A stretch of 64,000 nucleotides of DNA. Origin: Acinetobacter sp. NCu2D-2. GTDB taxonomy: Bacteria; Pseudomonadota; Gammaproteobacteria; Pseudomonadales; Moraxellaceae. This document shows positions 1 through 64,000 of this stretch, piece by piece (the stretch's first letter is position 1; each line of letters opens with the position of its first letter). The DNA lies in contig NZ_CP015594.1 of NCBI RefSeq assembly GCF_001647675.1, positions 1,612,001 to 1,676,000 on the forward strand. Direction: 5' to 3'. The notes under the pieces were generated by a model, which was given only the letters and a program-made list of their open reading frames with translations, did not search any database and was not told the origin of the DNA. Both the position numbers and the translations under genes were made by a program.

Positions 1-29
1 GGTTTTGTATTTACGACATGATGCTTCGA

Positions 30-389
30 TTAGAATCGAACTTGATCAACATCCACTTCAACACGTTTGGTTGGTTTATAATCTACATCAATCTCACCAA
101 TGATGGTCACTGGTGTTTTTGCAGAAATTGGTTTACCCATCCATAATTCATCATCAATTTCGACATTGATCACGCCAGTCGCATCACGGAATTGGTATTT
201 CTCATCACCGATTGCTTTCACCACATAGCCTTTCAGTTCAACTTTACTGTCATCCTTTAAACTTAAAGCCTGTTTTACAGTGGTCTTTTGTGCAAATGCT
301 GTTTGGTTCACAGGTTGATTCGCAACAGCCCAAGTGGTTGCCGAACTCATCGCTGCTGTGATTAATAACGTTTTCATAAATGTATTCAT
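30..389 (-). CDS. BOF (YgiW/YdeI) family periplasmic OB-fold protein
   Basis: A 119-residue protein with a typical signal peptide: positive N-terminus, then a short hydrophobic stretch ending near the AVA-NQ motif at about residue 23. The mature part has the short five-strand pattern of the bacterial OB-fold (BOF) family, with VELKGYVVKAIGDEKYQFRD followed by an I(N)VEID strand and a TPVTIIGEID strand. YgiW/YdeI relatives are periplasmic stress-tolerance proteins with no known catalytic activity; the exact ligand is unknown. Transcribed alone, away from the GspE-like ATPase upstream. Confidence 0.85.
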   Translation of the reverse strand: MNTFMKTLLITAAMSSATTWAVANQPVNQTAFAQKTTVKQALSLKDDSKVELKGYVVKAIGDEKYQFRDATGVINVEIDDELWMGKPISAKTPVTIIGEIDVDYKPTKRVEVDVDQVRF

Positions 390-467
390 GTTCTTTACCT
401 TTGACTGTATTGTTTCGATGTGAGTATTAAAACAGCCAAAGATGAATTGAATCTTAAGATTGATTTT

Positions 468-2225
468 TTAATTGAGTGGCACCACTCTAAGCACTTCTGC
501 CATCGTGGTGATCCCCTCCATCACCTTACGAGCACCTGCAATTCTTAAAGGTTCAATGCCTTCTTTTTTCGCTTGTGCTCTTAGCTGATTTAAATCGGCA
601 TTTTCACCAATTAAGTGTTTTGTATCTAAGCTGAGAGGCATAAACTCATATATCCCGACTCGACCTTTATAACCGGTGTGTCGACATTCTTCACAACCTA
701 CAGGTTCAAAGACAAATTCAGGACGGGTAATTTTGTAGTCACCGGTTAAATGTTGCCATTCTTGCTCTTCCATAAAACCTTCACGCTTGCAGTGCGGACA
801 AAGTGTACGGACCAAACGCTGAGCCAACACACCTAAAATTGTGGCGGCAGTTAAAAATGGCTGTACCCCTAAATCATGCAATCGGGTTAAACTAGACGGC
901 GCATCATTGGTATGTAAAGTCGATAAGACTAAATGTCCTGTTAAAGCAGCCTGAATCGCCATATTGGCTGTATCGTGATCGCGAATCTCCCCCACCATAA
1001 TAATGTCAGGATCTTGACGCATCAGCGCCCGAACCCCGTCAGCAAAGCCCAAGTCAATCCCTGTATTTACCTGCATTTGGTTAAAACTTGGTTCCAACAT
1101 TTCAATCGGGTCTTCAATGGTACAAACGTTGACTTCTTCGGTCGCCAATTGCTTCAAAGTTGAATATAACGTGGTGGTTTTACCTGAACCCGTTGGACCT
1201 GTAACCAAAATAATGCCATGACTATGGCTGGTTAAATTTTTCCATTCATCCAGCAAATGCCCTTCAAAACCCAATTGCTGGAAACTACGAACCAGCACTT
1301 CAGGGTCAAAAATACGCATCACCAGTTTTTCACCAAATGCTGTTGGCAATGTCGATAAACGTAATTCTGTTTCCTGACCTTTTGGTGTACGGGTTTTTAA
1401 ACGCCCATCTTGCGGCTTACGTTTTTCCGCAACATTCATACGACCTAAAATTTTGATTCGCGAAATCACCGCGGTCAGTGTGTTTGCGGGCATGTTATAA
1501 ATCGTATGTAATACCCCATCAATACGGAAGCGGATTTTTCCCGTATCTTTGCGCGGTTCCATATGAATATCACTAGCGCCTTGCTCAAAAGCAAACTGCA
1601 AGACCCAGTCGACAAGTTTTACAATATGTTGGTCATTGGCATCAGGATTTTGGGTATCACCTAATTGCAGTAGTGCTTCTACGCCTTTATTTTCGCGGTC
1701 ATAGCTGGCTGACTTTTGTGAACCGCTGACTGCACGACTCACCTGATAGTATTCCACCATATACCGCTGGAGCTGATCAGGACTAAGTAGTACTCGCTCA
1801 ATTCGTTTCGGTGCAATATTCTGCGCTAGATTCGACATCCATTCGGTGCGATAAGGCTGATCTGTTGCAATCAAGACTTGTTCTGGTGAAATTTCTACTG
1901 CAAGAATACGATTTCGCTGTGCATATTCCTGAGACATGACATTGGTGAGTGCCTGAACATCTGCCTTGAGTGGATCAATAATATAAAATGGTAGACCTGA
2001 CTTGTCAGATAACCATTGGCAGAGTCTGTTTAATGTTAAAGTAGATTGAGGATGACTTTGATCGACTAAATTGAAATGCGCAATCCATTGTAAGGGATGC
2101 CATTTTAACTGTTCACGTTGACGATGCGTGGTCTGTATCAGCATGCGATCACGTTCAGTGATTTTATTTTCTTTTAAAAGTTGGTCTAAACACCAAGTGG
2201 TGTCTATATCAAAGTCAAATTTCAT
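468..2225 (-). CDS. GspE/PilB-family secretion or pilus assembly ATPase
   Basis: A 585-residue hexameric motor ATPase of the type II secretion / type IV pilus superfamily. The Walker A motif GPTGSGKT lies at about 343-350, the Walker B region RQDPDIIMVGEIRD at about 403-416, and the Asp/His boxes between them. A zinc-binding four-cysteine module (CPHC at about 476-479 and CEEC at 511-514) is typical of GspE/PilB and absent from PilT retraction motors. The N-terminal 180 residues are a divergent MshEN-like domain. No gsp or pil genes flank it, as is common in Acinetobacter where these genes are scattered, so GspE versus a second PilB-like motor cannot be decided here. Confidence 0.9.
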   Translation of the reverse strand: MKFDFDIDTTWCLDQLLKENKITERDRMLIQTTHRQREQLKWHPLQWIAHFNLVDQSHPQSTLTLNRLCQWLSDKSGLPFYIIDPLKADVQALTNVMSQEYAQRNRILAVEISPEQVLIATDQPYRTEWMSNLAQNIAPKRIERVLLSPDQLQRYMVEYYQVSRAVSGSQKSASYDRENKGVEALLQLGDTQNPDANDQHIVKLVDWVLQFAFEQGASDIHMEPRKDTGKIRFRIDGVLHTIYNMPANTLTAVISRIKILGRMNVAEKRKPQDGRLKTRTPKGQETELRLSTLPTAFGEKLVMRIFDPEVLVRSFQQLGFEGHLLDEWKNLTSHSHGIILVTGPTGSGKTTTLYSTLKQLATEEVNVCTIEDPIEMLEPSFNQMQVNTGIDLGFADGVRALMRQDPDIIMVGEIRDHDTANMAIQAALTGHLVLSTLHTNDAPSSLTRLHDLGVQPFLTAATILGVLAQRLVRTLCPHCKREGFMEEQEWQHLTGDYKITRPEFVFEPVGCEECRHTGYKGRVGIYEFMPLSLDTKHLIGENADLNQLRAQAKKEGIEPLRIAGARKVMEGITTMAEVLRVVPLN

Positions 2226-2421
2226 TATTCTGTCCCCAAACCTAGGATAACTATAGCAGAAATTCTAGGGATGCTATATCTAGGCTCGGATCACCATCAC
2301 CCATTTCAAAAATGAAATTTGAGATGTTTTTCTAAAATTAACTTACATACTTTGTCACAATTTCTGTTCCATCTAAGACTCATTTCTTTAATCAAAAATG
2401 TGTTCATTAATTTATCTAGAT

Positions 2422-3460
2422 GGCTTTGTTGCACAAACCTATCTGTAAAGGCTTTTTCAGCGATATAATTTCCAAATGAATAAGCCTACACAGAAAATCT
2501 ACCGCACAACCAATTGGCCCGCATATAACCGAGCACTCATGAGTCGCGGAAATATTGCCATTTGGTTTGATCCTGCTACGCAATGGTATGCGCCATCAAA
2601 AGGCAAACAAGGGCGAAATCAAACCTACTCCGACGCAGCCATCCAATGCTGCTTAATGATTAAATCCTTATTCCGTCTATCTTTACGTATGGTCACTGGC
2701 TTTGTGCAAAGTCTGATTAAACTTTGCGGATTAAATTGGACCGCACCAGATTACAGTACGCTTTGTAGAAGACAAAAGCATATTGATATTGCAATCAGCT
2801 ACCAAAAAAGTAGCGATGGGCTGCATCTACTCGTAGACTCTACAGGCATGAAGTTTCTAGGTGAGGGCGAATGGAAACGCAAGAAACATGGAGCTGAATA
2901 TCGTCGCCAATGGCGTAAACTACATATTGGTATAGATGCCAAAACCCTACAAATACGCGCTATTCAGCTCACAACCAATAATGTCAGTGATTCACAGGTG
3001 CTTGGTGATTTACTTAATCAGATTCCACAAGATGAGCAGATTGACTCTGTTTATACCGATGGAGCTTATGACACCAAGCAATGCCGTCAGGTTATTGCAG
3101 ATCGGCAAGCACATGCGGTGATTCCACCTAGAAAAAATGCGAAACCATGGAAAGATACAAAAAGTAGCTCGCTAGAGCGAAATGAATTACTTCGAACAGT
3201 TAAACGTTTAGGCAGGACATTATGGAAAAAATGGTCAGGCTATCATCGCCGCAGTTTGGTGGAAACCAAGATGCATTGCATCAAATTATTAGGCGATAAA
3301 TTAATGGCAAGAAGCTTTCCTAGTCAGGTGAATGAAATTCATGCACGTGTAGCAGTCCTCAACAGATTTACGGAATTAGGTCGACCACTTACCCAAGTTA
3401 CGCCTTAAATTTGGCTCAATTAGGGGCGCTTTGCATTTCAAATCTTTGTGCAACAAAGCG
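2422..3460 (+). mobile_element. IS5-family (IS903 group, IS17-like) insertion sequence
   Basis: The left end GGCTTTGTTGCACAAA (2422-2437) is matched by its complement TTTGTGCAACAAAGC at 3445-3459, with the last base mismatched (G for C at 3460). One transposase gene fills the element. Total length near 1039 bp fits the IS903 group. No 9-bp target duplication is visible: the left flank is TATCTAGAT and the right flank runs into the tail of a different (IS3-type) transposase. That pattern suggests insertion into an older IS followed by a deletion. Confidence 0.9.
2476..3408 (+). CDS. IS5-family transposase
   Basis: A 310-residue DDE transposase. The N-terminal DUF4372-like segment (RTTNWPAYNRALMSRGNI) and the catalytic core LLVDSTGMKFLGEGEW, then VYTDGAYDTKQCR, then YHRRSLVETKMHCIKLLGDKL supply the D, D and E residues, the last in the Y-(2)-R-(3)-E-(6)-K signature. 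Full length with no frameshift, so possibly active. It starts 54 bp inside the left inverted repeat. Confidence 0.95.
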   Translation: MNKPTQKIYRTTNWPAYNRALMSRGNIAIWFDPATQWYAPSKGKQGRNQTYSDAAIQCCLMIKSLFRLSLRMVTGFVQSLIKLCGLNWTAPDYSTLCRRQKHIDIAISYQKSSDGLHLLVDSTGMKFLGEGEWKRKKHGAEYRRQWRKLHIGIDAKTLQIRAIQLTTNNVSDSQVLGDLLNQIPQDEQIDSVYTDGAYDTKQCRQVIADRQAHAVIPPRKNAKPWKDTKSSSLERNELLRTVKRLGRTLWKKWSGYHRRSLVETKMHCIKLLGDKLMARSFPSQVNEIHARVAVLNRFTELGRPLTQVTP

Positions 3461-3564
3461 CTTTGGATGAAGTACAAGATTATGCAACAAACTGGTTGTG
3501 GCATTACAACCATGAAAGACCACATCAAGCTAACAAAGGAAAGCCACCTCTAATGGCTGCTTAA
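3461..3564 (+). pseudogene. 3' remnant of an IS3-family transposase OrfB
   Basis: Reading from 3463 to the TAA at 3562-3564 gives the typical OrfB tail LDEVQDYATNWLWHYNHERP followed by HQANKGKPPLMAA. The rest of the transposase and the left end of that IS are missing, because the IS5-family element abuts it directly at 3460. The remaining right end of the IS probably runs to about 3590-3603, but its inverted repeat cannot be confirmed without the partner end. Confidence 0.8.
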
Positions 3565-3589
3565 CCTCTACTTTTAACTTCGGTTATTT

Positions 3590-3736
3590 ATGGGAGGATT
3601 ACCATTCTTCTACGCAGAATACTATCGTAAAGGTGAAAACTATAATTGGTCAGAATTAAATCCTGACTTAGATGATGAATGTAGTCATTTTAATGCTGTT
3701 GCTGCTGAAGCGATTGATAAAATCATAAGTAAGTAA
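3590..3736 (+). pseudogene. 3' remnant of an unidentified gene beyond the IS scar
   Basis: An open frame ending at TAA 3734-3736 encodes FFYAEYYRKGENYNWSELN and then PDLDDECSHFNAVAAEAIDK, with normal host codon use. An ATG at 3590 opens the frame, but it lies in or next to the decayed IS3 end, so this is probably the last 44 or so codons of a host gene whose 5' part was lost. The family is not recognised. No terminator-type hairpin separates it from trmO, which converges on it. Confidence 0.5.
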
Positions 3737-3755
3737 TTATTAAATGATCGGAAAG

Positions 3756-4463
3756 TTAATCCAACTTTCCGATCAAAATATTACATTTTCTACTAACAAA
3801 CTTCACATCAACATCCGCAAATTTCATTCCGTATACTCGATCTTCATCATCTTGGTACGCTGGACGTGGATCTAAAGATAAAACCTGTTCAAGCTCATCA
3901 ATGATCTGTGCCGATAACTTACCGTTTTTAATCAGCATATCTCTCTGGATTACAGCGTCTTCTGACCAAATCACTTGTTTTCGCTCAGGCTCCTCTTGAG
4001 CATAACCACTTTGAGCATCAACAACTGCATCTGAATATTGAATATAAGGTTTTATATCTACAATGGGTGTTCCATCGAGTAAATCACTGCCTGTGACATA
4101 AACACGAACCGATTTACCGATTTTTTCGACACGATTTAATTTTACTACTGATAAACCAATCGGTGCTGGTCGATACATACTGCGTGTGGCAAATACACCA
4201 ATTCTTTTATTACCACCTAAACGCGGTGGGCGTACTTGTGGACGAAACTGCGTTTTTTCTTGATGTTTATTATCGTGGAATTGCCAAACTAACCAAAGAT
4301 GACTAAATGCCTCGATCCCCTCAAATGCCAGTAAATCATTATAGGGTGGCTGCATTTCAATATAACTTTCGACATTAACCAAATTGGGCTGACGAGGAAT
4401 ACCAAACTTTTCTTTGTAGGGAGATTTCATTATACCAATAATGGGTAAAGTCAGTTCGGTCAT
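3756..4463 (-). CDS. trmO: tRNA (N6-threonylcarbamoyladenosine(37)-N6)-methyltransferase TrmO
   Basis: A TsaA/YaeB-family protein of 235 residues that uses S-adenosylmethionine to methylate t6A37 in threonine tRNAs, forming m6t6A. Visible hallmarks are the N-terminal IGIMKSPYKEKFGIPRQP, then LEAFEGIEAFSHLWLVWQFH, RPPRLGGNKRIGVFATRS and YRPAPIGLSVVKL. I take ATG 4463 as the start because upstream codons would need a TTG start without a ribosome site and are not conserved in the family. Encoded alone, converging on the gene remnant at 3.6 kb. Confidence 0.93.
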   Translation of the reverse strand: MTELTLPIIGIMKSPYKEKFGIPRQPNLVNVESYIEMQPPYNDLLAFEGIEAFSHLWLVWQFHDNKHQEKTQFRPQVRPPRLGGNKRIGVFATRSMYRPAPIGLSVVKLNRVEKIGKSVRVYVTGSDLLDGTPIVDIKPYIQYSDAVVDAQSGYAQEEPERKQVIWSEDAVIQRDMLIKNGKLSAQIIDELEQVLSLDPRPAYQDDEDRVYGMKFADVDVKFVSRKCNILIGKLD

Positions 4464-4568
4464 AATCACTTTTTTTGATAAGCTCAATTAAATATATTCA
4501 GTTTATCGAGAATGATTTTAGATTAGAATAGCAAGCTGTTCTAATTTGATAATTTATTGAGACCTTTA

Positions 4569-5348
4569 ATGGCTGCGTTTAACGTCGAAAAGATTACTCA
4601 CGTCCACCACTGGAATGACACATTATTCTCTTTTAAAACGACTCGTGACACTGCATTACGTTTTAAAAACGGTCAGTTTGTGATGATCGGCTTAGAAGTC
4701 AACGGCAAGCCTTTAATGCGTGCTTATTCAATCGCAAGTGCAAACTACGAAGAAGAACTTGAATTCTTCTCAATTAAAGTGCCAGATGGCCCTTTAACTT
4801 CAATTTTACAAAAAGTTAAAGTTGGCGACGAAATTTTAGTTTCTAAGAAACCGACAGGTACTTTAGTACTTGATGACTTAAATCCAGGTAAAAACTTATA
4901 CCTACTTTCTTCAGGTACAGGTCTTGCACCATTCCTTTCAGTGATTCGTGATCCTGAAACTTACGAACGTTTTGAAAAAATTATCGTGGTTCACGGTACA
5001 CGTTATGTTTCAGAATTGGCATACCAAGATCTCATCTTAAATGAAATTCCAAATCACGAATTCTTTGGTGAATTGGGTGCGAAAGACAAATTGGTTTACT
5101 ACCCTACAGTGACTCGTGAAGATTTCCATACGCAAGGTCGTGTGACGACTGCCATTGAAACTGGTGCTTTATTCGAGAAAATCGGTTTACCACGTTTCAA
5201 CCCTGAAACTGACCGTGCAATGCTATGTGGTTCTCCTGCATTCCTTGATGATGTGGCAGCGCTTCTTGACCAACACGGTCTTAAAGAATCTCCACGTATG
5301 GGAGTACTTGGCGACTACGTAATTGAACGTGCTTTCGTAGAAAAATAA
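4569..5348 (+). CDS. fpr: Ferredoxin--NADP(+) reductase
   Basis: A 259-residue FAD enzyme that moves electrons between NADPH and ferredoxin or flavodoxin, supporting redox balance and Fe-S repair. The FAD-binding RAYSIAS motif lies near residues 50-56. The NADP-binding LLSSGTGLAPFLSVIRD lies near 110-126. The C-terminal YVIERAFVEK ending is characteristic of the Azotobacter/Pseudomonas FPR subclass. ATG 4569 is preferred over an upstream TTG because GAG lies 7 nt before it. Followed by a strong terminator. Confidence 0.95.
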   Translation: MAAFNVEKITHVHHWNDTLFSFKTTRDTALRFKNGQFVMIGLEVNGKPLMRAYSIASANYEEELEFFSIKVPDGPLTSILQKVKVGDEILVSKKPTGTLVLDDLNPGKNLYLLSSGTGLAPFLSVIRDPETYERFEKIIVVHGTRYVSELAYQDLILNEIPNHEFFGELGAKDKLVYYPTVTREDFHTQGRVTTAIETGALFEKIGLPRFNPETDRAMLCGSPAFLDDVAALLDQHGLKESPRMGVLGDYVIERAFVEK

Positions 5349-5372
5349 TCTGAAAAATTACTTTTGTAGCCT

Positions 5373-5402
5373 AAAACGCATGCCTTGAGCATGCGTTTTT
5401 TA
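5373..5402 (+). terminator. Rho-independent terminator of fpr
   Basis: Perfect 11-bp stem AAAACGCATGC / GCATGCGTTTT around a CTTGA loop, followed by T residues. Confidence 0.9.
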
Positions 5403-5719
5403 TAGATATTTAGTCTTAGTCTAATCAAATAAGTCAGAATATTTAAAATTAAAATTATTATTCATTATTAGGTACTTATACACAAAACTCAAATGTTAAT
5501 AATTTAAGATAAATAATAAGTATTAATTTTAAAAATATAAGTTTCAGCCCAACCAAGGTCGAAAATGTTAGAATATATCACTGTAATTTATTTCTCCTGA
5601 GGATTTATCCTCGATAAAGACTTAGTTACATAAACCTTGAAAACATTAATTCGATCTATTTAGATCCCATTCTTCCGCTTCACCGTTTATGCAACCAGGC
5701 CATTTTCTATAGGCAAGGT
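5403..5719 (+). promoter_or_regulatory. AT-rich intergenic leader of gcd
   Basis: About 315 bp with no credible gene. It holds a short perfect inverted repeat GAGGAT-TT-ATCCTC at 5599-5612, about 110 bp before the gcd start. This could be an operator or the base of a leader hairpin. No confident -35/-10 pair was assigned. Confidence 0.35.
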
Positions 5720-8134
5720 ATGAGCACTGAACAACCCACCTCTATCGAGCGTACAGGGTCTAAAGTTTATCGACTGATTGTGGTCGTTCTAACTTTAGCT
5801 ATTGCGCTGTACTTGATCATTCAAGGTGCTAAATTATTAAGCCTTGGTGGTACAAGTTATTATCTTTTAGCAGGGATTGCCTATGCTGCAATCGCTGTTC
5901 TCTATGCAATGAAAAAAGCCGCAGGTTTTTGGCTTTCCATTGTGACATTTGTTGCGACCGTCATTTGGGCTGTTATTGAGGTTCAAGGCTTGAGCTTCTG
6001 GCAATATATCCCACGTTTGGTTGTACCGACCATTTTATTTGTCCTTAGTCTTTGGGCAAGTAAAAGCTTAACTGCATTGGATGCAGCAAAAGTTAAAATC
6101 GGTAACCGTATTGGCTTTGCTGGATTTGCAGGCTGTGTTGCTGCACTTATTGCGGCATTCTTCCCACATGGCACAATCTTAAATCCAATTGATATTGTGC
6201 AAGATCCTGAACTTGCAAAACCAAATGCTGAAAACCCAGGCGATTGGGAATATTTCGGTCGTAATGGTAACGGTACGCGTTTTGCACCATATACCGACAT
6301 TACCCCTGAAAATGTCAAAGATCTCAAAGTTGCTTGGACTTACCATACAGGTCGTGATACTTCTGCTGGTGTCGATGAAAATACCCCAATTCAAATTGGC
6401 AGCACATTGTACTCATGTACACCAACCAACATTATTTCAGCGATTGATGGTGATACAGGTCGTGCCCTTTGGAAATATGATCCAAAAGCGAAAACTGCAG
6501 AACATATTACCTGCCGTGGTGTCGGTTATTATGATGCCACTAAAGATAAATCTTTAACTGCAGCAGACCTTCAAGCACCGGGCATTAAAGCATGTCCACA
6601 ACGTATTTTAACCTCTACGGTTGATGGTCGTTTAATTGCGTTAAATGCCAAAACCGGTGCTTTATGTCCTGAGTTCGGTGTTAATGGTCAAGTCGATGTT
6701 CTACATGACATGGGCCCGACTGAACAAAGTAAACGTTACCATCCAACATCTACCCCACTGATTGCCGGTCATGTTGCCGTATTAGGCGGTTGGGTACGTG
6801 ATATTGTGCATGGCGAACCTTCAGGTGTTGTCCGTGCCTATGACGTTCGTACGGGTAAATTGGCTTGGGCGTGGGATGTTGGTAATCCTGAACTTGTAGG
6901 TGAACCTAAAGATGGCAAAGGCTTTACTTTAGAAACACCAAACATGTGGACTATCCCAACCTATGACAAAGACCTGAATTTGGTTTACTTGCCTACAGGT
7001 AATGGTCCTCCTGACTACTGGGGCGGTGACCGTAACGCAGCCAAAGAAAAATTTGGTTCAGCCGTTGTGGCTGTCAATGCCTCAACAGGTAAAACAGTCT
7101 GGACGTATCAAACAGTTCACCATGATGTTTGGGATTACGACTTACCGTCACAACCTGTACTTTATGACATGACCGATGATCATGGTAAAAAAGTGCCTGC
7201 GTTGATCCAAACGACCAAAATGGGTCAAATCTTTGTCCTTGACCGTCGTACGGGTAAACCTATTACCAAAGTTGAAGAACGTCCTGTCGACACTAATGGT
7301 GCTGAAGGTGAAAAACTTTCTCCAACTCAACCATTCTCTGTGGGTATGCCACAAATTGGTAATGAAACGCTCACTGAACAAGATATGTGGGGGATCTCAA
7401 CCTTTGACCAATTGGCATGTCGTATTGACTTTAAAGACTCTGTCTATAATGGTCTTTACACTGCACCAGGTGAAAAACCATATATCGAATGGCCTAGCCT
7501 ACTCGGTGGTTTCAACTGGGGTGGTATCTCGATTGATGAATCAACTGGCATGATGTATGTTAACGATATGCGTATGCCACTGCGTATGTCATTGGTGCGT
7601 AAAGAAGATATGCACAAATATCATATTTCCACTGATGAAGTGCCTGGATTTATGGGTACAGTACGTCCTCAATTGGCAGGTCCATATGCCGGTGTAAAAA
7701 TCGACATCATGCAATCTAAATTGGGTGTACCTTGTAACAAACCACCATTTGGTACGATGACTGCCATCGACTTGAAATCTAAAAAAGTCGTTTGGGAAGT
7801 ACCAATGGGTACCGCTAAAGAATTAGGTCCATTAGGTGTCAAAACCCATATGCCAATTCCTTTAGGTATGCCAACACTCGGTGGCCCTACTTCAACAGCC
7901 TCTGGTCTGGTGTTCTTCGCAGGTACTCAAGATTACTACCTACGTGCACTTGATTCAAAAACGGGTAAAGAAGTGTGGAAAGCAGAGCTTCCTGTTGCTG
8001 CTGTTGCTGCACCATTGATTTATAAATCTCCAAAAACCGGCAAACAATATGTTGTGATTTCTGCAGGTGGTGCAAGCCATTCTAAAGATGTTGGCGACTA
8101 TATCATTGCCTTTGCTTTACCTGATCAAAAATAA
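5720..8134 (+). CDS. gcd: Membrane-bound PQQ-dependent glucose dehydrogenase
   Basis: An 804-residue quinoprotein that oxidises aldoses such as glucose to lactones in the periplasm and passes electrons to ubiquinone. Residues ~18-150 form about five membrane segments. The rest is an eight-bladed PQQ beta-propeller with repeated W-docking motifs such as GKLAWAWDV and GKEVWKAEL. The conserved HHDVWDYDLPSQP and TTKMGQIFVLDRRTGKP segments carry the catalytic Asp and the PQQ-contacting Lys of the family. The length matches the classical 796-801 residues. No PQQ biosynthesis genes are in the window, so the cofactor is made elsewhere. Confidence 0.97.
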   Translation: MSTEQPTSIERTGSKVYRLIVVVLTLAIALYLIIQGAKLLSLGGTSYYLLAGIAYAAIAVLYAMKKAAGFWLSIVTFVATVIWAVIEVQGLSFWQYIPRLVVPTILFVLSLWASKSLTALDAAKVKIGNRIGFAGFAGCVAALIAAFFPHGTILNPIDIVQDPELAKPNAENPGDWEYFGRNGNGTRFAPYTDITPENVKDLKVAWTYHTGRDTSAGVDENTPIQIGSTLYSCTPTNIISAIDGDTGRALWKYDPKAKTAEHITCRGVGYYDATKDKSLTAADLQAPGIKACPQRILTSTVDGRLIALNAKTGALCPEFGVNGQVDVLHDMGPTEQSKRYHPTSTPLIAGHVAVLGGWVRDIVHGEPSGVVRAYDVRTGKLAWAWDVGNPELVGEPKDGKGFTLETPNMWTIPTYDKDLNLVYLPTGNGPPDYWGGDRNAAKEKFGSAVVAVNASTGKTVWTYQTVHHDVWDYDLPSQPVLYDMTDDHGKKVPALIQTTKMGQIFVLDRRTGKPITKVEERPVDTNGAEGEKLSPTQPFSVGMPQIGNETLTEQDMWGISTFDQLACRIDFKDSVYNGLYTAPGEKPYIEWPSLLGGFNWGGISIDESTGMMYVNDMRMPLRMSLVRKEDMHKYHISTDEVPGFMGTVRPQLAGPYAGVKIDIMQSKLGVPCNKPPFGTMTAIDLKSKKVVWEVPMGTAKELGPLGVKTHMPIPLGMPTLGGPTSTASGLVFFAGTQDYYLRALDSKTGKEVWKAELPVAAVAAPLIYKSPKTGKQYVVISAGGASHSKDVGDYIIAFALPDQK

Positions 8135-8151
8135 TTTTTTGATGGTAAAAC

Positions 8152-8182
8152 AAAAAACCGAAGCCTAGGCTTCGGTTTTTTT
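8152..8182 (+). terminator. Rho-independent terminator of gcd
   Basis: Stem AAAAAACCGAAGCC / GGCTTCGGTTTTTT with a minimal loop and eight T residues. Confidence 0.92.
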
Positions 8183-8728
8183 TCATTTCATCGCAGATAG
8201 CTCTATCAATCTTTCCCCTTATGTCCCAAATTTCAGAGCTGAGAAAAACTAATTCAGTCTAATTTTCATGCAAACAATCAGCATTCGTAAAAGGATTAAT
8301 AGCATGTTTAAAAAGTGCTTTTTATTCAATATTTTTAGACTTTAGAACTGTGTTTAATGCATTTTAAACCTTAATTATCCTCATACAAAATCCAACATAA
8401 TGATATGCGAATATTAATAGAAAAATTGCCCTACACTTACATTAAATTATCAATAAAATAAAAGACTTAAAATTATTAAATGAATTAAGTTAAAAAATTC
8501 TAGCATGCTAATTTATATTCCCTAAGCTCTCTCATCATCCCTTTAAAAATTTACGTGAGATATCAATTCAACGTTAAAACTTTGAATTAAGTTCACGCAT
8601 CATCTTCAATATTAAATTGTTTAAATATTCAACAAAATCTTGTATTTCCGAGTATTTTACTTGGTTGAATCCTATTTTTAGATGCATAAAATAAAAGCCA
8701 TACTTTTTTTATGTCTTTCGATTTTATC
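8183..8728 (+). other. 546-bp AT-rich intergenic region before trhP
   Basis: No open frame with a plausible start and no conserved RNA fold was recognised. A weak imperfect inverted repeat (ATTCAAC ... GTTGAAT, 8627-8675) lies before trhP. The trhP promoter should be here, but I cannot place it with confidence. Confidence 0.3.
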
Positions 8729-10120
8729 ATGAGCATAACCACCGTGACCGAACTTCTCTCACCTGCAGGTTCATTGAAAAATATGCGCTATGCCTTTGCT
8801 TATGGTGCAGATGCCGTCTATGCAGGACAACCCCGCTATAGCCTGCGTGTTCGTAACAATGAGTTTGACCATGACAATCTTGCCATAGGCATTCAAGCAG
8901 CCCATGCATTGGGTAAAAAATTCTATGTGGTGGTGAACATTCAGCCGCATAACTCAAAATTAAAAAATTTTATTCGTGATTTAGAACCCGTGGTTGCCAT
9001 GCAACCTGATGCCCTGATCATGTCTGACCCTGGCCTGATTATGATGGTACGTGAGTATTTTCCTCACATGAACATTCACCTGTCTGTACAAGCCAATGCA
9101 GTGAACTGGGCAACGGTCAAGTTTTGGAAAAATATGGGCTTAACTCGCGTGATTTTGTCACGTGAACTCTCCTTAGAAGAAATCGAAGAAATCAAACAAA
9201 ACGTGCCGGATATGGAAATCGAAGTCTTCGTTCATGGTGCGCTGTGTATGGCCTACTCAGGTCGTTGCATGCTCTCTGGCTATATGAACAAACGTGATGC
9301 CAACCAAGGTGCATGTACCAACGCGTGTCGTTGGGAATACAAAGTACTTGATGCAGTCGAGGATGAAACAGGTGATGTGATTCCTGTAAAAAATCTCGAT
9401 TCAGGTTGTTGCTCTAAAGATGCTGACGAAGCGCATATGCAAGCACAACATCAATTTGACGCACCTGTGTTATTACAACGTAATGACGAAGATATGTTTG
9501 CCGCAGAAGAAGATGAACACGGCACTTACTTTATGAACTCGAAAGATTTACGTGCAGTACAACATGTCGATCGCCTCACCAAAATTGGTGTGCACTCACT
9601 GAAAATTGAAGGTCGTACCAAATCCTATTTCTACTGTGCGCGTACAGCTCAAATTTATCGTAAAGCCATTGATGATGCACTTGCAGGCAAAGCGTTTGAT
9701 CCATCACTGATGACACAACTTGAAGGGTTGGCGAACCGTGGTTATACCGAAGGTTTCTTGCGTCGTCATGTGCATAGTGAATATCAAAACTATGAAAATG
9801 GTTCATCAAGTTTCGATCATCAACAATTCTGTGGTGAAGTCTTAGAACGTCATGGCGATTACATCAAAATTGATGTAAAAAACCGTTTTGTGGTCGGTGA
9901 CACTTTGGAGCTGATGACCACATCAGGCAATATCACTTTTGTCTTGACTCAAATACAAGATTTAAAAGGTAATCACGTTCTCGATGCAAAAGGTTCGGGC
10001 CACATTGTTCAAATTCCTGTACCGGCAGATGTCGATATGTCGTATGCCCTACTCATTCGTAATTTACCAAATTCAACTGCCGATATTTCAGCATCGTCTT
10101 TGGCTTATCAAGTGAGTTAA
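8729..10120 (+). CDS. trhP: Peptidase U32-family tRNA hydroxylation protein TrhP (YegQ)
   Basis: A 463-residue U32-family protein matching YegQ/TrhP, which forms 5-hydroxyuridine at wobble position 34 of tRNAs using prephenate. The N-terminal ELLSPAGSLKNMRYAFAYGA, DAVYAGQPRYSLRVRNNEF, the U32 signature EVFVHGALCMAYSGRCMLSG and the Cys cluster GACTNACRWEY all match. The length and C-terminal beta domain match TrhP rather than the larger rRNA enzyme RlhA. ATG 8729 fits family N-termini; ATG 8711 is an alternative. Neither has a clear ribosome site. A ferredoxin gene follows after 2 nt. Confidence 0.9.
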   Translation: MSITTVTELLSPAGSLKNMRYAFAYGADAVYAGQPRYSLRVRNNEFDHDNLAIGIQAAHALGKKFYVVVNIQPHNSKLKNFIRDLEPVVAMQPDALIMSDPGLIMMVREYFPHMNIHLSVQANAVNWATVKFWKNMGLTRVILSRELSLEEIEEIKQNVPDMEIEVFVHGALCMAYSGRCMLSGYMNKRDANQGACTNACRWEYKVLDAVEDETGDVIPVKNLDSGCCSKDADEAHMQAQHQFDAPVLLQRNDEDMFAAEEDEHGTYFMNSKDLRAVQHVDRLTKIGVHSLKIEGRTKSYFYCARTAQIYRKAIDDALAGKAFDPSLMTQLEGLANRGYTEGFLRRHVHSEYQNYENGSSSFDHQQFCGEVLERHGDYIKIDVKNRFVVGDTLELMTTSGNITFVLTQIQDLKGNHVLDAKGSGHIVQIPVPADVDMSYALLIRNLPNSTADISASSLAYQVS

Positions 10121-10122
10121 AC

Positions 10123-10377
10123 ATGGCGTTACTCATTACAGATAAATGCATTAATTGTGATATGTGCTTACCAGAGTGTCCCAACGATGCCATTTATGAG
10201 GGTGCAAAAGTCTATGAGATTGACGTCAATCGCTGCACGGAATGTGTGGGTTTTTATGAACGTCAAACTTGTGTCGATGTCTGTCCAATTGAGTGCATTG
10301 TGCCACATCCTGAACATCAGGAAACAAAGGAAGAATTGTTGGATAAGTTTAACCGATTGAATCTATTAAATTCTTAA
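10123..10377 (+). CDS. yfhL: YfhL-family 2[4Fe-4S] ferredoxin
   Basis: An 84-residue ferredoxin with two cluster motifs: CINCDMCLPECP, and the long-loop CTECVGFYERQTCVDVCP characteristic of the Alvin/YfhL type. The C-terminal extension (PHPEHQETKEELLDKFNRL) is also typical. Its ATG lies 2 nt after the trhP stop, so the two are co-transcribed. This suggests it feeds electrons to, or helps mature, the hydroxylation enzyme. The pairing is an inference from layout plus known dependence of U32 hydroxylases on Fe-S metabolism. Confidence 0.93.
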   Translation: MALLITDKCINCDMCLPECPNDAIYEGAKVYEIDVNRCTECVGFYERQTCVDVCPIECIVPHPEHQETKEELLDKFNRLNLLNS

Positions 10378-10430
10378 GAAAAAATTAAAATTGGTATAGC
10401 TTTTGCTTTTTAGAAGATGACCTTGGGGAA

Positions 10431-10628
10431 AGTACAATAAGAAGGTTAAAACAAAAAAAGCAGCACAAATAACTACAAACTAAACTCATGTGGGGAAAGT
10501 TTATTTTGTAGTTAGATGAATAAAAAAAGGAACTCCGGTGTTAGCGTCCAAAGTTCCTATAAAACGATAATAGATTATAAATCCGAGCTTAAGCACCTAG
10601 GATAAGGGGAATCCTAGGTGCTTTTTAT
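10431..10628 (+). ncRNA. Structured non-coding RNA candidate ending in a strong terminator
   Basis: Between yfhL and ahpF lie three successive hairpins. Hairpin 1 is a 16-bp stem with one mismatch (10471-10486 with 10498-10513) and a CATGTGGGGAA loop. Hairpin 2 has AGGAACT / AGTTCCT arms (10528-10534 with 10552-10558). Hairpin 3 is a perfect 13-bp stem (10591-10603 with 10611-10623) followed by TTTATTTATT. The U-tract is only on the plus-strand side. GGGGAAAGT occurs twice (10426-10434, and spanning loop and arm at 10492-10500). It may be a free sRNA or the structured 3' UTR of trhP-yfhL. No Rfam family was recognised. Confidence 0.45.
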
Positions 10629-10631
10629 TTA
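10591..10631 (+). terminator. Rho-independent terminator before ahpF 3' end
   Basis: Stem AAGCACCTAGGAT / ATCCTAGGTGCTT with loop AAGGGGA, then a T-rich tail on the plus strand only. It therefore ends plus-strand transcription and serves ahpF, on the minus strand, poorly. Confidence 0.85.
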
Positions 10632-12194
10632 TTGCCCAGAACGGATGATGTAATCAAAAGCAGACAGTGATGCTTTCGCGCCTTCACCTGTGGCAATGAT
10701 GATTTGTTTGTACGGCACTGTAGTACAGTCACCCGCAGCAAATACACCTTTCACATTGGTTTCGTTGCGCTCATTAATCACAATCTCACCACGGTTGGTT
10801 AATTCAACTTTGGTTTCTTTTAAGAAATCCGTGTTTGGTAACAAACCGATTTGTACGAAGATACCTGCAAGTTCAACAGTGTGCTCTTCATCAGAGGCAC
10901 GGTCTTTGTATTTCAAAGCCGTCACTTGTGAACCATCACCAACCACTTCAGTCGACAAGGCATTTTTGATCACAGTCGTATTCGGCAAGCTGTTGAGTTT
11001 GTCTTGCAATACTTGGTCAGCACGAAGTTTGGTATCAAACTCAACCAATGTTACATGCTCAACAATACCTGCAAGGTCAATCGCCGCTTCTACACCTGAG
11101 TTACCACCACCAATCACAGCAACGCGTTTGCCTTTGAACAATGGACCATCACAGTGTGGGCAGTACGCAACACCACGTGTTTTATATTCTTGCTCACCCG
11201 GTACATTCATTTCTCTCCAACGTGCACCTGTAGACAGGATGACAGTTTTCGATTCAAGTTTTGCACCATTTTCAAGAGTCACTTCAACTAAACCATTGGC
11301 AGTTTCATCCGCACCTTTGATGTCAGATACACGTTGTAGGTTCATGATGTCCACACCATATTCACGAACGTGTGCTTCCATTTCAGCAGCAAACTTAGGA
11401 CCTTGAGTTTTTTGTACTGAAGTGTAGTTTTCAATGTCCATGGTATCCATAACCTGACCGCCCATGCGTTCAGCCACGATCCCAGTTTTAATACCTTTAC
11501 GTGCTGCATAGATTGCAGAAGTGTTCCCTGCAGGGCCACCCCCAATCACAAGCACATCAAATGCATCTTTAGCATTTAATTTTTCAGCATCTTTGGCAGC
11601 AGAGTTGGTATCTAACTTGGCAATGATTTCTTCCAATGTCATACGACCTTGACCGATATGTTCGTTGTCTTGGAAGACCATCGGTACCGCCATAATTTTG
11701 CGTTCTTCAACTTCGTCTTGGAAGAATGCACCATCAATCATGGTGGTGGTTGTGCCTGGGTTGTAGATCGCGATTAAGTTCAATGCTTGAACCACGTCAG
11801 GACAGTTATGGCAGCTTAACGATACAAACACGTCAAAGTTAGATTGAACACCTAAACCTTTAATTGAAGCCAAAACTTCATCAGATACTTTTGGTGCATA
11901 ACCTGAAGTTTGAAGTAATGCGAGAATTAATGAAGTGAATTCATGGCCCATTGGCAAGCCTGCGAAGTAAACACGTGGTTCTTCACCTGCTTTTGCCACA
12001 CCAAAGCTTGGTGCACGTTTGTTTTGACCATCAAAACGTGCAGTCACAAGTGAAGATAATGCCGCAATTTCTTCAACCAGTTCTTTGATTTTGGCAGATT
12101 TGTCTGAGTCATTTAAAGTCGCAACCAATTCGATTGGACTTTCTAAGCGTTCTAAAAGTGCTTTTAATTGAGCTGTAGTATTTGTGTCTAACAT
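10629..12194 (-). CDS. ahpF: Alkyl hydroperoxide reductase subunit F
   Basis: A 521-residue flavoprotein that takes electrons from NADH to reduce the peroxiredoxin AhpC. The N-terminal tandem thioredoxin fold carries the redox CHNC (about 128-131). The TrxR-like part carries FAD motif [19 protein letters not shown], the active-site CPHC in [20 protein letters not shown] and NADH motif [15 protein letters not shown] 12194 follows GGAG at 9 nt; an upstream TTG in frame is rejected. ahpC is not adjacent. Confidence 0.97.
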
Positions 12195-12359
12195 TGCTAA
12201 CGTCTCCAAAGGAGTAAATGTTCATTCGATGAGAGAATAGTAATAGAATCCAATAAATAGGTAAAACGGTTAGTATTTATAAATACAATCGGAAAAATAG
12301 ATATTAGATGCGTTATCATACTGAAGCATAGAAATGGAATTTCGAAAAATGATTGATAT

Positions 12360-13298
12360 CTATCGTTTTTCAAAAAATTTAACTGAAATTTGCTGTTCAA
12401 TACGCTGAGTTCGATTTTGAATATTTCGAGACAGTACAAACATAACCAAACTGAATACAGCGCTGATCAATAAGAAGACAATTAAAATCGTTTGAACAAC
12501 GCCATTTAACTGATCTGCTTTTTCAATTTTAGGCAGAACAGATTTTGCTGCAGGTGTGACGGCATCTTGAAAAACTTGTTGCTGCATTGACCAAAGTTGC
12601 TCTGACTTGAATCCATAACGCTCGAAGTTTGCATCCTTATTTTCAGCATCTATTAAAACCTTGACATAAGGTTTAGCGGAAGCCAGATCTGCAGGTCGAT
12701 GTAATAAAGCTGTTTGCGCTAACAAATAAGCTTCAATAGGCTGAGCTGTATTTTGCTCTGTTAGAGATTGTGCAATCGTACTCTGATGAATATTTTGATC
12801 ATAATAAACCAGGGTTTCAGTCATCTGTTTTTGTTCATCTTGCAGGTCATGCTGCCAATAGCTCAGCCCTGACCAAATCAAAATAAACGCAATCAGCCAG
12901 CCGACAAATTTTAAAACAAAGGATTGAAATCGAATGGCAAAATAACGAAATTTTTTCAGGGCACTAACCACAATAAATGCGCAAAAAAAAGCCGAGAATA
13001 TCTTAACAATTAACCAGCCAAACCAAGAGAGCAAACTCCAAAAATAATCGGGATCATTGCCCCACATGAGTAAATTATCCTGAACTGAAACAGGAATATG
13101 CAGTTGCTGAACCTCATTACTCAATCCGAAAAAACTATAGATCAAGTCATGTTGTAAATATAAGCCTGCCAATGTCGCTAAGACAAAACTCGTCCCTACG
13201 CCAGTCCATAGCTTTAAACTACGCTGTCTTTTTTTCAGGACGACTAAGCCTTGACGTATATCCTGGGTAGAGAGTGGCTGGGATTCATTCAAAAGCAC
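12360..13298 (-). CDS. Four-helix membrane protein of the TelA operon
   Basis: A 312-residue protein not recognised as a named family. Hydrophobic segments lie near 34-52, 88-116, 128-148 and 268-290. A soluble helical region between the third and fourth (about 150-265) is rich in Gln and probably extracytoplasmic. Last gene of the TelA unit, 32 bp after telA. The start is probably GTG 13298 or TTG 13292; the latter has GAGG at a better distance. Its place suggests a membrane partner of the TelA-like proteins. Confidence 0.7.
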   Translation of the reverse strand: MLLNESQPLSTQDIRQGLVVLKKRQRSLKLWTGVGTSFVLATLAGLYLQHDLIYSFFGLSNEVQQLHIPVSVQDNLLMWGNDPDYFWSLLSWFGWLIVKIFSAFFCAFIVVSALKKFRYFAIRFQSFVLKFVGWLIAFILIWSGLSYWQHDLQDEQKQMTETLVYYDQNIHQSTIAQSLTEQNTAQPIEAYLLAQTALLHRPADLASAKPYVKVLIDAENKDANFERYGFKSEQLWSMQQQVFQDAVTPAAKSVLPKIEKADQLNGVVQTILIVFLLISAVFSLVMFVLSRNIQNRTQRIEQQISVKFFEKR

Positions 13299-13330
13299 TT
13301 ACCTCATAAAAAGTTCGATCTTCAAAATAT

Positions 13331-14461
13331 TTAAGATGGATTATCTATATTGGCACTTTCAATGACCAACTGATTTAAATTACTTTGTAAGTCTTTCAGC
13401 TTAAGTGTTGCCTCTGAACGCTTTTGCATGCCCTCTTTTTGAATCTGAATGACATCGTTGACCGTATTAATTAACGTATTTTGCACATGCTCTAACGTTT
13501 CAATATCAATCACTGAACGCTGATTTGCTCTTGCTGTATCTACTGAGTTTTGATGCAGCAAATCAGCATTACGTTTCAACAATTCATTGGTCGCATCATC
13601 AATTGTATTGGCCAATTGCACGCTATTTTTTTGTTCATTGAGCGAGATCGCCAAACTGATTTGATTTTTCCATGCTGGTAAGGTGATATTTTTAATGGCG
13701 TAAAACTTATCGACCAACATTAAGTTGTTAGATTGAATAATTCGAATCATCGGTAAAGTTTGCAGTGCGGATTGCTGCAAAATCTGTAAATCACTCACAC
13801 GCTTTTCTAAGTTATTCGAAAGATGATTTAAATCATAAATTTTTTGCGTGGTATTTTGATCTTGAGCTAAATCGGTCAAATGTACGATTTCAGTTTGCAA
13901 TTCTTGCTGGCGTAACTGCCCTGCTGCAATGTGTAAGCCAAGCTGTTTATATTCATCTTGGACACCTTCAAACATTTTCTCTAATGTACTTACACGTGCT
14001 TTTAGACCAGTTTGAGAACTTTCAATTTCAGTCACCAAGGCATCAATTTGCTCTTTGGTGGTATTGAAGTGCACATCAAAACTTTGCTTTGCCCCTTTGA
14101 ACTTACTGAGTAATCCACCTAAAAATCCTGTATTTTGATTTTTATTTAAAATACTTGAAGTATTCAGTTTTTGAGCCACTTGTACCACTTGATTCAACTT
14201 TTTACCCGTTTCATCTAGGTCTTTATTTTGAACTAAGCCCAATAATTCATCAGTATATGATGCTGTTTTTGTTGCAATATTCTTTCCGTATTCAGCGACA
14301 TTATGCTGATTAATTTCATCTAGCTCTTGTTTAACAGCCATGACATCTTGCAGGTCTTCTTGCTTTAAACCTAAAGACTTTAAATCCAAATGCTGAAAGT
14401 TTTGCTGTGTAATTTCAGTGCTATTTTCATGTTCAATATGGACAATATCAGATGCTTTCAT
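13331..14461 (-). CDS. telA: TelA/KlaA-family toxic anion resistance protein
   Basis: A 376-residue largely helical protein matching the TelA family (tellurite and other toxic-anion or envelope-stress resistance; biochemical activity unknown). Family marks are LGGLLSKFKGAKQSFDVHF, the central coiled coil, and the motif MLVDKFYAIKNITLPAWKNQ followed by a helix with ANTIDDATNELLKRNADLL. No signal or membrane segment, so cytoplasmic or membrane-associated. Its ATG overlaps the stop of the upstream gene by 4 nt (ATGA), implying coupled translation. Confidence 0.88.
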   Translation of the reverse strand: MKASDIVHIEHENSTEITQQNFQHLDLKSLGLKQEDLQDVMAVKQELDEINQHNVAEYGKNIATKTASYTDELLGLVQNKDLDETGKKLNQVVQVAQKLNTSSILNKNQNTGFLGGLLSKFKGAKQSFDVHFNTTKEQIDALVTEIESSQTGLKARVSTLEKMFEGVQDEYKQLGLHIAAGQLRQQELQTEIVHLTDLAQDQNTTQKIYDLNHLSNNLEKRVSDLQILQQSALQTLPMIRIIQSNNLMLVDKFYAIKNITLPAWKNQISLAISLNEQKNSVQLANTIDDATNELLKRNADLLHQNSVDTARANQRSVIDIETLEHVQNTLINTVNDVIQIQKEGMQKRSEATLKLKDLQSNLNQLVIESANIDNPS

Positions 14462-15267
14462 ATTTCACCTTTGTTATTTTGCTTGGCTGTATGCTCAATG
14501 GATTGTTTTAAAGTCTTAATTAATTTCTGCCGACTCTTTTCTAGCGAACTTAAATTGTGTTGGCTATGCGGCATTTGACTTTGTTGAATGTGGTATTGCC
14601 ATGCAGGTAATAAAACCTGCTGTGCTTCCTTATAACGATCAAGCAATGAAAATGACAATTGCTGAGAAAGCTGCATCTGACTCATCGCAATATCATTACT
14701 GGCTTGCAAGGTCTTTAGGCTATAAATCTTTTTAGATAGACGCTCTCTAAAATGACCCAAAGCATCAGAAGATTGCACAAACTGAGGATATTCATCCAAA
14801 AACTCTTCAGCAGCTTGAATATGTTTCGCCATTTGTTCACGTAAACCCATCAGTTGCTGTAAGCGCGCTTGAGATTTTTGAATTTCGACTTGTATCTTTT
14901 GGCTTAGTTGATTAGTTCGGTCAATATCATGCTCTAGACTTTTATAATAATTTATCTGCTGAGAGGCATGTTCCAAGTCAAACCCAAACCAACGTTGTAA
15001 CGCATTAAATTTTTTAGGTTTTAAAACTTTAGTGGATTGATTCAAAACACCAATCAAACGCTCAATACTCTGACTCATTTGCTGTGTAAGATGAGGATCG
15101 ACTCCACTGAGTAACACAGATTGTGCTTGAATAATTTGATCGGCATAACGGTTTAATCGTGATTGATCATGAATTAAAGGCACCAAATAATCACGCTTCA
15201 GCAGCAAAAGCTCTTTTGCATCGACTGGAATATCCTGTAATGGAACCCAAGCTGTATGTTGTGACAT
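14458..15267 (-). CDS. Coiled-coil protein, probable divergent TelA paralogue
   Basis: A 269-residue helical, coiled-coil protein that opens the TelA operon. It shows LLDRYKEAQQVLLPAWQYHI near residue 220, aligning with MLVDKFYAIKNITLPAWKNQ of TelA next door. It also has an equivalent preceding coiled-coil block, including KKFNALQRWFGFDLEHASQQ, which matches the position of TelA's GLLSKFKGAKQSFDV. I infer a duplicated, shortened TelA-like protein that may form a hetero-oligomer with TelA. It is shorter at both ends. No enzymatic motif is visible. Confidence 0.65.
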   Translation of the reverse strand: MSQHTAWVPLQDIPVDAKELLLLKRDYLVPLIHDQSRLNRYADQIIQAQSVLLSGVDPHLTQQMSQSIERLIGVLNQSTKVLKPKKFNALQRWFGFDLEHASQQINYYKSLEHDIDRTNQLSQKIQVEIQKSQARLQQLMGLREQMAKHIQAAEEFLDEYPQFVQSSDALGHFRERLSKKIYSLKTLQASNDIAMSQMQLSQQLSFSLLDRYKEAQQVLLPAWQYHIQQSQMPHSQHNLSSLEKSRQKLIKTLKQSIEHTAKQNNKGEI

Positions 15268-15960
15268 AAACCGACGAACCTCATGATGAGATTTTATACT
15301 AAGGCTTTTCGCGATAAATTCATGTAGATTTTTGCAAAGAATCTCTTCATTTTTTCTTGTTTATTGATTACAGATAGGTGCTCATAAGATTTTTAGTTAA
15401 GCACCTTAGATCACTGAAAATATGTATAAAATTCTCGAATTAATCATTATATATCGTTTATTATTCAAGCTAAGTATAGCAATCATAACAAACTGAGAAG
15501 ATGAAGATGGAACGCTTTTTCCATAACACTATGTATGCCGCACGTTGGATTTTAGCCCCTGTTTATTTTGGCTTATCTTTCGCACTCCTTTTACTGGCAC
15601 TTAAATTCTTTCAGGAAGTCGTCCATGTACTTCCACATATTTTTGAATATAGCGAAGCAGATCTGATCTTAGTTATTTTATCTTTGGTCGATATGACCAT
15701 GGTCGGTGGCTTAATTGTGATGGTGATGTTTTCAGGTTATGAAAATTTTGTCTCTCAACTGAAAATTGATGAAAATAAAGGTCGTCTGAATTGGCTTGGA
15801 ACAATGGATGCTAATTCACTTAAACTCAAAGTGGCAGCTTCAATTGTTGCTATTTCATCAATTCATTTACTGAGAGGTGGATCAGGAAATTTGAACAACA
15901 CCTATAAGTGATATTTTGCTCCCCAAATGATGTTATAAACATCGATATAAGGAGTATTTT

Positions 15961-16266
15961 ATGGCACGTAGACCAAGAAGAAATCATTCAAATGATTTTA
16001 AAGCTAAGGTAGCACTTGCTGCGATTAAAGCAGAAAAAACACTTGCTGAATTGAGTGCTGAATTTGATGTTCATCAAAACCAAATTATCGACTGGAAAAA
16101 TCAATTGATTTCGGCTTCCTCGCAAGCCTTCGATCAATCAAAAGCTCCAGCAGAACCACCCATTGATCTAAAAAAACTACATGCAAAAATCGGTGAGCAG
16201 GCATTAGAAATTGATTTTTTAGAAGGTGTGTTGAAGAAACTGGGCCGCTTCAACCACAAAAGTTAA
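15961..16266 (+). CDS. IS3-family transposase OrfA
   Basis: A 101-residue helix-turn-helix protein (ARRPRRNHSNDFKAKVALAA then KAEKTLAELSAEFDVHQNQI) followed by a leucine-zipper region (KKLHAKIGEQALEIDFLEGV). It binds the inverted repeats and supplies the N-terminus of the fused OrfAB transposase. It stops at 16266 while the -1 frame stays open across this point. GGAG lies 6 nt before the ATG. Confidence 0.95.
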   Translation: MARRPRRNHSNDFKAKVALAAIKAEKTLAELSAEFDVHQNQIIDWKNQLISASSQAFDQSKAPAEPPIDLKKLHAKIGEQALEIDFLEGVLKKLGRFNHKS

Positions 16267-17093
16267 TCGACGACTCACTTCAGATTTCAGTATCTAAGCA
16301 AGCTAAGCTACTGAAAGTCTCCCGTGGTTGTTATTACTATCGCCCAAAACCTGTGAGTGCATCAGATCTGAAGCTGATGCGCTGTATTGATGAATTACAT
16401 ATGCAATACCCTTTTGCAGGTAGCCGTATGATGCGTGATTTATTGAACCGTCAAGGACATCATATAGGACGACGTCATACACGTACTTTAATGAAAAAAA
16501 TGGGCATTAATGCGTTATATCGTAAACCAAATCTAAGTCAGGCCAATCAAGCTCACTGTAAATATCCATATCTGCTCAAAGGATTGAATATTCAACGGAG
16601 TAATCAAGTGTGGGCAACGGATATAACATATATCCCTATGGCAAAAGGCTTTGTCTACTTATGTGCTGTGATTGATTGGTACAGCCGTAAGGTGCTTGCC
16701 CATAGCGTATCGATTAGTATGGAGGTTGCATTTTGTATAGAAACATTAAATGAAGCTATTGAAAAATATGGTCGACCTGAAATCTTTAATACAGACCAAG
16801 GCAGTCAATTTACCAGTGATGCGTTTATTGAAGTGTTAAAATCAAATGACATCCAAATCAGCATGGACGGTAAAGGTCGTTGGGTCGATAATGTGATGAT
16901 TGAACGATTATGGCGCAGCGTTAAATATGAGGAGGTTTATCTCAAAGCCTACAGCAATGTTTTGGATGCGAAGAAGCAATTAAACGCATATTTTGAATTT
17001 TATAATTTGAAACGACCTCATTCGAGTCTGGACAAAATGACTCCAGATGAGTTTTACTATGACCAGCTACCACAACAAAATAAGGTAGCTTAA
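16215..17093 (+). CDS. IS3-family transposase OrfB (catalytic, expressed by -1 frameshift)
   Basis: An rve-type integrase core with VWATDITYIPMAKGFVYLCA (first D), EIFNTDQGSQFTSDAFIEVL (second D) and NVMIERLWRSVKYEEVYLKA (E), ending in FYNLKRPHSSLDKMTPDEFY. The open frame continues upstream of the first ATG (16353) to about 16215, overlapping the end of OrfA, with PLQPQKLIDDSLQISVSKQA before the HTH_21 segment GCYYYRPKPV. The usual product is therefore the OrfAB fusion. The slip site lies before the OrfA stop but was not pinpointed. Confidence 0.88.
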   Translation, partial: FFRRCVEETGPLQPQKLIDDSLQISVSKQAKLLKVSRGCYYYRPKPVSASDLKLMRCIDELHMQYPFAGSRMMRDLLNRQGHHIGRRHTRTLMKKMGINALYRKPNLSQANQAHCKYPYLLKGLNIQRSNQVWATDITYIPMAKGFVYLCAVIDWYSRKVLAHSVSISMEVAFCIETLNEAIEKYGRPEIFNTDQGSQFTSDAFIEVLKSNDIQISMDGKGRWVDNVMIERLWRSVKYEEVYLKAYSNVLDAKKQLNAYFEFYNLKRPHSSLDKMTPDEFYYDQLPQQNKVA

Positions 17094-17297
17094 CTAGAGC
17101 AGAATATCACTTATAAATAAGCTTTTAGTTGTTCAAACAAGTGGGACCACCTCTACTGCGTATTTTTATGGATGCACGGAATATCGAAAACGATAAGATT
17201 ATGTGGTATGTGATTATGCATATGACCTTTGTGGTGTCTGCATTTATTATGGGTTATTTAAATAAAATCTCTAAACACTAAACCTAATCTCATCATT

Positions 17298-17325
17298 AAA
17301 AAAGCCATGAATATTCATGGCTTTT
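17298..17325 (-). terminator. Rho-independent terminator of rnk
   Basis: AAAAAGCCATGA-ATAT-TCATGGCTTTT hairpin with a T-run on the minus strand, just after the rnk stop. It also lies 17 bp beyond the yqhA stop on the plus strand. Confidence 0.85.
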
Positions 17326-17328
17326 GAT

Positions 17329-17739
17329 TTAGAGATAATCACCTTCACCTTCACGTTCAGGTTGATACAGTACTTTTTCAATTTTGACATTCATCAATTG
17401 ACCATTCGGCTGCGGCCATACAATTTCCTCACCTTCAGCTAAACCCAAAATCGCTGCACCTACAGGCGCAATGACATTCAGCTGACCTGCTTCACCCTTA
17501 AACTCATGCGGATAAACTAACGTCACTACAGATGCTTGCTGATTCGTAGAGAGTTTAACTTTCACTTGCGCATGCATGGTCACAACATTATCAGGAATAT
17601 CTTGTGGTAAACGCACTTCAGCCCGTGCCAGTTCATCCTCAAGATGCTGCATGGTCTCTGTTAATGCGTCCTGATGCTCAAGCATAGTCTGCAAACGGTT
17701 GAGATCTTGTTCTGACAAAATAAGTTGTGGTTTTGACAT
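17329..17739 (-). CDS. rnk: Nucleoside diphosphate kinase regulator Rnk (GreA/GreB C-terminal fold)
   Basis: A 136-residue Rnk-type protein: a short N-terminal helical pair (LSEQDLNRLQTMLEHQDAL) and a C-terminal FKBP-like Gre domain with TLVYPHEFKGEAGQLNVIAP and GAAILGLAEGEEIVW. Rnk binds RNA polymerase near the secondary channel without GreA cleavage activity and affects NDP kinase levels. ATG 17739 is chosen because GGAA precedes it and the family starts with MSKP-like residues. A longer upstream extension is not conserved. Confidence 0.9.
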   Translation of the reverse strand: MSKPQLILSEQDLNRLQTMLEHQDALTETMQHLEDELARAEVRLPQDIPDNVVTMHAQVKVKLSTNQQASVVTLVYPHEFKGEAGQLNVIAPVGAAILGLAEGEEIVWPQPNGQLMNVKIEKVLYQPEREGEGDYL

Positions 17740-17814
17740 GATGTTATGTTCCTTATAATTGTTATCCAAGTTATAGCTGATTCTGCAAATTTGCAAAAGA
17801 TGAAAAGTGTATTC

Positions 17815-17845
17815 TATAAAAAAAGCCTCCTAACGGAGGCTTTTT
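17815..17845 (-). terminator. Rho-independent terminator of glyA
   Basis: AAAAGCCTCC-TAAC-GGAGGCTTTT stem, with an eight-base T tract in the minus-strand direction. Confidence 0.9.
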
Positions 17846-17866
17846 CCATTAACGTGAAACGCTAAT

Positions 17867-19120
17867 TTATTTTGCATATACTGGGAATTTAGCACATACA
17901 GCAGCAACTTTTTCTTTTACTGCAGCAATCACGGCTTCATCACCTTTCGCATCTAGGATGTCCGCGATCCAACCTGCAAGTTCACGTACTTCAGCTTCGC
18001 CGAAACCACGAGTTGTTACCGCAGGAGTACCGATACGGATACCAGAAGTTACGAATGGAGAGCGTGGATCGTTTGGTACAGAGTTTTTGTTAACAGTGAT
18101 ATGAGCAGCACCTAACCAAGCATCAGCATCTTTACCAGTGATGTCTTGTTTGATTAAAGATAACAAGAACAAGTGGTTTTTCGTACCGCCTGAAACAACG
18201 TCATAACCGCGTTCAATCAGAACTTCAGCCATTGCTTGCGCGTTTTTCACAACTTGTTGTTGGTATGCTTTGTATTCAGGCGCCATTGCTTCTTTAAAGC
18301 AGATCGCTTTAGCTGCGACAGCGTGAACTAAAGGACCACCTTGGTTACCTGGGAATACAGCAGACTGTAATTTTTTCTCGATTTCTTCGTTTGCTTTCGC
18401 AAGGATTAAACCTGAACGTGGACCACGAAGTGTTTTATGAGTCGTCGTTGTTGTTACGTCAGCAATTTGTACTGGGCTTGGGTAAACGCCAGCAGCAACA
18501 AGACCTGCAACGTGAGCCATATCTACAAATAGGTAAGCGCCAACTTTGTCCGCGATATCACGGAAACGTTGCCAATCAACGATTTGGCTGTATGCAGAGA
18601 AACCAGCAACGATCATACGTGGCTTGTGTTCAACAGCTAAACGTTCAACTTCTTCATAATCGATCTCACCAGTTTCTGGGTTTAGACCGTATTGAATTGC
18701 ATTGTAAGTTTTACCAGAGAAGCTAACTTTTGCACCGTGAGTCAAGTGACCACCGTGAGCAAGGCTCATACCCAAAACAGTATCGCCAGGGTTAAGAAGC
18801 GCTAAGTAAACTGCAGAGTTTGCTTGAGAACCCGCATGTGGTTGAACGTTAGCGTAGTCAGCACCAAAGAGTTCTTTAGCACGGTCAATTGCCAATTGTT
18901 CGATTACGTCTACGTATTCGCAACCGCCGTAGTAGCGTTTGCCTGGGTAGCCTTCCGCATATTTGTTTGTAAGTTTTGAACCTTGAGCTTCCATTACTGC
19001 AGGTGAGCAGTAGTTTTCAGAAGCGATTAACTCAATGTGAGCTTCTTGACGAGCATCTTCGTTAGAGATTGCTTGAGCTAATTCTGGGTCAAATTGAGCA
19101 ATTGAAGTATTGGCAAACAT
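17867..19120 (-). CDS. glyA: Serine hydroxymethyltransferase
   Basis: A 417-residue PLP enzyme converting serine and tetrahydrofolate to glycine and 5,10-methylene-THF, the main one-carbon source. The PLP lysine lies in [20 protein letters not shown] near residue 230. The N-terminal [20 protein letters not shown] and the [20 protein letters not shown] segment are invariant family motifs. Length equals the E. coli enzyme. Monocistronic with its own terminator. Confidence 0.98.
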
Positions 19121-19383
19121 TAGCGAGGTCCTATTAAATTAGGGCTTTTAAGCCGTGCTAAGATTGGCGCGTATTGTAGCATGAACTTTTCTATTTACGA
19201 CCATGAACTTGCGACTGTTTTCCATAAATTTATTTCATTTCAAACATTCGATCAGCTCATAAGTGGTAAAATCAAATGATTGAAATAAAAATAGAGATTT
19301 TAAATCGTTGAATTTTAATAACACGATAAAATCAAAATCTATCAACCTATAACAACTGTAAAAATCCAAAGACTGATTTCACT

Positions 19384-19830
19384 ATGCTTGCTGCCCTTCT
19401 TTTCTTGATCATTGGTTTTAGCTTAGGCTATATCTATCGTGGTACAAAATCGAGCTCATGTCCTCAAACAACAACGGTCAGACGCTATCAAGCGCCTTTA
19501 ACACATCAACAAAAATTGTATTTAAAAAGCATGCATCAAACGGAGAGCGACCGAATTCGTGAGCTGAATAAATTATCCAGTCATCAAAGTACTTTTTTAC
19601 GGTTACTAAAACAGACTTTCTTTCATTTTGAGATTGCAGTTAAAGACAATCGATTTATTGTGCTTGATCGGGATCATTTTCCACTTGCGATATTTGAATA
19701 CCGCGATGGTACTCAACCAATTAAACTTGTCGATCAGGAAGATGGCCTACCGTTGCATCTCTATAAAGCTTTAATTTCATCCGATGAACTTAAAAAAGAT
19801 TACGCAAGCATCATCTCTACAGAAAAATAA
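19384..19830 (+). CDS. Membrane-anchored protein with possible degenerate DUF2726 domain
   Basis: A 148-residue protein with one N-terminal membrane helix (LAALLFLIIGFSLGYIY), then a basic linker and a soluble domain. The FEIAVKDNRFIVLDRDHFPL stretch, followed by a Glu and QEDGLPLHLYKALISSDELK, resembles the nuclease-like DUF2726 core, but catalytic residues are not convincing. Function unknown. It lies 84 bp before exoX and may be co-transcribed with it. Confidence 0.7.
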   Translation: MLAALLFLIIGFSLGYIYRGTKSSSCPQTTTVRRYQAPLTHQQKLYLKSMHQTESDRIRELNKLSSHQSTFLRLLKQTFFHFEIAVKDNRFIVLDRDHFPLAIFEYRDGTQPIKLVDQEDGLPLHLYKALISSDELKKDYASIISTEK

Positions 19831-19914
19831 CGCTTTTATGTCAACGCACTGCATCATTTTTAAGTTTTTCTCGTTAATATGAACGTTATATAGCAATACT
19901 GATGGTGCAATACG

Positions 19915-20613
19915 ATGCAGGCAATTATTCTCGATACTGAAACCCATACATTAAATGGCCAGCCCATTGAAATTGCTTACGCACCTGTAGATATTATTGA
20001 CCATAAAATTAGCTTAGATAAAAGCAAACTGTTTGACCAACTCTATTCTTGCGATGAGCCAATTTCTTATGCTGCCATGGCGGTTCATCATATTTTAGAA
20101 TCTGAATTAGTCGGTCAGCCCCACTACTCGACATTTAAATTGCCTAATGAGACGCAATACATTATTGGTCATAATATTGATTATGACATTCGCGCATTGG
20201 AAAAATGTGGTGTAGATAGTTCTAATATTAAAGCCATTTGTACATTGGCACTCGCACGCCGAGTTTGGCCGGATGCCGAAGCACACAATATTTCAGCTTT
20301 AATCTATATGATTACCAAAGGCAGCGAACGTGCCCGAGACATGATCCGTAAGGCGCATCGCGCTGATATGGATATCATTTTGACTGCCAACATCTTGATG
20401 CATATTGTTCATCATTTACAAATCAATAGTATCGAAGAGCTTTATGCGGCTTCAGAAGATGCACGTATTCCACGTACCATTAACTTTGGTAAGCATCGTG
20501 GTACTGCGATTAGCGAATTGCCCGCTGACTATATTCAATGGCTCCTTCGTCAGGACGATCTCGATCCTTACCTACGGAAAGCACTTGAGAATAATGCGAT
20601 TCAAACACTTTAA
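19915..20613 (+). CDS. exoX: Exodeoxyribonuclease X-like 3'-5' exonuclease
   Basis: A 232-residue DEDD-type exonuclease. Exo I motif IILDTETHTLNGQPIEIAYA, Exo II YIIGHNIDYDIRALEKCGVD and Exo III KAHRADMDIILTANIL are in order. The C-terminal NFGKHRGTAISELPADYIQW domain (DUF3820-like) is the same tail seen in E. coli ExoX (220 residues). It degrades single-stranded DNA ends in repair. Confidence 0.87.
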   Translation: MQAIILDTETHTLNGQPIEIAYAPVDIIDHKISLDKSKLFDQLYSCDEPISYAAMAVHHILESELVGQPHYSTFKLPNETQYIIGHNIDYDIRALEKCGVDSSNIKAICTLALARRVWPDAEAHNISALIYMITKGSERARDMIRKAHRADMDIILTANILMHIVHHLQINSIEELYAASEDARIPRTINFGKHRGTAISELPADYIQWLLRQDDLDPYLRKALENNAIQTL

Positions 20614-20630
20614 TTTGCATTGTCCAAAGT

Positions 20631-20664
20631 AAAAGCCATACCTTAAAAAGTATGGCTTTTTTTA
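20631..20664 (+). terminator. Rho-independent terminator of exoX
   Basis: AAAAGCCATAC / GTATGGCTTTT stem with an 8-nt loop and a seven-T tail. Confidence 0.9.
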
Positions 20665-20812
20665 TATGCCTATTCAAAGTTTAGACTTTACAAAACTAAA
20701 GTCATGCATAAAAGCAATTAATAAAAATCCTAAAAATAACGTAAATTTATGATTTTATTCATTTAAATATAAGAAAACTTAATATCCAATTATCTTATTC
20801 GACTTTCAGACT

Positions 20813-21229
20813 ATGTCCATTATGCAGGCTTTAATGGCATATAACAGTTTGGCTTTAAGCGATGATACAACGATGTCTTACTGTTTAGTTTTTGATGAAT
20901 TTGATAATCCAACGTACTTAAAGAAAGTGGGAAACTGGGTTATTACTTTTGATACTCATCAAACACATGCCGAACAAACACGTTTAGCACTGACCAGTGT
21001 CTTACCTCGTTCTGTCGATTCAGGACTGCAAATTCGCCGGATCATTATTCAACAGCACAGCATCGAAAACCATTGGATCATTCAACTTATTGAAGCATTC
21101 GATAGCGAGCAAAATCAGGAAATCACCTTAAGTCTTGAAGATCCAAACACCCAAACATCTATTCAGCAGATTTTAGCCGAATTTGCACGTTACGATGTTT
21201 GTATCCAATTATTGAAACTTGAAGCATAA
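20813..21229 (+). CDS. Hypothetical protein, 138 residues
   Basis: A soluble mixed alpha/beta protein with no signal peptide, membrane helix or recognised motif; segments include MSYCLVFDEFDNPTYLKKVG and LQIRRIIIQQHSIENHWIIQ. Codon use matches the neighbours and it ends at a terminator shared with a convergent gene, so it looks real. An in-frame ATG at 20822 is an alternative start. Confidence 0.65.
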   Translation: MSIMQALMAYNSLALSDDTTMSYCLVFDEFDNPTYLKKVGNWVITFDTHQTHAEQTRLALTSVLPRSVDSGLQIRRIIIQQHSIENHWIIQLIEAFDSEQNQEITLSLEDPNTQTSIQQILAEFARYDVCIQLLKLEA

Positions 21230-21254
21230 AAAACTCACCTTATGGTGAGTTTTT
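21229..21254. terminator. Bidirectional terminator between convergent genes
   Basis: Perfect AAAAACTCACC-TTAT-GGTGAGTTTTT hairpin between the stops at 21229 and 21268, with A and T tracts on both sides. Confidence 0.92.
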
Positions 21255-21267
21255 AGAGTTTGAAACG

Positions 21268-21492
21268 TTAATTCGCTTCAATCACTCGATAAATACTTGG
21301 CGTATTTTGGCTTTCGAATAAGAGTTCGATACTTGGCAAAATAATTTCGTCGCCAATCACCACATGCTCAATTTTTTGAACTAATTTAGGAAGCTCTAAA
21401 GATTCAATTTCAGAATCACGAAGGACAGCTTTTGCATCCACAACTTTGCTATATTGATCTTTCACCTTAATATCAATCATTTTTTTCATCAT
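21268..21492 (-). CDS. Small hypothetical protein, 74 residues
   Basis: A short acidic soluble protein (starts MMKKMIDIKVKDQYSKVVDA) with a strand-rich pattern and no Cys. Not recognised. A strong ribosome site AGGGAGAAGA lies directly before ATG 21492, or 9 nt before the second ATG at 21489, which makes real translation likely. Monocistronic with the shared terminator. Confidence 0.65.
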   Translation of the reverse strand: MMKKMIDIKVKDQYSKVVDAKAVLRDSEIESLELPKLVQKIEHVVIGDEIILPSIELLFESQNTPSIYRVIEAN

Positions 21493-21644
21493 TCTTCTCC
21501 CTTTTTTTAGATCAAATTTTTATAACATGGTTTTCTAAAATCCAAGCCCTTAAATTGTTAAATTTCATGGCAATGTTAATTTTATTAAACCATGTAGATC
21601 ATAAGTGATTGTTTTCATAATATTTAAATAAATTGTATGACAAA

Positions 21645-21783
21645 AAATAAAAAAAGCTCGCATTGCTGCGAGCTTTTCTGTTGGATGGCTAGTGCTAGAT
21701 TTATTGCCTGTCAAAACAAGCTCAACTAACTGTCATTGATCCGTCCAACTCATCAGTAGCGCCCTATTTCAATGACCTACTGT
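21645..21783 (-). ncRNA. Candidate sRNA, about 130-140 nt, with promoter and intrinsic terminator
   Basis: On the minus strand a TATATT -10 box (21790-21795) sits 17 bp from TTGCAG (21813-21818), placing a start near 21783. The transcript would fold a perfect 8-bp stem GTCATTGA / TCAATGAC (21769-21776 with 21732-21739) and contains the palindrome CTAGCACTAG. It ends in AAAAGCTCGCA / TGCGAGCTTTT (21652-21677) followed by TTTATTTTTT on the minus side only. No open frame of use is present and no flanking gene uses this terminator. No known family recognised. Confidence 0.6.
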
Positions 21784-21818
21784 AGTTTCAATATAGGATT
21801 AATTTTTCTACGCTGCAA
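21784..21818 (-). promoter_or_regulatory. Sigma-70 type promoter of the candidate sRNA
   Basis: TTGCAG (3 of 6 to consensus), 17-bp spacer, TATATT (5 of 6). Confidence 0.5.
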
Positions 21819-21954
21819 GCCTACTTTACATTTCTAAAAGAACACTCATACAAAATTCAAATTGAGTTTTTTTACATTTATTTTAGAATTCAGCACTGTT
21901 TCACACGCCTATTTAAGCGCAAAATAGCGCATCTAATTTTTGCTTCTCATTGTT

Positions 21955-22494
21955 ATGCTTTGGCAACTTATATTAAGCGACTTATATCGTTATACAGGCA
22001 GCACATCACTTAAAGCTTTGCTTAAAACCTATTTGTTTAATCGTGGTTTTAATTTTAGTGTTTGGCTACGAATTGCCAGTCAAAAATCTTTTTTGGCAAA
22101 ATGCGCCTACCCTATTTTTTATTATAAAAAGAAGAAATATGGTATTGATATCCACTGCACCACAAAAATCGGTTATGGCTTGTTTATTGGTCATGGCGGA
22201 CCATTGGTGGTGAATCCAACAACCATCATTGGCAATAACGTGAATTTATCACAGTTCACCACAATTGGAGCTAATGGCGGTCGTCAAGCCGCAACCATCG
22301 GCGATAATGTCTATATCGGCCCGAATGTTTGTATTATTGATGATGTAAAAATTGGTCATAATGCCACGATTGGCGCAGGCAGTGTGGTCACTAAGGATAT
22401 TCCTGAAAATGCTACGGCAGTCGGTAATTATGCCAAAGTCATTAATTACGACAATGCGGGTCAATCGGTCAACCGACGTTGGACAATTAAATAG
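21955..22494 (+). CDS. Serine acetyltransferase-like hexapeptide-repeat protein
   Basis: A 179-residue left-handed beta-helix acyltransferase. After an N-terminal helical region (LSDLYRYTGSTSLKALLKTY) come hexapeptide turns: GLFIGHGGPLVVNPTTIIGN, NVNLSQFTTIGANGG, IGDNVYIGPNVCIIDDVKIG and NATIGAGSVVTKDIPENATA. This is the short CysE/EpsC-like class, often linked to cell-surface sugars or cysteine synthesis. No cysK neighbours. ATG 21955 is preferred over an upstream TTG. Its terminator has been split by the IS4-family insertion directly downstream. Confidence 0.85.
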   Translation: MLWQLILSDLYRYTGSTSLKALLKTYLFNRGFNFSVWLRIASQKSFLAKCAYPIFYYKKKKYGIDIHCTTKIGYGLFIGHGGPLVVNPTTIIGNNVNLSQFTTIGANGGRQAATIGDNVYIGPNVCIIDDVKIGHNATIGAGSVVTKDIPENATAVGNYAKVINYDNAGQSVNRRWTIK

Positions 22495-22500
22495 TCAAAA

Positions 22501-22521
22501 TAAAAAAGCTCCTATATTAGG
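22501..22521 (+). terminator. Left half of a terminator split by the IS
   Basis: AAAAAAGCTCC plus the duplicated CCTATATTAGG. Joined to 23922-23930 it rebuilds a 13-bp stem AAAAAAGCTCCTA / TAGGAGCTTTTTT with a TAT loop, the bidirectional terminator between the acetyltransferase gene and ycaO. Confidence 0.88.
22511..22521. repeat. 11-bp target duplication CCTATATTAGG (left copy)
   Basis: Identical to 23911-23921 on the other side of the IS. The duplicated bases are the loop and the inner four base pairs of the host terminator, centred on its dyad. Confidence 0.93.
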
Positions 22522-22560
22522 TAATGCCAGTCAGTTAAGCAAAAAAAGTTAAAATACTGT

Positions 22561-22592
22561 AAAAAGAGCGTATGTAAATACGCTCTTTTTTT
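22561..22592 (+). terminator. IS-borne terminator-type hairpin before the transposase start
   Basis: Perfect 13-bp stem AAAAAGAGCGTAT-GTAA-ATACGCTCTTTTT followed by TT and then the ATG at 22593. It would stop read-through from the host gene upstream. Because no Shine-Dalgarno lies between hairpin and ATG, it would also limit transposase translation from outside transcripts. Confidence 0.8.
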
Positions 22593-23897
22593 ATGAATTT
22601 ATCTCAGAATTTAGATTTAACATTAAAACAAACCCTACCTTCACTTTCACAATTCAGTGAATTGATTGATTTAAACTGGATTGAAGATTGCTTAAACCAA
22701 ACAGGTAAAGCATCAATTCGAAAAAGAAAACTGCCTGCTGAACATGTTGTTTGGCTGGTAATCGGACTTGCTCTATTTCGAAATCAACCGATTTGGTATG
22801 TGGTTCAACAATTGCAACTTGTTTTCGGTACGGCAGAATACTGTGTACCGAGTGCATCCGTACAAGCAAGACAGCGCTTAGGCTTAGAGCCCATGAGTGC
22901 TTTATTTTCGACATTAAGTCAGGCATGGTTTAAAGACTCACAACAACAATATAGCAACTTTCACGGTCTATGCGTTTGTGCTGTAGATGGTGTGGTTTGG
23001 TCTATGCCTCATACAGAAGAAAACTTTAAGCACTTTGGTTCATCCAAAGGCAAAACAGCAGCTGCCCCTTACCCACAAGTCAGAGCGACTTGCCTGGTGA
23101 ATACCAATACACATGAAATGATTGATGCCCAAATTGGCAGTATGGATCAAGGTGAATTAACCTTAGCCAGTCAATTAAAAGCACCAGTTCGCAGTATTAC
23201 CCTATTTGATCGTGCTTACTTCTCTGCTGATTTTTTAGTGAGTTGGCAATCTCAGGCAGAAGAGAGTCATTGGTTGATGCGAGCAAAGGACAACCTGCGT
23301 TATGAAGTGATTCATCATAATGCGGCCCATGACTTTCAGATCAAAATGCCTGTTTCAGCAAGAGCAAAAAAGATAAATCCGTCATTGGGTGACTATTGGG
23401 AAGCACGTTTAATTGAAGTTGAATATGCAGGAAAAATAAGATGTTACATTACATCATTAACAGATTCTGAAGTTTATCCATTCAAAGACCTTGCAATGCT
23501 TTATATCCAGCGTTGGGAAATAGAAATGTGTTATCGGGAAATTAAAAGTGATTTACAGGATGCAAGAATTTTAAGAAGCAAACAACCTGATTTGGTCTAT
23601 CAAGAATTGTGGGGGGTATTTATTGCTTATAATATCTTAAGAAGACAGATGAGGTTTATCGCTGAACATGCAAAGGTGAGTCCTTTAAGGATCAGTTTCC
23701 ATATTGCATCTATGAGTATTATCAATATCTTAAGGCACACACCTTTAGAATCAGCAGGAAATCTACCCAAACATTTAGCACAATTATTTGAACAATCTAA
23801 AATATTTGTATTACCTGAAAAAAGGCAAAGGCAATGTCCGCGAGTAGTGAAAATTAAAGCACAAAAATATCCAAGAAAATGCCAGTCAATTTCTTAA
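22593..23897 (+). CDS. IS4-family transposase, copy 1
   Basis: A 434-residue IS4-type DDE transposase. An N-terminal DUF4372-like block (VVWLVIGLALFRNQPIWYVV) is followed by VCAVDGVVWSMPHTEENFKH (first D), SITLFDRAYFSADFLVSWQS (second D) and IQRWEIEMCYREIKSDLQDA (E, in the Y-(2)-R-(3)-E-(6)-K type signature). Full length, no frameshift. The start codon directly follows the hairpin T-tract with no visible ribosome site. Confidence 0.95.
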   Translation: MNLSQNLDLTLKQTLPSLSQFSELIDLNWIEDCLNQTGKASIRKRKLPAEHVVWLVIGLALFRNQPIWYVVQQLQLVFGTAEYCVPSASVQARQRLGLEPMSALFSTLSQAWFKDSQQQYSNFHGLCVCAVDGVVWSMPHTEENFKHFGSSKGKTAAAPYPQVRATCLVNTNTHEMIDAQIGSMDQGELTLASQLKAPVRSITLFDRAYFSADFLVSWQSQAEESHWLMRAKDNLRYEVIHHNAAHDFQIKMPVSARAKKINPSLGDYWEARLIEVEYAGKIRCYITSLTDSEVYPFKDLAMLYIQRWEIEMCYREIKSDLQDARILRSKQPDLVYQELWGVFIAYNILRRQMRFIAEHAKVSPLRISFHIASMSIINILRHTPLESAGNLPKHLAQLFEQSKIFVLPEKRQRQCPRVVKIKAQKYPRKCQSIS

Positions 23898-23910
23898 CTG
23901 ACTGGCATTA

Positions 23911-23930
23911 CCTATATTAGGAGCTTTTTT
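23911..23930. terminator. Right half of the split terminator
   Basis: Duplicated CCTATATTAGG plus AGCTTTTTT. For the minus-strand ycaO transcript only the shorter CCTA-TAT-TAGG stem remains, so ycaO termination is probably weakened. Confidence 0.8.
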
Positions 23931-23942
23931 CTGTTTCACGCT

Positions 23943-26144
23943 TTATTGTGCAGCGACAAATTTAGCACGAGCCGCATGTAGCTTTTTATAGCTTTCGATT
24001 AAACGAAGATGACGATCAAGCCCTTCAAGTTTCATACTGGTTTCAGTCAAACCATAGAATTTAATCGTTCCATCAACTGAACCCAATACGGCGTTCATAC
24101 GTTCATCACCAAACATACGGCGGAAGTTATGTTCGTAATCTTCAAGTTCCATCTCATCATCAAGCATGACTTCAAGTACCACGTTCATGCATTGATAGAA
24201 CAAGCCACGCTCAACGGTATTGGTATTAAACTGTAAGAATGCTTCAACTAAATCTTTGGCTTCTTCAAATTGCTTTAAAGCCACATAGATTAACAATTTA
24301 AGTTCAAGGATGGTGAGCTGTCCCCAAACGGTATTGTCATCAAATTCCACACCAATCAACGTTTTGATTTCGGTGTAATCATCTGAGTCACATTCTTCTA
24401 AACGTTCAACCAATGCTTTAAGTTGCTCGTCATTTAGACGGTGGATATTTAAGATATCTTCACGGTATAAAAGTGCTTTATTGGTATTATCCCAAACCAA
24501 GTCTTCAACTAAATAAATTTCTGAATAATCAGGCACTAAAATACGACAAGCTGTTGCACCAAGGTGTTTGTACACCGCCATGTACACTTCTTTACCCATG
24601 TCTTCAAGAATGCCGAACATCGCAGCAGCTTCATCCGCATTTGAGTTTTGACCATTGTTGGTGAAATCCCATTCCACAAACTCATAGTCAGACTTCGAGC
24701 TAAAGAAACGCCATGACACCACACCGCTTGAGTCAATAAAATGCTCAACAAAGTTATTTGGTTCAGTTACTGCATGTGAGCTAAACGTTGGTTTAGGCAA
24801 ATCATTCAGACCTTCAAAACTACGACCTTGTAAAAGTTCAGTTAAGCTACGTTCAAGTGCTACCTCAAAGTTAGGATGTGCACCGAATGAAGCGAATACA
24901 CCACCTGTACGTGGGTTCATTAAAGTCACACACATCACAGGGAATTGACCACCCAATGATGCATCTTTCACTAAGACTGGGAAACCTTGCTCTTCAAGCC
25001 CTTTGATGCCTTCAACAATTTTTGGATATTTTGCCAAAACAGATTCAGGTACATCTGGTAAGGTAATTTCACCTTCCAAAATTTCACGTTTCACTGCACG
25101 TTCAAAAATTTCAGACAAACACTGAACTTGAGCTTCTTCTAAGGTATTCCCTGCGCTCATACCATTAGAAAGATATAAGTTTTCAATCAAGTTTGATGGA
25201 AAATACACAGTTTCGCCATCAGACTGACGTACAAAGGGCAATGAACAAATACCGCGCTCAGTATTACCTGAGTTAGTGTCATATAAATGTGTACCTAACA
25301 ACTCTTCATCAGGGTCGTAAATTTCAAGTGTGTATTCATCTAGAATTTCTTCTGGCAATTCACCATTTGGACCCGGCTTAAACCATTTTTCATCTGGATA
25401 ATGCACAAAATCAGCATTGGCTAAATCTTCACCCCAGAATTGATCGTTATAGAAGAAGTTACAGTTTAGACGTTCAATAAATTCACCCAAAGCTGATGCC
25501 AAAGCACTTTCTTTGGTTGAACCTTTACCATTGGTGAAACACATTGGTGACTGCGCATCACGAATATGCAATGACCAGACATTTGGCACGATATTACGCC
25601 AAGACGCAATTTCAATCTTCATACCAAGACCTGCCAAAATCGCAGACATATTGGCAATGGTTTCTTCTAAAGGTAGATCTTTACCCGGAATAACCGTCTT
25701 GGTTTCAGAAGCCAATGAAGGAATCAGCAATGCTTGCGCATCAGCATCAATACTTTCAACTTCTTCAATGATAAATTCAGGACCGGTTTGAATCACTTTC
25801 TTAACCGTACAACGGTCAATCGAGCGCAGAATGCCCTGACGATCTTTTTCAGAAATATCAGCAGGCAATTCCACCTGAATTTTGAAAATTTGTTTATAGC
25901 GGTTTTCAGGGTCAACAATATTATTTTGCGAAAGACGAATATTGTCTGTCGGAATATCACGTGCCAAGCAATACACTTTTACAAAGTATGCAGCACACAA
26001 AGCTGAAGATGCTAAGAAATAATCGAATGGACCGGGAGCAGAACCATCACCTTTATAACGAATGGGTTGATCGGCAATGACGGTGAAATCATCGAACTTC
26101 GCTTCTTGGCGAAGATTATCGAGATAATTAACCTTAATTTCCAT
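23943..26144 (-). CDS. ycaO: OsmC-YcaO fusion protein
   Basis: A 733-residue two-domain protein. Residues 1-140 are an OsmC/Ohr-like domain with Cys50 (SSALCAAYF) and Cys112 (IDRCTVKK), the peroxide-type cysteine pair. Residues ~150-560 are a YcaO domain with ATP/Mg motifs GSTKESALASALGEFIERLN, EEAQVQCLSEIFERAVKREI and LERSLTELLQGRSFEGL, followed by a helical, TPR-like C-terminus. E. coli YcaO (586 residues) lacks OsmC and is linked to RimO-dependent beta-methylthiolation of ribosomal S12. The fusion suggests a thiol or peroxide role. No peptide-precursor gene is adjacent, so RiPP synthesis is unlikely. Confidence 0.93.
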   Translation of the reverse strand: MEIKVNYLDNLRQEAKFDDFTVIADQPIRYKGDGSAPGPFDYFLASSALCAAYFVKVYCLARDIPTDNIRLSQNNIVDPENRYKQIFKIQVELPADISEKDRQGILRSIDRCTVKKVIQTGPEFIIEEVESIDADAQALLIPSLASETKTVIPGKDLPLEETIANMSAILAGLGMKIEIASWRNIVPNVWSLHIRDAQSPMCFTNGKGSTKESALASALGEFIERLNCNFFYNDQFWGEDLANADFVHYPDEKWFKPGPNGELPEEILDEYTLEIYDPDEELLGTHLYDTNSGNTERGICSLPFVRQSDGETVYFPSNLIENLYLSNGMSAGNTLEEAQVQCLSEIFERAVKREILEGEITLPDVPESVLAKYPKIVEGIKGLEEQGFPVLVKDASLGGQFPVMCVTLMNPRTGGVFASFGAHPNFEVALERSLTELLQGRSFEGLNDLPKPTFSSHAVTEPNNFVEHFIDSSGVVSWRFFSSKSDYEFVEWDFTNNGQNSNADEAAAMFGILEDMGKEVYMAVYKHLGATACRILVPDYSEIYLVEDLVWDNTNKALLYREDILNIHRLNDEQLKALVERLEECDSDDYTEIKTLIGVEFDDNTVWGQLTILELKLLIYVALKQFEEAKDLVEAFLQFNTNTVERGLFYQCMNVVLEVMLDDEMELEDYEHNFRRMFGDERMNAVLGSVDGTIKFYGLTETSMKLEGLDRHLRLIESYKKLHAARAKFVAAQ

Positions 26145-26544
26145 GCGGGCACCTAATGTTCTTATGTGTCATTCAGGACAAATAAGTTTTTGAATCTAAA
26201 TATAAGCCGTATCACGGAGCAGAAATGACTTAAAAAATGAGGTTGGCTTATGCAGCAGACTATAAATACACATAGCCCTGCTTGAGCTGAATGCAGCTAT
26301 TATAGTGATATTTTATAGAAATGATAATGATGTCGCAGATTCAGAAAAGATGTGACTTTTTATACCCATGACTTTAGCCACATTTTTTAAGAATAATCTT
26401 TTCTCTAACTATGTATCATCTATATATAGTTATACAAATCCTATTTTCTAATGAGGATTGAGTACTCATACTTGTTGTATAACTTCTATATAGAAAACTA
26501 AAAATAAACACCGATCTTTCTTTGATCATTTATTTGTCTAAATC
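26145..26544. promoter_or_regulatory. Divergent intergenic region between ycaO and the exporter gene
   Basis: About 400 bp without a gene. A loose Fur-like segment AATGATAATGAT lies near 26320-26331 (core 9 bases match; the wider 19-bp match is poor). It is a weak suggestion only. Confidence 0.25.
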
Positions 26545-26792
26545 TTGAGATATGCTAAACTTCGCCCACTTTATACACCTACGCTTTGTCGTGGGTGTTA
26601 TTTTTTTAAATCTCCCTTTTTGAAATTAAATTGTTCAGTAGGCACAGCTTCTCCCAACTTTCGCTGTTGCACTTTATTTACTGCTTATTTTTTCAAATTT
26701 TTTGGAATCTCCTGTCCGTCAGGGGATTAGGCATTTTTTATTTCAAAATTTGACCTAAGGCTGACGGCAACGTATCGCTATAGTTGAAAATA
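26545..26792 (+). promoter_or_regulatory. Possible attenuating leader of the mdfA/craA-type exporter
   Basis: Two terminator-like hairpins lie in tandem. The first is ACACCTACG / CGTGGGTGT (26575-26583 with 26590-26598), with one wobble pair, then a run of seven T. The second is AATCTCCTG / CAGGGGATT (26706-26714 with 26720-26728), then six T at 26734-26739. A 61-codon frame starting at ATG 26545 crosses both and stops at TAG 26728-26730 within hairpin 2. Whether it is translated is unknown. The layout fits premature termination relieved by a signal, for example stalled ribosomes. Confidence 0.45.
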
Positions 26793-28025
26793 ATGTCTCA
26801 ACCTCAAATTTCTAAACTCACTTTAGGTGCGTTACTGTTCCCACTCGCACTTGTGTTATTCGAATTCGCTGTCTATCTCGGCAATGATCTCGTGCAACCC
26901 GCGATGTTAGGTGTTACTCGTGATTTTGGTGTCAGCAGTTCTTGGGCACCCTCTTCAATGTCTTTCTATTTGTTAGGTGGTGGCTGCTTGGCATGGCTCA
27001 TGGGTCCACTCTCTGACCGCATTGGCCGTAAGAAGGTCTTACTCACTGGCGCATTATTTTTTACTGCCATGTGCTTGTTGATTTTGTTCATGCCCAATAT
27101 TCAAAGCTTCCTCGGTGTTCGCTTTTTACAAGGTATTGGTTTAACTGTCATTAGCGCTGTAGGTTATGCGGCCATTCAGGAAAACTTTGAAGAGCGCACC
27201 GCAATTAAAGTTATGGCATTAATGGGTAATATGACATTAATGGCTCCTTTGCTTGGACCCGTCATTGGTGCATTTCTGATTGACCATATTTCATGGCATT
27301 GGGGCTTTATCGGTATTGCTGTGCTGTCTATGCTCGGTTGGCTGGGGCTTAAACTGGCTATGCCGAATGATCAGAAAGCCAATTTATCCACTGCACCAAT
27401 GGGTAATATGTGGGCTGACTTTAAAAAGGTGTATAGCAATAAACAATTTTTAGTCATGACCAGCGCACTTCCAATGGCATCACTGCCAATTATGATGTGG
27501 ATTGCGCTCTCACCTGTCATGTTGGTGGAGAAATTTGCTTTTACTGGTTTTGAATATGGCTTAGCTCAAATTCCTGTACTCGGCGCATTAATCCTTGGCA
27601 GTGTACTGCTGATGAAAATCGTGGATAAATATCCACTCGGACAAACCGTGCTCGTCGGTCTACCGATTATGTTGGTCGGTTCACTGGTGACTATTTCAGG
27701 ACTATTTGTTCCAGATTACTCAGTGTGGTTATTGATTATCGGGATGACGCTGATGAGTTTTGGTGAAGGGATCTGTTTCTCTGTGCTGTATCGTTTAGCC
27801 ATGATGTCATCTGATGTCTCTAAAGGGACGGTCGCATCTGCCATGTCAATGATGATGATGTTGATCTACTTCACCTTTCTTGAGATTTCACGTCATTTAT
27901 ATGAAGCATTCGATATGCTGGCATTCAGCTTATGTGGCTTAGTCTTGGTTCTCTTATGGTTTACCCTACCACGCAAAATGCTAAAACAGATTATGCAAAA
28001 GCGTAAGGAAAATAATGAATTCTAA
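26793..28025 (+). CDS. mdfA: MdfA/CraA-family multidrug (chloramphenicol) MFS exporter
   Basis: A 410-residue 12-helix proton antiporter of the DHA1 family. The N-terminal PLALVLFEFAVYLGNDLVQP holds the membrane-embedded acidic residue (E in FEF) and the D of GNDL typical of MdfA. Motif A GPLSDRIGRKKVLLTGALFF and motif C GNMTLMAPLLGPVIGAFLI are clear. It closely resembles the A. baumannii chloramphenicol exporter CraA as I remember it (SSWAPSSMSFYLLGG, VGYAAIQENFEER). ATG 26793 is chosen over an upstream TTG. An unusually long leader precedes it. Confidence 0.9.
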   Translation: MSQPQISKLTLGALLFPLALVLFEFAVYLGNDLVQPAMLGVTRDFGVSSSWAPSSMSFYLLGGGCLAWLMGPLSDRIGRKKVLLTGALFFTAMCLLILFMPNIQSFLGVRFLQGIGLTVISAVGYAAIQENFEERTAIKVMALMGNMTLMAPLLGPVIGAFLIDHISWHWGFIGIAVLSMLGWLGLKLAMPNDQKANLSTAPMGNMWADFKKVYSNKQFLVMTSALPMASLPIMMWIALSPVMLVEKFAFTGFEYGLAQIPVLGALILGSVLLMKIVDKYPLGQTVLVGLPIMLVGSLVTISGLFVPDYSVWLLIIGMTLMSFGEGICFSVLYRLAMMSSDVSKGTVASAMSMMMMLIYFTFLEISRHLYEAFDMLAFSLCGLVLVLLWFTLPRKMLKQIMQKRKENNEF

Positions 28026-28041
28026 ATAGAATAATTTTTTC

Positions 28042-28071
28042 AAAGCGAGCCAAATTTGAGCTCGCTTTTTT
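28042..28071 (+). terminator. Rho-independent terminator of the exporter gene
   Basis: AAAGCGAGC / GCTCGCTTT stem with a CAAATTTGA loop and T-run. Confidence 0.88.
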
Positions 28072-28194
28072 ATTGCCTAAAACTAGAAATGCTCACATTT
28101 CAGCTTAAGCAAGATTTGAAAAATGGGGAATAAAATAGATGCTTAAAAAATAGAAAATGAAAATTATTATATTTTAGTGTTATAGAATAAAAAA

Positions 28195-28270
28195 TGGTGC
28201 GCTCAGCGGGACTCGAACCCACGCCACAGGCTTCGGAGACCTGTACTCTATCCAGTTGAGCTATGAGCGC
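28195..28270 (-). tRNA. tRNA-Arg (anticodon CCG)
   Basis: On the minus strand: acceptor GCGCTCA pairs with TGAGCGC, D-arm AGCTCAACTGGATAGAGT, anticodon loop CTCCGAA (CCG), T-arm GTGGGTTCGAGTCCCGC, discriminator A and encoded CCA. Reads CGG arginine codons. Confidence 0.96.
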
Positions 28271-28279
28271 GCGACGCAC

Positions 28280-28307
28280 ATCATAACAAAAAAAAGCGCG
28301 AGGTAAA
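28280..28307 (-). promoter_or_regulatory. Promoter of tRNA-Arg
   Basis: TTTACC (28302-28307), 16-bp spacer, TATGAT (28280-28285), with a GC-rich GCGTCGCGC discriminator typical of stable-RNA genes under stringent control. Confidence 0.6.
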
Positions 28308-28449
28308 GCAACTATATATAAGTCTCTCAATTTACTGATTATGCTTTATACAATGTTGCAAATTTGGAACGCAGAATACCGAGTTAATCACTTGGATTAT
28401 CCAGCAAGATCACTCACAATATCTCAACTTTTCACCAATTGAGACATTC

Positions 28450-29385
28450 ATGACTGATGCATTGACATTAAGGGATTTGTCCAAAACCTATCGTAATGGT
28501 TTTCAAGCACTTAAAGGAATTAATCTGACTGTACCCGAAGGTGAATTTTATGCACTTTTAGGGCCAAATGGCGCGGGAAAATCCACTACAATCGGTATTA
28601 TCAGCTCATTAACAAAAAAATCGGGCGGAACGGTAGAAATATTTGGTCATAATCTAGACACTCAACCTTCTCTTGCAAAACAACATTTAGGGGTTGTACC
28701 GCAAGAATTCAACTTTGCCCAATTTGAAAAAACCTTTGATATTTTGGTGACTCAAGCTGGTTATTACGGCATTCCTAAAAAAATTGCGCAAGCACGTGCA
28801 GAAGAATACCTCACCAAGCTTGGTCTATGGGAAAAACGTAGTACGCAAGCACGTATGCTGTCAGGCGGGATGAAGCGTCGTCTAATGATCGCGCGTGCCA
28901 TGATGCATGAACCTAAGTTGCTCATTTTGGATGAGCCGACTGCGGGTGTAGATATTGAGCTACGTCGCTCAATGTGGGACTTCCTCAATGAGATGAATGA
29001 TAAAGGTACCTCTATCATTCTCACTACACACTATTTAGAAGAAGCAGAAATGCTCTGTCGTCGAATTGCAATTATAGACCGTGGTGTGATTAAAGAAGAT
29101 ACCACCATGAAAAACTTCCTCAATCAGCTCAATGAAGAATCGTTTATTTTAGATTTAGTTGATCCGATAGAACCGCTTAATATAGAAATTATTGGGGTTA
29201 AATTTAACTTGGTCGATCCCGTGACTTTAGAAGTAACTCTTGATAAAGCACACAGTATGAATGATCTGTTCCAATTGCTTGAATCGAAAAATATTCGTGT
29301 AAGTAGTATGCGTAACAAATCAAACCGTTTAGAAGAACTCTTTGTGAAAATGGTCGAAAAGAATCTTGATGGAGCGAGCGCATGA
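28450..29385 (+). CDS. yadG: ABC-2 type transporter ATP-binding protein (YadG-like)
   Basis: A 311-residue ABC ATPase. Walker A GPNGAGKST near residue 38, Q-loop PQEFNFAQFE, signature LSGGMKRRLMIARAMMHEP, Walker B LLILDEPTAGVD and H-loop ILTTHYLEEAEML are intact. The C-terminal ~90 residues form the regulatory extension seen in drug or polysaccharide ABC-2 exporters. It overlaps the permease gene by 4 nt (ATGA). Substrate unknown. Confidence 0.92.
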   Translation: MTDALTLRDLSKTYRNGFQALKGINLTVPEGEFYALLGPNGAGKSTTIGIISSLTKKSGGTVEIFGHNLDTQPSLAKQHLGVVPQEFNFAQFEKTFDILVTQAGYYGIPKKIAQARAEEYLTKLGLWEKRSTQARMLSGGMKRRLMIARAMMHEPKLLILDEPTAGVDIELRRSMWDFLNEMNDKGTSIILTTHYLEEAEMLCRRIAIIDRGVIKEDTTMKNFLNQLNEESFILDLVDPIEPLNIEIIGVKFNLVDPVTLEVTLDKAHSMNDLFQLLESKNIRVSSMRNKSNRLEELFVKMVEKNLDGASA

Positions 29386-30155
29386 ACTTCAATCAACTCT
29401 GCGTCGCTTTATATACCATCGTTTATAAAGAAGTCCGTCGCTTTATGCGAATTTGGCCACAAACGTTACTTCCACCAGCGATTACCATGAGTTTGTACTT
29501 CGTGATTTTCGGTAATTTGGTGGGTTCACGCATCGGTCAAATGGGCGGATTCAGCTATATGGAATTCATTGTTCCTGGCTTAATCATGATGGCGGTCATT
29601 ACCAACAGTTATGCCAATGTATCTTCAAGTTTCTTTAGTGCTAAATTCCAAAAAAGTATTGAAGAGTTGATCATGAGCCCTGTCCCCCTACATATTGTAC
29701 TGTGGGGCTTTGTACTAGGTGGATTATGTCGTGGTGTCTTAGTGGGTATTATTGTTAGTGCCATGAGTCTGTTTTTCTCAGATTTAAGCATTACCAATTG
29801 GTTTGTGACTATATATACCATTGTGATCACATCACTACTATTTTCATTAGGTGGCTTTATTAATGCAGTCTATGCAAAATCTTTTGATGATATTTCGATT
29901 ATCCCAACATTTGTTTTAACACCGCTGACTTATTTAGGTGGTGTATTTTATGCAATTTCAGCATTAAGCCCATTTTGGCAAAACTTATCTTTAATTAACC
30001 CGATTGTATATATGGTTAATGCGTTCCGTTTTGGCATCCTAGGTCATAGCGATGTCAACGTCACAATTTCATTAACTGTTATTACAATCTGCTGTGCCGT
30101 ACTTTATGGCGTGGCTTATCATTTACTCTCCCGTGGTTCAGGAATGCGTGAATAA
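29382..30155 (+). CDS. yadH: ABC-2 type transporter permease (YadH-like)
   Basis: A 257-residue membrane protein with six predicted helices and the ABC-2 signature region near FVLTPLTYLGGVFYAISALS. The N-terminus LYTIVYKEVRRFMRIWPQTL is the amphipathic connecting helix that contacts the ATPase. Translationally coupled on both sides: a 4-nt overlap with the ATPase gene and a 1-nt overlap (TAATG) with queF. Confidence 0.92.
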   Translation: MNFNQLCVALYTIVYKEVRRFMRIWPQTLLPPAITMSLYFVIFGNLVGSRIGQMGGFSYMEFIVPGLIMMAVITNSYANVSSSFFSAKFQKSIEELIMSPVPLHIVLWGFVLGGLCRGVLVGIIVSAMSLFFSDLSITNWFVTIYTIVITSLLFSLGGFINAVYAKSFDDISIIPTFVLTPLTYLGGVFYAISALSPFWQNLSLINPIVYMVNAFRFGILGHSDVNVTISLTVITICCAVLYGVAYHLLSRGSGMRE

Positions 30156-30970
30156 TGAGTGTAGAAAATTCTCTTCTTGGTAAAGATACCAACTACCCTA
30201 CTGAATATCAGCCTGATGTTCTATTTCCAATTTCACGTGCGCCTGCACGTGAAGCGTATGCTCATGTTGAAGGTATTCGACAAGGTAAAGACTGGTGGCA
30301 TGTTTTCGAAATTTCATGGCTTAATTTAGCCGGTGTACCTCAAGTTGCGATTGGTCGCATTACGCTTCCAGCATCTTCACCGAATTTAATCGAATCGAAA
30401 TCTCTAAAGCTCTACTTTAATAGTTTGAACTTTGCCAAATTCGAATCGAAAGAAGCATTTATTGCGACTGTTGAAAAAGATTTATCTAAAGCCGCTGAAG
30501 CAGAAATCAAATTGGATTTATTCCATGTTGATGATTTAGAGATTACAAAACCTGAAGGGATTTGTCTTGATGATTTGACACCTGAGCGTATTGAACATCA
30601 CCCTGATGCATCATTATTGGCTTTTGATTCAGCGAGCGATGAAGAAGTTGATGTTCAGTTATATTCACATCTGTTAAGAAGTAACTGTCCAGTCACTGGA
30701 CAACCGGACTGGGGTACAGTATTTATACGCTATCAAGGTAAAAAACCTTGTTATAAGAGTATTTTGGCTTATATTATTTCTTATCGTCAGCATAATGGTT
30801 TCCACGAGCAATGTGTGGAGCAGATTTTTGCCGATGTTTGGCAAAATCTACAACCAAAAAATCTGATGGTATATGCAACTTATACACGTCGTGGTGGATT
30901 GGATATTAATCCGTGCCGTGTATCAGACTTAACATGGATGCCTCGCCCTATTCGATTAGCGCGACAATAA
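30155..30970 (+). CDS. queF: NADPH-dependent 7-cyano-7-deazaguanine reductase
   Basis: A 271-residue long-form (two-domain, YqcD-like) QueF that reduces preQ0 to preQ1 in queuosine synthesis. The catalytic Cys lies in LLRSNCPVTGQPDWGTVFIR, with the substrate motif ESKSLKLYFNSLNFAKFES in the N-terminal half, and YIISYRQHNGFHEQCVEQIF. Overlap with the yadH-like gene makes it the third gene of this operon. The functional link to the exporter is not obvious. Confidence 0.96.
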   Translation: MSVENSLLGKDTNYPTEYQPDVLFPISRAPAREAYAHVEGIRQGKDWWHVFEISWLNLAGVPQVAIGRITLPASSPNLIESKSLKLYFNSLNFAKFESKEAFIATVEKDLSKAAEAEIKLDLFHVDDLEITKPEGICLDDLTPERIEHHPDASLLAFDSASDEEVDVQLYSHLLRSNCPVTGQPDWGTVFIRYQGKKPCYKSILAYIISYRQHNGFHEQCVEQIFADVWQNLQPKNLMVYATYTRRGGLDINPCRVSDLTWMPRPIRLARQ

Positions 30971-30988
30971 AAACATTGAGGTTTAACA

Positions 30989-31639
30989 ATGCCATTTTTC
31001 GGGTTTATTCCTTCTGCAGAGCTTTTAAATACAATTCAGACTGCACAACAAAACAAAAATTCGAGTGAACCACTGTATCCACTTCGAGATAAAACTGCAT
31101 TACTGATTAATGATGAGATTATTGATGCGATTTTGACTGAACTGGTACGACGTTTTCCACCAAGTGAAAAACGTGATACAGCAGAAAAATTGGCAGGTTA
31201 TATTAAATCCACCGTCGCAGTCTTACTCAAACAACTTTTGGGTAAGGCTTCGAACGATGTGGTACGCCAATCTATCGAATTTTCTGAAAAAAGCTTATTT
31301 AAAGATCCACAAGGTCAATATCGCGTCGGCGAACCTCTTGATGCCAATCTAGTCAGCAAACTCAAGCAAAACTATGCAGATTTAAGTGCAGGCAAAGAGA
31401 TTGATAAACAAGCCTTAAGTAACTTATATAAGCAATTTGGTGAAGCTACTGTTCGCCACTTTATGAGTGACTTTAATAAGACGCTTGATTTAGGCATGAT
31501 CAAACGTAAAGCTTCAGAATTGGGGGCATCTGCTGTCATTAAAGCAATTAATATTGCTGCAGATAAAATTATTTTGAATTTGACCAATGATGAACTCAAA
31601 GCGATGGCTGAATACCACGATACACTGTTCTATGTTTAA
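30989..31639 (+). CDS. Hypothetical soluble helical protein, 216 residues
   Basis: Unrecognised family. All-helical with no signal peptide or membrane segment; segments include DAILTELVRRFPPSEKRDTA and GKEIDKQALSNLYKQFGEAT. It follows queF by 18 bp, so it is the last gene of the yadG-yadH-queF unit and ends at a strong terminator. AACATTGAGG gives a ribosome site before the ATG. Confidence 0.7.
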   Translation: MPFFGFIPSAELLNTIQTAQQNKNSSEPLYPLRDKTALLINDEIIDAILTELVRRFPPSEKRDTAEKLAGYIKSTVAVLLKQLLGKASNDVVRQSIEFSEKSLFKDPQGQYRVGEPLDANLVSKLKQNYADLSAGKEIDKQALSNLYKQFGEATVRHFMSDFNKTLDLGMIKRKASELGASAVIKAINIAADKIILNLTNDELKAMAEYHDTLFYV

Positions 31640-31654
31640 TAAAAATTTCACTGA

Positions 31655-31682
31655 AAAAGCCTGAGATTACTCAGGCTTTTTT
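31655..31682 (+). terminator. Rho-independent terminator of the yadG-queF unit
   Basis: AAAAGCCTGAG / CTCAGGCTTTTTTT hairpin. Confidence 0.9.
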
Positions 31683-31908
31683 TATACCTAAATAATTTGT
31701 TACACATTTGATCAATTGGCTCTACTTTTTAAATCAATAAGCCCTATTCTTTGTCTTTTTTTGTATAGCTTTCTAGGTGCAATCTACCGACAGATGATAT
31801 CTTGACCATCTTAAAAATATTATCTAAATGCTTGATGTCATAATAGATCGAGCCATAGATAGTTTTCACCTAAGCACTATGTTGTATCTAATTTTTTTTG
31901 GAATTTGG

Positions 31909-32916
31909 ATGTTAATGTTGAACTCTCATTTTTATAAAAAACTAAAACAATTGAGCACCGCTGTCTTTGCAATCAGTTTGACCAGCTTTGCGCAAGCCAA
32001 CGATTTCCAAAATCACCCTTCATATGCCAATTTTAAGCAAAATACCATGAAGACTTATGGTCTGAGTGCGGAACAAATTGACTGGGCAATGAATGGCTCT
32101 AAAAATTTGCCTAATATTATTAATATTATGAATCGTCCAGGTGAAAGCAAACCTTGGTACAGCTATAAAACCAACTTCCTTTCAGAAGGCACGATTCAAC
32201 GCGGTGTGCGCTTTAAACAACAATATGCATCTACCCTACAACGTGCTGAGCAACAGTTTGGTGTACCCCAATCCATCATTTTAGGGATTTTGGGTGTAGA
32301 AACAGGTTTTGGCTCAAATAAAGGCTCATTTACTACACGCGATGCGCTTGCAACACTCGGTTTTAATGGTGACCGTCGCAATCAATATTTCCAAGATGAG
32401 TTATCTGCGCTTATTGCATGGTCGTATAAAGACGGTATTCCGACTTCTTCTGTCATCGGTTCTTATGCAGGTGCGGTCGGTTATCCGCAATTTATGCCAA
32501 GCAATATCACTAAGTTCGGTGTCGACTACGATGGTAACGGTCATATTGACCTTAGAAATTCAGCTGTAGATGCAATTGGTTCTATTGCAAATTATCTTGC
32601 TAATCATGGTTGGCAGCGCGATCAACCAATTGCATTTGCCGCAAGATACACCGGAAATAATCCCGATCAGATCATTGCCAAAGATCTTACTGCACCCATT
32701 CCATATGGCGCACTTAAAACACAAGGCATTAGCCCTTTAAATCCAATTGTGAAAATTGATGATTTAGACATGGTCAATGTCATTCAATTACAGGAAAATT
32801 ACGGTCCGATCTATTACCTGACATACCCGAATTTTCAGGTGATTACGACCTATAACAAGAGCCGAATGTATGCCACCGCATTGTGGCTTTTAGGTACAGA
32901 AATTACCAATCGTTAA
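31909..32916 (+). CDS. mltB: Membrane-bound lytic murein transglycosylase B
   Basis: A 335-residue MltB-type enzyme that cleaves peptidoglycan glycan strands to 1,6-anhydro products. A signal peptide ends at FAQA before NDFQNHP and has no lipobox Cys, so this is a soluble or loosely bound form. The catalytic Glu lies in ILGILGVETGFGSNKGSFTT; ALIAWSYKDGIPTSSVIGSY and AGAVGYPQFMPSNITKFGVD are family signatures. ATG 31909 is chosen because the upstream 27 codons would bury the signal peptide; ATG 31915 is also possible. Confidence 0.93.
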   Translation: MLMLNSHFYKKLKQLSTAVFAISLTSFAQANDFQNHPSYANFKQNTMKTYGLSAEQIDWAMNGSKNLPNIINIMNRPGESKPWYSYKTNFLSEGTIQRGVRFKQQYASTLQRAEQQFGVPQSIILGILGVETGFGSNKGSFTTRDALATLGFNGDRRNQYFQDELSALIAWSYKDGIPTSSVIGSYAGAVGYPQFMPSNITKFGVDYDGNGHIDLRNSAVDAIGSIANYLANHGWQRDQPIAFAARYTGNNPDQIIAKDLTAPIPYGALKTQGISPLNPIVKIDDLDMVNVIQLQENYGPIYYLTYPNFQVITTYNKSRMYATALWLLGTEITNR

Positions 32917-33204
32917 CATGAATTTTTCCTAATTCTCATAAAAGTCAAGAAATTTTTATGAGAATTAGTTCATATTTTGGACTTTTTACATACATTGTTA
33001 CAATTTTGATTATTTTTTAACCAATTATTGTTTATTTTCCGTACTTTTTGAAAGTATTTTAAGTAAAGACTAGACAGGGTATTGAGCGCATGAATATTAT
33101 CCATCTCGTCAAATGTAGTTGCATAAGTTAAATATCAGGCATGTTTATGTGGTTTTTCAGCTTGTTAGCTTCATCCATATGCCATGCTGTTAGGAGTTGA
33201 TTCG

Positions 33205-33819
33205 ATGCATTCTTCAATCTTAAAATATTTTATGGCCATCGCCACGACAGTCACTCTGACACAGTCGCAAGCGGACATGGTCCAATCATCATCGTTGAAT
33301 AACGATCATGATACTTCTCGTTTAGCAGCACGCTTGTTAAACAAAGAAGTTCAAAGCTTTAATTCAAACTTTACGAATTTAAGTAGCCTTTCAATCACTG
33401 AACGTTCCGGCGATAAAGTTCGTCGCGAAACGATTGCAGCAAAAATCGAAATCCCTGAAGAAGAGCCTTCAGTGATTGAAAAGCTGAACACCGTTGCCTC
33501 TAACACAGTTCGCAAATTCACTCAGTCTGGTACTGCTTCTTGGTATGGTCGTCAATTCCACGGTCGTAAAACAGCAAGCGGTGACACATTCGATATGAAT
33601 GGTTTAACTGCTGCTCACCGTAGCCTGCCTTTAAACTGTTACATTCGTGTGACCAACAAAACCAATGGTAAGAGTGTTGTCGTGAAAGTAAACGATCGTG
33701 GTCCTTTCCATGGTAATCGTGTACTCGACTTATCTTACGGTGCTGCGAAGCAAATTGGCTTAACTCACGCAGGTACAGGTAAAGTCAGTATCGAACGTGT
33801 AGATGGTCCACACTCTTAA
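33205..33819 (+). CDS. rlpA: RlpA-like double-psi beta-barrel septal protein
   Basis: A 204-residue exported protein: signal peptide to about SQADM, a variable linker, then the DPBB domain SGTASWYGRQFHGRKTASGD through VNDRGPFHGNRVLDLSYGAA and KQIGLTHAGTGKVSIERV. The Asp in VNDRGPF and the barrel His match lytic RlpA enzymes acting on denuded glycan at the septum. No lipobox Cys and no C-terminal SPOR domain, so it is the short type. ATG 33205 is preferred because it directly precedes the signal sequence. Confidence 0.88.
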   Translation: MHSSILKYFMAIATTVTLTQSQADMVQSSSLNNDHDTSRLAARLLNKEVQSFNSNFTNLSSLSITERSGDKVRRETIAAKIEIPEEEPSVIEKLNTVASNTVRKFTQSGTASWYGRQFHGRKTASGDTFDMNGLTAAHRSLPLNCYIRVTNKTNGKSVVVKVNDRGPFHGNRVLDLSYGAAKQIGLTHAGTGKVSIERVDGPHS

Positions 33820-33845
33820 TAACTTGTTGCACTATATTTGATCTG

Positions 33846-33873
33846 AAGCCACAATTTATTGTGGCTTTTTTAT
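33846..33873 (+). terminator. Rho-independent terminator of the rlpA-like gene
   Basis: AAGCCACAA-TTTA-TTGTGGCTT hairpin followed by TTTTT. Confidence 0.88.
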
Positions 33874-33884
33874 TGAGTATCATT

Positions 33885-33971
33885 TTGAAAAAATATGAAT
33901 TGATTTTTGCACTGTTACTTTTAGTGCTTTTCTTTTTACTCGTGCAATGGTCTTTCCATGGCTTTGCTTAG
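33885..33971 (+). CDS. Possible 28-residue single-helix membrane microprotein
   Basis: A TTG-initiated frame reads KKYELIFALLLLVLFFLLVQ and then WSFHGFA-stop. That is one near-perfect transmembrane helix with a basic N-terminus and an aromatic end. GAG lies 7 nt before the TTG. It sits right after the rlpA terminator and would need its own promoter, which I could not place. Too short to be sure. Confidence 0.35.
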   Translation: MKKYELIFALLLLVLFFLLVQWSFHGFA

Positions 33972-34057
33972 ATCTTTGCATCTACTCATTTTTGACCAAT
34001 TGTGATTTAAGATTTATATTTTCATTCATCAGCTTAAAACGACATGGATGAGGTCAA

Positions 34058-34516
34058 ATGAAAACAATCAGCGAATGGTTTGATGAATATAGTGAAAGTC
34101 ATCAAAACAAAACCAACAAAATGATTCATTGGGTATGTGTCCCTACCATTTATTTTTCGATCATAGGCGTCTTGGCACACTTTAGTGCACTACTCACTAC
34201 CCTCCTGCTCGTACTGTCTTTTATTTTTTATGCACGTTTGGACATTGTACTTGCAGTTGCTATGGCAGTTTTAACTCTGGTGATGGCATGGTTGATTTGG
34301 GTATTACCTGTGGGTGTTGGCTTCTATATCGGATTATTTGTTTGTGCTTGGATTGGTCAATTTTATGGACATAAAGTGGAAGGTAAAAAGCCATCTTTCT
34401 TTAAAGATCTCCAATTCCTCCTTATTGGCCCTATTTGGTGCCTTGATACCTTTATTGCTAAAGTACACCCATCTTGGAAAACTCGTCAAAATAACGCAAT
34501 TGAGAGCCATTTGTAG
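34058..34516 (+). CDS. Mpo1-like (DUF962) membrane protein
   Basis: A 152-residue protein with four hydrophobic segments and the DUF962 hallmarks: EWFDEYSESHQNKTNKMIHW near the N-terminus (His-rich turn), GQFYGHKVEGKKPSFFKDLQ in the middle and LIGPIWCLDTF at the end. The His residues in HQNKTNKMIHW and GHK match the iron-binding positions of yeast Mpo1, a 2-hydroxy fatty acid dioxygenase. Bacterial function is not established. Confidence 0.85.
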   Translation: MKTISEWFDEYSESHQNKTNKMIHWVCVPTIYFSIIGVLAHFSALLTTLLLVLSFIFYARLDIVLAVAMAVLTLVMAWLIWVLPVGVGFYIGLFVCAWIGQFYGHKVEGKKPSFFKDLQFLLIGPIWCLDTFIAKVHPSWKTRQNNAIESHL

Positions 34517-34546
34517 CATTCTCAAGTTTTAAGATTTGGAAGAACC

Positions 34547-35065
34547 TTATTGGTAGGTTCTTCCTTGATGTTTTAACCAACCATTAATATGTTTTCCAGC
34601 AGGATCATGGTGTGTCCAATGGATGACTCCACCCTTATCACTGTATTCATATTCACCATAAAATTCGACCGTATCGCCTTTTTGAATGGTGTCAATTCTC
34701 GGAGATAAATCAATATTATGTGCAACCAAAACGGTTTGACCATTATTCAGTTCTAAAATGAACTTCTGATGACGCGAGCCTTCATTGTCATCACGTAATA
34801 ACGCTACCACTCGTCCACTAGCTTTGACCTGTAAATCGCTTTGGTTGCGTGCAAATGCCTGTGCAATCTTATCGGTGTCATCCTTTTTGACGTCAGACGG
34901 CTTTTGCTGAGTTTGAGAATTTGATGCTGTGGAGTCCTGAGCTTGGGTTTCTATAGCCGTCGGTGTATTAACAGCTTGATTGTCTTGCTTAAGATCTATG
35001 CCAATATAGGCTGCTGCCAGCAAAGCAATTGCAGCGCCAATCGATATATTTGTTTTATTTGCCAT
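34547..35065 (-). CDS. DUF3465 exported OB-fold-like protein
   Basis: A 172-residue protein: N-terminal hydrophobic anchor (ISIGAAIALLAAAYIGIDL), a low-complexity Ser/Thr/Gln/Lys linker, then a beta-rich domain with ASGRVVALLRDDNEGSRHQK, VEFYGEYEYSDKGGVIHWTH and HDPAGKHINGWLKHQG. These match the DUF3465 family, of unknown function. The IS4-family copy 2 ends only 52 bp upstream of its ATG, so its promoter may have been altered. Confidence 0.83.
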   Translation of the reverse strand: MANKTNISIGAAIALLAAAYIGIDLKQDNQAVNTPTAIETQAQDSTASNSQTQQKPSDVKKDDTDKIAQAFARNQSDLQVKASGRVVALLRDDNEGSRHQKFILELNNGQTVLVAHNIDLSPRIDTIQKGDTVEFYGEYEYSDKGGVIHWTHHDPAGKHINGWLKHQGRTYQ

Positions 35066-35107
35066 AATTATTCCTTAACTTTGTTTTATTTTAACCATAA
35101 AAAAAGC

Positions 35108-35117
35108 CCCAAATGGG
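35108..35117. repeat. 10-bp target duplication CCCAAATGGG (left copy)
   Basis: Matches 36507-36516. The duplicated bases are the AAAT loop plus three base pairs of the tsf terminator stem, centred on its dyad. Together with the A-run before it this is also the distal terminator half. Confidence 0.93.
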
Positions 35118-35130
35118 TAATGCCAGTCAG

Positions 35131-36435
35131 TTAAGAAATTGACTGGCATTTTCTTGGATATTTTTGTGCTTTAATTTTCACTACTCGCGGACATTGCCTT
35201 TGCCTTTTTTCAGGTAATACAAATATTTTAGATTGTTCAAATAATTGTGCTAAATGTTTGGGTAGATTTCCTGCTGATTCTAAAGGTGTGTGCCTTAAGA
35301 TATTGATAATACTCATAGATGCAATATGGAAACTGATCCTTAAAGGACTCACCTTTGCATGTTCAGCGATAAACCTCATCTGTCTTCTTAAGATATTATA
35401 AGCAATAAATACCCCCCACAATTCTTGATAGACCAAATCAGGTTGTTTGCTTCTTAAAATTCTTGCATCCTGTAAATCACTTTTAATTTCCCGATAACAC
35501 ATTTCTATTTCCCAACGCTGGATATAAAGCATTGCAAGGTCTTTGAATGGATAAACTTCAGAATCTGTTAATGATGTAATGTAACGTCTTATTTTTCCTG
35601 CATATTCAACTTCAATTAAACGTGCTTCCCAATAGTCACCCAATGACGGATTTATCTTTTTTGCTCTTGCTGAAACAGGCATTTTGATCTGAAAGTCATG
35701 GGCCGCATTATGATGAATCACTTCATAACGCAGGTTGTCCTTTGCTCGCATCAACCAATGACTCTCTTCTGCCTGAGATTGCCAACTCACTAAAAAATCA
35801 GCAGAGAAGTAAGCACGATCAAATAGGGTAATACTGCGAACTGGTGCTTTTAATTGACTGGCTAAGGTTAATTCACCTTGATCCATACTGCCAATTTGGG
35901 CATCAATCATTTCATGTGTATTGGTATTCACCAGGCAAGTCGCTCTGACTTGTGGGTAAGGGGCAGCTGCTGTTTTGCCTTTGGATGAACCAAAGTGCTT
36001 AAAGTTTTCTTCTGTATGAGGCATAGACCAAACCACACCATCTACAGCACAAACGCATAGACCGTGAAAGTTGCTATATTGTTGTTGTGAGTCTTTAAAC
36101 CATGCCTGACTTAATGTCGAAAATAAAGCACTCATGGGCTCTAAGCCTAAGCGCTGTCTTGCTTGTACGGATGCACTCGGTACACAGTATTCTGCCGTAC
36201 CGAAAACAAGTTGCAATTGTTGAACCACATACCAAATCGGTTGATTTCGAAATAGAGCAAGTCCGATTACCAGCCAAACAACATGTTCAGCAGGCAGTTT
36301 TCTTTTTCGAATTGATGCTTTACCTGTTTGGTTTAAGCAATCTTCAATCCAGTTTAAATCAATCAATTCACTGAATTGTGAAAGTGAAGGTAGGGTTTGT
36401 TTTAATGTTAAATCTAAATTCTGAGATAAATTCAT
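35131..36435 (-). CDS. IS4-family transposase, copy 2
   Basis: 434 residues, identical to copy 1 except Arg for Cys in the AGKIRRYITSL segment, which lies between the second catalytic Asp and the Glu. All catalytic motifs are intact. Starts directly after the IS-borne hairpin, again without a Shine-Dalgarno. Confidence 0.95.
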   Translation of the reverse strand: MNLSQNLDLTLKQTLPSLSQFSELIDLNWIEDCLNQTGKASIRKRKLPAEHVVWLVIGLALFRNQPIWYVVQQLQLVFGTAEYCVPSASVQARQRLGLEPMSALFSTLSQAWFKDSQQQYSNFHGLCVCAVDGVVWSMPHTEENFKHFGSSKGKTAAAPYPQVRATCLVNTNTHEMIDAQIGSMDQGELTLASQLKAPVRSITLFDRAYFSADFLVSWQSQAEESHWLMRAKDNLRYEVIHHNAAHDFQIKMPVSARAKKINPSLGDYWEARLIEVEYAGKIRRYITSLTDSEVYPFKDLAMLYIQRWEIEMCYREIKSDLQDARILRSKQPDLVYQELWGVFIAYNILRRQMRFIAEHAKVSPLRISFHIASMSIINILRHTPLESAGNLPKHLAQLFEQSKIFVLPEKRQRQCPRVVKIKAQKYPRKCQSIS

Positions 36436-36467
36436 AAAAAAAGAGCGTATTTACATACGCTCTTTTT
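36436..36467 (-). terminator. IS-borne terminator-type hairpin, copy 2
   Basis: The same 13-bp stem as in copy 1 (36438-36450 with 36455-36467). Reading from tsf, it follows the broken host terminator by about 40 nt and has a T-run on the minus side, so it can replace the lost terminator. Confidence 0.8.
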
Positions 36468-36506
36468 ACAGTATTTTAACTTTTTTTGCTTAACTGACTG
36501 GCATTA

Positions 36507-36530
36507 CCCAAATGGGGCTTTTTTCTGCAA
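36507..36530 (-). terminator. Proximal half of the tsf terminator, split by the IS
   Basis: CCCAAATGGGGCTTTTTT on the plus strand. The uninterrupted form would have an 11-bp stem. After insertion only the three-pair CCC/GGG core is left on this side. Confidence 0.85.
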
Positions 36531-36551
36531 GTAATAATGCTTAAAGCAAAA

Positions 36552-37427
36552 TTATTTAGCAGCAGCTTGAGCAGCAGCAACTTCTTCAGCGAAGCTCATT
36601 TCTGCTTTTTTCTCAATACCTTCACCAACTTCGAAACGAACGAAGTTAGCTACTGTAGTACCAGTTGCTTTAAGGATTTCAGCAACTTTTTTGTCGTTGT
36701 CGATTACGTATTGTTGACGTTCAAGAACAACTTCGTTCAAGTATTTCTCAACAGAACCTACAACCATTTTTTCAACGATGTTTGCTGGTTTGCCAGATTC
36801 AAGAGCTTTCGCTTCAGCGATTTCTTTTTCTTTAGCAACAAGTTCAGCAGGAACGTCTTCAGCTTTTACAGCAACTGGGTTGAACGCAGCAATGTGCATT
36901 GCCAAGCCTTTACCAGTTTCAGCATCACCAGCGTATGCAACAACAACACCGATTTTAAGACCGTGTTTGTAAACTGCAAGGTTTTCGCCTTCAACAATTT
37001 TCGCACGACGTACTTGGATGTTTTCACCGATTTTTTGAACAAGAGCAATACGAGTTTCTTCAACTGTAGCGCCATCTTCAAGTTTAAGTTCAGCGATTTT
37101 AGCAGCATCAGTTTCGCCAGCAGCAAGTGCAGCAGCAGCAACTTTAGCAGAGAAGCCAGCAAAGTTTTCGTCTTTAGCAACGAAGTCAGTTTGGCAGTTA
37201 ACTTCTAAAAGAAGTGCTTTGTTGCCGTCTTGAGCGATAGTGATCGCACCATCAGCAGCAATGTTACCTGCTTTTTTAGCAGCTTTAGCTTGACCAGATT
37301 TACGAAGGTTATCAATCGCTAATTCGATGTCACCACCAGCTTCTGTCAAAGCTTTTTTACATTCCATCATTGCAAGACCAGTACGATCACGCAATTCTTT
37401 AACCATGCTTGCTGTAACTGCAGTCAT
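36552..37427 (-). CDS. tsf: Elongation factor Ts
   Basis: A 291-residue nucleotide exchange factor for EF-Tu. The N-terminal UBA-like module [20 protein letters not shown] and the core [17 protein letters not shown] with the TDFV motif are invariant. Ribosome site AGGAGAT lies before ATG 37427. Second gene of the rpsB-tsf operon; its own terminator has been replaced by the IS. Confidence 0.98.
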
Positions 37428-37474
37428 GTTTATCTCCTAAATTCGGTAGAAAATGAATTCTTTTAGAACAGAAA

Positions 37475-37499
37475 CGGCCCAGAGGATACTCATGGGCCG
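37475..37499 (-). promoter_or_regulatory. Hairpin between rpsB and tsf, possible attenuator
   Basis: Stem CGGCCCA / TGGGCCG with an 11-nt loop, followed on the minus strand by TTTCTGTTCT. It resembles the partial terminator that reduces tsf relative to rpsB in other gammaproteobacteria. Confidence 0.55.
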
Positions 37500-37567
37500 C
37501 CTGCATACACGACGCTTACATTGCCACCATTACGTGTTGCAAAAATGACAAGCTAGCGTCTAACGCA

Positions 37568-38314
37568 TTAAGCCTCAGAAGCTGGAGCTTCTTCTGCTTT
37601 AGCTTGTGCATTTGCTTGTGATTGTGCGTATTCTTTACCAGCAATAATCGCATCAGCCATAGCAGAAGCATAAAGAGTTACTGCACGGATCGCATCATCG
37701 TTACCAGGGATAACGTAGTCTACGTTGTCTGGATTAGAGTTTGTATCAACGATACCGATTACAGGAATACCAAGGTTTTTAGCTTCTTTGATTGCAATTG
37801 CTTCGTGATCAACGTCGATTACGAACAATGCATCAGGTAAACCACCCATGTTTTTCACGCCACCAAGACCGCGTTCAAGTTTTTCCATTTCACGAGTACG
37901 TTCTAAAGCTTCACGTTTAGTAAGCTTAAGGAAAGTACCGTCAGTAGATTGAGTTTGAAGGTCTTTTAGACGGTTGATTGACTGGCGAAGAGTTTTCCAG
38001 TTAGTCAACATACCACCTAACCAACGGTGATCAACGTAAGGTTGACCTGCGCGTTGAGCTTGTTCACGGATAATTGCAGAAGCTGCACGCTTAGTACCAA
38101 CGAACAAAACTTTGTTCTTTTTGCTAGCCAATTGGTTAGCAAAGTTCAAAGCATCATTTAACGCAGGAACAGTGTGCTCAAGGTTGATGATGTGAATTTT
38201 GTTACGCGCACCAAAGATGTATTCGCGCATTTTTGGGTTCCAAAAACGTGTTTGGTGACCAAAGTGTGCGCCTGCTTGTAGAAGGTCGCGCATGCTTACG
38301 TTGTAATCTGCCAT
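37568..38314 (-). CDS. rpsB: 30S ribosomal protein S2
   Basis: A 248-residue S2 protein starting [20 protein letters not shown], with [40 protein letters not shown], and [23 protein letters not shown] 38314 is the family start; the open frame extends 37 codons upstream only because the leader lacks stops. First gene of rpsB-tsf, divergent from map. Confidence 0.98.
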
Positions 38315-38420
38315 TTTCTTTACCTTAAAGTTTGGGTTAGGCCTCCATATACCCGCATTCTCCACCTCGAAAGGCACCCAGAGATATGTGTCGATATATG
38401 TGCGGATTTTATTGCCCCAT
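38315..38420 (-). promoter_or_regulatory. rpsB 5' leader, probable S2 autoregulatory element
   Basis: The roughly 100-nt leader (minus strand) contains CCGCA near its 5' end, pairing with TGCGG about 50 nt later, enclosing GGGTGCCTTTCGAGGTGGAG. Such a conserved leader fold mediates S2 repression of rpsB-tsf in gammaproteobacteria. The assignment here rests on position and base pairing only. Confidence 0.5.
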
Positions 38421-38522
38421 CGCACAAAGCCCGTGAAAATTTATTCACGAAAAAGCATTTGATAAAATGGGCGGCTATTTATACCATAGTCACATACAAA
38501 TTTCCAAAAGTTTTTAGAGATC

Positions 38523-39350
38523 ATGAACAGTACTTACGAAGCTCCACGTCGACTTATCAAAACTCCAGATGAAATTGAAAAAATGCGAGTGGCGGGACGA
38601 CTAGCAGCTGAAGTTTTGGATATGATCAAACCGCATATTGTTCCAGGTGTGACTACCCTTGAACTTGATACGATTTGTCATGACTATATCGTTAACAAAC
38701 AAGATGCGATTCCTGCATGCTTAGGCTACGGTGCTGCACCTGGTCGCCCTGCTTTCCAACACGTGATTTGTACTTCAGTGAACCATGTGGTGTGCCATGG
38801 TATTCCATCAGAGAGCAAAAAATTAAAAAAAGGCGACATCCTCAATATTGACGTGACTGTTATTAAAGATGGTTACCACGGTGACACCAACATGATGTAT
38901 ATCGTGGGTGGTGAAACTTCAATTCTTGCTAACCGTCTATGCAAAGTAGCACAAGAAGCAATGTATCGTGGTATTGAAGCTGTAAAACCAGGTGCAACCA
39001 TTGGTGACATCGGTCACGTAATTCAACAATATGTTGAGTCAGAACGTTTTGGTGTTGTTCGTGAATACTGTGGTCACGGTATTGGTACTGTGTTCCATGA
39101 TGAACCTCAAGTTCTTCACTATGGTCAAGCAAACACAGGCATGATCTTGGAAGAAGGCATGACCTTTACCATTGAACCAATGGTGAATGCGGGTGACTGG
39201 AAAACCAAATTATTGGGTGACAAATGGACTGTGGTAACTAAAGACCATAGCCTCTCAGCACAATATGAACATACATTATTGGTTACAAAAAATGGCGTAG
39301 AAGTATTAACAGCTCGCCTTGAAGAAGATTTATCACGCTTTACTGCATAA
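38523..39350 (+). CDS. map: Type I methionine aminopeptidase
   Basis: A 275-residue metalloprotease removing N-terminal Met from nascent proteins. Metal ligands are visible as LNIDVTVIKDGYHGDTNMMY (two Asp), YCGHGIGTVFHDEPQVLHYG (His), FTIEPMVNAGDWK (Glu) and SLSAQYEHTLLVT (Glu). Divergent from rpsB, the usual map-rpsB arrangement. Confidence 0.97.
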   Translation: MNSTYEAPRRLIKTPDEIEKMRVAGRLAAEVLDMIKPHIVPGVTTLELDTICHDYIVNKQDAIPACLGYGAAPGRPAFQHVICTSVNHVVCHGIPSESKKLKKGDILNIDVTVIKDGYHGDTNMMYIVGGETSILANRLCKVAQEAMYRGIEAVKPGATIGDIGHVIQQYVESERFGVVREYCGHGIGTVFHDEPQVLHYGQANTGMILEEGMTFTIEPMVNAGDWKTKLLGDKWTVVTKDHSLSAQYEHTLLVTKNGVEVLTARLEEDLSRFTA

Positions 39351-39366
39351 GATTGCGTGAAATAAG

Positions 39367-39396
39367 AAAGGCTGTCCATTTGGGCAGCCTTTTTTG
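39367..39396 (+). terminator. Rho-independent terminator of map
   Basis: AAAGGCTG / CAGCCTTTTTT stem around TCCATTTGGG. Confidence 0.88.
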
Positions 39397-39575
39397 TTTG
39401 CGCAGTTATTTTTCAAACAATCCAATATTTTTATTTAAATTAAAGGGTTCAACATAATTTCCGATTTTATTCATTTTTTTTACTAAAACAACAAGAATAG
39501 AGTGTCGGCTGACCTGCTTTTAAGCTAAGATAATGTGCTTTTTATTTTTTAATCCCTATAAGAAGGAATAATGCC

Positions 39576-40802
39576 GTGGACGTACGTCTCTCTGATCGTG
39601 TAAATAGCATCAAACCGTCCCCTACACTTGCTGTAACCAACAAAGCTGCTGAATTGAAAGCTGCTGGTAAAAACGTAATTGGTTTAGGCGCAGGTGAGCC
39701 AGACTTTGATACCCCACAACACATCAAAGATGCAGCAATTGCAGCAATCAACAACGGTTTCACTAAATATACCGCTGTTGACGGTACGCCAGGTCTTAAA
39801 AAAGCAATCATTGCAAAATTAAAACGTGACAATAACCTTGAGTACGCTGCAAACCAAATCTTGGTATCTTGCGGTGGTAAGCAATCTTTCTTTAACTTGG
39901 CACTTGCTTTGTTAAATAAAGGTGATGAAGTGATCATCCCTGCGCCATACTGGGTAAGCTACCCTGACATGGTGATCATTGCTGAAGGTGTACCTGTAAT
40001 TGTGAAATGTGGTGAAGAACAACGTTTCAAAATTACTCCTGCTCAATTAGAAGCTGCAATCACTGACAAAACTCGTTTAGTGGTACTTAACAGCCCATCT
40101 AACCCAACAGGTATGATCTATACTAAAGCTGAATTAGAAGCTTTAGCTGAAGTGCTTCGTAAATACCCAGAAGTGATGGTTGCTTCTGATGATATGTACG
40201 AACCAATCCGTTGGGATGACGAGTTCTACAACATCGCAACTGTTGCACCTGACCTTTACGACCGCGTAATCGTATTGAACGGTGTATCTAAAGCATATGC
40301 GATGACTGGCTGGCGTATTGGCTATGCAGCGGGTCCTGCTAAACTCATCGGTGCGATGAAAAAAATCCAATCTCAATCCACTTCAAATCCAACTTCTATT
40401 TCACAAGTTGCTGCTGAAGCTGCATTGAATGGTCCTCAAGACGTTCTTGAGCCAATGGTTGAAGCATTCAAACGTCGTCACGACTTAGTTGTAAATGGCT
40501 TGAATGACATCAAAGGGATCACTTGCCTTCCTGCTGACGGTGCATTCTATGCATACGCAAACATCCGTCCATTGATTCGTGCAAAAGGTCTTAAATCTTG
40601 CACAGAATTCGCTGCATGGTTATTGGAAGAAACTGGCGTAGCCGTTGTTCCTGGTGATGCATTCGGTCTTGGTGGTTACATGCGTATTTCTTATGCAACT
40701 GCTGACGAAGTACTTGTAGATGCGCTTGCACGTATCAAAAAAGCTGCTGACTCAATCGAAGGCGTAGACGCTGCGATTGCTTCAATTGCTGCTGAAAAAT
40801 AA
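39576..40802 (+). CDS. aspC: Class I aspartate (pyridoxal phosphate) aminotransferase
   Basis: A 408-residue fold-type I aminotransferase. The PLP Lys lies in VLNGVSKAYAMTGWRIGYAA, the cofactor Asp and Tyr in VASDDMYEPIRWDDEFYN, the substrate Arg in GGYMRISYATADEV, and NSPSNPTGMIY is the family Asn-Pro box. It belongs to the AspAT 1b subgroup (Bacillus/Thermus type). GTG 39576 is the start: AAGGA lies 8 nt before it, while the ATG at 39571 is in another frame and stops after 10 codons. Confidence 0.93.
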   Translation: MDVRLSDRVNSIKPSPTLAVTNKAAELKAAGKNVIGLGAGEPDFDTPQHIKDAAIAAINNGFTKYTAVDGTPGLKKAIIAKLKRDNNLEYAANQILVSCGGKQSFFNLALALLNKGDEVIIPAPYWVSYPDMVIIAEGVPVIVKCGEEQRFKITPAQLEAAITDKTRLVVLNSPSNPTGMIYTKAELEALAEVLRKYPEVMVASDDMYEPIRWDDEFYNIATVAPDLYDRVIVLNGVSKAYAMTGWRIGYAAGPAKLIGAMKKIQSQSTSNPTSISQVAAEAALNGPQDVLEPMVEAFKRRHDLVVNGLNDIKGITCLPADGAFYAYANIRPLIRAKGLKSCTEFAAWLLEETGVAVVPGDAFGLGGYMRISYATADEVLVDALARIKKAADSIEGVDAAIASIAAEK

Positions 40803-40820
40803 TCTAGTTATCTAGATTTA

Positions 40821-40851
40821 AAAAAACCCGCATTAATTGCGGGTTTTTTAT
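40821..40851 (+). terminator. Rho-independent terminator of the aminotransferase gene
   Basis: AAAAACCCGCA / TTGCGGGTTTTTT-type hairpin with a short AT loop. Confidence 0.9.
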
Positions 40852-40887
40852 GCCTTGAAAATATGATGAATTTCATATAGCCATAGA

Positions 40888-41346
40888 TTATGAAGTTAAA
40901 CCAAATGGCGCTCTTGGAATAGTTTGGAAATAACCCACGCCTGAGATAGCTTTAAATTCAAGGAAGTGACGAACGACGCTATCTAAGTTCAATGAAATCT
41001 CTTTGTGCTGTGAAATCGACCAAGCTTGTGATTGATTCTTACCTGTAAAACTATTACCCGAAATTTGATATAAATAAACATCATCAGACTTAGTAATAGG
41101 CTGCACTTGTAGATTTAAACCTAGCTCAATCAAACTCTTCTCAGCCGGTTGAATTAACCACTTTTCACCAAACCATAACTGCAACAAATCGCCTAAGCAC
41201 AACTCAATACGCGCAAATGGCCATAGATCGATATATGCAGATTGCACAGGTGTTTTATATTGCTCAGGCTGAGACAAAATCGAAAGATAATGGGTTTGAT
41301 AGAAATCGAAATTTTGGAAGATTTGAGAGATGCTGAGCGTATTCAT
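40888..41346 (-). CDS. Hypothetical protein, 152 residues
   Basis: A soluble protein with an aromatic-rich middle (YIDLWPFARIELCLGDLLQL, then WFGEKW) and a strand-rich C-terminus ending PFGLTS. Not recognised. ATG 41346 (MNTLSISQIF) is preferred over an upstream extension. Single gene, converging on the aminotransferase terminator. Confidence 0.68.
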   Translation of the reverse strand: MNTLSISQIFQNFDFYQTHYLSILSQPEQYKTPVQSAYIDLWPFARIELCLGDLLQLWFGEKWLIQPAEKSLIELGLNLQVQPITKSDDVYLYQISGNSFTGKNQSQAWSISQHKEISLNLDSVVRHFLEFKAISGVGYFQTIPRAPFGLTS

Positions 41347-41543
41347 TCGCTTACTCCGATTTAGCCATTTTTGTGCTGGCAAGTAGGTTTAAATCCACAC
41401 TATTTAACCTTTCGGTTAAATCACTTTCTGTTTTCAGACTAACAACCGTAAGAAGGCTTTGCAAGCTTTTTCAACAATTGCCATGCATTTGCGCAAATTA
41501 AAAACATCTGCATCAAAATTTATAGATTCTTCACTATTTTTAC

Positions 41544-41571
41544 TTGACCCATCTCAAAATCCCTCTATAAT
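41544..41571 (+). promoter_or_regulatory. Strong promoter of tRNA-Asn
   Basis: TTGACC (41544-41549), 16-bp spacer, perfect TATAAT (41566-41571), then a CGC-containing discriminator. Confidence 0.85.
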
Positions 41572-41582
41572 CGCACTCAGAT

Positions 41583-41658
41583 TCTCCAATAGCTCAGTCG
41601 GTAGAGCGACGGACTGTTAATCCGCAGGTCCCTGGTTCGAGCCCAGGTTGGAGAGCCA
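41583..41658 (+). tRNA. tRNA-Asn (anticodon GTT)
   Basis: Acceptor TCTCCAA pairs with TTGGAGA, D-arm TAGCTCAGTCGGTAGAGCG, anticodon loop CTGTTAA (GTT), T-arm CCTGGTTCGAGCCCAGG, encoded CCA. Confidence 0.98.
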
Positions 41659-41664
41659 AATTCT

Positions 41665-41698
41665 AAAAAGCCCAAGCATTTAAGACTTGGGCTTTTTT
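41665..41698 (+). terminator. Rho-independent terminator of tRNA-Asn
   Basis: AAAAAGCCCAAG / CTTGGGCTTTTTT stem with a 9-nt loop. Confidence 0.9.
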
Positions 41699-41754
41699 AT
41701 TGCTTGATTAAATTTATAAAATCCCCCACTCGGGAGGATTTTCACAATAATAAT

Positions 41755-42408
41755 TTAAGCTGCTTTTGCAGGCACGCCACTATGGAAACGGAAAGTTTCA
41801 TCAGGCGTTAAAATTAAGTTTTTCTCGACTTCACGGATATGATGAATTCGATCTTGAATGTCTTCTTCAGGATTTTTCAATTTGGAGGTTTTAGCCACAT
41901 CCAAAGCAAGTGCGAGATAGTCCTCAAAATGGCGTGATTCAGACTTTAGTAAATAACGGTAATAACGCCCTAACTCTTCATCAACATGCGGTGCAAGCGC
42001 ATAGAAGCGCTCACATGAGCGTGCTTCAACAAAAGCACCAATCACAAGTACATCAATTAGCGCTTCCGGCTCGTAAGTACGGATTTCTTTACGTAAGCCA
42101 CCGGCATAACGCCCTGCACTCAGACCAATCCATTCCTGTCCACGCTTGTGCATTAACTCAAGGACTTGCTCATAGTGCAGCATTTCCTCACGCACAAGCT
42201 GCGCGAGCTTCACTTGAAGATCAACGAAATAACTGTAGCGGAACATCAAGTTCATTGCTGTACTCGCCGCTTTTTTTTCACAGTTAGCATGGTCTTGCAT
42301 CAAAATATCTAAATTCTGTAATGCTTCATCCAACCACGCTTTGGGTGTTTCACAACCCAAGAAACCGATGACCGGCTTCATGAGTTCATCATAATCAATA
42401 TTCGACAT
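41755..42408 (-). CDS. miaE: tRNA-(ms2io6A)-hydroxylase
   Basis: A 217-residue non-haem diiron protein that hydroxylates the isopentenyl group of ms2i6A37. Ferritin-like helices carry the metal ligands in HANCEKKAASTAMNLMFRYS, REEMLHYEQVLELMHKRGQE, EARSCERFYALAP and SESRHFEDYLALA (E-x2-H patterns). Last gene of the lepA operon here, 16 bp after pdxJ. Confidence 0.94.
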   Translation of the reverse strand: MSNIDYDELMKPVIGFLGCETPKAWLDEALQNLDILMQDHANCEKKAASTAMNLMFRYSYFVDLQVKLAQLVREEMLHYEQVLELMHKRGQEWIGLSAGRYAGGLRKEIRTYEPEALIDVLVIGAFVEARSCERFYALAPHVDEELGRYYRYLLKSESRHFEDYLALALDVAKTSKLKNPEEDIQDRIHHIREVEKNLILTPDETFRFHSGVPAKAA

Positions 42409-42424
42409 ATACTTCTTTCAAATC

Positions 42425-43150
42425 TTAACGAGCAGCTTTAATGACAGCTTTCATTTGCTGTACCGCTTGTGCCAAGCCAACAAATACGGCATCTGCAATA
42501 ATTGAGTGACCAATATTCAACTCATGAATTTGTGGAATGGCAGCAATTGGAGTGACATTATCCAAGTTCAAGCCATGCCCTGCATTCACCACTAAACCTT
42601 TAGATGCAGCGTATTCTGCACCTTTTACAATACGTTCAAGTTCAGCTTGTTGCGCTTCAGGTGTTTCAGCATCCGCATATGCACCGGTATGAAGTTCAAT
42701 GGTTGGCGCACCACATGCAACTGCAGCATCAATCTGTGCAAAATCCGCATCAATAAATAAAGACACATCACAACCAATGGCAGTCAGTTCTTGAGTGGCT
42801 TTTTTGACATCTTCAAAATGACCAACAACATCCAAACCACCTTCAGTGGTCACTTCCTGGCGTTTTTCCGGCACAAAACACACGTGCTGCGGTTGAATTT
42901 CTTTAGCAATCGCGACCATTTCATCGGTCACCGCCATTTCCAAATTCATATGCGTTTTAAGTACAGGACGCATGCGGCGCACGTCATCATCTTGAATATG
43001 TCGACGGTCTTCACGCAAGTGTAAAGTAATGCCTTCAGCGCCCGCCTGCTCACAGATCAATGCAGCATTGACTGGGTCTGGGTAGTTCGTACCACGTGCT
43101 TGTCTTAATGTTGCGACATGGTCAATATTGACACCAAGTAATGCAGCCAT
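42425..43150 (-). CDS. pdxJ: Pyridoxine 5'-phosphate synthase
   Basis: A 241-residue TIM barrel making pyridoxine 5'-phosphate. Signature segments are [54 protein letters not shown] and [22 protein letters not shown] 43150 is chosen because AGGA lies 7 nt upstream; the ATG two codons earlier overlaps that site. Follows recO by 9 bp. Confidence 0.97.
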
Positions 43151-43159
43151 AATCATTTC

Positions 43160-43873
43160 CTAACGACGATGTGATTGAGAATTTTGTATCCATAACTGTC
43201 GACTTTTTAAGGGTCGATCACCGAGTAATGCAGTAATCACTTGGCGGTACAGTTTCGTCAATAATTGTAACTGTTCTAAGGAAAAATCCATACCGCTTTC
43301 ATAATGCTGCATCGTTAAAATCTGTTGCCCTGACACTGTGGCACGTGTTTCTTTCACTGATGGCATAAATCCATCATTGAGCTGAAAATAATAATGTTGT
43401 GATGGATTTATTTCTGCTTGATTAGCATCCACTGTAAAATCAATGGCATAACCTAATTCTTCTAGTAAGGTATGCTCGAAACGTCTTAAAATTTGTTTTA
43501 AAAATTGATTGGGATCTGATTGTGACGAGAGTTGCTGTAATTGGGTCAAGGTCACGCCATATTGCTGAAATGTATTCGGCATTTCAACTTCAAGTGGACA
43601 CAGGCGTAACAATATTTCATTCAGATAAAAACCCGAGAAAAAGGCATCTCCAAAAAAGAAAATCGGCTGATTAACAATTTCAAGTTTGGTAAAGTTTTTA
43701 AGTTCTGATTTCCCTGAGGCTTGTAAACGAATCGGTTGATATTGTGGCGGTGGCATTTGCCGAAGAATACCATCAATACGACCCTGCTCTTGGGTAAATA
43801 AATGCACAATATGACTGCGTTCGCGGTACTTACGATGATGGATTAAATATCCATGGAGTACTTCATTACGCAT
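43160..43873 (-). CDS. recO: DNA repair protein RecO
   Basis: A 237-residue mediator that helps load RecA on SSB-coated DNA. The N-terminal OB fold (LHGYLIHHRKYRERSHIVHL then EQGRIDGILRQMPP) and helical domain with FYLNEILLRLCPLEVEMPNT match RecO. No zinc cysteines, as in proteobacterial RecO. Lies between the small lipoprotein and pdxJ genes. Confidence 0.94.
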   Translation of the reverse strand: MRNEVLHGYLIHHRKYRERSHIVHLFTQEQGRIDGILRQMPPPQYQPIRLQASGKSELKNFTKLEIVNQPIFFFGDAFFSGFYLNEILLRLCPLEVEMPNTFQQYGVTLTQLQQLSSQSDPNQFLKQILRRFEHTLLEELGYAIDFTVDANQAEINPSQHYYFQLNDGFMPSVKETRATVSGQQILTMQHYESGMDFSLEQLQLLTKLYRQVITALLGDRPLKSRQLWIQNSQSHRR

Positions 43874-43890
43874 GTGCTAACAATCTACTT

Positions 43891-44073
43891 TTAATCTTTC
43901 GATTTTTCTTCATCGTCATCTCCATCTGGGATGACTGCACCGACAACAGCCGCAGTCCCTTTGACTGCGACTTTTGTCGTTTTATAAGCAACTTTAACTG
44001 GAACTGTCACAATCTTATGCACGCAGCCTTGTAAGAAGAATACACACGCAACCACAGTCAGCACTTTGATCAT
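43891..44073 (-). CDS. Small lipoprotein of the era-recO locus
   Basis: A 60-residue protein with a lipobox LQGC at about residue 17. The mature part has TVPVKVAYKTTKVAVKGTAA followed by a strongly acidic tail (GDDDEEKSKD). It matches a short lipoprotein family known in Acinetobacter at this position (NF038104-type). Function unknown. Embedded in the operon 16 bp after era. Confidence 0.8.
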   Translation of the reverse strand: MIKVLTVVACVFFLQGCVHKIVTVPVKVAYKTTKVAVKGTAAVVGAVIPDGDDDEEKSKD

Positions 44074-44089
44074 GACAGTTCCCTATTGA

Positions 44090-45118
44090 TTAAATATCGC
44101 TATAACCTAGACTTTTCAATGCACGTTCATCATCAGACCAACCACCTTTGACTTTCACCCAAAGTGTCAGCATGATCTTTTGTTCGAACATTTTTTCCAT
44201 ATCGGCACGGGCGTCCATACCAATTTTCTTTAATTTCGAACCTTTTTCACCAATCACAATGGCTTTTTGACCTTGGCGATCGACAAAAATCGTAGCATCA
44301 ATATACGTACATGCCGCTTTTGGACGACCAGTCTTTGGATTGATGGTTGCTTCTTCTGTTTTAAATGATTCAATTTGAACAGTTAAATCATAAGGAAGCT
44401 CTTCACCCAATTGACGCATGATCTTTTCTCGGATAATTTCCGACGCTAAGAAACGTTCTGAACGATCGGTCAATTGATCCATTGAGTAAAGTGGCGGTTG
44501 GAACGGAAGATAAGAGGCGATGGTATTACGCAAATGATCGAGGTTGGCACCACGAAGTGCGGATACAGGCACGATTTCCGCAAAATTCATCAATTTCGCA
44601 CGTTCTTGAATCAGTGGTAATGCATGGTTTTTATTTTCAAGCGTATCAATTTTATTAATCACAAGAATAACAGGCATATCCGCATTTTTCAGTTTTTCCA
44701 AAACAAGTTCATCGTTTTGAGTCCACTTATCTGCATCCACCACAAACAGAACCAAGTTCACATCGCGTAACGCTGAATGCGCTGCACGGTTCATCATTTT
44801 ATTGATGGCACGTACTTCTTTCTTGTGCATCCCAGGTGTATCGACAAATACAGCCTGAGATTTTTCACGCGAATCAATGCCCACAATCTTATGACGTGTG
44901 GTTTGTGGTTTACGTGATGTAATCGATAACTTTTGTCCCAAAATATGGTTCATCAACGTTGATTTACCCACATTCGGACGGCCGACAATTGCCACAAAGC
45001 CACTGCGATAATCCGATGGGATTTCAGTGCCTTGCTGGCTAAAGAATTGACTAATTAAATCGTTACTGTCGCTTTGCGACTCGTGATCAGCATCATTGTG
45101 ATCGGAATGAGTAGTCAT
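44090..45118 (-). CDS. era: GTPase Era
   Basis: A 342-residue 16S rRNA-binding GTPase for 30S assembly. G1 VGRPNVGKSTLMNHI, G3 VFVDTPGMHKK, G4 VINKIDTL and G5 VSALRGANLD are intact. The C-terminal KH domain shows VIGEKGSKLKKIGMDARADM. An acidic N-terminal extension of about 40 residues is longer than in E. coli Era (301 residues). Its start shares one nucleotide with the rnc stop. Confidence 0.97.
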   Translation of the reverse strand: MTTHSDHNDADHESQSDSNDLISQFFSQQGTEIPSDYRSGFVAIVGRPNVGKSTLMNHILGQKLSITSRKPQTTRHKIVGIDSREKSQAVFVDTPGMHKKEVRAINKMMNRAAHSALRDVNLVLFVVDADKWTQNDELVLEKLKNADMPVILVINKIDTLENKNHALPLIQERAKLMNFAEIVPVSALRGANLDHLRNTIASYLPFQPPLYSMDQLTDRSERFLASEIIREKIMRQLGEELPYDLTVQIESFKTEEATINPKTGRPKAACTYIDATIFVDRQGQKAIVIGEKGSKLKKIGMDARADMEKMFEQKIMLTLWVKVKGGWSDDERALKSLGYSDI

Positions 45119-45816
45119 TAAGACTTTTGCTCCAATAGTTTTAAAATATCCGCCGCAACTGCTTGTTCAGCAAAACGACGGCTTGAACCTTCACCTTTCA
45201 TCAAAGGTAAACCTTCAATCTGACATTCCACTTTGAAATGTTGATTTGGGGCATCACCTTGAATATCTACAACCTCGTAAATTGGGAGAGGTTTTTTACG
45301 TGCTTGTAGATACTCTTGTAAACGCGATTTCGGATCTTTAAGTTGATCCGTTGGTTCAATGTGGTTCAAATAAGGGACGTACCATTTTAACACAATGGAT
45401 TCGAGCAATTTCATATCTCCGCTGTCGATATAAATCGCACCGATAATTGCTTCAACCACATCGGCTAAAATAGATTCACGATGATGACCACCCGACTTTA
45501 ACTCGCCCGTACTTAAAATTAAGTTTTGGCTCAGTTTTAAATCATTGGCGATTTTTCCTAATGCTTCCTGACGCACTAAAGTCGCACGCATACGCGTTAA
45601 TCGGCCTTCATGTTCTTCAGGATAGGCATTATAGAGATAGCTCGCGATGATCATCCCTAAAAGAGAATCGCCTAGAAATTCTAGGCGTTCATAGTTTGTT
45701 TTATGACTGACTGAACGATGGGTCAAAGCAAGTTTTAAAAGTTCCGGTTGTTTAAACTGATAACCTATACGACTTGCAAGACGTTCATCATTGAGTTTGG
45801 CTTGTGCTTTTACCAA
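45118..45816 (-). CDS. rnc: Ribonuclease III
   Basis: A 232-residue double-strand RNA endonuclease. The catalytic signature NYERLEFLGDSLLGMIIASY and the second acidic site ILADVVEAIIGAIYIDSGD are followed by a C-terminal dsRNA-binding domain. The start overlaps the DUF4845 gene by 29 bp; the N-terminus MVKAQAKLNDERLASRIGYQ matches relatives, so the overlap is genuine. Confidence 0.97.
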   Translation of the reverse strand: MVKAQAKLNDERLASRIGYQFKQPELLKLALTHRSVSHKTNYERLEFLGDSLLGMIIASYLYNAYPEEHEGRLTRMRATLVRQEALGKIANDLKLSQNLILSTGELKSGGHHRESILADVVEAIIGAIYIDSGDMKLLESIVLKWYVPYLNHIEPTDQLKDPKSRLQEYLQARKKPLPIYEVVDIQGDAPNQHFKVECQIEGLPLMKGEGSSRRFAEQAVAADILKLLEQKS

Positions 45817-46156
45817 AATCTTTCTCGAACTTCATGATTAAATCAACATTCATTATAAAGTTTTTGCGAACTTCATAACTTTTATGCACCGCTAACCCAC
45901 CAGCATTTTCAACTTTGATATTTTCTTTAATATCAAAATCTCGAACATTGTTCATATCTAAACGCTGTCCAAGCTGTTGAATAAACTTCTCTGGTGTATT
46001 TTTTGGCGCCGATGCAATTAATTCCTCGATTTGCGAATCAATTACACGGTCATCCCAATATGGTCCCCAAACCGCAATTGCAATCTTTGCAATAAAAGCA
46101 AAACCAACGATTGCAAACAATATCGCAATATAAGATGCACCTTTTTGATGTCTCAT
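45788..46156 (-). CDS. DUF4845 membrane protein
   Basis: A 122-residue protein with one N-terminal membrane helix (GASYIAILFAIVGFAFIAKI) and a soluble periplasmic domain (DDRVIDSQIEELIASAPKNT). This family is almost always encoded between lepB and rnc in gammaproteobacteria. Function unknown; it may assist LepB or membrane processes. Confidence 0.9.
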   Translation of the reverse strand: MRHQKGASYIAILFAIVGFAFIAKIAIAVWGPYWDDRVIDSQIEELIASAPKNTPEKFIQQLGQRLDMNNVRDFDIKENIKVENAGGLAVHKSYEVRKNFIMNVDLIMKFEKDFGKSTSQTQ

Positions 46157-46176
46157 TTTTATTTTCCTAGTTTAAA

Positions 46177-47004
46177 TTATTGAATCGCTCCATTTCGACT
46201 GAAAGATGGTAACTTGAAGCCAGGCTCTTTATGCATCCACACATAGAACGCACGACCTGTTAAATTCTCTTCAGGTACAAATCCCCAAAAACGACTGTCA
46301 GCACTTTGATCACGATTATCCCCCATCGCAAAGTAATGACCTTCTGGAACTTTCACTTCCCAATATAAACCATTTTCGCGCGAATATTTACCATTTTCAA
46401 CGAAGTTGATAAATGGCGCTTGACGAGCAACGTTTACATTCTCAAGTTCACGCATGGTAAAGGTATGTTTACCCAAGGTTTCTTGATGGTAAATAGAGGT
46501 TGGAGTATCTAAATTGTCTTTTTCACGACTAAATTCTACAGGGACTTTATGAACCTTTTGACCATTGATAGTGAGCTGACCATGATCATAAACAATATGA
46601 TCACCCGGCAAACCCACCACACGTTTAATATAGCTAATGGTTGGTTGTGGTGGATAACGGAATACAATCACATCACCACGCTCAGGACGACCAGTGTCAA
46701 TAATTTTTGTATTGACGATTGGAAGTTTGACACCATAGTTGAATTTATTCACCAAGATAAAATCACCCGTTTCTAAAGTTGGCACCATAGAATCAGAAGG
46801 GATATTAAATGGTTCATACAAGAATGAACGTAAAACCAAAACCACCGTTAAAACAGGCCAGAAATCATAAGCCCATGAGATGATGACATTTTCATTCCCT
46901 TTACCCTTGGTCTGTCTTTGTTTAAAGACAAACTTATCCAAGAGCCATACCGCAATGAAAAATAAAGTTGCAGGTACGAGAATTAAATTAAAATCAAAAT
47001 CCAT
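46177..47004 (-). CDS. lepB: Signal peptidase I
   Basis: A 275-residue inner-membrane serine protease removing signal peptides. Two N-terminal helices, then the nucleophile Ser72 in PSDSMVPTLETGDFILVNKF and the general base Lys127 in ISYIKRVVGLPGD. C-terminal box FAMGDNRDQSADSRFWGFVP is intact. Confidence 0.97.
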   Translation of the reverse strand: MDFDFNLILVPATLFFIAVWLLDKFVFKQRQTKGKGNENVIISWAYDFWPVLTVVLVLRSFLYEPFNIPSDSMVPTLETGDFILVNKFNYGVKLPIVNTKIIDTGRPERGDVIVFRYPPQPTISYIKRVVGLPGDHIVYDHGQLTINGQKVHKVPVEFSREKDNLDTPTSIYHQETLGKHTFTMRELENVNVARQAPFINFVENGKYSRENGLYWEVKVPEGHYFAMGDNRDQSADSRFWGFVPEENLTGRAFYVWMHKEPGFKLPSFSRNGAIQ

Positions 47005-47022
47005 GAGCTTTTTATCCTTATT

Positions 47023-48840
47023 TTAGCGTTCGACTTTCAATACTGCTAAGAACGCTTCTTGCGGGATCTCAACACTACCCACTTGTTTCATACGTTTCTT
47101 ACCTTCTTTTTGCTTCGCAAGAAGTTTCTTCTTACGTGATACGTCACCACCATAACATTTCGCAAGTACGTTTTTACGCATCGCTTTTACGGTTGAACGC
47201 GCAATAATTTGCGCACCAATCGCTGCCTGAATTGCCACATCAAACATTTGACGCGGAATCAGATCTTTCATTTTGTCAACAAGTGCAATACCACGGTGAC
47301 GCGCATCCTGACGGTGACAAATCATCGCCAAAGCATCGACTTTTTCACCATTAATGAGAACATCCACTTTCACCAATGACGATGATTCAAAACGAACAAA
47401 GTTATAATCGAGTGATGCAAAACCACGTGAACATGACTTCAATTTATCGAAGAAGTCCATCACCACTTCTGCCATTGGGATTTCAAACGTAATTGAAACT
47501 TGGTTACCCAAGAATTTCATATCTTTTTGCACGCCACGACGTTCAACACAAAGTGTCATGACGTTACCTAAGTAATCTTGCGGTACTAAGATGTGACATT
47601 CAGCAATCGGTTCACGTAAATCTTCAACAGTTGAACCATCTGGCATTTTAGATGGGCTGTCGATATAAACGGTTTGACCATTTTTCAATACAGCTTCGTA
47701 AATAACGGTCGGCGCAGATGAAATCAAATCAAGGTTGTATTCACGTTCTAAACGCTCTTGAACGATCTCCATGTGCAGCATCCCTAAGAAGCCACAGCGG
47801 AAACCAAAACCTAAGGCATCTGAGCTTTCAGGTTCAAAGAACAATGCCGAGTCATTGATTTGCAGTTTATGCAATGCATCACGGAATGGTTCGAAATCAC
47901 TTGAATCAATCGGGAACAGACCTGCGTACACCTGTGGTTTTACTTTTTTGAATCCAGGTAATACCGCAACTTCAGGCGTAGTCGACAAAGTAATGGTATC
48001 ACCCACTGGCGCACCAAAAATGTCTTTAATACCGGCAATCACAAAGCCTACTTCACCAGCTTCTAAAATGTCTGTTTCGGTATGTTTCGGATTAAAGATA
48101 CCTACAGACGTTACGATATGTGTTTGACCTGTTGATTTCACCAACATTTTGTCGCCCTTACGGATACGACCTTCTTTGACACGAACGAGTGACACAACGC
48201 CAAGGTAGTTATCGAACCAAGAGTCAACAATCAGTGCTTGTAAAGCAGCATCACGATCACCTGTCGGTGCAGGAATCACATCAACCAAACGCTCAAGTAC
48301 ACCTTCTACACCTAGACCTGTTTTTGCAGAACACGTTGGTGCATCAACGGCTTCAACACCAATAATATCTTCAATTTCTTGAATAACACGCTCAGGTTCA
48401 GCCTGCGGCAAGTCAATTTTGTTAAGGACAGGTAGAACTTCAAGACCTTGCTCAATTGCGGTATAGCAGTTAGCAACAGACTGAGCCTCAACACCTTGTG
48501 CAGCATCTACAACCAACAATGCACCTTCACACGCCGCCAAAGAACGCGATACTTCATAAGAGAAGTCAACGTGCCCCGGTGTATCAATAAAGTTTAATTG
48601 ATAGGTTTCACCATTTGGATGCTTATAGTTCAGTGTCACTGAAGCAGCTTTAATGGTAATCCCACGTTCCCGCTCAATATCCATTGAGTCAAGGACTTGC
48701 GCTTGCATTTCACGATCTTGCAAACCACCACAAGTTTGAATAAATCGGTCGGCTAGCGTCGATTTACCGTGGTCGATATGCGCAATAATCGAGAAGTTAC
48801 GAATGTTTTTAATATCAACAGATTTTTTAGCTTGCGCCAT
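47023..48840 (-). CDS. lepA: Elongation factor 4 (LepA)
   Basis: A 605-residue ribosome-associated GTPase. G1 [19 protein letters not shown]3 [17 protein letters not shown] and G4 [15 protein letters not shown] are intact, and the unique C-terminal domain includes [20 protein letters not shown]. First gene of the lepA-lepB-DUF4845-rnc-era-lipoprotein-recO-pdxJ-miaE operon; the promoter should lie in 48841-49003. Confidence 0.98.
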
Positions 48841-49003
48841 GGGTTACCTTAAGAAAAAACACGCCATACAAATGAAAAAGGTTGTATAGCAAAAGCCTAT
48901 TAGAAATTGCCGAGGATTATAGCAGATGGATTTTTCAATGTATCCAAAATTCATCAATTCCTTTTATCAGAGCGAACGACTTTAGATATTGAACTCATGA
49001 AGA

Positions 49004-49456
49004 CTAAACAATGTCATATTTGGAAAAATCATAGGGATCTAGTTCGGCTGCAATCGGCTGATAGGCTTGGGTAAAGGTCGGTGACATACGCTTTGGACGA
49101 CCAGTCACGATTTCAACACATGCCCATTGGGTATTACCCATGAATAAAATGCTGCGATCACTCGGTCGATAAAACACATATTGGCGGTATGAGTACAACG
49201 CATTTATATCGCTCAACCATGTGCGAAGTATTAAAGATTCACCTTCAAATGCCGCTTTACGATATTGAACATGATGTTCTACTGCGACCATAGCATGCTT
49301 TAATTCAATATATTCTTTTAAACCTAAGCCCAGTGCCTCAATATGAGCACTTGCCACATCTTGCATCCACTGCACATACACGACGTTATTTACATGTCCT
49401 AATTGATCAATATGTTCAGGTTTTACCTTGATTTCTAAATCAAATATATCTGACAT
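49004..49456 (-). CDS. YbgC/FcbB-type acyl-CoA thioesterase
   Basis: A 150-residue hotdog-fold enzyme. VKPEHIDQLGHVNNVVYVQW is the thioesterase signature, with D-x-(3)-H-V-N-N-x-x-Y around the catalytic Asp. Substrate uncertain; related proteins act on short-chain or aromatic acyl-CoA. Monocistronic upstream of lepA on the same strand. Confidence 0.88.
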   Translation of the reverse strand: MSDIFDLEIKVKPEHIDQLGHVNNVVYVQWMQDVASAHIEALGLGLKEYIELKHAMVAVEHHVQYRKAAFEGESLILRTWLSDINALYSYRQYVFYRPSDRSILFMGNTQWACVEIVTGRPKRMSPTFTQAYQPIAAELDPYDFSKYDIV

Positions 49457-49528
49457 GTCCTATTCCATTGCTTCGCTTTAAGAAAGGCTTAGTTTAGCGA
49501 AATTCGTATTCTGATAAAGATATACTCA

Positions 49529-49554
49529 TAAAAAAACCGCCACGAATGGCGGTT
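49529..49554 (-). terminator. Rho-independent terminator of the DegP/MucD-like gene
   Basis: AACCGCCA-CGAA-TGGCGGTT stem with a seven-base T-run in the minus direction. Confidence 0.88.
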
Positions 49555-49568
49555 AGATTGAATCAAAA

Positions 49569-50954
49569 TTATTGGATACGCATGCCAATAATTGCACGTT
49601 GACCTTGACGAATCAGTGATACGCGCGCAACCGTACCATTTTTTAAGTTCGATACAACTTCAACAAACTCTTGTGAGTCCTTAATGTTTTTACCATTAAT
49701 GGCTGTGATCACATCATTCGGCTGAATACGTGCTTGAGCGGCCAAACCACCGACACGAACATCTTGAATAAACACACCACCTTTCACACTTAGACGTTCT
49801 TGTTCAGTTGGTGTTAAATTACGAATTGACACGCCAAGTACAGGACCCTTAGATGGCTTAGCAACATCTGTTGATTTTGCAGGCGTATCATCTGGTGCTG
49901 TATCTAAGGTCGCAGAGATATTACGGCGTTTATCATCACGTAAAACTTCAAGCTGAATTTTTTGTTTTGGTAAAGAACGATTTAGATAATTCAGCAATTC
50001 ATTGGTACGAGAAATTGGCGAGCCATTATATTTTAAAATCACATCACCCGATTGCAGCCCTGCACGAGATGCTGGTGAGTTAGGAACAACCTGAGTAATC
50101 AACGCACCTTCAGGTTTTGGTAAATTATAAGATTCAGCCAAATTACGGTCGATATCTTGCAGACTCACCCCTAAATAAGAACGTGTCACTTTACCGTTCT
50201 TTTTCAACTGATCAGCAACATCCATCGCCACATCAATCGGGATCGAGAACGATAAACCCATATAACCGCCTGTACCACTAAAGATACGTGAGTTCACCCC
50301 TACCACTTCACCGCGTTGGTTAAATAGAGGACCACCCGAGTTACCCGGATTTAACGCAACATCAGTTTGAATAAATGGAACAGTGGTTTCGCCCATCATA
50401 TTACGCATTTTGGCACTAACAATACCGGCAGATGCCGAATAATCAAAACCAAAAGGTGAACCGATCGCAAGCACTGGCTCACCCACACGCAGGTTATCAA
50501 CATTACCTGTGCGTAATTCAGGGAAGTTTCCGCCATTCACTTTAAGCAAAGCAACGTCGGTACGTTCATCACTACCGACCACTGTCGCATCAATCTCACG
50601 GCGGTCATTTAACGTAATGGTGACTTTCGATGCATCTTCAACCACATGATGGTTGGTAAGCAGATAACCGTCTTTACTAATGAAGAATGCACTTCCGTAA
50701 CCTGTTTTTTCTTGAGGGACACGTTGCTGCGGAATGATAATTTGATTACCGAAAAAACGGCGCAAAATTTCAGGGACTTGTTGTTGCAAGAGCTCTTCTT
50801 GGCTCATCTTCTTCACAACATTGACACTGACAACAGCAGGACTCACCTGTTCGACAAGATTTGAAAAATCGACAGGACTTGCTGCTTGAGTTTGAAATGC
50901 TGTTACAGTAAAGGCAACGGCATAGAGTCCGCAGCTAAGCACATTATTCTTCAT
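49569..50954 (-). CDS. mucD: Periplasmic Do-family serine protease (DegP/MucD-like)
   Basis: A 461-residue exported protease-chaperone. Signal peptide cleaved after about residue 24. Catalytic triad His103 (LLTNHHVVEDASK), Asp133 (ERTDVALLKV) and Ser206 (ALNPGNSGGPLFNQ). Two PDZ domains follow (SYLGVSLQDIDRNLA at about 245 and LGVSIRNLTPTE near 370). The layout matches MucD/DegQ rather than DegS, which has only one PDZ. Confidence 0.94.
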   Translation of the reverse strand: MKNNVLSCGLYAVAFTVTAFQTQAASPVDFSNLVEQVSPAVVSVNVVKKMSQEELLQQQVPEILRRFFGNQIIIPQQRVPQEKTGYGSAFFISKDGYLLTNHHVVEDASKVTITLNDRREIDATVVGSDERTDVALLKVNGGNFPELRTGNVDNLRVGEPVLAIGSPFGFDYSASAGIVSAKMRNMMGETTVPFIQTDVALNPGNSGGPLFNQRGEVVGVNSRIFSGTGGYMGLSFSIPIDVAMDVADQLKKNGKVTRSYLGVSLQDIDRNLAESYNLPKPEGALITQVVPNSPASRAGLQSGDVILKYNGSPISRTNELLNYLNRSLPKQKIQLEVLRDDKRRNISATLDTAPDDTPAKSTDVAKPSKGPVLGVSIRNLTPTEQERLSVKGGVFIQDVRVGGLAAQARIQPNDVITAINGKNIKDSQEFVEVVSNLKNGTVARVSLIRQGQRAIIGMRIQ

Positions 50955-51180
50955 ATGACGTATCTATCCCTTTAAAATTATTGCTATAAATGAAACGTTT
51001 TTAGCATAAAGCCATCTCATTTTGCATAAATATATGTAAAAATTCCATTCACAATTACTCCATAATTTATGTTTTTTAATTTTGAATAAATCGTTGTTTT
51101 CGATTAGTTAAGTCGAATTTACGCTTGCATTTTGACCAAAAAAAGGCTGTTATTACGGCACTTTATTTTTCTATTCGCTG

Positions 51181-52824
51181 ATGGACATGTCGAATCTTCA
51201 TACAACACATCAATTCGATGTGATTATTGTAGGCAGTGGCGGTGCTGGTCTTAGTTTAGCCTTATCTCTACCCGATCATTTCAATATTGCAGTTCTGGCA
51301 AAATCTTCGCTTACAGATGCAAGTACCTTCTATGCACAAGGAGGTGTTGCTGCTGTACTTGATGAAACAGACTCTATTGAACAGCATATTGATGACACCA
51401 TGATTGCAGGTGCACATTTATGTGAAATGGATGCGGTAAAGCAAACGGTTGAAGGTGGTAAACCTTCGGTCGATTTTCTACTGAAACACGGTGTTCAATT
51501 TACTTTGGATGAACAAGATCAACTTCATTTAACACGAGAGGGTGGACATTCTCAGCGTCGTATTATTCATGCTGCCGATGCGACCGGTCGTGCAATATCG
51601 ACCACATTAGTCGAGCGTGCACAAGAAAAATCAAATATTCATATTTTTGAAAATTTTATTGCCATTGATTTAATTTGCTCAAAAAAATTAGGCATTGAAG
51701 GTAACAACCGTGCATTAGGCTTATATGCACTCGATGAAAAAACAGAAAAAGTGTATACGTTCTTAGCACCATCTACTGCCCTTGCTTGCGGCGGTGCAAT
51801 GAAAGCCTATCTCTATACGTCAAATCCCGATATTGCGACGGGAGATGGGATTGCTATGGCATACCGTGCAGGTTGCCGTGTCGCCAATATGGAATTCAAT
51901 CAGTTCCATCCAACTTGTTTATATCATCCTCAGGCACGTTCTTTTTTAATTACTGAAGCAATGCGTGGTGAAGGTGCATATTTACGCTTGCCAGATGGTG
52001 AACGTTTTATGCTGCGTTTTGATGAACGTGCAGAGCTTGCACCGCGTGATATTGTCGCGCGGGCAATTGATTACGAAATTAAGCGTTTAGGGATTCGTCA
52101 CGTTTGGCTCGACATTACCCATAAAGATGATGCATTTATTAAGGAACACTTCCCAACACTCTATGCACGTCTGTTAGAACTCGGTATTGATATTACCAAA
52201 GAGATGATTCCTGTGGTGCCTGCAGCACACTATACGTGTGGTGGTGTCGTTGTGGATGAACATAGTCAAACCGACATTCAAGGCTTATACGCGATTGGAG
52301 AAACTTCCTATACAGGATTGCACGGCGCTAACCGTATGGCAAGTAACTCACTTTTAGAATGTTTTGTCTATGGTATGAGCGCAGCAGCCCATATTCAAAG
52401 TCAGTTTGATGGCAACTATCAATCCCCCGATGTGCCTGCTTGGGATGACTCTCAAGTAACCAATCCTGATGAAGATGTGGTGATTCTACAAAACTGGGAT
52501 GAACTGCGTCAGACCATGTGGAACTATGTCGGTATTGTTCGTACAACAAAACGTCTTGAGCGTGCCCTGCATCGAATTGAAATGTTAAAGAAAGAGATTA
52601 CTGAGTATTATCAAGACTATCAGGTGAGTAAAAATCTGATTGAACTGCGTAATTTAGTTTTGGTCTCTGAAATGATTGTACGCTGTGCGATGAGCCGTAA
52701 AGAATCCCGCGGTTTACATTTCACTTTAGACTATCCTGAATTAGCGCCAGAACTGCGTAAAACTGTACTTACACCGCCTCACTTTGCCGTCGAGCAGCCT
52801 TTGGTCAATGTAGAATTGGTTTAA
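51181..52824 (+). CDS. nadB: L-aspartate oxidase
   Basis: A 547-residue flavoenzyme oxidising L-aspartate to iminoaspartate, the first step of de novo NAD synthesis. The FAD site [20 protein letters not shown] is near the N-terminus; [24 protein letters not shown] (here [20 protein letters not shown]), [20 protein letters not shown] and [20 protein letters not shown] are family blocks. Codons MDM allow starts at 51181 or 51187. Divergent from mucD. Confidence 0.97.
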
Positions 52825-52843
52825 GTTTAAAAATGGGTTGATG

Positions 52844-52871
52844 AAAAGCCAAGTGAATGTACTTGGCTTTT
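52844..52871. terminator. Bidirectional terminator between nadB and the HDAC-like gene
   Basis: AAAAGCCAAGT-GAATGT-ACTTGGCTTTT hairpin with A and T tracts, directly before the stop of the convergent gene. Confidence 0.9.
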
Positions 52872-53741
52872 TTATTTTCTAAATACGCGAATCGCCGCTT
52901 CAAAACTTTTTAAATGTAACTGAACTAAATCGTCTAAATTTTGATAGCCACCCGCAAGTACAAACATAATGGGGATCTGACTTTTTTTCGCTAAAGTAAA
53001 TACGATGTCTTCACGTTTCTCGATCAACTCTGTATTAAACCAAACGGAACCAAAAGGATCTGCCGCGTGGCAATCCATCCCCGCCTGATAAATAATTAAA
53101 TCTGCTTTCCACGCTTGAGCCATGTGAAAGCCTTCATGCAGTGCCAAAGTGTATTGAGCGAAACTGCCTTTAGTCGGGTGAACATGCCGTGTATGGCAGC
53201 GCTCATAAGTCGGACAACCAAAAGGTAAGCCATAAATACTAAAGTTAAATAAATTATTCAGCCTTCGCGTAAATTCGGCCGTTCCATTTCCACCATGTTG
53301 ATCACAGTCCAAAACAAAAATACGTTTATTCGGAAATTTCTGCGCCACCAATGCCAAACCATTTAAGGTACAAAAAGACCCACCATATTCATACACGGCA
53401 TGGTGAAAACCTTGCGCAATATTGGCAGACACCCCATTTTTCCATGCCAATTCTGCAGCCATGATTTGTCCAGCATTGATTTTTAAAACAGCATCACGTA
53501 ACTGTTCATTCCACGGTTTAAAGCCTGAAAAGGTGGCTAATTTTTCTGGTGTGCCTGTTAAAAAGGCATCAATATATTGCGGATCATGTAGTTCTTTAAG
53601 TAATTCAATCGAGATTTCTTCAGGTGTATGAAATTTTATCTTGTTCCATTTTTTTAATTGTTCAGCAACTGCGGTTAATTTTTCCATACTATTCGTGTGC
53701 GTATGCGCAAAATAGTCAGGTGAATAACATACATCAAGCAT
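52872..53741 (-). CDS. Histone deacetylase-superfamily hydrolase
   Basis: A 289-residue arginase-fold deacetylase. Zinc and catalytic positions are visible: GFHHAVYEYGGSFCTLNGLA (His pair), VLDCDQHGGNGTAEFTRRLN (Asp/His metal ligands) and IIYQAGMDCHAADPFG (Asp). Bacterial relatives act on acetylated polyamines or acetoin-type substrates; the specificity here is unknown. It follows an unrecognised gene by 6 bp, so they are probably co-transcribed. Confidence 0.87.
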   Translation of the reverse strand: MLDVCYSPDYFAHTHTNSMEKLTAVAEQLKKWNKIKFHTPEEISIELLKELHDPQYIDAFLTGTPEKLATFSGFKPWNEQLRDAVLKINAGQIMAAELAWKNGVSANIAQGFHHAVYEYGGSFCTLNGLALVAQKFPNKRIFVLDCDQHGGNGTAEFTRRLNNLFNFSIYGLPFGCPTYERCHTRHVHPTKGSFAQYTLALHEGFHMAQAWKADLIIYQAGMDCHAADPFGSVWFNTELIEKREDIVFTLAKKSQIPIMFVLAGGYQNLDDLVQLHLKSFEAAIRVFRK

Positions 53742-53747
53742 GCAAAT

Positions 53748-54281
53748 TTACTCTATTTGAGATTGGGCCACATCAATAAGCTGCTGTAATTGGGTTGTAC
53801 CTGGGCTATATAAACCATTTTCAACTTGTTGACTAAAGTGCGTCGTAAAAGCTCGTTTTCGATTTTCTGGAGAAATCGCCAACGTGGTTAAACGTAAAAA
53901 CCAAAAGCCTGGCAATACATCATAAGGCATGACATAGCCTTTATACTGTTTATTCGGTGTCTTATTTTGTATCGCATCACGATGATAATCGACAGAAAAT
54001 AATGAACCTGCTGGAATTCTGACGCCATTCATCAGTACGGGTCTAAGGCTAATACAGGAATGATTATCTCCCATATTGAGCTTTTCCATGAATAAGGGTT
54101 TGCGCGCATGATCAACAAAAATATTGATCTCACCTTCTCGTAAAATACGGTGATGGGCAATTTTAAGAAAGAAGTTTTCCGCCATTGGACATGAACCGAC
54201 TTTAGGTTTGTCCTGCAACGTATCAATTTCAACTAAACCTGTTTCTTGTGAGGTTTTAGGAAGAATAATATCTTCAATCAT
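53748..54281 (-). CDS. Hypothetical protein upstream of the HDAC-like gene
   Basis: A 177-residue soluble protein with beta-rich segments such as EGEINIFVDHARKPLFMEKL and GVRIPAGSLFSVDYHRDA, and a helical C-terminus. Not recognised. Tight spacing (6 bp) to the HDAC-like gene suggests a functional link. Confidence 0.72.
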   Translation of the reverse strand: MIEDIILPKTSQETGLVEIDTLQDKPKVGSCPMAENFFLKIAHHRILREGEINIFVDHARKPLFMEKLNMGDNHSCISLRPVLMNGVRIPAGSLFSVDYHRDAIQNKTPNKQYKGYVMPYDVLPGFWFLRLTTLAISPENRKRAFTTHFSQQVENGLYSPGTTQLQQLIDVAQSQIE

Positions 54282-54341
54282 TTCACTAATCAGTTTACTT
54301 TCTTCGCGATCAACACGTTGTGTAAGCTGACGTAAATTTTC

Positions 54342-54716
54342 CTAAAATTTCATCCATTCAAAAAGATTTTGCTTATATTCACTTTGTGGTTGTTCGGCAA
54401 TAAATGCCTTGACCTGTGGATGAACATCCAAATGACGCCAAGTCTCGAGTTCCAATCCATTTATCTTTTGTTGCTCAATAATTTTTTTTATTGACTTAAT
54501 TTCAATATCTTCAAAGAGTTTTAAATCCTGAAAGTCTGAAATATGTCTTGGTAGATTGATATATTCTGATAACACACGTGTTGCTTGAGTATAACCACAG
54601 CCCCGGCGTTCGGTTTGATGTGAGTAATGCTCGTTCAGCATTTCAACCATCTTCAATGACAAAGGATGTACATTTTCTTGGAATACTTTTACGATTTCAT
54701 GGTCAATCGCACTCAT
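54342..54716 (-). CDS. Hypothetical protein, 124 residues
   Basis: An all-helical soluble protein containing MVEMLNEHYSHQTERRGCGY and YINLPRHISDFQDLKLFEDI. Not recognised. It is 60 bp upstream of the 53748-54281 gene on the same strand and may be the first gene of that three-gene set. Confidence 0.65.
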   Translation of the reverse strand: MSAIDHEIVKVFQENVHPLSLKMVEMLNEHYSHQTERRGCGYTQATRVLSEYINLPRHISDFQDLKLFEDIEIKSIKKIIEQQKINGLELETWRHLDVHPQVKAFIAEQPQSEYKQNLFEWMKF

Positions 54717-54879
54717 GCTTGATCCTGTCCGTATTTTTTATAATCATTCTCACTGAAATAACATGCTTTAAGCCAAAAAATAATTCCTTTCAACAATTTT
54801 TAACAATTCAATTTATTAAAATAAGTTCTTAATTTTCATATATTTGAATTGCAATACAGATCTTTTTAATTATGAGAAA

Positions 54880-55299
54880 TCAATCACTTTTTATCGGTAT
54901 ACTATAACTACCCGTAACCTGTGCAACCGGTTCATCACTTCCCTCTGAATAGACCCAAACTTCTCCTACAATTAGCGTTCGACCAATTTTAATGAGCTTC
55001 GCTTCTGCAACTAAATCACGTTCACCGCTAGGCTTGTTTAAGAAGTGAATATTGATATTTGACGTCACTGCCATGGCAACAATTCCAAGCTCAGCCAATA
55101 TCGCAACGTAAAGTCCAAAATCAGAAATCGCCATAATGGTTGGTCCAGACACCGTTCCACCCGGTCGAAGATGGTTTTGATCAATACGATAACGCACATA
55201 TGCAGATTTCTCTGCGACACTGATAATCGAGCAATGCTGCAAACTTTGTGGAAATTGAGATTCTAAGAATTGCTGAATCTCTTGCTGAGTTGAAGCCAT
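54880..55299 (-). CDS. PaaI-family hotdog thioesterase
   Basis: A 139-residue hotdog protein: YVRYRIDQNHLRPGGTVSGP, then TIMAISDFGLYVAILAELG (the PaaI-type Asp site) and ERDLVAEAKLIKIGRTLIVG. It probably hydrolyses an acyl-CoA of unknown identity. Start ATG 55299 (MASTQQEIQQF) is preferred because the 8 upstream codons are encoded largely by an A-tract. Confidence 0.86.
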   Translation of the reverse strand: MASTQQEIQQFLESQFPQSLQHCSIISVAEKSAYVRYRIDQNHLRPGGTVSGPTIMAISDFGLYVAILAELGIVAMAVTSNINIHFLNKPSGERDLVAEAKLIKIGRTLIVGEVWVYSEGSDEPVAQVTGSYSIPIKSD

Positions 55300-55372
55300 A
55301 AAAAAAAAATCTCCTATATCCATCAGACTATAAGAGATTTTTTAAAATAATGAGTTGACAATGATTGACTGC

Positions 55373-55978
55373 TTAGATCATCTGTAATTGAGCTTTGGCC
55401 TGTGCAAAGACATCGTCAGGGGTTTGAGTGGCATCCAGTCGTTTCACACGTTCAGGATGACGCTGCCATAGTGTTTCATAACCACCACGAACTTTCTCAA
55501 AGAAAGTTACTTTCTCTTGTTCAAAACGATCTAAAGCACCGCGTTCACGGGCACGATTCATACCCAATTCAATCGGTGCATCTAACCAAAATGTCAGATC
55601 AGGCATACGAGCAACGAAATTTTGATTGAGTAAATTCAGCTTATCTTCACTTAAACCACGACCTGCACATTGGTAGGCAAAACTCGCATCGGTGAAACGG
55701 TCGCACAATACAATTTTACCCGCCTCTAACGCAGGCAAAACCACTTGTGCTAAGTGCTGTGCACGCGCTGCATACATAAGCAGTAACTCAGTGTCATTAC
55801 ACATCTGCTCTTCATGGTTCACAGCAAGTAATAAACCACGAATTTGCTCAGCCATAGGCGTTCCGCCTGGCTCGCGTGTTAAAACCACTTCACGCCCTTC
55901 AGCAAGGAAAGCATCATAAATACGGCGAATGAGTGTGGTTTTACCGACACCTTCAGTGCCTTCAAAGCTAATAAACAT
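55373..55978 (-). CDS. tmk: Thymidylate kinase
   Basis: A 201-residue dTMP kinase. P-loop FEGTEGVGKTTLIRRIYDAF, DR motif VLCDRFTDASFAYQCAGRGL and the LID region RERGALDRFEQEKVTFFEKV. Its ATG shares one base with the mltG stop (TGATG), so translation is coupled; an upstream TTG is rejected. Confidence 0.97.
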   Translation of the reverse strand: MFISFEGTEGVGKTTLIRRIYDAFLAEGREVVLTREPGGTPMAEQIRGLLLAVNHEEQMCNDTELLLMYAARAQHLAQVVLPALEAGKIVLCDRFTDASFAYQCAGRGLSEDKLNLLNQNFVARMPDLTFWLDAPIELGMNRARERGALDRFEQEKVTFFEKVRGGYETLWQRHPERVKRLDATQTPDDVFAQAKAQLQMI

Positions 55979-57039
55979 CAATTTCCCTTATTTTTAGAAC
56001 GTAAAACGGCAAGATAGTCTTGTACCGCTTTATTATGATCTTGCAAATTACTACTAAAAGTATGACCGCCATTACCCGTCGCAACAAAGTAAATATTGTC
56101 CGATTCATCAGGGTGCATGGCTGCTTCAATTGCTTTTTTGCTTGGCAATGCAATCGGTGTCGGTGGCAAACCTGACATCGTGTAGGTGTTATAAGGTGTT
56201 GGACGGCGCAAATCGGCTTTAGTCAAATTACCTTGATATGCATCTCCCATTCCATAGATAACCGTTGGATCTGTCTGTAAACGCATTCCAAGTTTTAAAC
56301 GGCGCTCAAATACGCCCGATACTTGTTCAAGTTCACTGTCTAAATTGGTTTCTTTCTCAATAATTGAAGCCATAATTAATGCTTCATATTTATTTTTATA
56401 AGGCAAATCGTTTGCACGATTATTCCACGCTGCATCCAATGCTTTCATTTGTCGTTGATACAGGTCTGTCAGAATTTTTCGATCCGTTTCGCCTTTGGCA
56501 AAGAAATAGGTATCGGGTGCAAACAGTCCTTCAGGATGTGAATATGGAATATTCAATTCTTTTAACAATTGCTCTGTCGGAAGATTCACGACTTCTTTGG
56601 TTACTAAATCATCTTTTTTAAGAGCATCAATGAGCTGTTTAAATGTCGTGCCTTCAATCACCAAAATACGATTCATCTGTGCATTATCGACATTAGAGAT
56701 CATCTTCAAAACATTGGCAATGCTCATGCCCTTTTGAACTTCATAGACCCCTGCTTTCATAGTGTCATGAATCGCAATACGCTGATAAATTTTCACTAAG
56801 ATCGGGAAGCTAAGATGATCTTCTTTAGCCAAACGGTCAATAAAGCCTGAGTAGGTTTCACCTGTACCGATCATCAGCCTTTGTTTATCACCATCAACCG
56901 GATAAGCCTTCCAAAGGCTGGCTTTTAAAACCAAACCACTAATTAAAAGCAACCCAACAACAATAAGGATTAATCCTTTAAATGGAAATGATTTAGACGT
57001 CTTATTTTTCTTTTTGGCTTTAGGCTTGGAGGCTGGCAT
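55978..57039 (-). CDS. mltG: Endolytic murein transglycosylase MltG (YceG)
   Basis: A 353-residue inner-membrane enzyme that cuts nascent glycan strands and sets their length. A basic N-terminus, one helix (GLILIVVGLLLISGLVL), a LysM-like region (LMIGTGETYSGFIDRLAKED), and the catalytic Glu in ALIMASIIEKETNLDSELEQ. DPTVIYGMGDAYQG and PYNTYTMSGLPPTPIALPSK are family blocks. In the order pabC-mltG-tmk, as in E. coli. Confidence 0.97.
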   Translation of the reverse strand: MPASKPKAKKKNKTSKSFPFKGLILIVVGLLLISGLVLKASLWKAYPVDGDKQRLMIGTGETYSGFIDRLAKEDHLSFPILVKIYQRIAIHDTMKAGVYEVQKGMSIANVLKMISNVDNAQMNRILVIEGTTFKQLIDALKKDDLVTKEVVNLPTEQLLKELNIPYSHPEGLFAPDTYFFAKGETDRKILTDLYQRQMKALDAAWNNRANDLPYKNKYEALIMASIIEKETNLDSELEQVSGVFERRLKLGMRLQTDPTVIYGMGDAYQGNLTKADLRRPTPYNTYTMSGLPPTPIALPSKKAIEAAMHPDESDNIYFVATGNGGHTFSSNLQDHNKAVQDYLAVLRSKNKGN

Positions 57040-57853
57040 AAGTTGGCATCTGATCTAAACGTAAACTATTAAAAAGCTCAATACAAGGCGCACAATCTAA
57101 TTGACGCTGTTCTAATTGAGTGACCATTTTCATTGGGCTGAGTGCATTGCAAAAAAATAAACTTTGAATCTGTTCAAGCTCATCTAATCCAATCTCGCGA
57201 ACTTCACATTGCACAGCATGTTGCTGCATACGGGCTAATATTTCAGCACGCATCACACCCATAACGCCATTATAGCGAAGTTCTGGGGTGATCCACGTAT
57301 TGTTTATACGAATGAAACAATTACTGCTCACCCCTTCTACAATTAAACCTTGTACATCACAGACCAAGGCTTCAATCCAGCCTTTTTGATCTGCTTCTTG
57401 TTTGAGCATCACTTGCTCTAAACGATTTAAGGTTTTAAGCCCAAGTAAACTTGGCATAGTTAAACCTAGTGCCTGCTGCAAAATACCCGATTTAATCTCT
57501 TGATATTGAAAATTTTGAATTGGCTGAGGATAATAAAACACCCATACATCAGCGGCATGCTCAGGTAAACTGTAGCCACGCTGTCCTATTCCACGGCTTA
57601 ATATAATTTTTAATGTACCATTCAAGACTGGTTCATATTGCTTTAAAGCTTCAAGCGTTTGCTCAATATAAGATAAATCTGCTTGAAGGCTTAAACGCAT
57701 ATTACTGTCTTGCAAACGCATCAAATGCCGATCCCACAGTTCCACTTCACTGTCACGAATTCGGGCTGTGGTAAAGCAACCATCGCCATAATGAAAAGCA
57801 CGATCTAATACATTCACCTGATCGACTTGCTGTGCATTTTTAAAACATAACAT
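57020..57853 (-). CDS. pabC: Aminodeoxychorismate lyase
   Basis: A 277-residue fold-type IV PLP enzyme producing p-aminobenzoate for folate. DRAFHYGDGCFTTARIRDSE holds the substrate region and GLKTLNRLEQVMLKQEADQK the PLP lysine. VEGVSSNCFIRINNTWITPE is the family signature. Its 3' end overlaps mltG by 20 bp. Confidence 0.95.
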   Translation of the reverse strand: MLCFKNAQQVDQVNVLDRAFHYGDGCFTTARIRDSEVELWDRHLMRLQDSNMRLSLQADLSYIEQTLEALKQYEPVLNGTLKIILSRGIGQRGYSLPEHAADVWVFYYPQPIQNFQYQEIKSGILQQALGLTMPSLLGLKTLNRLEQVMLKQEADQKGWIEALVCDVQGLIVEGVSSNCFIRINNTWITPELRYNGVMGVMRAEILARMQQHAVQCEVREIGLDELEQIQSLFFCNALSPMKMVTQLEQRQLDCAPCIELFNSLRLDQMPTYASLQA

Positions 57854-57928
57854 GCATTTAGGACCTCATCTTGAAGCTCAATCATATCGAAATATAGCCA
57901 CCATCTATATATCTTTTTTCCTCACATC

Positions 57929-58013
57929 AAATTCTTTTTTAATTATTTTTTATGCAAAAAAACTCAAGCTATTCTTGCCCCATCAAATAAAAGCGAAATA
58001 AATTGAGGCAAAA
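57929..58013 (+). promoter_or_regulatory. Promoter region of sbp copy 1, probable CysB target
   Basis: Starts with AAATTC, a T-rich block and ATTTTTTATGCA, then TATTCT (57970-57975) as the likely -10, preceded by a poor -35 (TTTTTA). It shares this block with the leader of sbp copy 2. The poor -35 fits an activator such as CysB. Confidence 0.45.
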
Positions 58014-59021
58014 ATGAATTTAAACAAATTAAAACTCGGGGTATTGGCAGCGCTGGTTTCAGCAACTGCATTTAGCGTATCTGCGAAAGACTTTTTGAAT
58101 GTATCTTACGACCCAACACGTGAACTGTATGACAACTTCAATAAAGAATTCAGTGCGTACTGGAAAAAATCTACGGGTCAAGATGTAACTTTCAAACAAT
58201 CACATGGTGGTTCAGGCAAACAAGCCCGTGCGGTGATTGATGGCTTAGATGCCGATGTCGTGACTTTGGCACTTGCAGCAGATATTGATGAAATTGCAGC
58301 ACGTGGTTTATTGCCAAAAGACTGGCAAAAGAAATTCCCACAAAACTCTACGCCATATACATCTACGATTGTATTCCTTGTACATAAAGGAAACCCAAAA
58401 GGCATTAAAGACTGGGGCGACTTAGTGAAACCGGGTGTAGAAATCATTACACCAAATCCAAAAACGTCGGGTGGCGCACGTTGGAACTATTTAGCCGCTT
58501 GGGCTTGGGCGAAACACCAACCAGGTGGTAACGATGCCAAAGCACAAGAATTTGTTCGTCAAATTTATAAGCAAACTAAAGTGCTTGATTCAGGTGCTCG
58601 TGGTGCAACAACGACCTTTGCTGAACGTGGTATCGGACATGTACTTTTAGCTTGGGAAAATGAAGCGCATCTAGCTGTTCGTGAACAACCGGGTAAATTT
58701 GAAATTGTGACGCCTTCACTTTCAATCCTAGCTGAACCGCCTGTAGCAATTGTTGAAAAGAATGCGAAAAAAGATGGCAACCTCAACTTGGCGAAAGCAT
58801 ATTTAAACTATTTGTACTCTCCAGCAGGTCAAACTGTTGCAGCACAGAACTACTATCGTCCACGTAATGCGGCTGTACTAAAAAAGTACAGCAATGTATT
58901 TAAGCCACTTAAACTAGTGACCATTGATAAAGAATTTGGTGGCTGGACCAAAGTACAAAAACAACATTTCGATAATGGCGGTGTATTCGATCAAATCGTA
59001 AAAGCCAATAATTTAAAATAA
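58014..59021 (+). CDS. sbp: Sulfate/thiosulfate ABC transporter substrate-binding protein, copy 1
   Basis: A 335-residue periplasmic sulfate-binding protein. Signal peptide [20 protein letters not shown] cleaved before AKDFLNV. The family start [20 protein letters not shown], the [20 protein letters not shown] oxyanion loop and [20 protein letters not shown] are intact. The ribosome site TTGAGG lies 6-7 nt before ATG. Followed by its own terminator and a close paralogue. Confidence 0.96.
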
Positions 59022-59041
59022 GCGATAAAATTGCTTAGCAC

Positions 59042-59066
59042 AAAGGCCTTAATTCATAAGGCCTTT
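59042..59066 (+). terminator. Terminator-like hairpin of sbp copy 1
   Basis: AAAGGCCTT / AAGGCCTTT stem with a 7-nt loop and short T tail. Confidence 0.75.
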
Positions 59067-59112
59067 GTCATATCAAAGGCTTAAAAAGCCACTTATACTC
59101 AAAATTCATATA

Positions 59113-59201
59113 AAATTCATTTTTTATTATTTTTTATGCATAAAGAATAGGTTTATTCTCCACTCATGTTACAAAACATGTATGAATAAATTGAGGTCGA
59201 C
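59113..59201 (+). promoter_or_regulatory. Promoter region of sbp copy 2
   Basis: Begins AAATTCATTTTTTATTATTT and continues through TTATGCATAAAG to TATTCT (59154-59159), matching the copy-1 leader base for base over much of its first 30 nt. AATTGAGG serves as the ribosome site. Confidence 0.45.
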
Positions 59202-60215
59202 ATGAGCATTGCAAATAAATTAAAACTTGGACTTTTAGCCACATTGATTTCTGCAACTTCAATGAGTGCAATGGCGCGTGACTTCCTTAACGTTTCATAT
59301 GACCCAACGCGCGAACTTTATGAAGATGTAAATAAAGAATTCGGTAAATATTGGAAGAGCCGTACAGGCCAAACCATTAATTTTAAACAGTCACATGGTG
59401 GTTCAGGTAAACAAGCCCGCGCTGTAATCGATGGTTTAGAAGCTGATGTGGTAACTTTAGCGCTTGCTGCTGATATTGATGTCATTGCTGAAAAAGCAAA
59501 ACTACTACCACAAGATTGGCAAAAGAAACTTCCACAAAACTCAACACCATATACATCAACAATCGTTTTCCTAGTACGTAAAGGCAACCCGAAACATATT
59601 AAAGATTGGGGTGATTTGGTTAAACCAAACGTTGCGATTATTACACCTAATCCAAAAACATCTGGTGGTGCACGTTGGAACTATTTAGCCGCTTGGGCTT
59701 GGGCAAAACACCAAGCTGGTGGTAATGACAAAACAGCACAAGAATTTGTTCGTAAGATTTACAAACAAACCAAAGTTTTAGATTCAGGTGCGCGTGGTTC
59801 AACTACGACATTCGCTGAACGCGGTATTGGTGATGTGCTCTTGGCTTGGGAAAATGAAGCGCATCTTGCTTTGCGTGAACAACCGGGCAAGTTTGAAATC
59901 GTAACCCCTACACTTTCTATTTTGGCCGAACCACCAGTTGCGATTGTAGAAAAAACTGTTGCGAAAAAAGGCAATAAATACCTTGCACAAGGTTACTTAA
60001 ACTTCTTGTATTCACCACTTGGTCAAGAAATTGCAGCACGTCACTTCTACCGTCCACGTAATGCAAAAGTGTTGGCGAAATACAATCATACCTTTAAACC
60101 ACTGAAACTCGTGACCATTGATCAAGAGTTTGGCGGCTGGGACAAAGTACAAAAAGCACACTTTGAAAATGGCGGTATTTTCGATCAAATCGTAAAAGCC
60201 AACAGCGCGAAATAA
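59202..60215 (+). CDS. sbp: Sulfate/thiosulfate ABC transporter substrate-binding protein, copy 2
   Basis: A 337-residue paralogue of the previous gene, with the same block order ([60 protein letters not shown]) and a signal peptide ending AMA-RDFLNV. Differences cluster in the N-terminal helix and the C-terminal third. It starts the transporter part of the operon and is followed by the hydrolase gene after 24 bp. Confidence 0.96.
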
Positions 60216-60239
60216 ATAGAAGAAATAAGGAGCAGCATC

Positions 60240-60845
60240 ATGACACATACGCTAATTGTTCCAGGAGTGGGTGGCAGTGAATACGAACACTGGCAATCTT
60301 GGCTACAGCGTGGCTTGATGCAATGCTCCCGAGTTGAACAAAAAGATTGGAATCATCCTGTACTTGCAACTTGGGTTAAAGAATTTGTTCAACATGTAGT
60401 AACAATCAAGGGTGATATTGAAATTGTGGCGCATAGCTTTGGTTGTCTGACCAGTGTGGCTGCCCTGTTTCAGCACCCTGAACTGACGCGAAAAATTAAA
60501 AAACTGATTTTAGTTGCACCGGCAAATCCGGAACGATTTGGGGAAAATGGCTTTGCTCGTGAGAGTCAATCCAATTATGGGGCTTATTTCCATCAGTTGA
60601 ATATCAAAGTTCCAACCGTGATGTTGATTAGTGAAAACGATCCATGGCTTAGCTTTGACGATGCACAAGCATTAGCAAAATCATGGCATTTAAAACCGAT
60701 CAATTTAGGTCAAGTTGGACATGTCAATGTTGCATCAGGCTTTGGCCCTTTCCCTGAAATTAAACAATATTTAAGTCCAGAGAGTTCGATGCAACATATC
60801 AGTAATGCTGATGATGGCAAGTATTTTTTTAAATTTGCATTTTAG
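60240..60845 (+). CDS. RBBP9/YdeN-family serine hydrolase in the sulfate operon
   Basis: A 201-residue alpha/beta hydrolase. LIVPGVGGSEYEHWQSWLQR at the N-terminus, nucleophile Ser in IVAHSFGCLTSVAALFQ, Asp in LISENDPWLSFDDAQALA and His in LGQVGHVNVASGFGPFPEIK form the triad. Lies between sbp and cysT, so is probably co-expressed with sulfate uptake. Substrate unknown; perhaps a sulfonate or sulfate ester, which is only a guess from context. Confidence 0.87.
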   Translation: MTHTLIVPGVGGSEYEHWQSWLQRGLMQCSRVEQKDWNHPVLATWVKEFVQHVVTIKGDIEIVAHSFGCLTSVAALFQHPELTRKIKKLILVAPANPERFGENGFARESQSNYGAYFHQLNIKVPTVMLISENDPWLSFDDAQALAKSWHLKPINLGQVGHVNVASGFGPFPEIKQYLSPESSMQHISNADDGKYFFKFAF

Positions 60846-60931
60846 GTGTCGCAAATTATGCTTGTCCCAAATTTCATTTTTAATATTCGCTGGTTGTATT
60901 CAATTAGCATTCTCTCTTTTGAGGAGTAACC

Positions 60932-61765
60932 ATGTCGCAGCGATCCCGAGTGCTGCCAGGATTTGGTCTATCTCTAGGCTTTACCCTAGCGTATTTATCA
61001 CTCATTGTACTGATTCCACTGTCTGCAGTGTTTATCAAATCTTTAGGCATTGGCTGGGATGGTCTTTGGGAAATTCTCAGTTCAGAACGTATCCTTAAAT
61101 CATTACAACTGAGCTTTACTGCTGCCATTATTGCAGCTTTAGTCAATGTGATTTTTGGTCTGTTACTGGCGTGGTGTTTGGTTCGTTATAGCTTCCCTGG
61201 TAAGCGTATTGTGGATGCATTGGTCGATTTGCCATTTGCCCTACCAACAGCGGTTGCAGGTATTGCTTTAACCTCACTTTATGCCCCTACTGGTTGGATT
61301 GGTCAGTACTTAGAACCTTTAGGAATTAAAGTAGCCTATACACCACTGGGTATTACCTTGGCACTGATCTTCATCGGGATTCCATTCGTAGTTCGTACAG
61401 TTCAGCCAGTACTTTCTGATTTGGAAACAGAACTTGAAGAAGCCGCTTCTGCACTTGGGGCAACTCGCTTTCAAATCGTGACCCGTGTGATTTTTCCAAT
61501 TCTATTGCCTGCTTTAATTACAGGTTTTGCATTGGCATTTGCACGCGGTGTAGGTGAATACGGTTCGGTGATCTTTATTGCAGGCAACCAGCCATTTAAG
61601 ACAGAGATTGCACCCTTAATGATTATTTCTCGTCTTGAAGAATATGATTACGCCGGTGCAACCACCATTGCGGTTGTGATGCTTCTTATCTCATTTGTCT
61701 TGTTATTCCTGATTAACTTATTACAAGCATGGGCGAGCCGACGTACAGGGAGAACTGCACGATGA
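60932..61765 (+). CDS. cysT: Sulfate ABC transporter permease CysT
   Basis: A 277-residue inner-membrane permease with six helices and the EAA loop [20 protein letters not shown], which contacts Cys[21 protein letters not shown] is typical of the CysU/CysT subunit. The stop overlaps the cysW start by 4 nt (ATGA). Confidence 0.96.
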
Positions 61766-62655
61766 GTTTGAATACCAACAGCAATGCACTTGCTGAAAAG
61801 CTACAATCTCGTGATGCGACACGTGAGCCAACATGGGTACGTTATACCTTAATCGCGATCGCCATGATCTTCTTCCTAAGCTGCTTAATTTTGCCATTGA
61901 TCTTGGTATTTGTTGAAGCATTTAAACAAGGGATAGGCGTTTATAGCCAAGCGCTTGTGCATCCAGATACATTATCGGCAGTTAAGTTAACCTTACTCAC
62001 TGCAGCTATTGCCGTTCCAATGAACGTGGTCTTTGGTGTTGCAGCAGCTTGGTGTGTGGCAAAGTTTCATTTCCGCGGTAAATCAATTTTAACAACCATT
62101 ATTGATATGCCATTTTCGGTATCACCTGTAATTGCAGGTTTAATGCTGGTGTTAATTTTTGGTACGCAAGGTTGGATGGGCAATTGGCTCATGGATAACG
62201 ACATCAAAATTTTGTATGCCGTACCTGCAATTGTTTTAGCAACTGTGTTTATTACTGTTCCATTCGTTGCACGTGAACTCATTCCATTAATGGAAGCGCA
62301 AGGCACTGAAGAAGAAGAAGCTGCGATTGTACTTGGTGCATCAGGCTGGCAAACCTTCTGGAAAGTGACCCTTCCAAATATCAAATGGGGCTTAATTTAC
62401 GGTGTCATTCTGTGTAATGCCCGTGCAATGGGTGAATTCGGTGCGGTGTCTGTGGTATCCGGTCACATCCGTGGTGAAACCAATACCTTACCGTTACACG
62501 TCGAAATCCTTTACAACGAATATACCTTCAGTGCTGCGTTTGCTGTGTCGTCTCTCTTGGCTTTACTCGCGATTATTACCTTAATCCTGAAAACATGGGT
62601 TGAAGTACGCCAAGAAAAACAAAACAAACGCAATGATGAATCAACAGTTTCTTAA
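61762..62655 (+). CDS. cysW: Sulfate ABC transporter permease CysW
   Basis: A 297-residue permease partner of CysT. Six helices, EAA loop [20 protein letters not shown], and the [20 protein letters not shown] segment of CysW. ATG 61762 is preferred because of the ATGA overlap with cysT; the longer frame would add 11 codons that lie inside cysT. Confidence 0.95.
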
Positions 62656-62666
62656 GGAATGCCCAC

Positions 62667-63728
62667 ATGAGTATTCAAGTAAAAAATATTGAAAAACACT
62701 TTGGTGCCTTCCATGCACTGAAAAATATTTCCCTCGACTTTCCAGATGGTCAGTTGGTTGCACTTCTTGGTCCTTCAGGCTGTGGTAAAACCACATTGCT
62801 TCGTATCATCGCAGGTCTTGAATCTGCAGATGGTGGTCAAGTCATTCTGGAAGGTCAAGATGCAACGAATGTACACGTACGTGAACGTGAAGTTGGTTTT
62901 GTATTCCAGCACTATGCATTGTTCCGTCATATGACAGTATTTGACAACATTGCTTTTGGCTTACGCGTACGCCCACGTTCTACTCGTCCATCTGAAGCCG
63001 AAATCAAAAAACGTGTTACTCGTTTATTAGATTTGGTTCAGCTTGGTTTCTTGGCAGACCGCTACCCTGCTCAGCTCTCTGGTGGTCAGCGTCAACGTAT
63101 TGCTTTGGCGCGTGCTTTAGCTGTTGAACCTCGCGTACTTCTACTCGATGAGCCATTTGGTGCCTTGGATGCCAAAGTACGTAAAGAGTTACGTCGCTGG
63201 TTGCGTACTTTGCATGATGAATTGCACATTACTTCAATTTTTGTGACCCATGACCAAGAAGAAGCGCTCGAAGTGGCCGATCAAATTGTGGTGATGAATA
63301 AAGGCAATGTGGAACAAATTGGTTCACCGCGTGAAGTGTATGAAACACCAAAAACACCATTCGTCTTTGATTTCTTAGGCCAAGCCAATCGTTTTGAAGG
63401 TCAAAACAATAGTGGTGTGATCCAATTGGGTGAAGACCGTTTGCAATTTGATGGTGCTAAAAATGCAGCACAAGGCGAAGTGATTGTATTTGCTCGTCCT
63501 GATGAATTCCGTATTCATGCACAACCACAAGACAATGCAATTCAAGCAACTTTCATTCGTGAACTTTGGATTGCAGGCAAAGTTGTTGCTGAACTGAATG
63601 ATCGTCAAGGTAACTTAATTGAAATATTGCTTACGCCTGAAGAAGCGCGTGCGCATCAGTTCCGTCCAAATCAAACCGTTTGGTTAAGTGCATTGAACTT
63701 GCACTTGTTTGAAAACCAAGTGGCATAA
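62667..63728 (+). CDS. cysA: Sulfate/thiosulfate ABC transporter ATPase CysA
   Basis: A 353-residue ATPase. Walker [20 protein letters not shown]-loop [20 protein letters not shown], signature [20 protein letters not shown], Walker [19 protein letters not shown] and H-loop [21 protein letters not shown]-terminal TOBE-type domain follows. Completes the cysTWA set. Confidence 0.97.
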
Positions 63729-63738
63729 ATACAAAAAG

Positions 63739-63762
63739 ATGGGGCTATTTGCAGCCCCATCA
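63739..63762 (+). terminator. Hairpin after cysA
   Basis: Perfect GATGGGGCT-ATTTGC-AGCCCCATC stem without a T-run. It may be a weak terminator or a 3'-end stabiliser, leaving some read-through into the regulator gene. Confidence 0.5.
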
Positions 63763-63783
63763 ACTTAGTAGGGTGTAAAAAAT

Positions 63784-64000
63784 ATGAATTTCCAACAACT
63801 AAGAATTATCCGCGAAACGGTAAGACAAAATTTTAATTTAACAGAAGCATCTGCTGCACTTTACACCTCTCAGTCAGGTGTCAGTAAACACATTAAAGAT
63901 TTGGAAGATGAGCTAGGCGTTCAGCTTTTTATTCGTAAAGGTAAGCGCTTATTAGGTTTAACTGAACCTGGTCAGTCTTTACTTGGTATTGTTGAACGTA
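63784..64000 (+). CDS. LysR-family regulator of CysB/Cbl type (5' part)
   Basis: The first 72 codons of a LysR-type regulator, cut off by the end of the window. MNFQQLRIIRETVRQNFNLT, EASAALYTSQSGVSKHIKDL and EDELGVQLFIRKGKRLLGLT form the winged HTH of CysB/Cbl. It follows cysA by 55 bp and probably controls the sulfate uptake genes upstream. Cannot be split into CysB or Cbl from this fragment. Confidence 0.9.
   Translation, partial: MNFQQLRIIRETVRQNFNLTEASAALYTSQSGVSKHIKDLEDELGVQLFIRKGKRLLGLTEPGQSLLGIVER

Follow-up and report, generated by a model that had tools for sequence, protein, structure and literature searches.

The IS4 subgroup of the IS4 family, as delineated by De Palmenaer et al. 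(2008; PMC2266710), comprises elements with a DDE transposase carrying the YREK signature, ends of the pattern -AATR--------WTW and target duplications of 10-13 bp, some of its members showing a "spectacular apparent insertion specificity in left and right target arms". In the main text of that paper the word "terminator" does not occur, and the portions of it consulted here state neither the nature of the targets nor inward terminators at the element ends. The element described below shares the YREK-type DDE transposase, the end pattern and the duplication length with this subgroup.

Several mobile elements with comparable targets have been described. ISRm22 (IS4 family, subgroup IS4Sa; PMC2266710) and ISPsy8 reside in REP elements and, like our element, target palindromes, ISPsy8 inserting on a symmetry axis; according to the parts of PMC1525189 consulted, they enter a single class of repeats, in contrast to terminators in general in our case. 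Group IIC introns likewise insert at Rho-independent terminators (PMC3522654). They are retroelements, which enter downstream of the stem-loop rather than on the dyad and do so via RNA pairing. IS1630 of Mycoplasma fermentans belongs to a different transposase family (IS30); in strain M64 its duplications measure 16, 23, 25 and 26 bp. IS231A has a target motif other than that of our element, GGG-N5-CCC; it is the subject of a paper by Hallet et al. (1994). For IS4 of E. coli, the classical target consensus is AAA-N20-TTT, and an insertion in the pheST attenuator is known. Its transposase is 36% identical to that of our element, and it has the same terminal repeat and inward hairpins at both ends.

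Two copies of an IS4-subgroup element

The window, i.e., the whole analyzed stretch of 64,000 nucleotides from Acinetobacter sp. NCu2D-2, had been predicted to contain two copies of an IS4-family element, and both were located there (Table 1). They differ at a single one of their 1389 positions.

Table 1. Coordinates of the two IS copies, their targets and the neighboring gene in the window.
Feature	Position	Strand	Remarks
IS copy 1	22522..23910	+	IS4 family, IS4 subgroup; 1389 bp; ends TAATGCCAGTCAGTTAAG / CTTAACTGACTGGCATTA
Transposase, copy 1	22593..23897	+	434 aa; D132, D206, E311; Y304-R307-E311-K318 (YREK)
Left target duplication, copy 1	22511..22521		CCTATATTAGG; AAAAAAGCT just before (22502-22510)
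Right target duplication, copy 1	23911..23921		CCTATATTAGG; followed by AGCTTTTTT (23922-23930)
Left-end inward terminator-like hairpin, copy 1	22566..22592	+	GAGCGTATGTAAATACGCTC + T7; dG -10.8; abuts transposase ATG
Right-end inward terminator-like hairpin, copy 1	23871..23907	-	terminal-repeat hairpin TGCCAGTCA...TGACTGGCA + TTTTCTT; dG -17.0; antisense to transposase gene
IS copy 2	35118..36506	-	1389 bp
Transposase, copy 2	35131..36435	-	434 aa
Target duplication, copy 2	35108..35117		CCCAAATGGG; A7 run + GC just before (35099-35107)
Other target duplication, copy 2	36507..36516		CCCAAATGGG; followed by GCTTTTTT (36517-36524)
Left-end inward hairpin, copy 2	36436..36462	-	faces transcription arriving from tsf
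Right-end inward hairpin, copy 2	35121..35157	+	inward-facing
tsf	36552..37427	-	assigned by TIGR00116; copy 2 terminator lies downstream of tsf

The element is of the cut-and-paste DDE type and belongs to the IS4 subgroup. The four residues of its Y(2)R(3)E(6)K motif are invariant across 5 and 17 aligned proteins, its DDE spacing falls within the range D(60-110)D(100-150)E given in PMC2266710, and its single ORF matches the family profiles PF13006 and PF01609 as well as NF033592 (225 bits, cut-off 115), which bears out the predicted IS4-family membership. The predicted fold of the transposase resembles that of Tn5 transposase (Foldseek E 3.8e-9, TM 0.47). Searches of Pfam, Rfam and the sequences of solved structures returned nothing beyond the family name. 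At the subgroup level, the end TAATGCCAGTCAGTTAAG agrees with the pattern -AATR--------WTW----, and duplications measure 10-12 bp in all 14 copies of the host genome and 8-14 bp, as called, in the wider site set presented below. The length of 1389 bp falls 11 bp short of the 1400-1650 bp typical for the subgroup, which we do not treat as defining; across 39 element types it ranges from 1389 to 1447 bp.

Insertion at the center of terminator-like hairpins

Both duplications in the window are exact and, in accordance with the original prediction, centered on host terminator hairpins, namely AAAAAAGCT-CCTATATTAGG-AGCTTTTTT for copy 1 and AAAAAAAGC-CCCAAATGGG-GCTTTTTT for copy 2. Chance had been considered an unlikely reason for two such cases out of two, and indeed each of the 14 full-length copies of the 1389-bp element in the host genome is inserted at the dyad of a hairpin that resembles a terminator.

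The phenomenon is far broader than the two window copies. Our collection of sites at which a target duplication is present numbers 133 and covers Acinetobacter, Psychrobacter, further Beta- and Gammaproteobacteria and IS4 of E. coli. A first set of 90 loci comprised 75 with a duplication, 3 duplicates, 7 without a duplication and 5 partial ones; a second set of 100 loci comprised 53, 16, 18 and 13, respectively, where one of the 53 (L281) was excluded due to wrongly called ends. Copies from other genomes represent a sample, as no more than 10 candidates per genome were scored in the genus search and the best 80 of 506 were retained from the contig scan, while for E. coli IS4 19 loci were read among 5360 places. 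The hairpin center lies at most 1 nt from the duplication center in 129 of the 133 sites; the same loose hairpin test is passed by 403 of 3000 positions drawn at random, by 353 of 3000 in intergenic DNA and by 2 of 11 IS5-family insertions. Both centers coincide in 98 sites and are at most 0.5 nt apart in 126, and the parity of duplication and loop is concordant (Fisher p 1.5e-11). The result that would refute the original prediction, namely that most other insertions avoid hairpins or miss the dyad, was looked for and did not occur. Even in copies without a duplication the tract is still present at 38 of 39 junctions (L030/L212 and L036/L217 being the same copies counted twice), while a T-run of 3 occurs in 1697 of 5000 random 17-nt windows.

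Judging from these sequences, the family including E. coli IS4 inserts almost only at the exact middle of presumed gene-end terminators. If true, this provides a defined target for the eponymous element of the IS4 family, and accounts for the "spectacular" specificity noted in 2008. A transposase tree of 40 proteins and 10 outgroups from other subgroups has long branches and is compatible with a single origin of terminator targeting as well as with several. An NF033592 search of the class returned mostly other subgroups (ends CACTA..., GAATGGCAC...). Six of their types with credible ends (7 sites: L105, L127, L106, L111, L112, L115, and L133) revealed no terminator target by eye; L118 and L124 have doubtful ends, and the remaining loci yielded none.

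Paired A- and T-tracts versus the hairpin

The targets share a symmetric bracket of the form AAA-N4-[mostly 10-14 bp]-N4-TTT, or more specifically AAA(A/G)-N3-[mostly 10-14 bp duplicated]-N3-(C/T)TTT, which is used in either orientation. Counted outward from the edges of the duplication, positions -5, -6, and -7 are occupied by A in 96, 96, and 93% of the half-sites, the motif being derived from the same 133 sites on which it was scored. Duplication length correlates with the A-to-T spacing (rho 0.56, 122 sites). In the window, the arms AAAAAAGC...GCTTTTTT are common to both copies. Thus, the view that the insertions share hairpin symmetry and not a sequence motif is not supported. E. coli IS4 is looser than the Acinetobacter elements: 8 of its 11 distinct sites are centered terminator-like hairpins, while the remaining 3, two of them intragenic, show the bracket without a centered hairpin.

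For a comparison with available terminators, 151 such structures from the host genome served as background to 117 strand-wise Acinetobacter/Psychrobacter records. Targets more often have an A-tract on each side (A-run of at least 3: 98% versus 77%), and their tracts are longer. Spans of at most 20 nt make up 108 of 117 targets but 89 of 151 background terminators, whereas long-stem terminators (span above 20 nt) are underused (9 of 117 versus 62 of 151). Hairpin stability does not differ between both sets (median -10.3 versus -10.2 kcal/mol, p 0.67). With span included, however, a logistic model assigns stability a positive coefficient (0.57), and when terminators that fit the bracket are considered alone, those serving as targets have a slight edge in stability (p 0.053). 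The preference for more stable or longer palindromes that cruciform targeting implies is absent overall, with a weak contrary sign within bracket-fitting sites.

Because almost every target is a hairpin, its role is difficult to tell apart from that of the bracket. Among intergenic bracket sites scoring at least 14, pairing of the inner arms occurs in 43 of 53 cases in the background and in 43 of 59 among the targets, so that no extra demand for a hairpin is seen. As a weak test, 6 of 65 high-scoring background sites (3 of 53 intergenic ones) have neither inner pairing nor a fold below -8 kcal/mol, so about 3 hairpin-free Acinetobacter targets might be expected, compared to 0 of 66 observed. 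A hairpin centered within 1 nt is absent from 5 of 138 sites (the 133 plus 5 more of E. coli), one of which, L312, has a weak hairpin 2 nt off center (-5.7 kcal/mol), and additionally from L095. The bracket is kept at the E. coli sites L135, L137, and L312 as well as at L289, L256, and L095.

These observations bear on the reading of the original prediction, in which the palindrome itself is recognized as an extruded cruciform or hairpin. The near-universal centering, with cut positions that track the dyad, the lack of hairpin-free Acinetobacter targets, and the residual effect of stability are what such recognition would produce. Yet overall stability equals the background, long stems are underused, A-tracts distinguish targets from other terminators, and the bracket persists where a centered hairpin is missing. 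We consider recognition of the palindrome unlikely; of the original suggestion of a cruciform, palindrome or terminator context, the targeting of terminators on their dyad stands, while the cruciform and palindrome are disfavored. A symmetric reader of A/T-tracts fits the data better than recognition of a cruciform or of a terminator complex.

Coupling to transcription, in which the transposase would encounter a paused RNA polymerase at the terminator, an R-loop or terminator RNA, would agree with targets that look like functional terminators and lie between convergent ORFs in 69 of 118 resolved cases. Insertions show no orientation bias, however, either relative to the T-tract (T-run longer in 48, A-run longer in 47, both equal in 38) or to tandem genes (18 versus 26, p 0.29), terminators that have a long span or lack a 5' A-tract are underrepresented among the targets, and the intragenic E. 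coli IS4 sites (L137, and L312 in yicI) fit the bracket while being unlike terminators; we regard this coupling as very improbable. Random insertion followed by survival of harmless intergenic insertions deserves practically no credence: sites mostly appear intergenic, but selection is ruled out as an explanation by centering to the single nucleotide. Moreover, IS5-family elements of the same genus are placed otherwise, none of the 11 (of 50 loci) whose ends were detectable by script being inserted in a terminator by eye; on the basis of this small control, we also reject the idea that terminator centering is shared by ISs at large in these genomes.

Inward hairpins and a proposed terminator exchange

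An inward terminator-like hairpin is found at the left end of all 39 element types and at the right end of 35, compared to 118 and 31 of 500 random windows, respectively. The right-end hairpin is formed by the terminal repeat in 33 types and by other sequence in 2; under the criterion used, 4 types lack it. Types were grouped by BLAST at 90% identity; grouping at 95, 90, and 80% gives 44, 39, and 34 types, all with the left hairpin and 40, 35, and 30 with the right one. Insertion thus appears to swap one host terminator for two. Bringing its own putative stop signals, the element may spread with little harm to the host. Alternatively, the left-end hairpin may serve transposase control and the right-end one transposase binding. 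As no report of a two-for-one terminator exchange by such elements was found in the literature searched, inward end hairpins and terminator exchange would, as read from sequence, be new.

Taken as a whole, it is probable that the transposase selects short bidirectional terminators and that the inward hairpins replace the lost one. A two-fold symmetric transposase complex would contact one A-tract per side, sensed probably via shape or bendability plus the adjoining G/C pairs, with joining of the element ends 4 bp inward of each tract. Hits would fall on terminators because these are the main location of such paired tracts, and hairpin formation as such would not be required. The end hairpins would halt host transcripts arriving from either flank within about 70-100 nt and would thereby replace the host terminator, keep transposase expression low and render the insertion nearly neutral. 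Somewhat less firmly, we favor the view that the IS4 subgroup consists of lineage-wide terminator-exchange elements, which read paired A-tracts, enter bidirectional terminators across Proteobacteria and insulate both neighboring units by inward terminators; the consensus AAA-N20-TTT would be a shadow of this behavior.

If true, a simple insertion sequence with a single gene pursues a strategy that avoids harm to its host. It would represent a natural inserter into safe sites, the rule of which (A-tracts paired at a fixed spacing) is directly testable. Landing places in new genomes would become predictable, and terminators are predicted to turn into recombination points in hosts with many copies.

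The empty site of copy 2 was examined in relatives, as the original prediction had proposed. A search of 41 Acinetobacter genomes, including its own, gave 30 loci read downstream of tsf. Apart from the own locus, which carries the IS, no IS ends occur at this place in the 29 relatives. An intact hairpin flanked by A-tract and T-tract is found in 28 of them, while in the 29th, L345, the T-run is interrupted. In three relatives (L325, L327, and L338), the GCCCCAAATGGGGC core is identical.

Hairpins at the insertion sites

The two copies in the window, their duplications and their hairpins are as the original prediction described them. A DNA search of the same genome found 14 full-length copies, all with exact duplications of 10-12 bp and all with an empty site (the target rebuilt without the IS and one duplication) that forms a hairpin centred on the duplication. 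Neighbouring ORFs, called as those of at least 80 aa near each side, are convergent at nine copies and tandem at five. The least typical site, L008, is a palindromic repeat-like element and not a plain terminator; its palindrome, CACCCTTTAAAAAGGG...CCCTTTTTTAAAGGGTG, resembles a dispersed repeat more than a gene-end terminator.

Relatives of the IS occur in 16 of 175 genomes of the genus, its own included, and in 9 of 398 genomes of a phylum sample; a family search added another genus, where identity is about 59%. Among the best 80 of 506 matches of a genome-contig scan, relatives were found in Acidovorax, Limnohabitans, Comamonas, Massilia, Psychromonas, Colwellia, Shewanella, Pseudoalteromonas, Vibrio, Kluyvera, Pseudomonas, and others. 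E. coli IS4 loci were taken from MG1655 and other strains. Element ends were set from terminal repeats and duplications; copies that were redundant, partial, or not flanked by a duplication were left out, and L225 (Psychrobacter lutiphocae) and L098 were treated as one locus. The final set comprises 133 sites, 75 from Acinetobacter/Psychrobacter, 52 from the wider collection, and 6 from E. coli.

A hairpin was scored where the predicted fold had a stem of at least five pairs centred no more than 1 nt off the duplication centre. Such hairpins are present at 129 of the 133 sites (75, 50, and 4 in the respective groups), compared with 403 of 3000 random positions, 353 of 3000 intergenic positions, and 2 of 11 IS5-family insertions. 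Scoring the rebuilt sites of other insertions against intergenic ones, the check proposed at the outset, bears out the original prediction as to placement on the hairpin dyad. Mean fold energies are -16.7, -17.6, and -14.1 kcal/mol for the three groups and -5.5 kcal/mol for intergenic positions. The dyad coincides with the duplication centre in 98 of 133 sites and lies within half a base of it in 126; the number of off-dyad cases would be about that expected if duplications gained one base by chance. A strict terminator definition fails for 14 of the 133 sites.

Nineteen E. coli loci reduce to 11 distinct sites, eight with centred terminator-like hairpins, some of these with a good T-run on just one strand, and three without (MG1655 IS4, L137, L312). 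A/T tracts are retained at every site where no hairpin is centred to within 1 nt (see table).

Elements in the window, and insertion sites whose duplication centre has no hairpin centred within 1 nt
Feature	Location	Remarks
IS copy 1	22522-23910 (+)
IS copy 2	35118-36506 (-)
Left-end hairpin with 5' A-tract, copy 1	22561-22592	matches target motif
Left-end hairpin with 5' A-tract, copy 2	36436-36467	matches target motif
IS5-family transposase (NF033579)	2476-3405	type with more copies in the same genome
MG1655 IS4	AAACACCAGAACCAAGATGCCTATTT	tracts kept
L137	E. coli, oxidoreductase gene adjoining paaF (presumably paaE)	tracts kept
L312	E. coli, within yicI	tracts kept; weak hairpin 2 nt off centre, -5.7
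L289	Vibrio	tracts kept
L256	Acidovorax	tracts kept
L095		broken copy, duplication read by eye; tracts kept

Transposase and target motif

The transposase (434 aa, with a DDE and YREK signature) matches IS4 profiles and is 36% identical to that of E. coli IS4. Its predicted fold (mean pLDDT 80) has its best solved matches in Tn5 transposase complexes (E 3.8e-9, TM 0.47). A 2008 survey (PMC2266710) takes YREK as the mark of the family and delimits the IS4 subgroup within it by the ends and the length of the duplication; the element agrees in all three respects. The survey ascribes to some members a 'spectacular apparent insertion specificity' in target arms, and its main text does not contain the word 'terminator'. 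None of the open-access papers listed by literature searches describes, in its title or the beginning of its abstract, terminator targeting by IS4-subgroup elements; an account may exist in subscription journals, ISfinder, or figures. Terminator or palindrome targeting as such is already known from IS1630 (by title), group IIC introns, and REP-targeting ISs; the IS4-subgroup case may be unreported.

Half-sites aligned at the duplication edge share AAAA(A/G)(C/G)(C/G); 93% of them have A at -7 and 96% each at -6 and -5. The claim of a hairpin symmetry without a sequence motif is not supported. Since duplication length follows tract spacing (rho 0.56) and left and right tract distances are equal in 87 of 122 sites, the two joining points appear to be positioned separately, each from the side on which it lies, in the manner of a symmetric dimer. 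A 12-bp duplication gives a site of the form AAA-N20-TTT, which is also the classical E. coli IS4 consensus.

We compared 117 strand-wise Acinetobacter/Psychrobacter target records, which include nearby species and hence do not represent one genome, with 151 intergenic terminators (strand-wise) that were called in a 400-kb part of the host genome irrespective of a 5' A-tract. A-tracts accompany 98% of the targets versus 77% of the background terminators (p 1e-7), and spans of at most 20 nt are found in 108/117 versus 89/151 (p 3e-10), while hairpin energies do not differ (p 0.67). This combination speaks against a transposase that reads the hairpin or palindrome itself, as do the tracts retained at sites without a centred hairpin. 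Such reading would agree with the absence of hairpin-free targets among the 66 from Acinetobacter, where about three might occur, with a positive stability coefficient in a logistic model (0.57), and with p 0.053 for stability among bracket-fitting sites; we regard it as unlikely. A model of the bracket, the symmetric A- and T-tracts about the duplication, was trained on the outer nine bases alone of these 66 targets. Because at a score of at least 14 it picks 65 sites in the same 400-kb part, 53 of them intergenic, bracket specificity is sufficient to explain target choice without hairpin reading. Bracket and hairpin are not fully separable; inner pairing is absent from 6 of the 65 sites (3 of the 53), as is any fold below -8.

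Hairpins at the ends of the element

The 133 elements form 39 types at 90% identity. All 39 have an inward hairpin followed by a T-run at the left end, with an ATG at most 16 nt further on in 31; 35 have an inward hairpin on the antisense strand at the right end, formed in 33 types by the terminal repeat and its own internal copy. Left stem sequences differ completely among clades (GAGCGTATG..., TCCGATG..., GGGAACGTG..., CGGATTCACG...). Random host-genome windows contain such a hairpin in 118/500 (170 nt) and 31/500 (75 nt) cases, or 59/500 and 10/500 at dG <=-8.8. Five IS5 copies gave two weak hairpins on the left and none on the right, six other IS4-family outgroups one and two. For the window copy, an independent repeat search recovered both. 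The end hairpins would replace the split host terminator, and the left one probably also holds transposase expression low.

The element's own left-end hairpin scores 16.9 against the motif, exceeding 13 of 66 real targets. No nested insertion into it was noticed among the 133 sites, by either self-avoidance or chance. The right end of another IS4-family type, L133 (terminal sequences GAATGGCACTTACT), also bears a weak inward hairpin followed by a T-run, and the sole readable target of this type is not a terminator; neither are the readable sites of IS5-family elements like the one in the window.

Genomic context and repeated insertions

Convergent ORFs flank 69 of 118 resolved sites (132 analysed, 14 left out as unresolved). 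At tandem ORFs no orientation bias was detected (18 co-oriented, 26 counter-oriented, p 0.29), and the T-run is longer than the A-run at 48, shorter at 47, and equal at 38 of the 133 sites. Eighteen empty sites were called as lying inside a frame of at least 100 codons; many of them belong to G+C-rich hosts, in which such frames often arise spuriously.

Downstream of tsf, the locus of copy 2, the hairpin with its flanking tracts is intact and free of the IS in 28 of the 29 relatives read, so this terminator is most likely older than the insertion. Judged by flanking letters in common (by eye), the sites L032, L048, and L041 in three genomes, the IS at L041 being 76% identical, and likewise window copy 1 and L092, are apparently independent insertions at the same terminator. 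In E. coli, the bamD-raiA terminator (L139, L141, L314, L317) is an IS4 site in several strains, and tdk-adhE is hit recurrently in several strains and in both orientations (L318 versus L322 and L323); both belong to the eight E. coli sites with centred terminator-like hairpins. Copies without duplication (L030, L034, L035, L036, L048, and others) have terminator halves on both sides; at L030 and L035, among others, these clearly stem from two different terminators, which points to recombination between copies.
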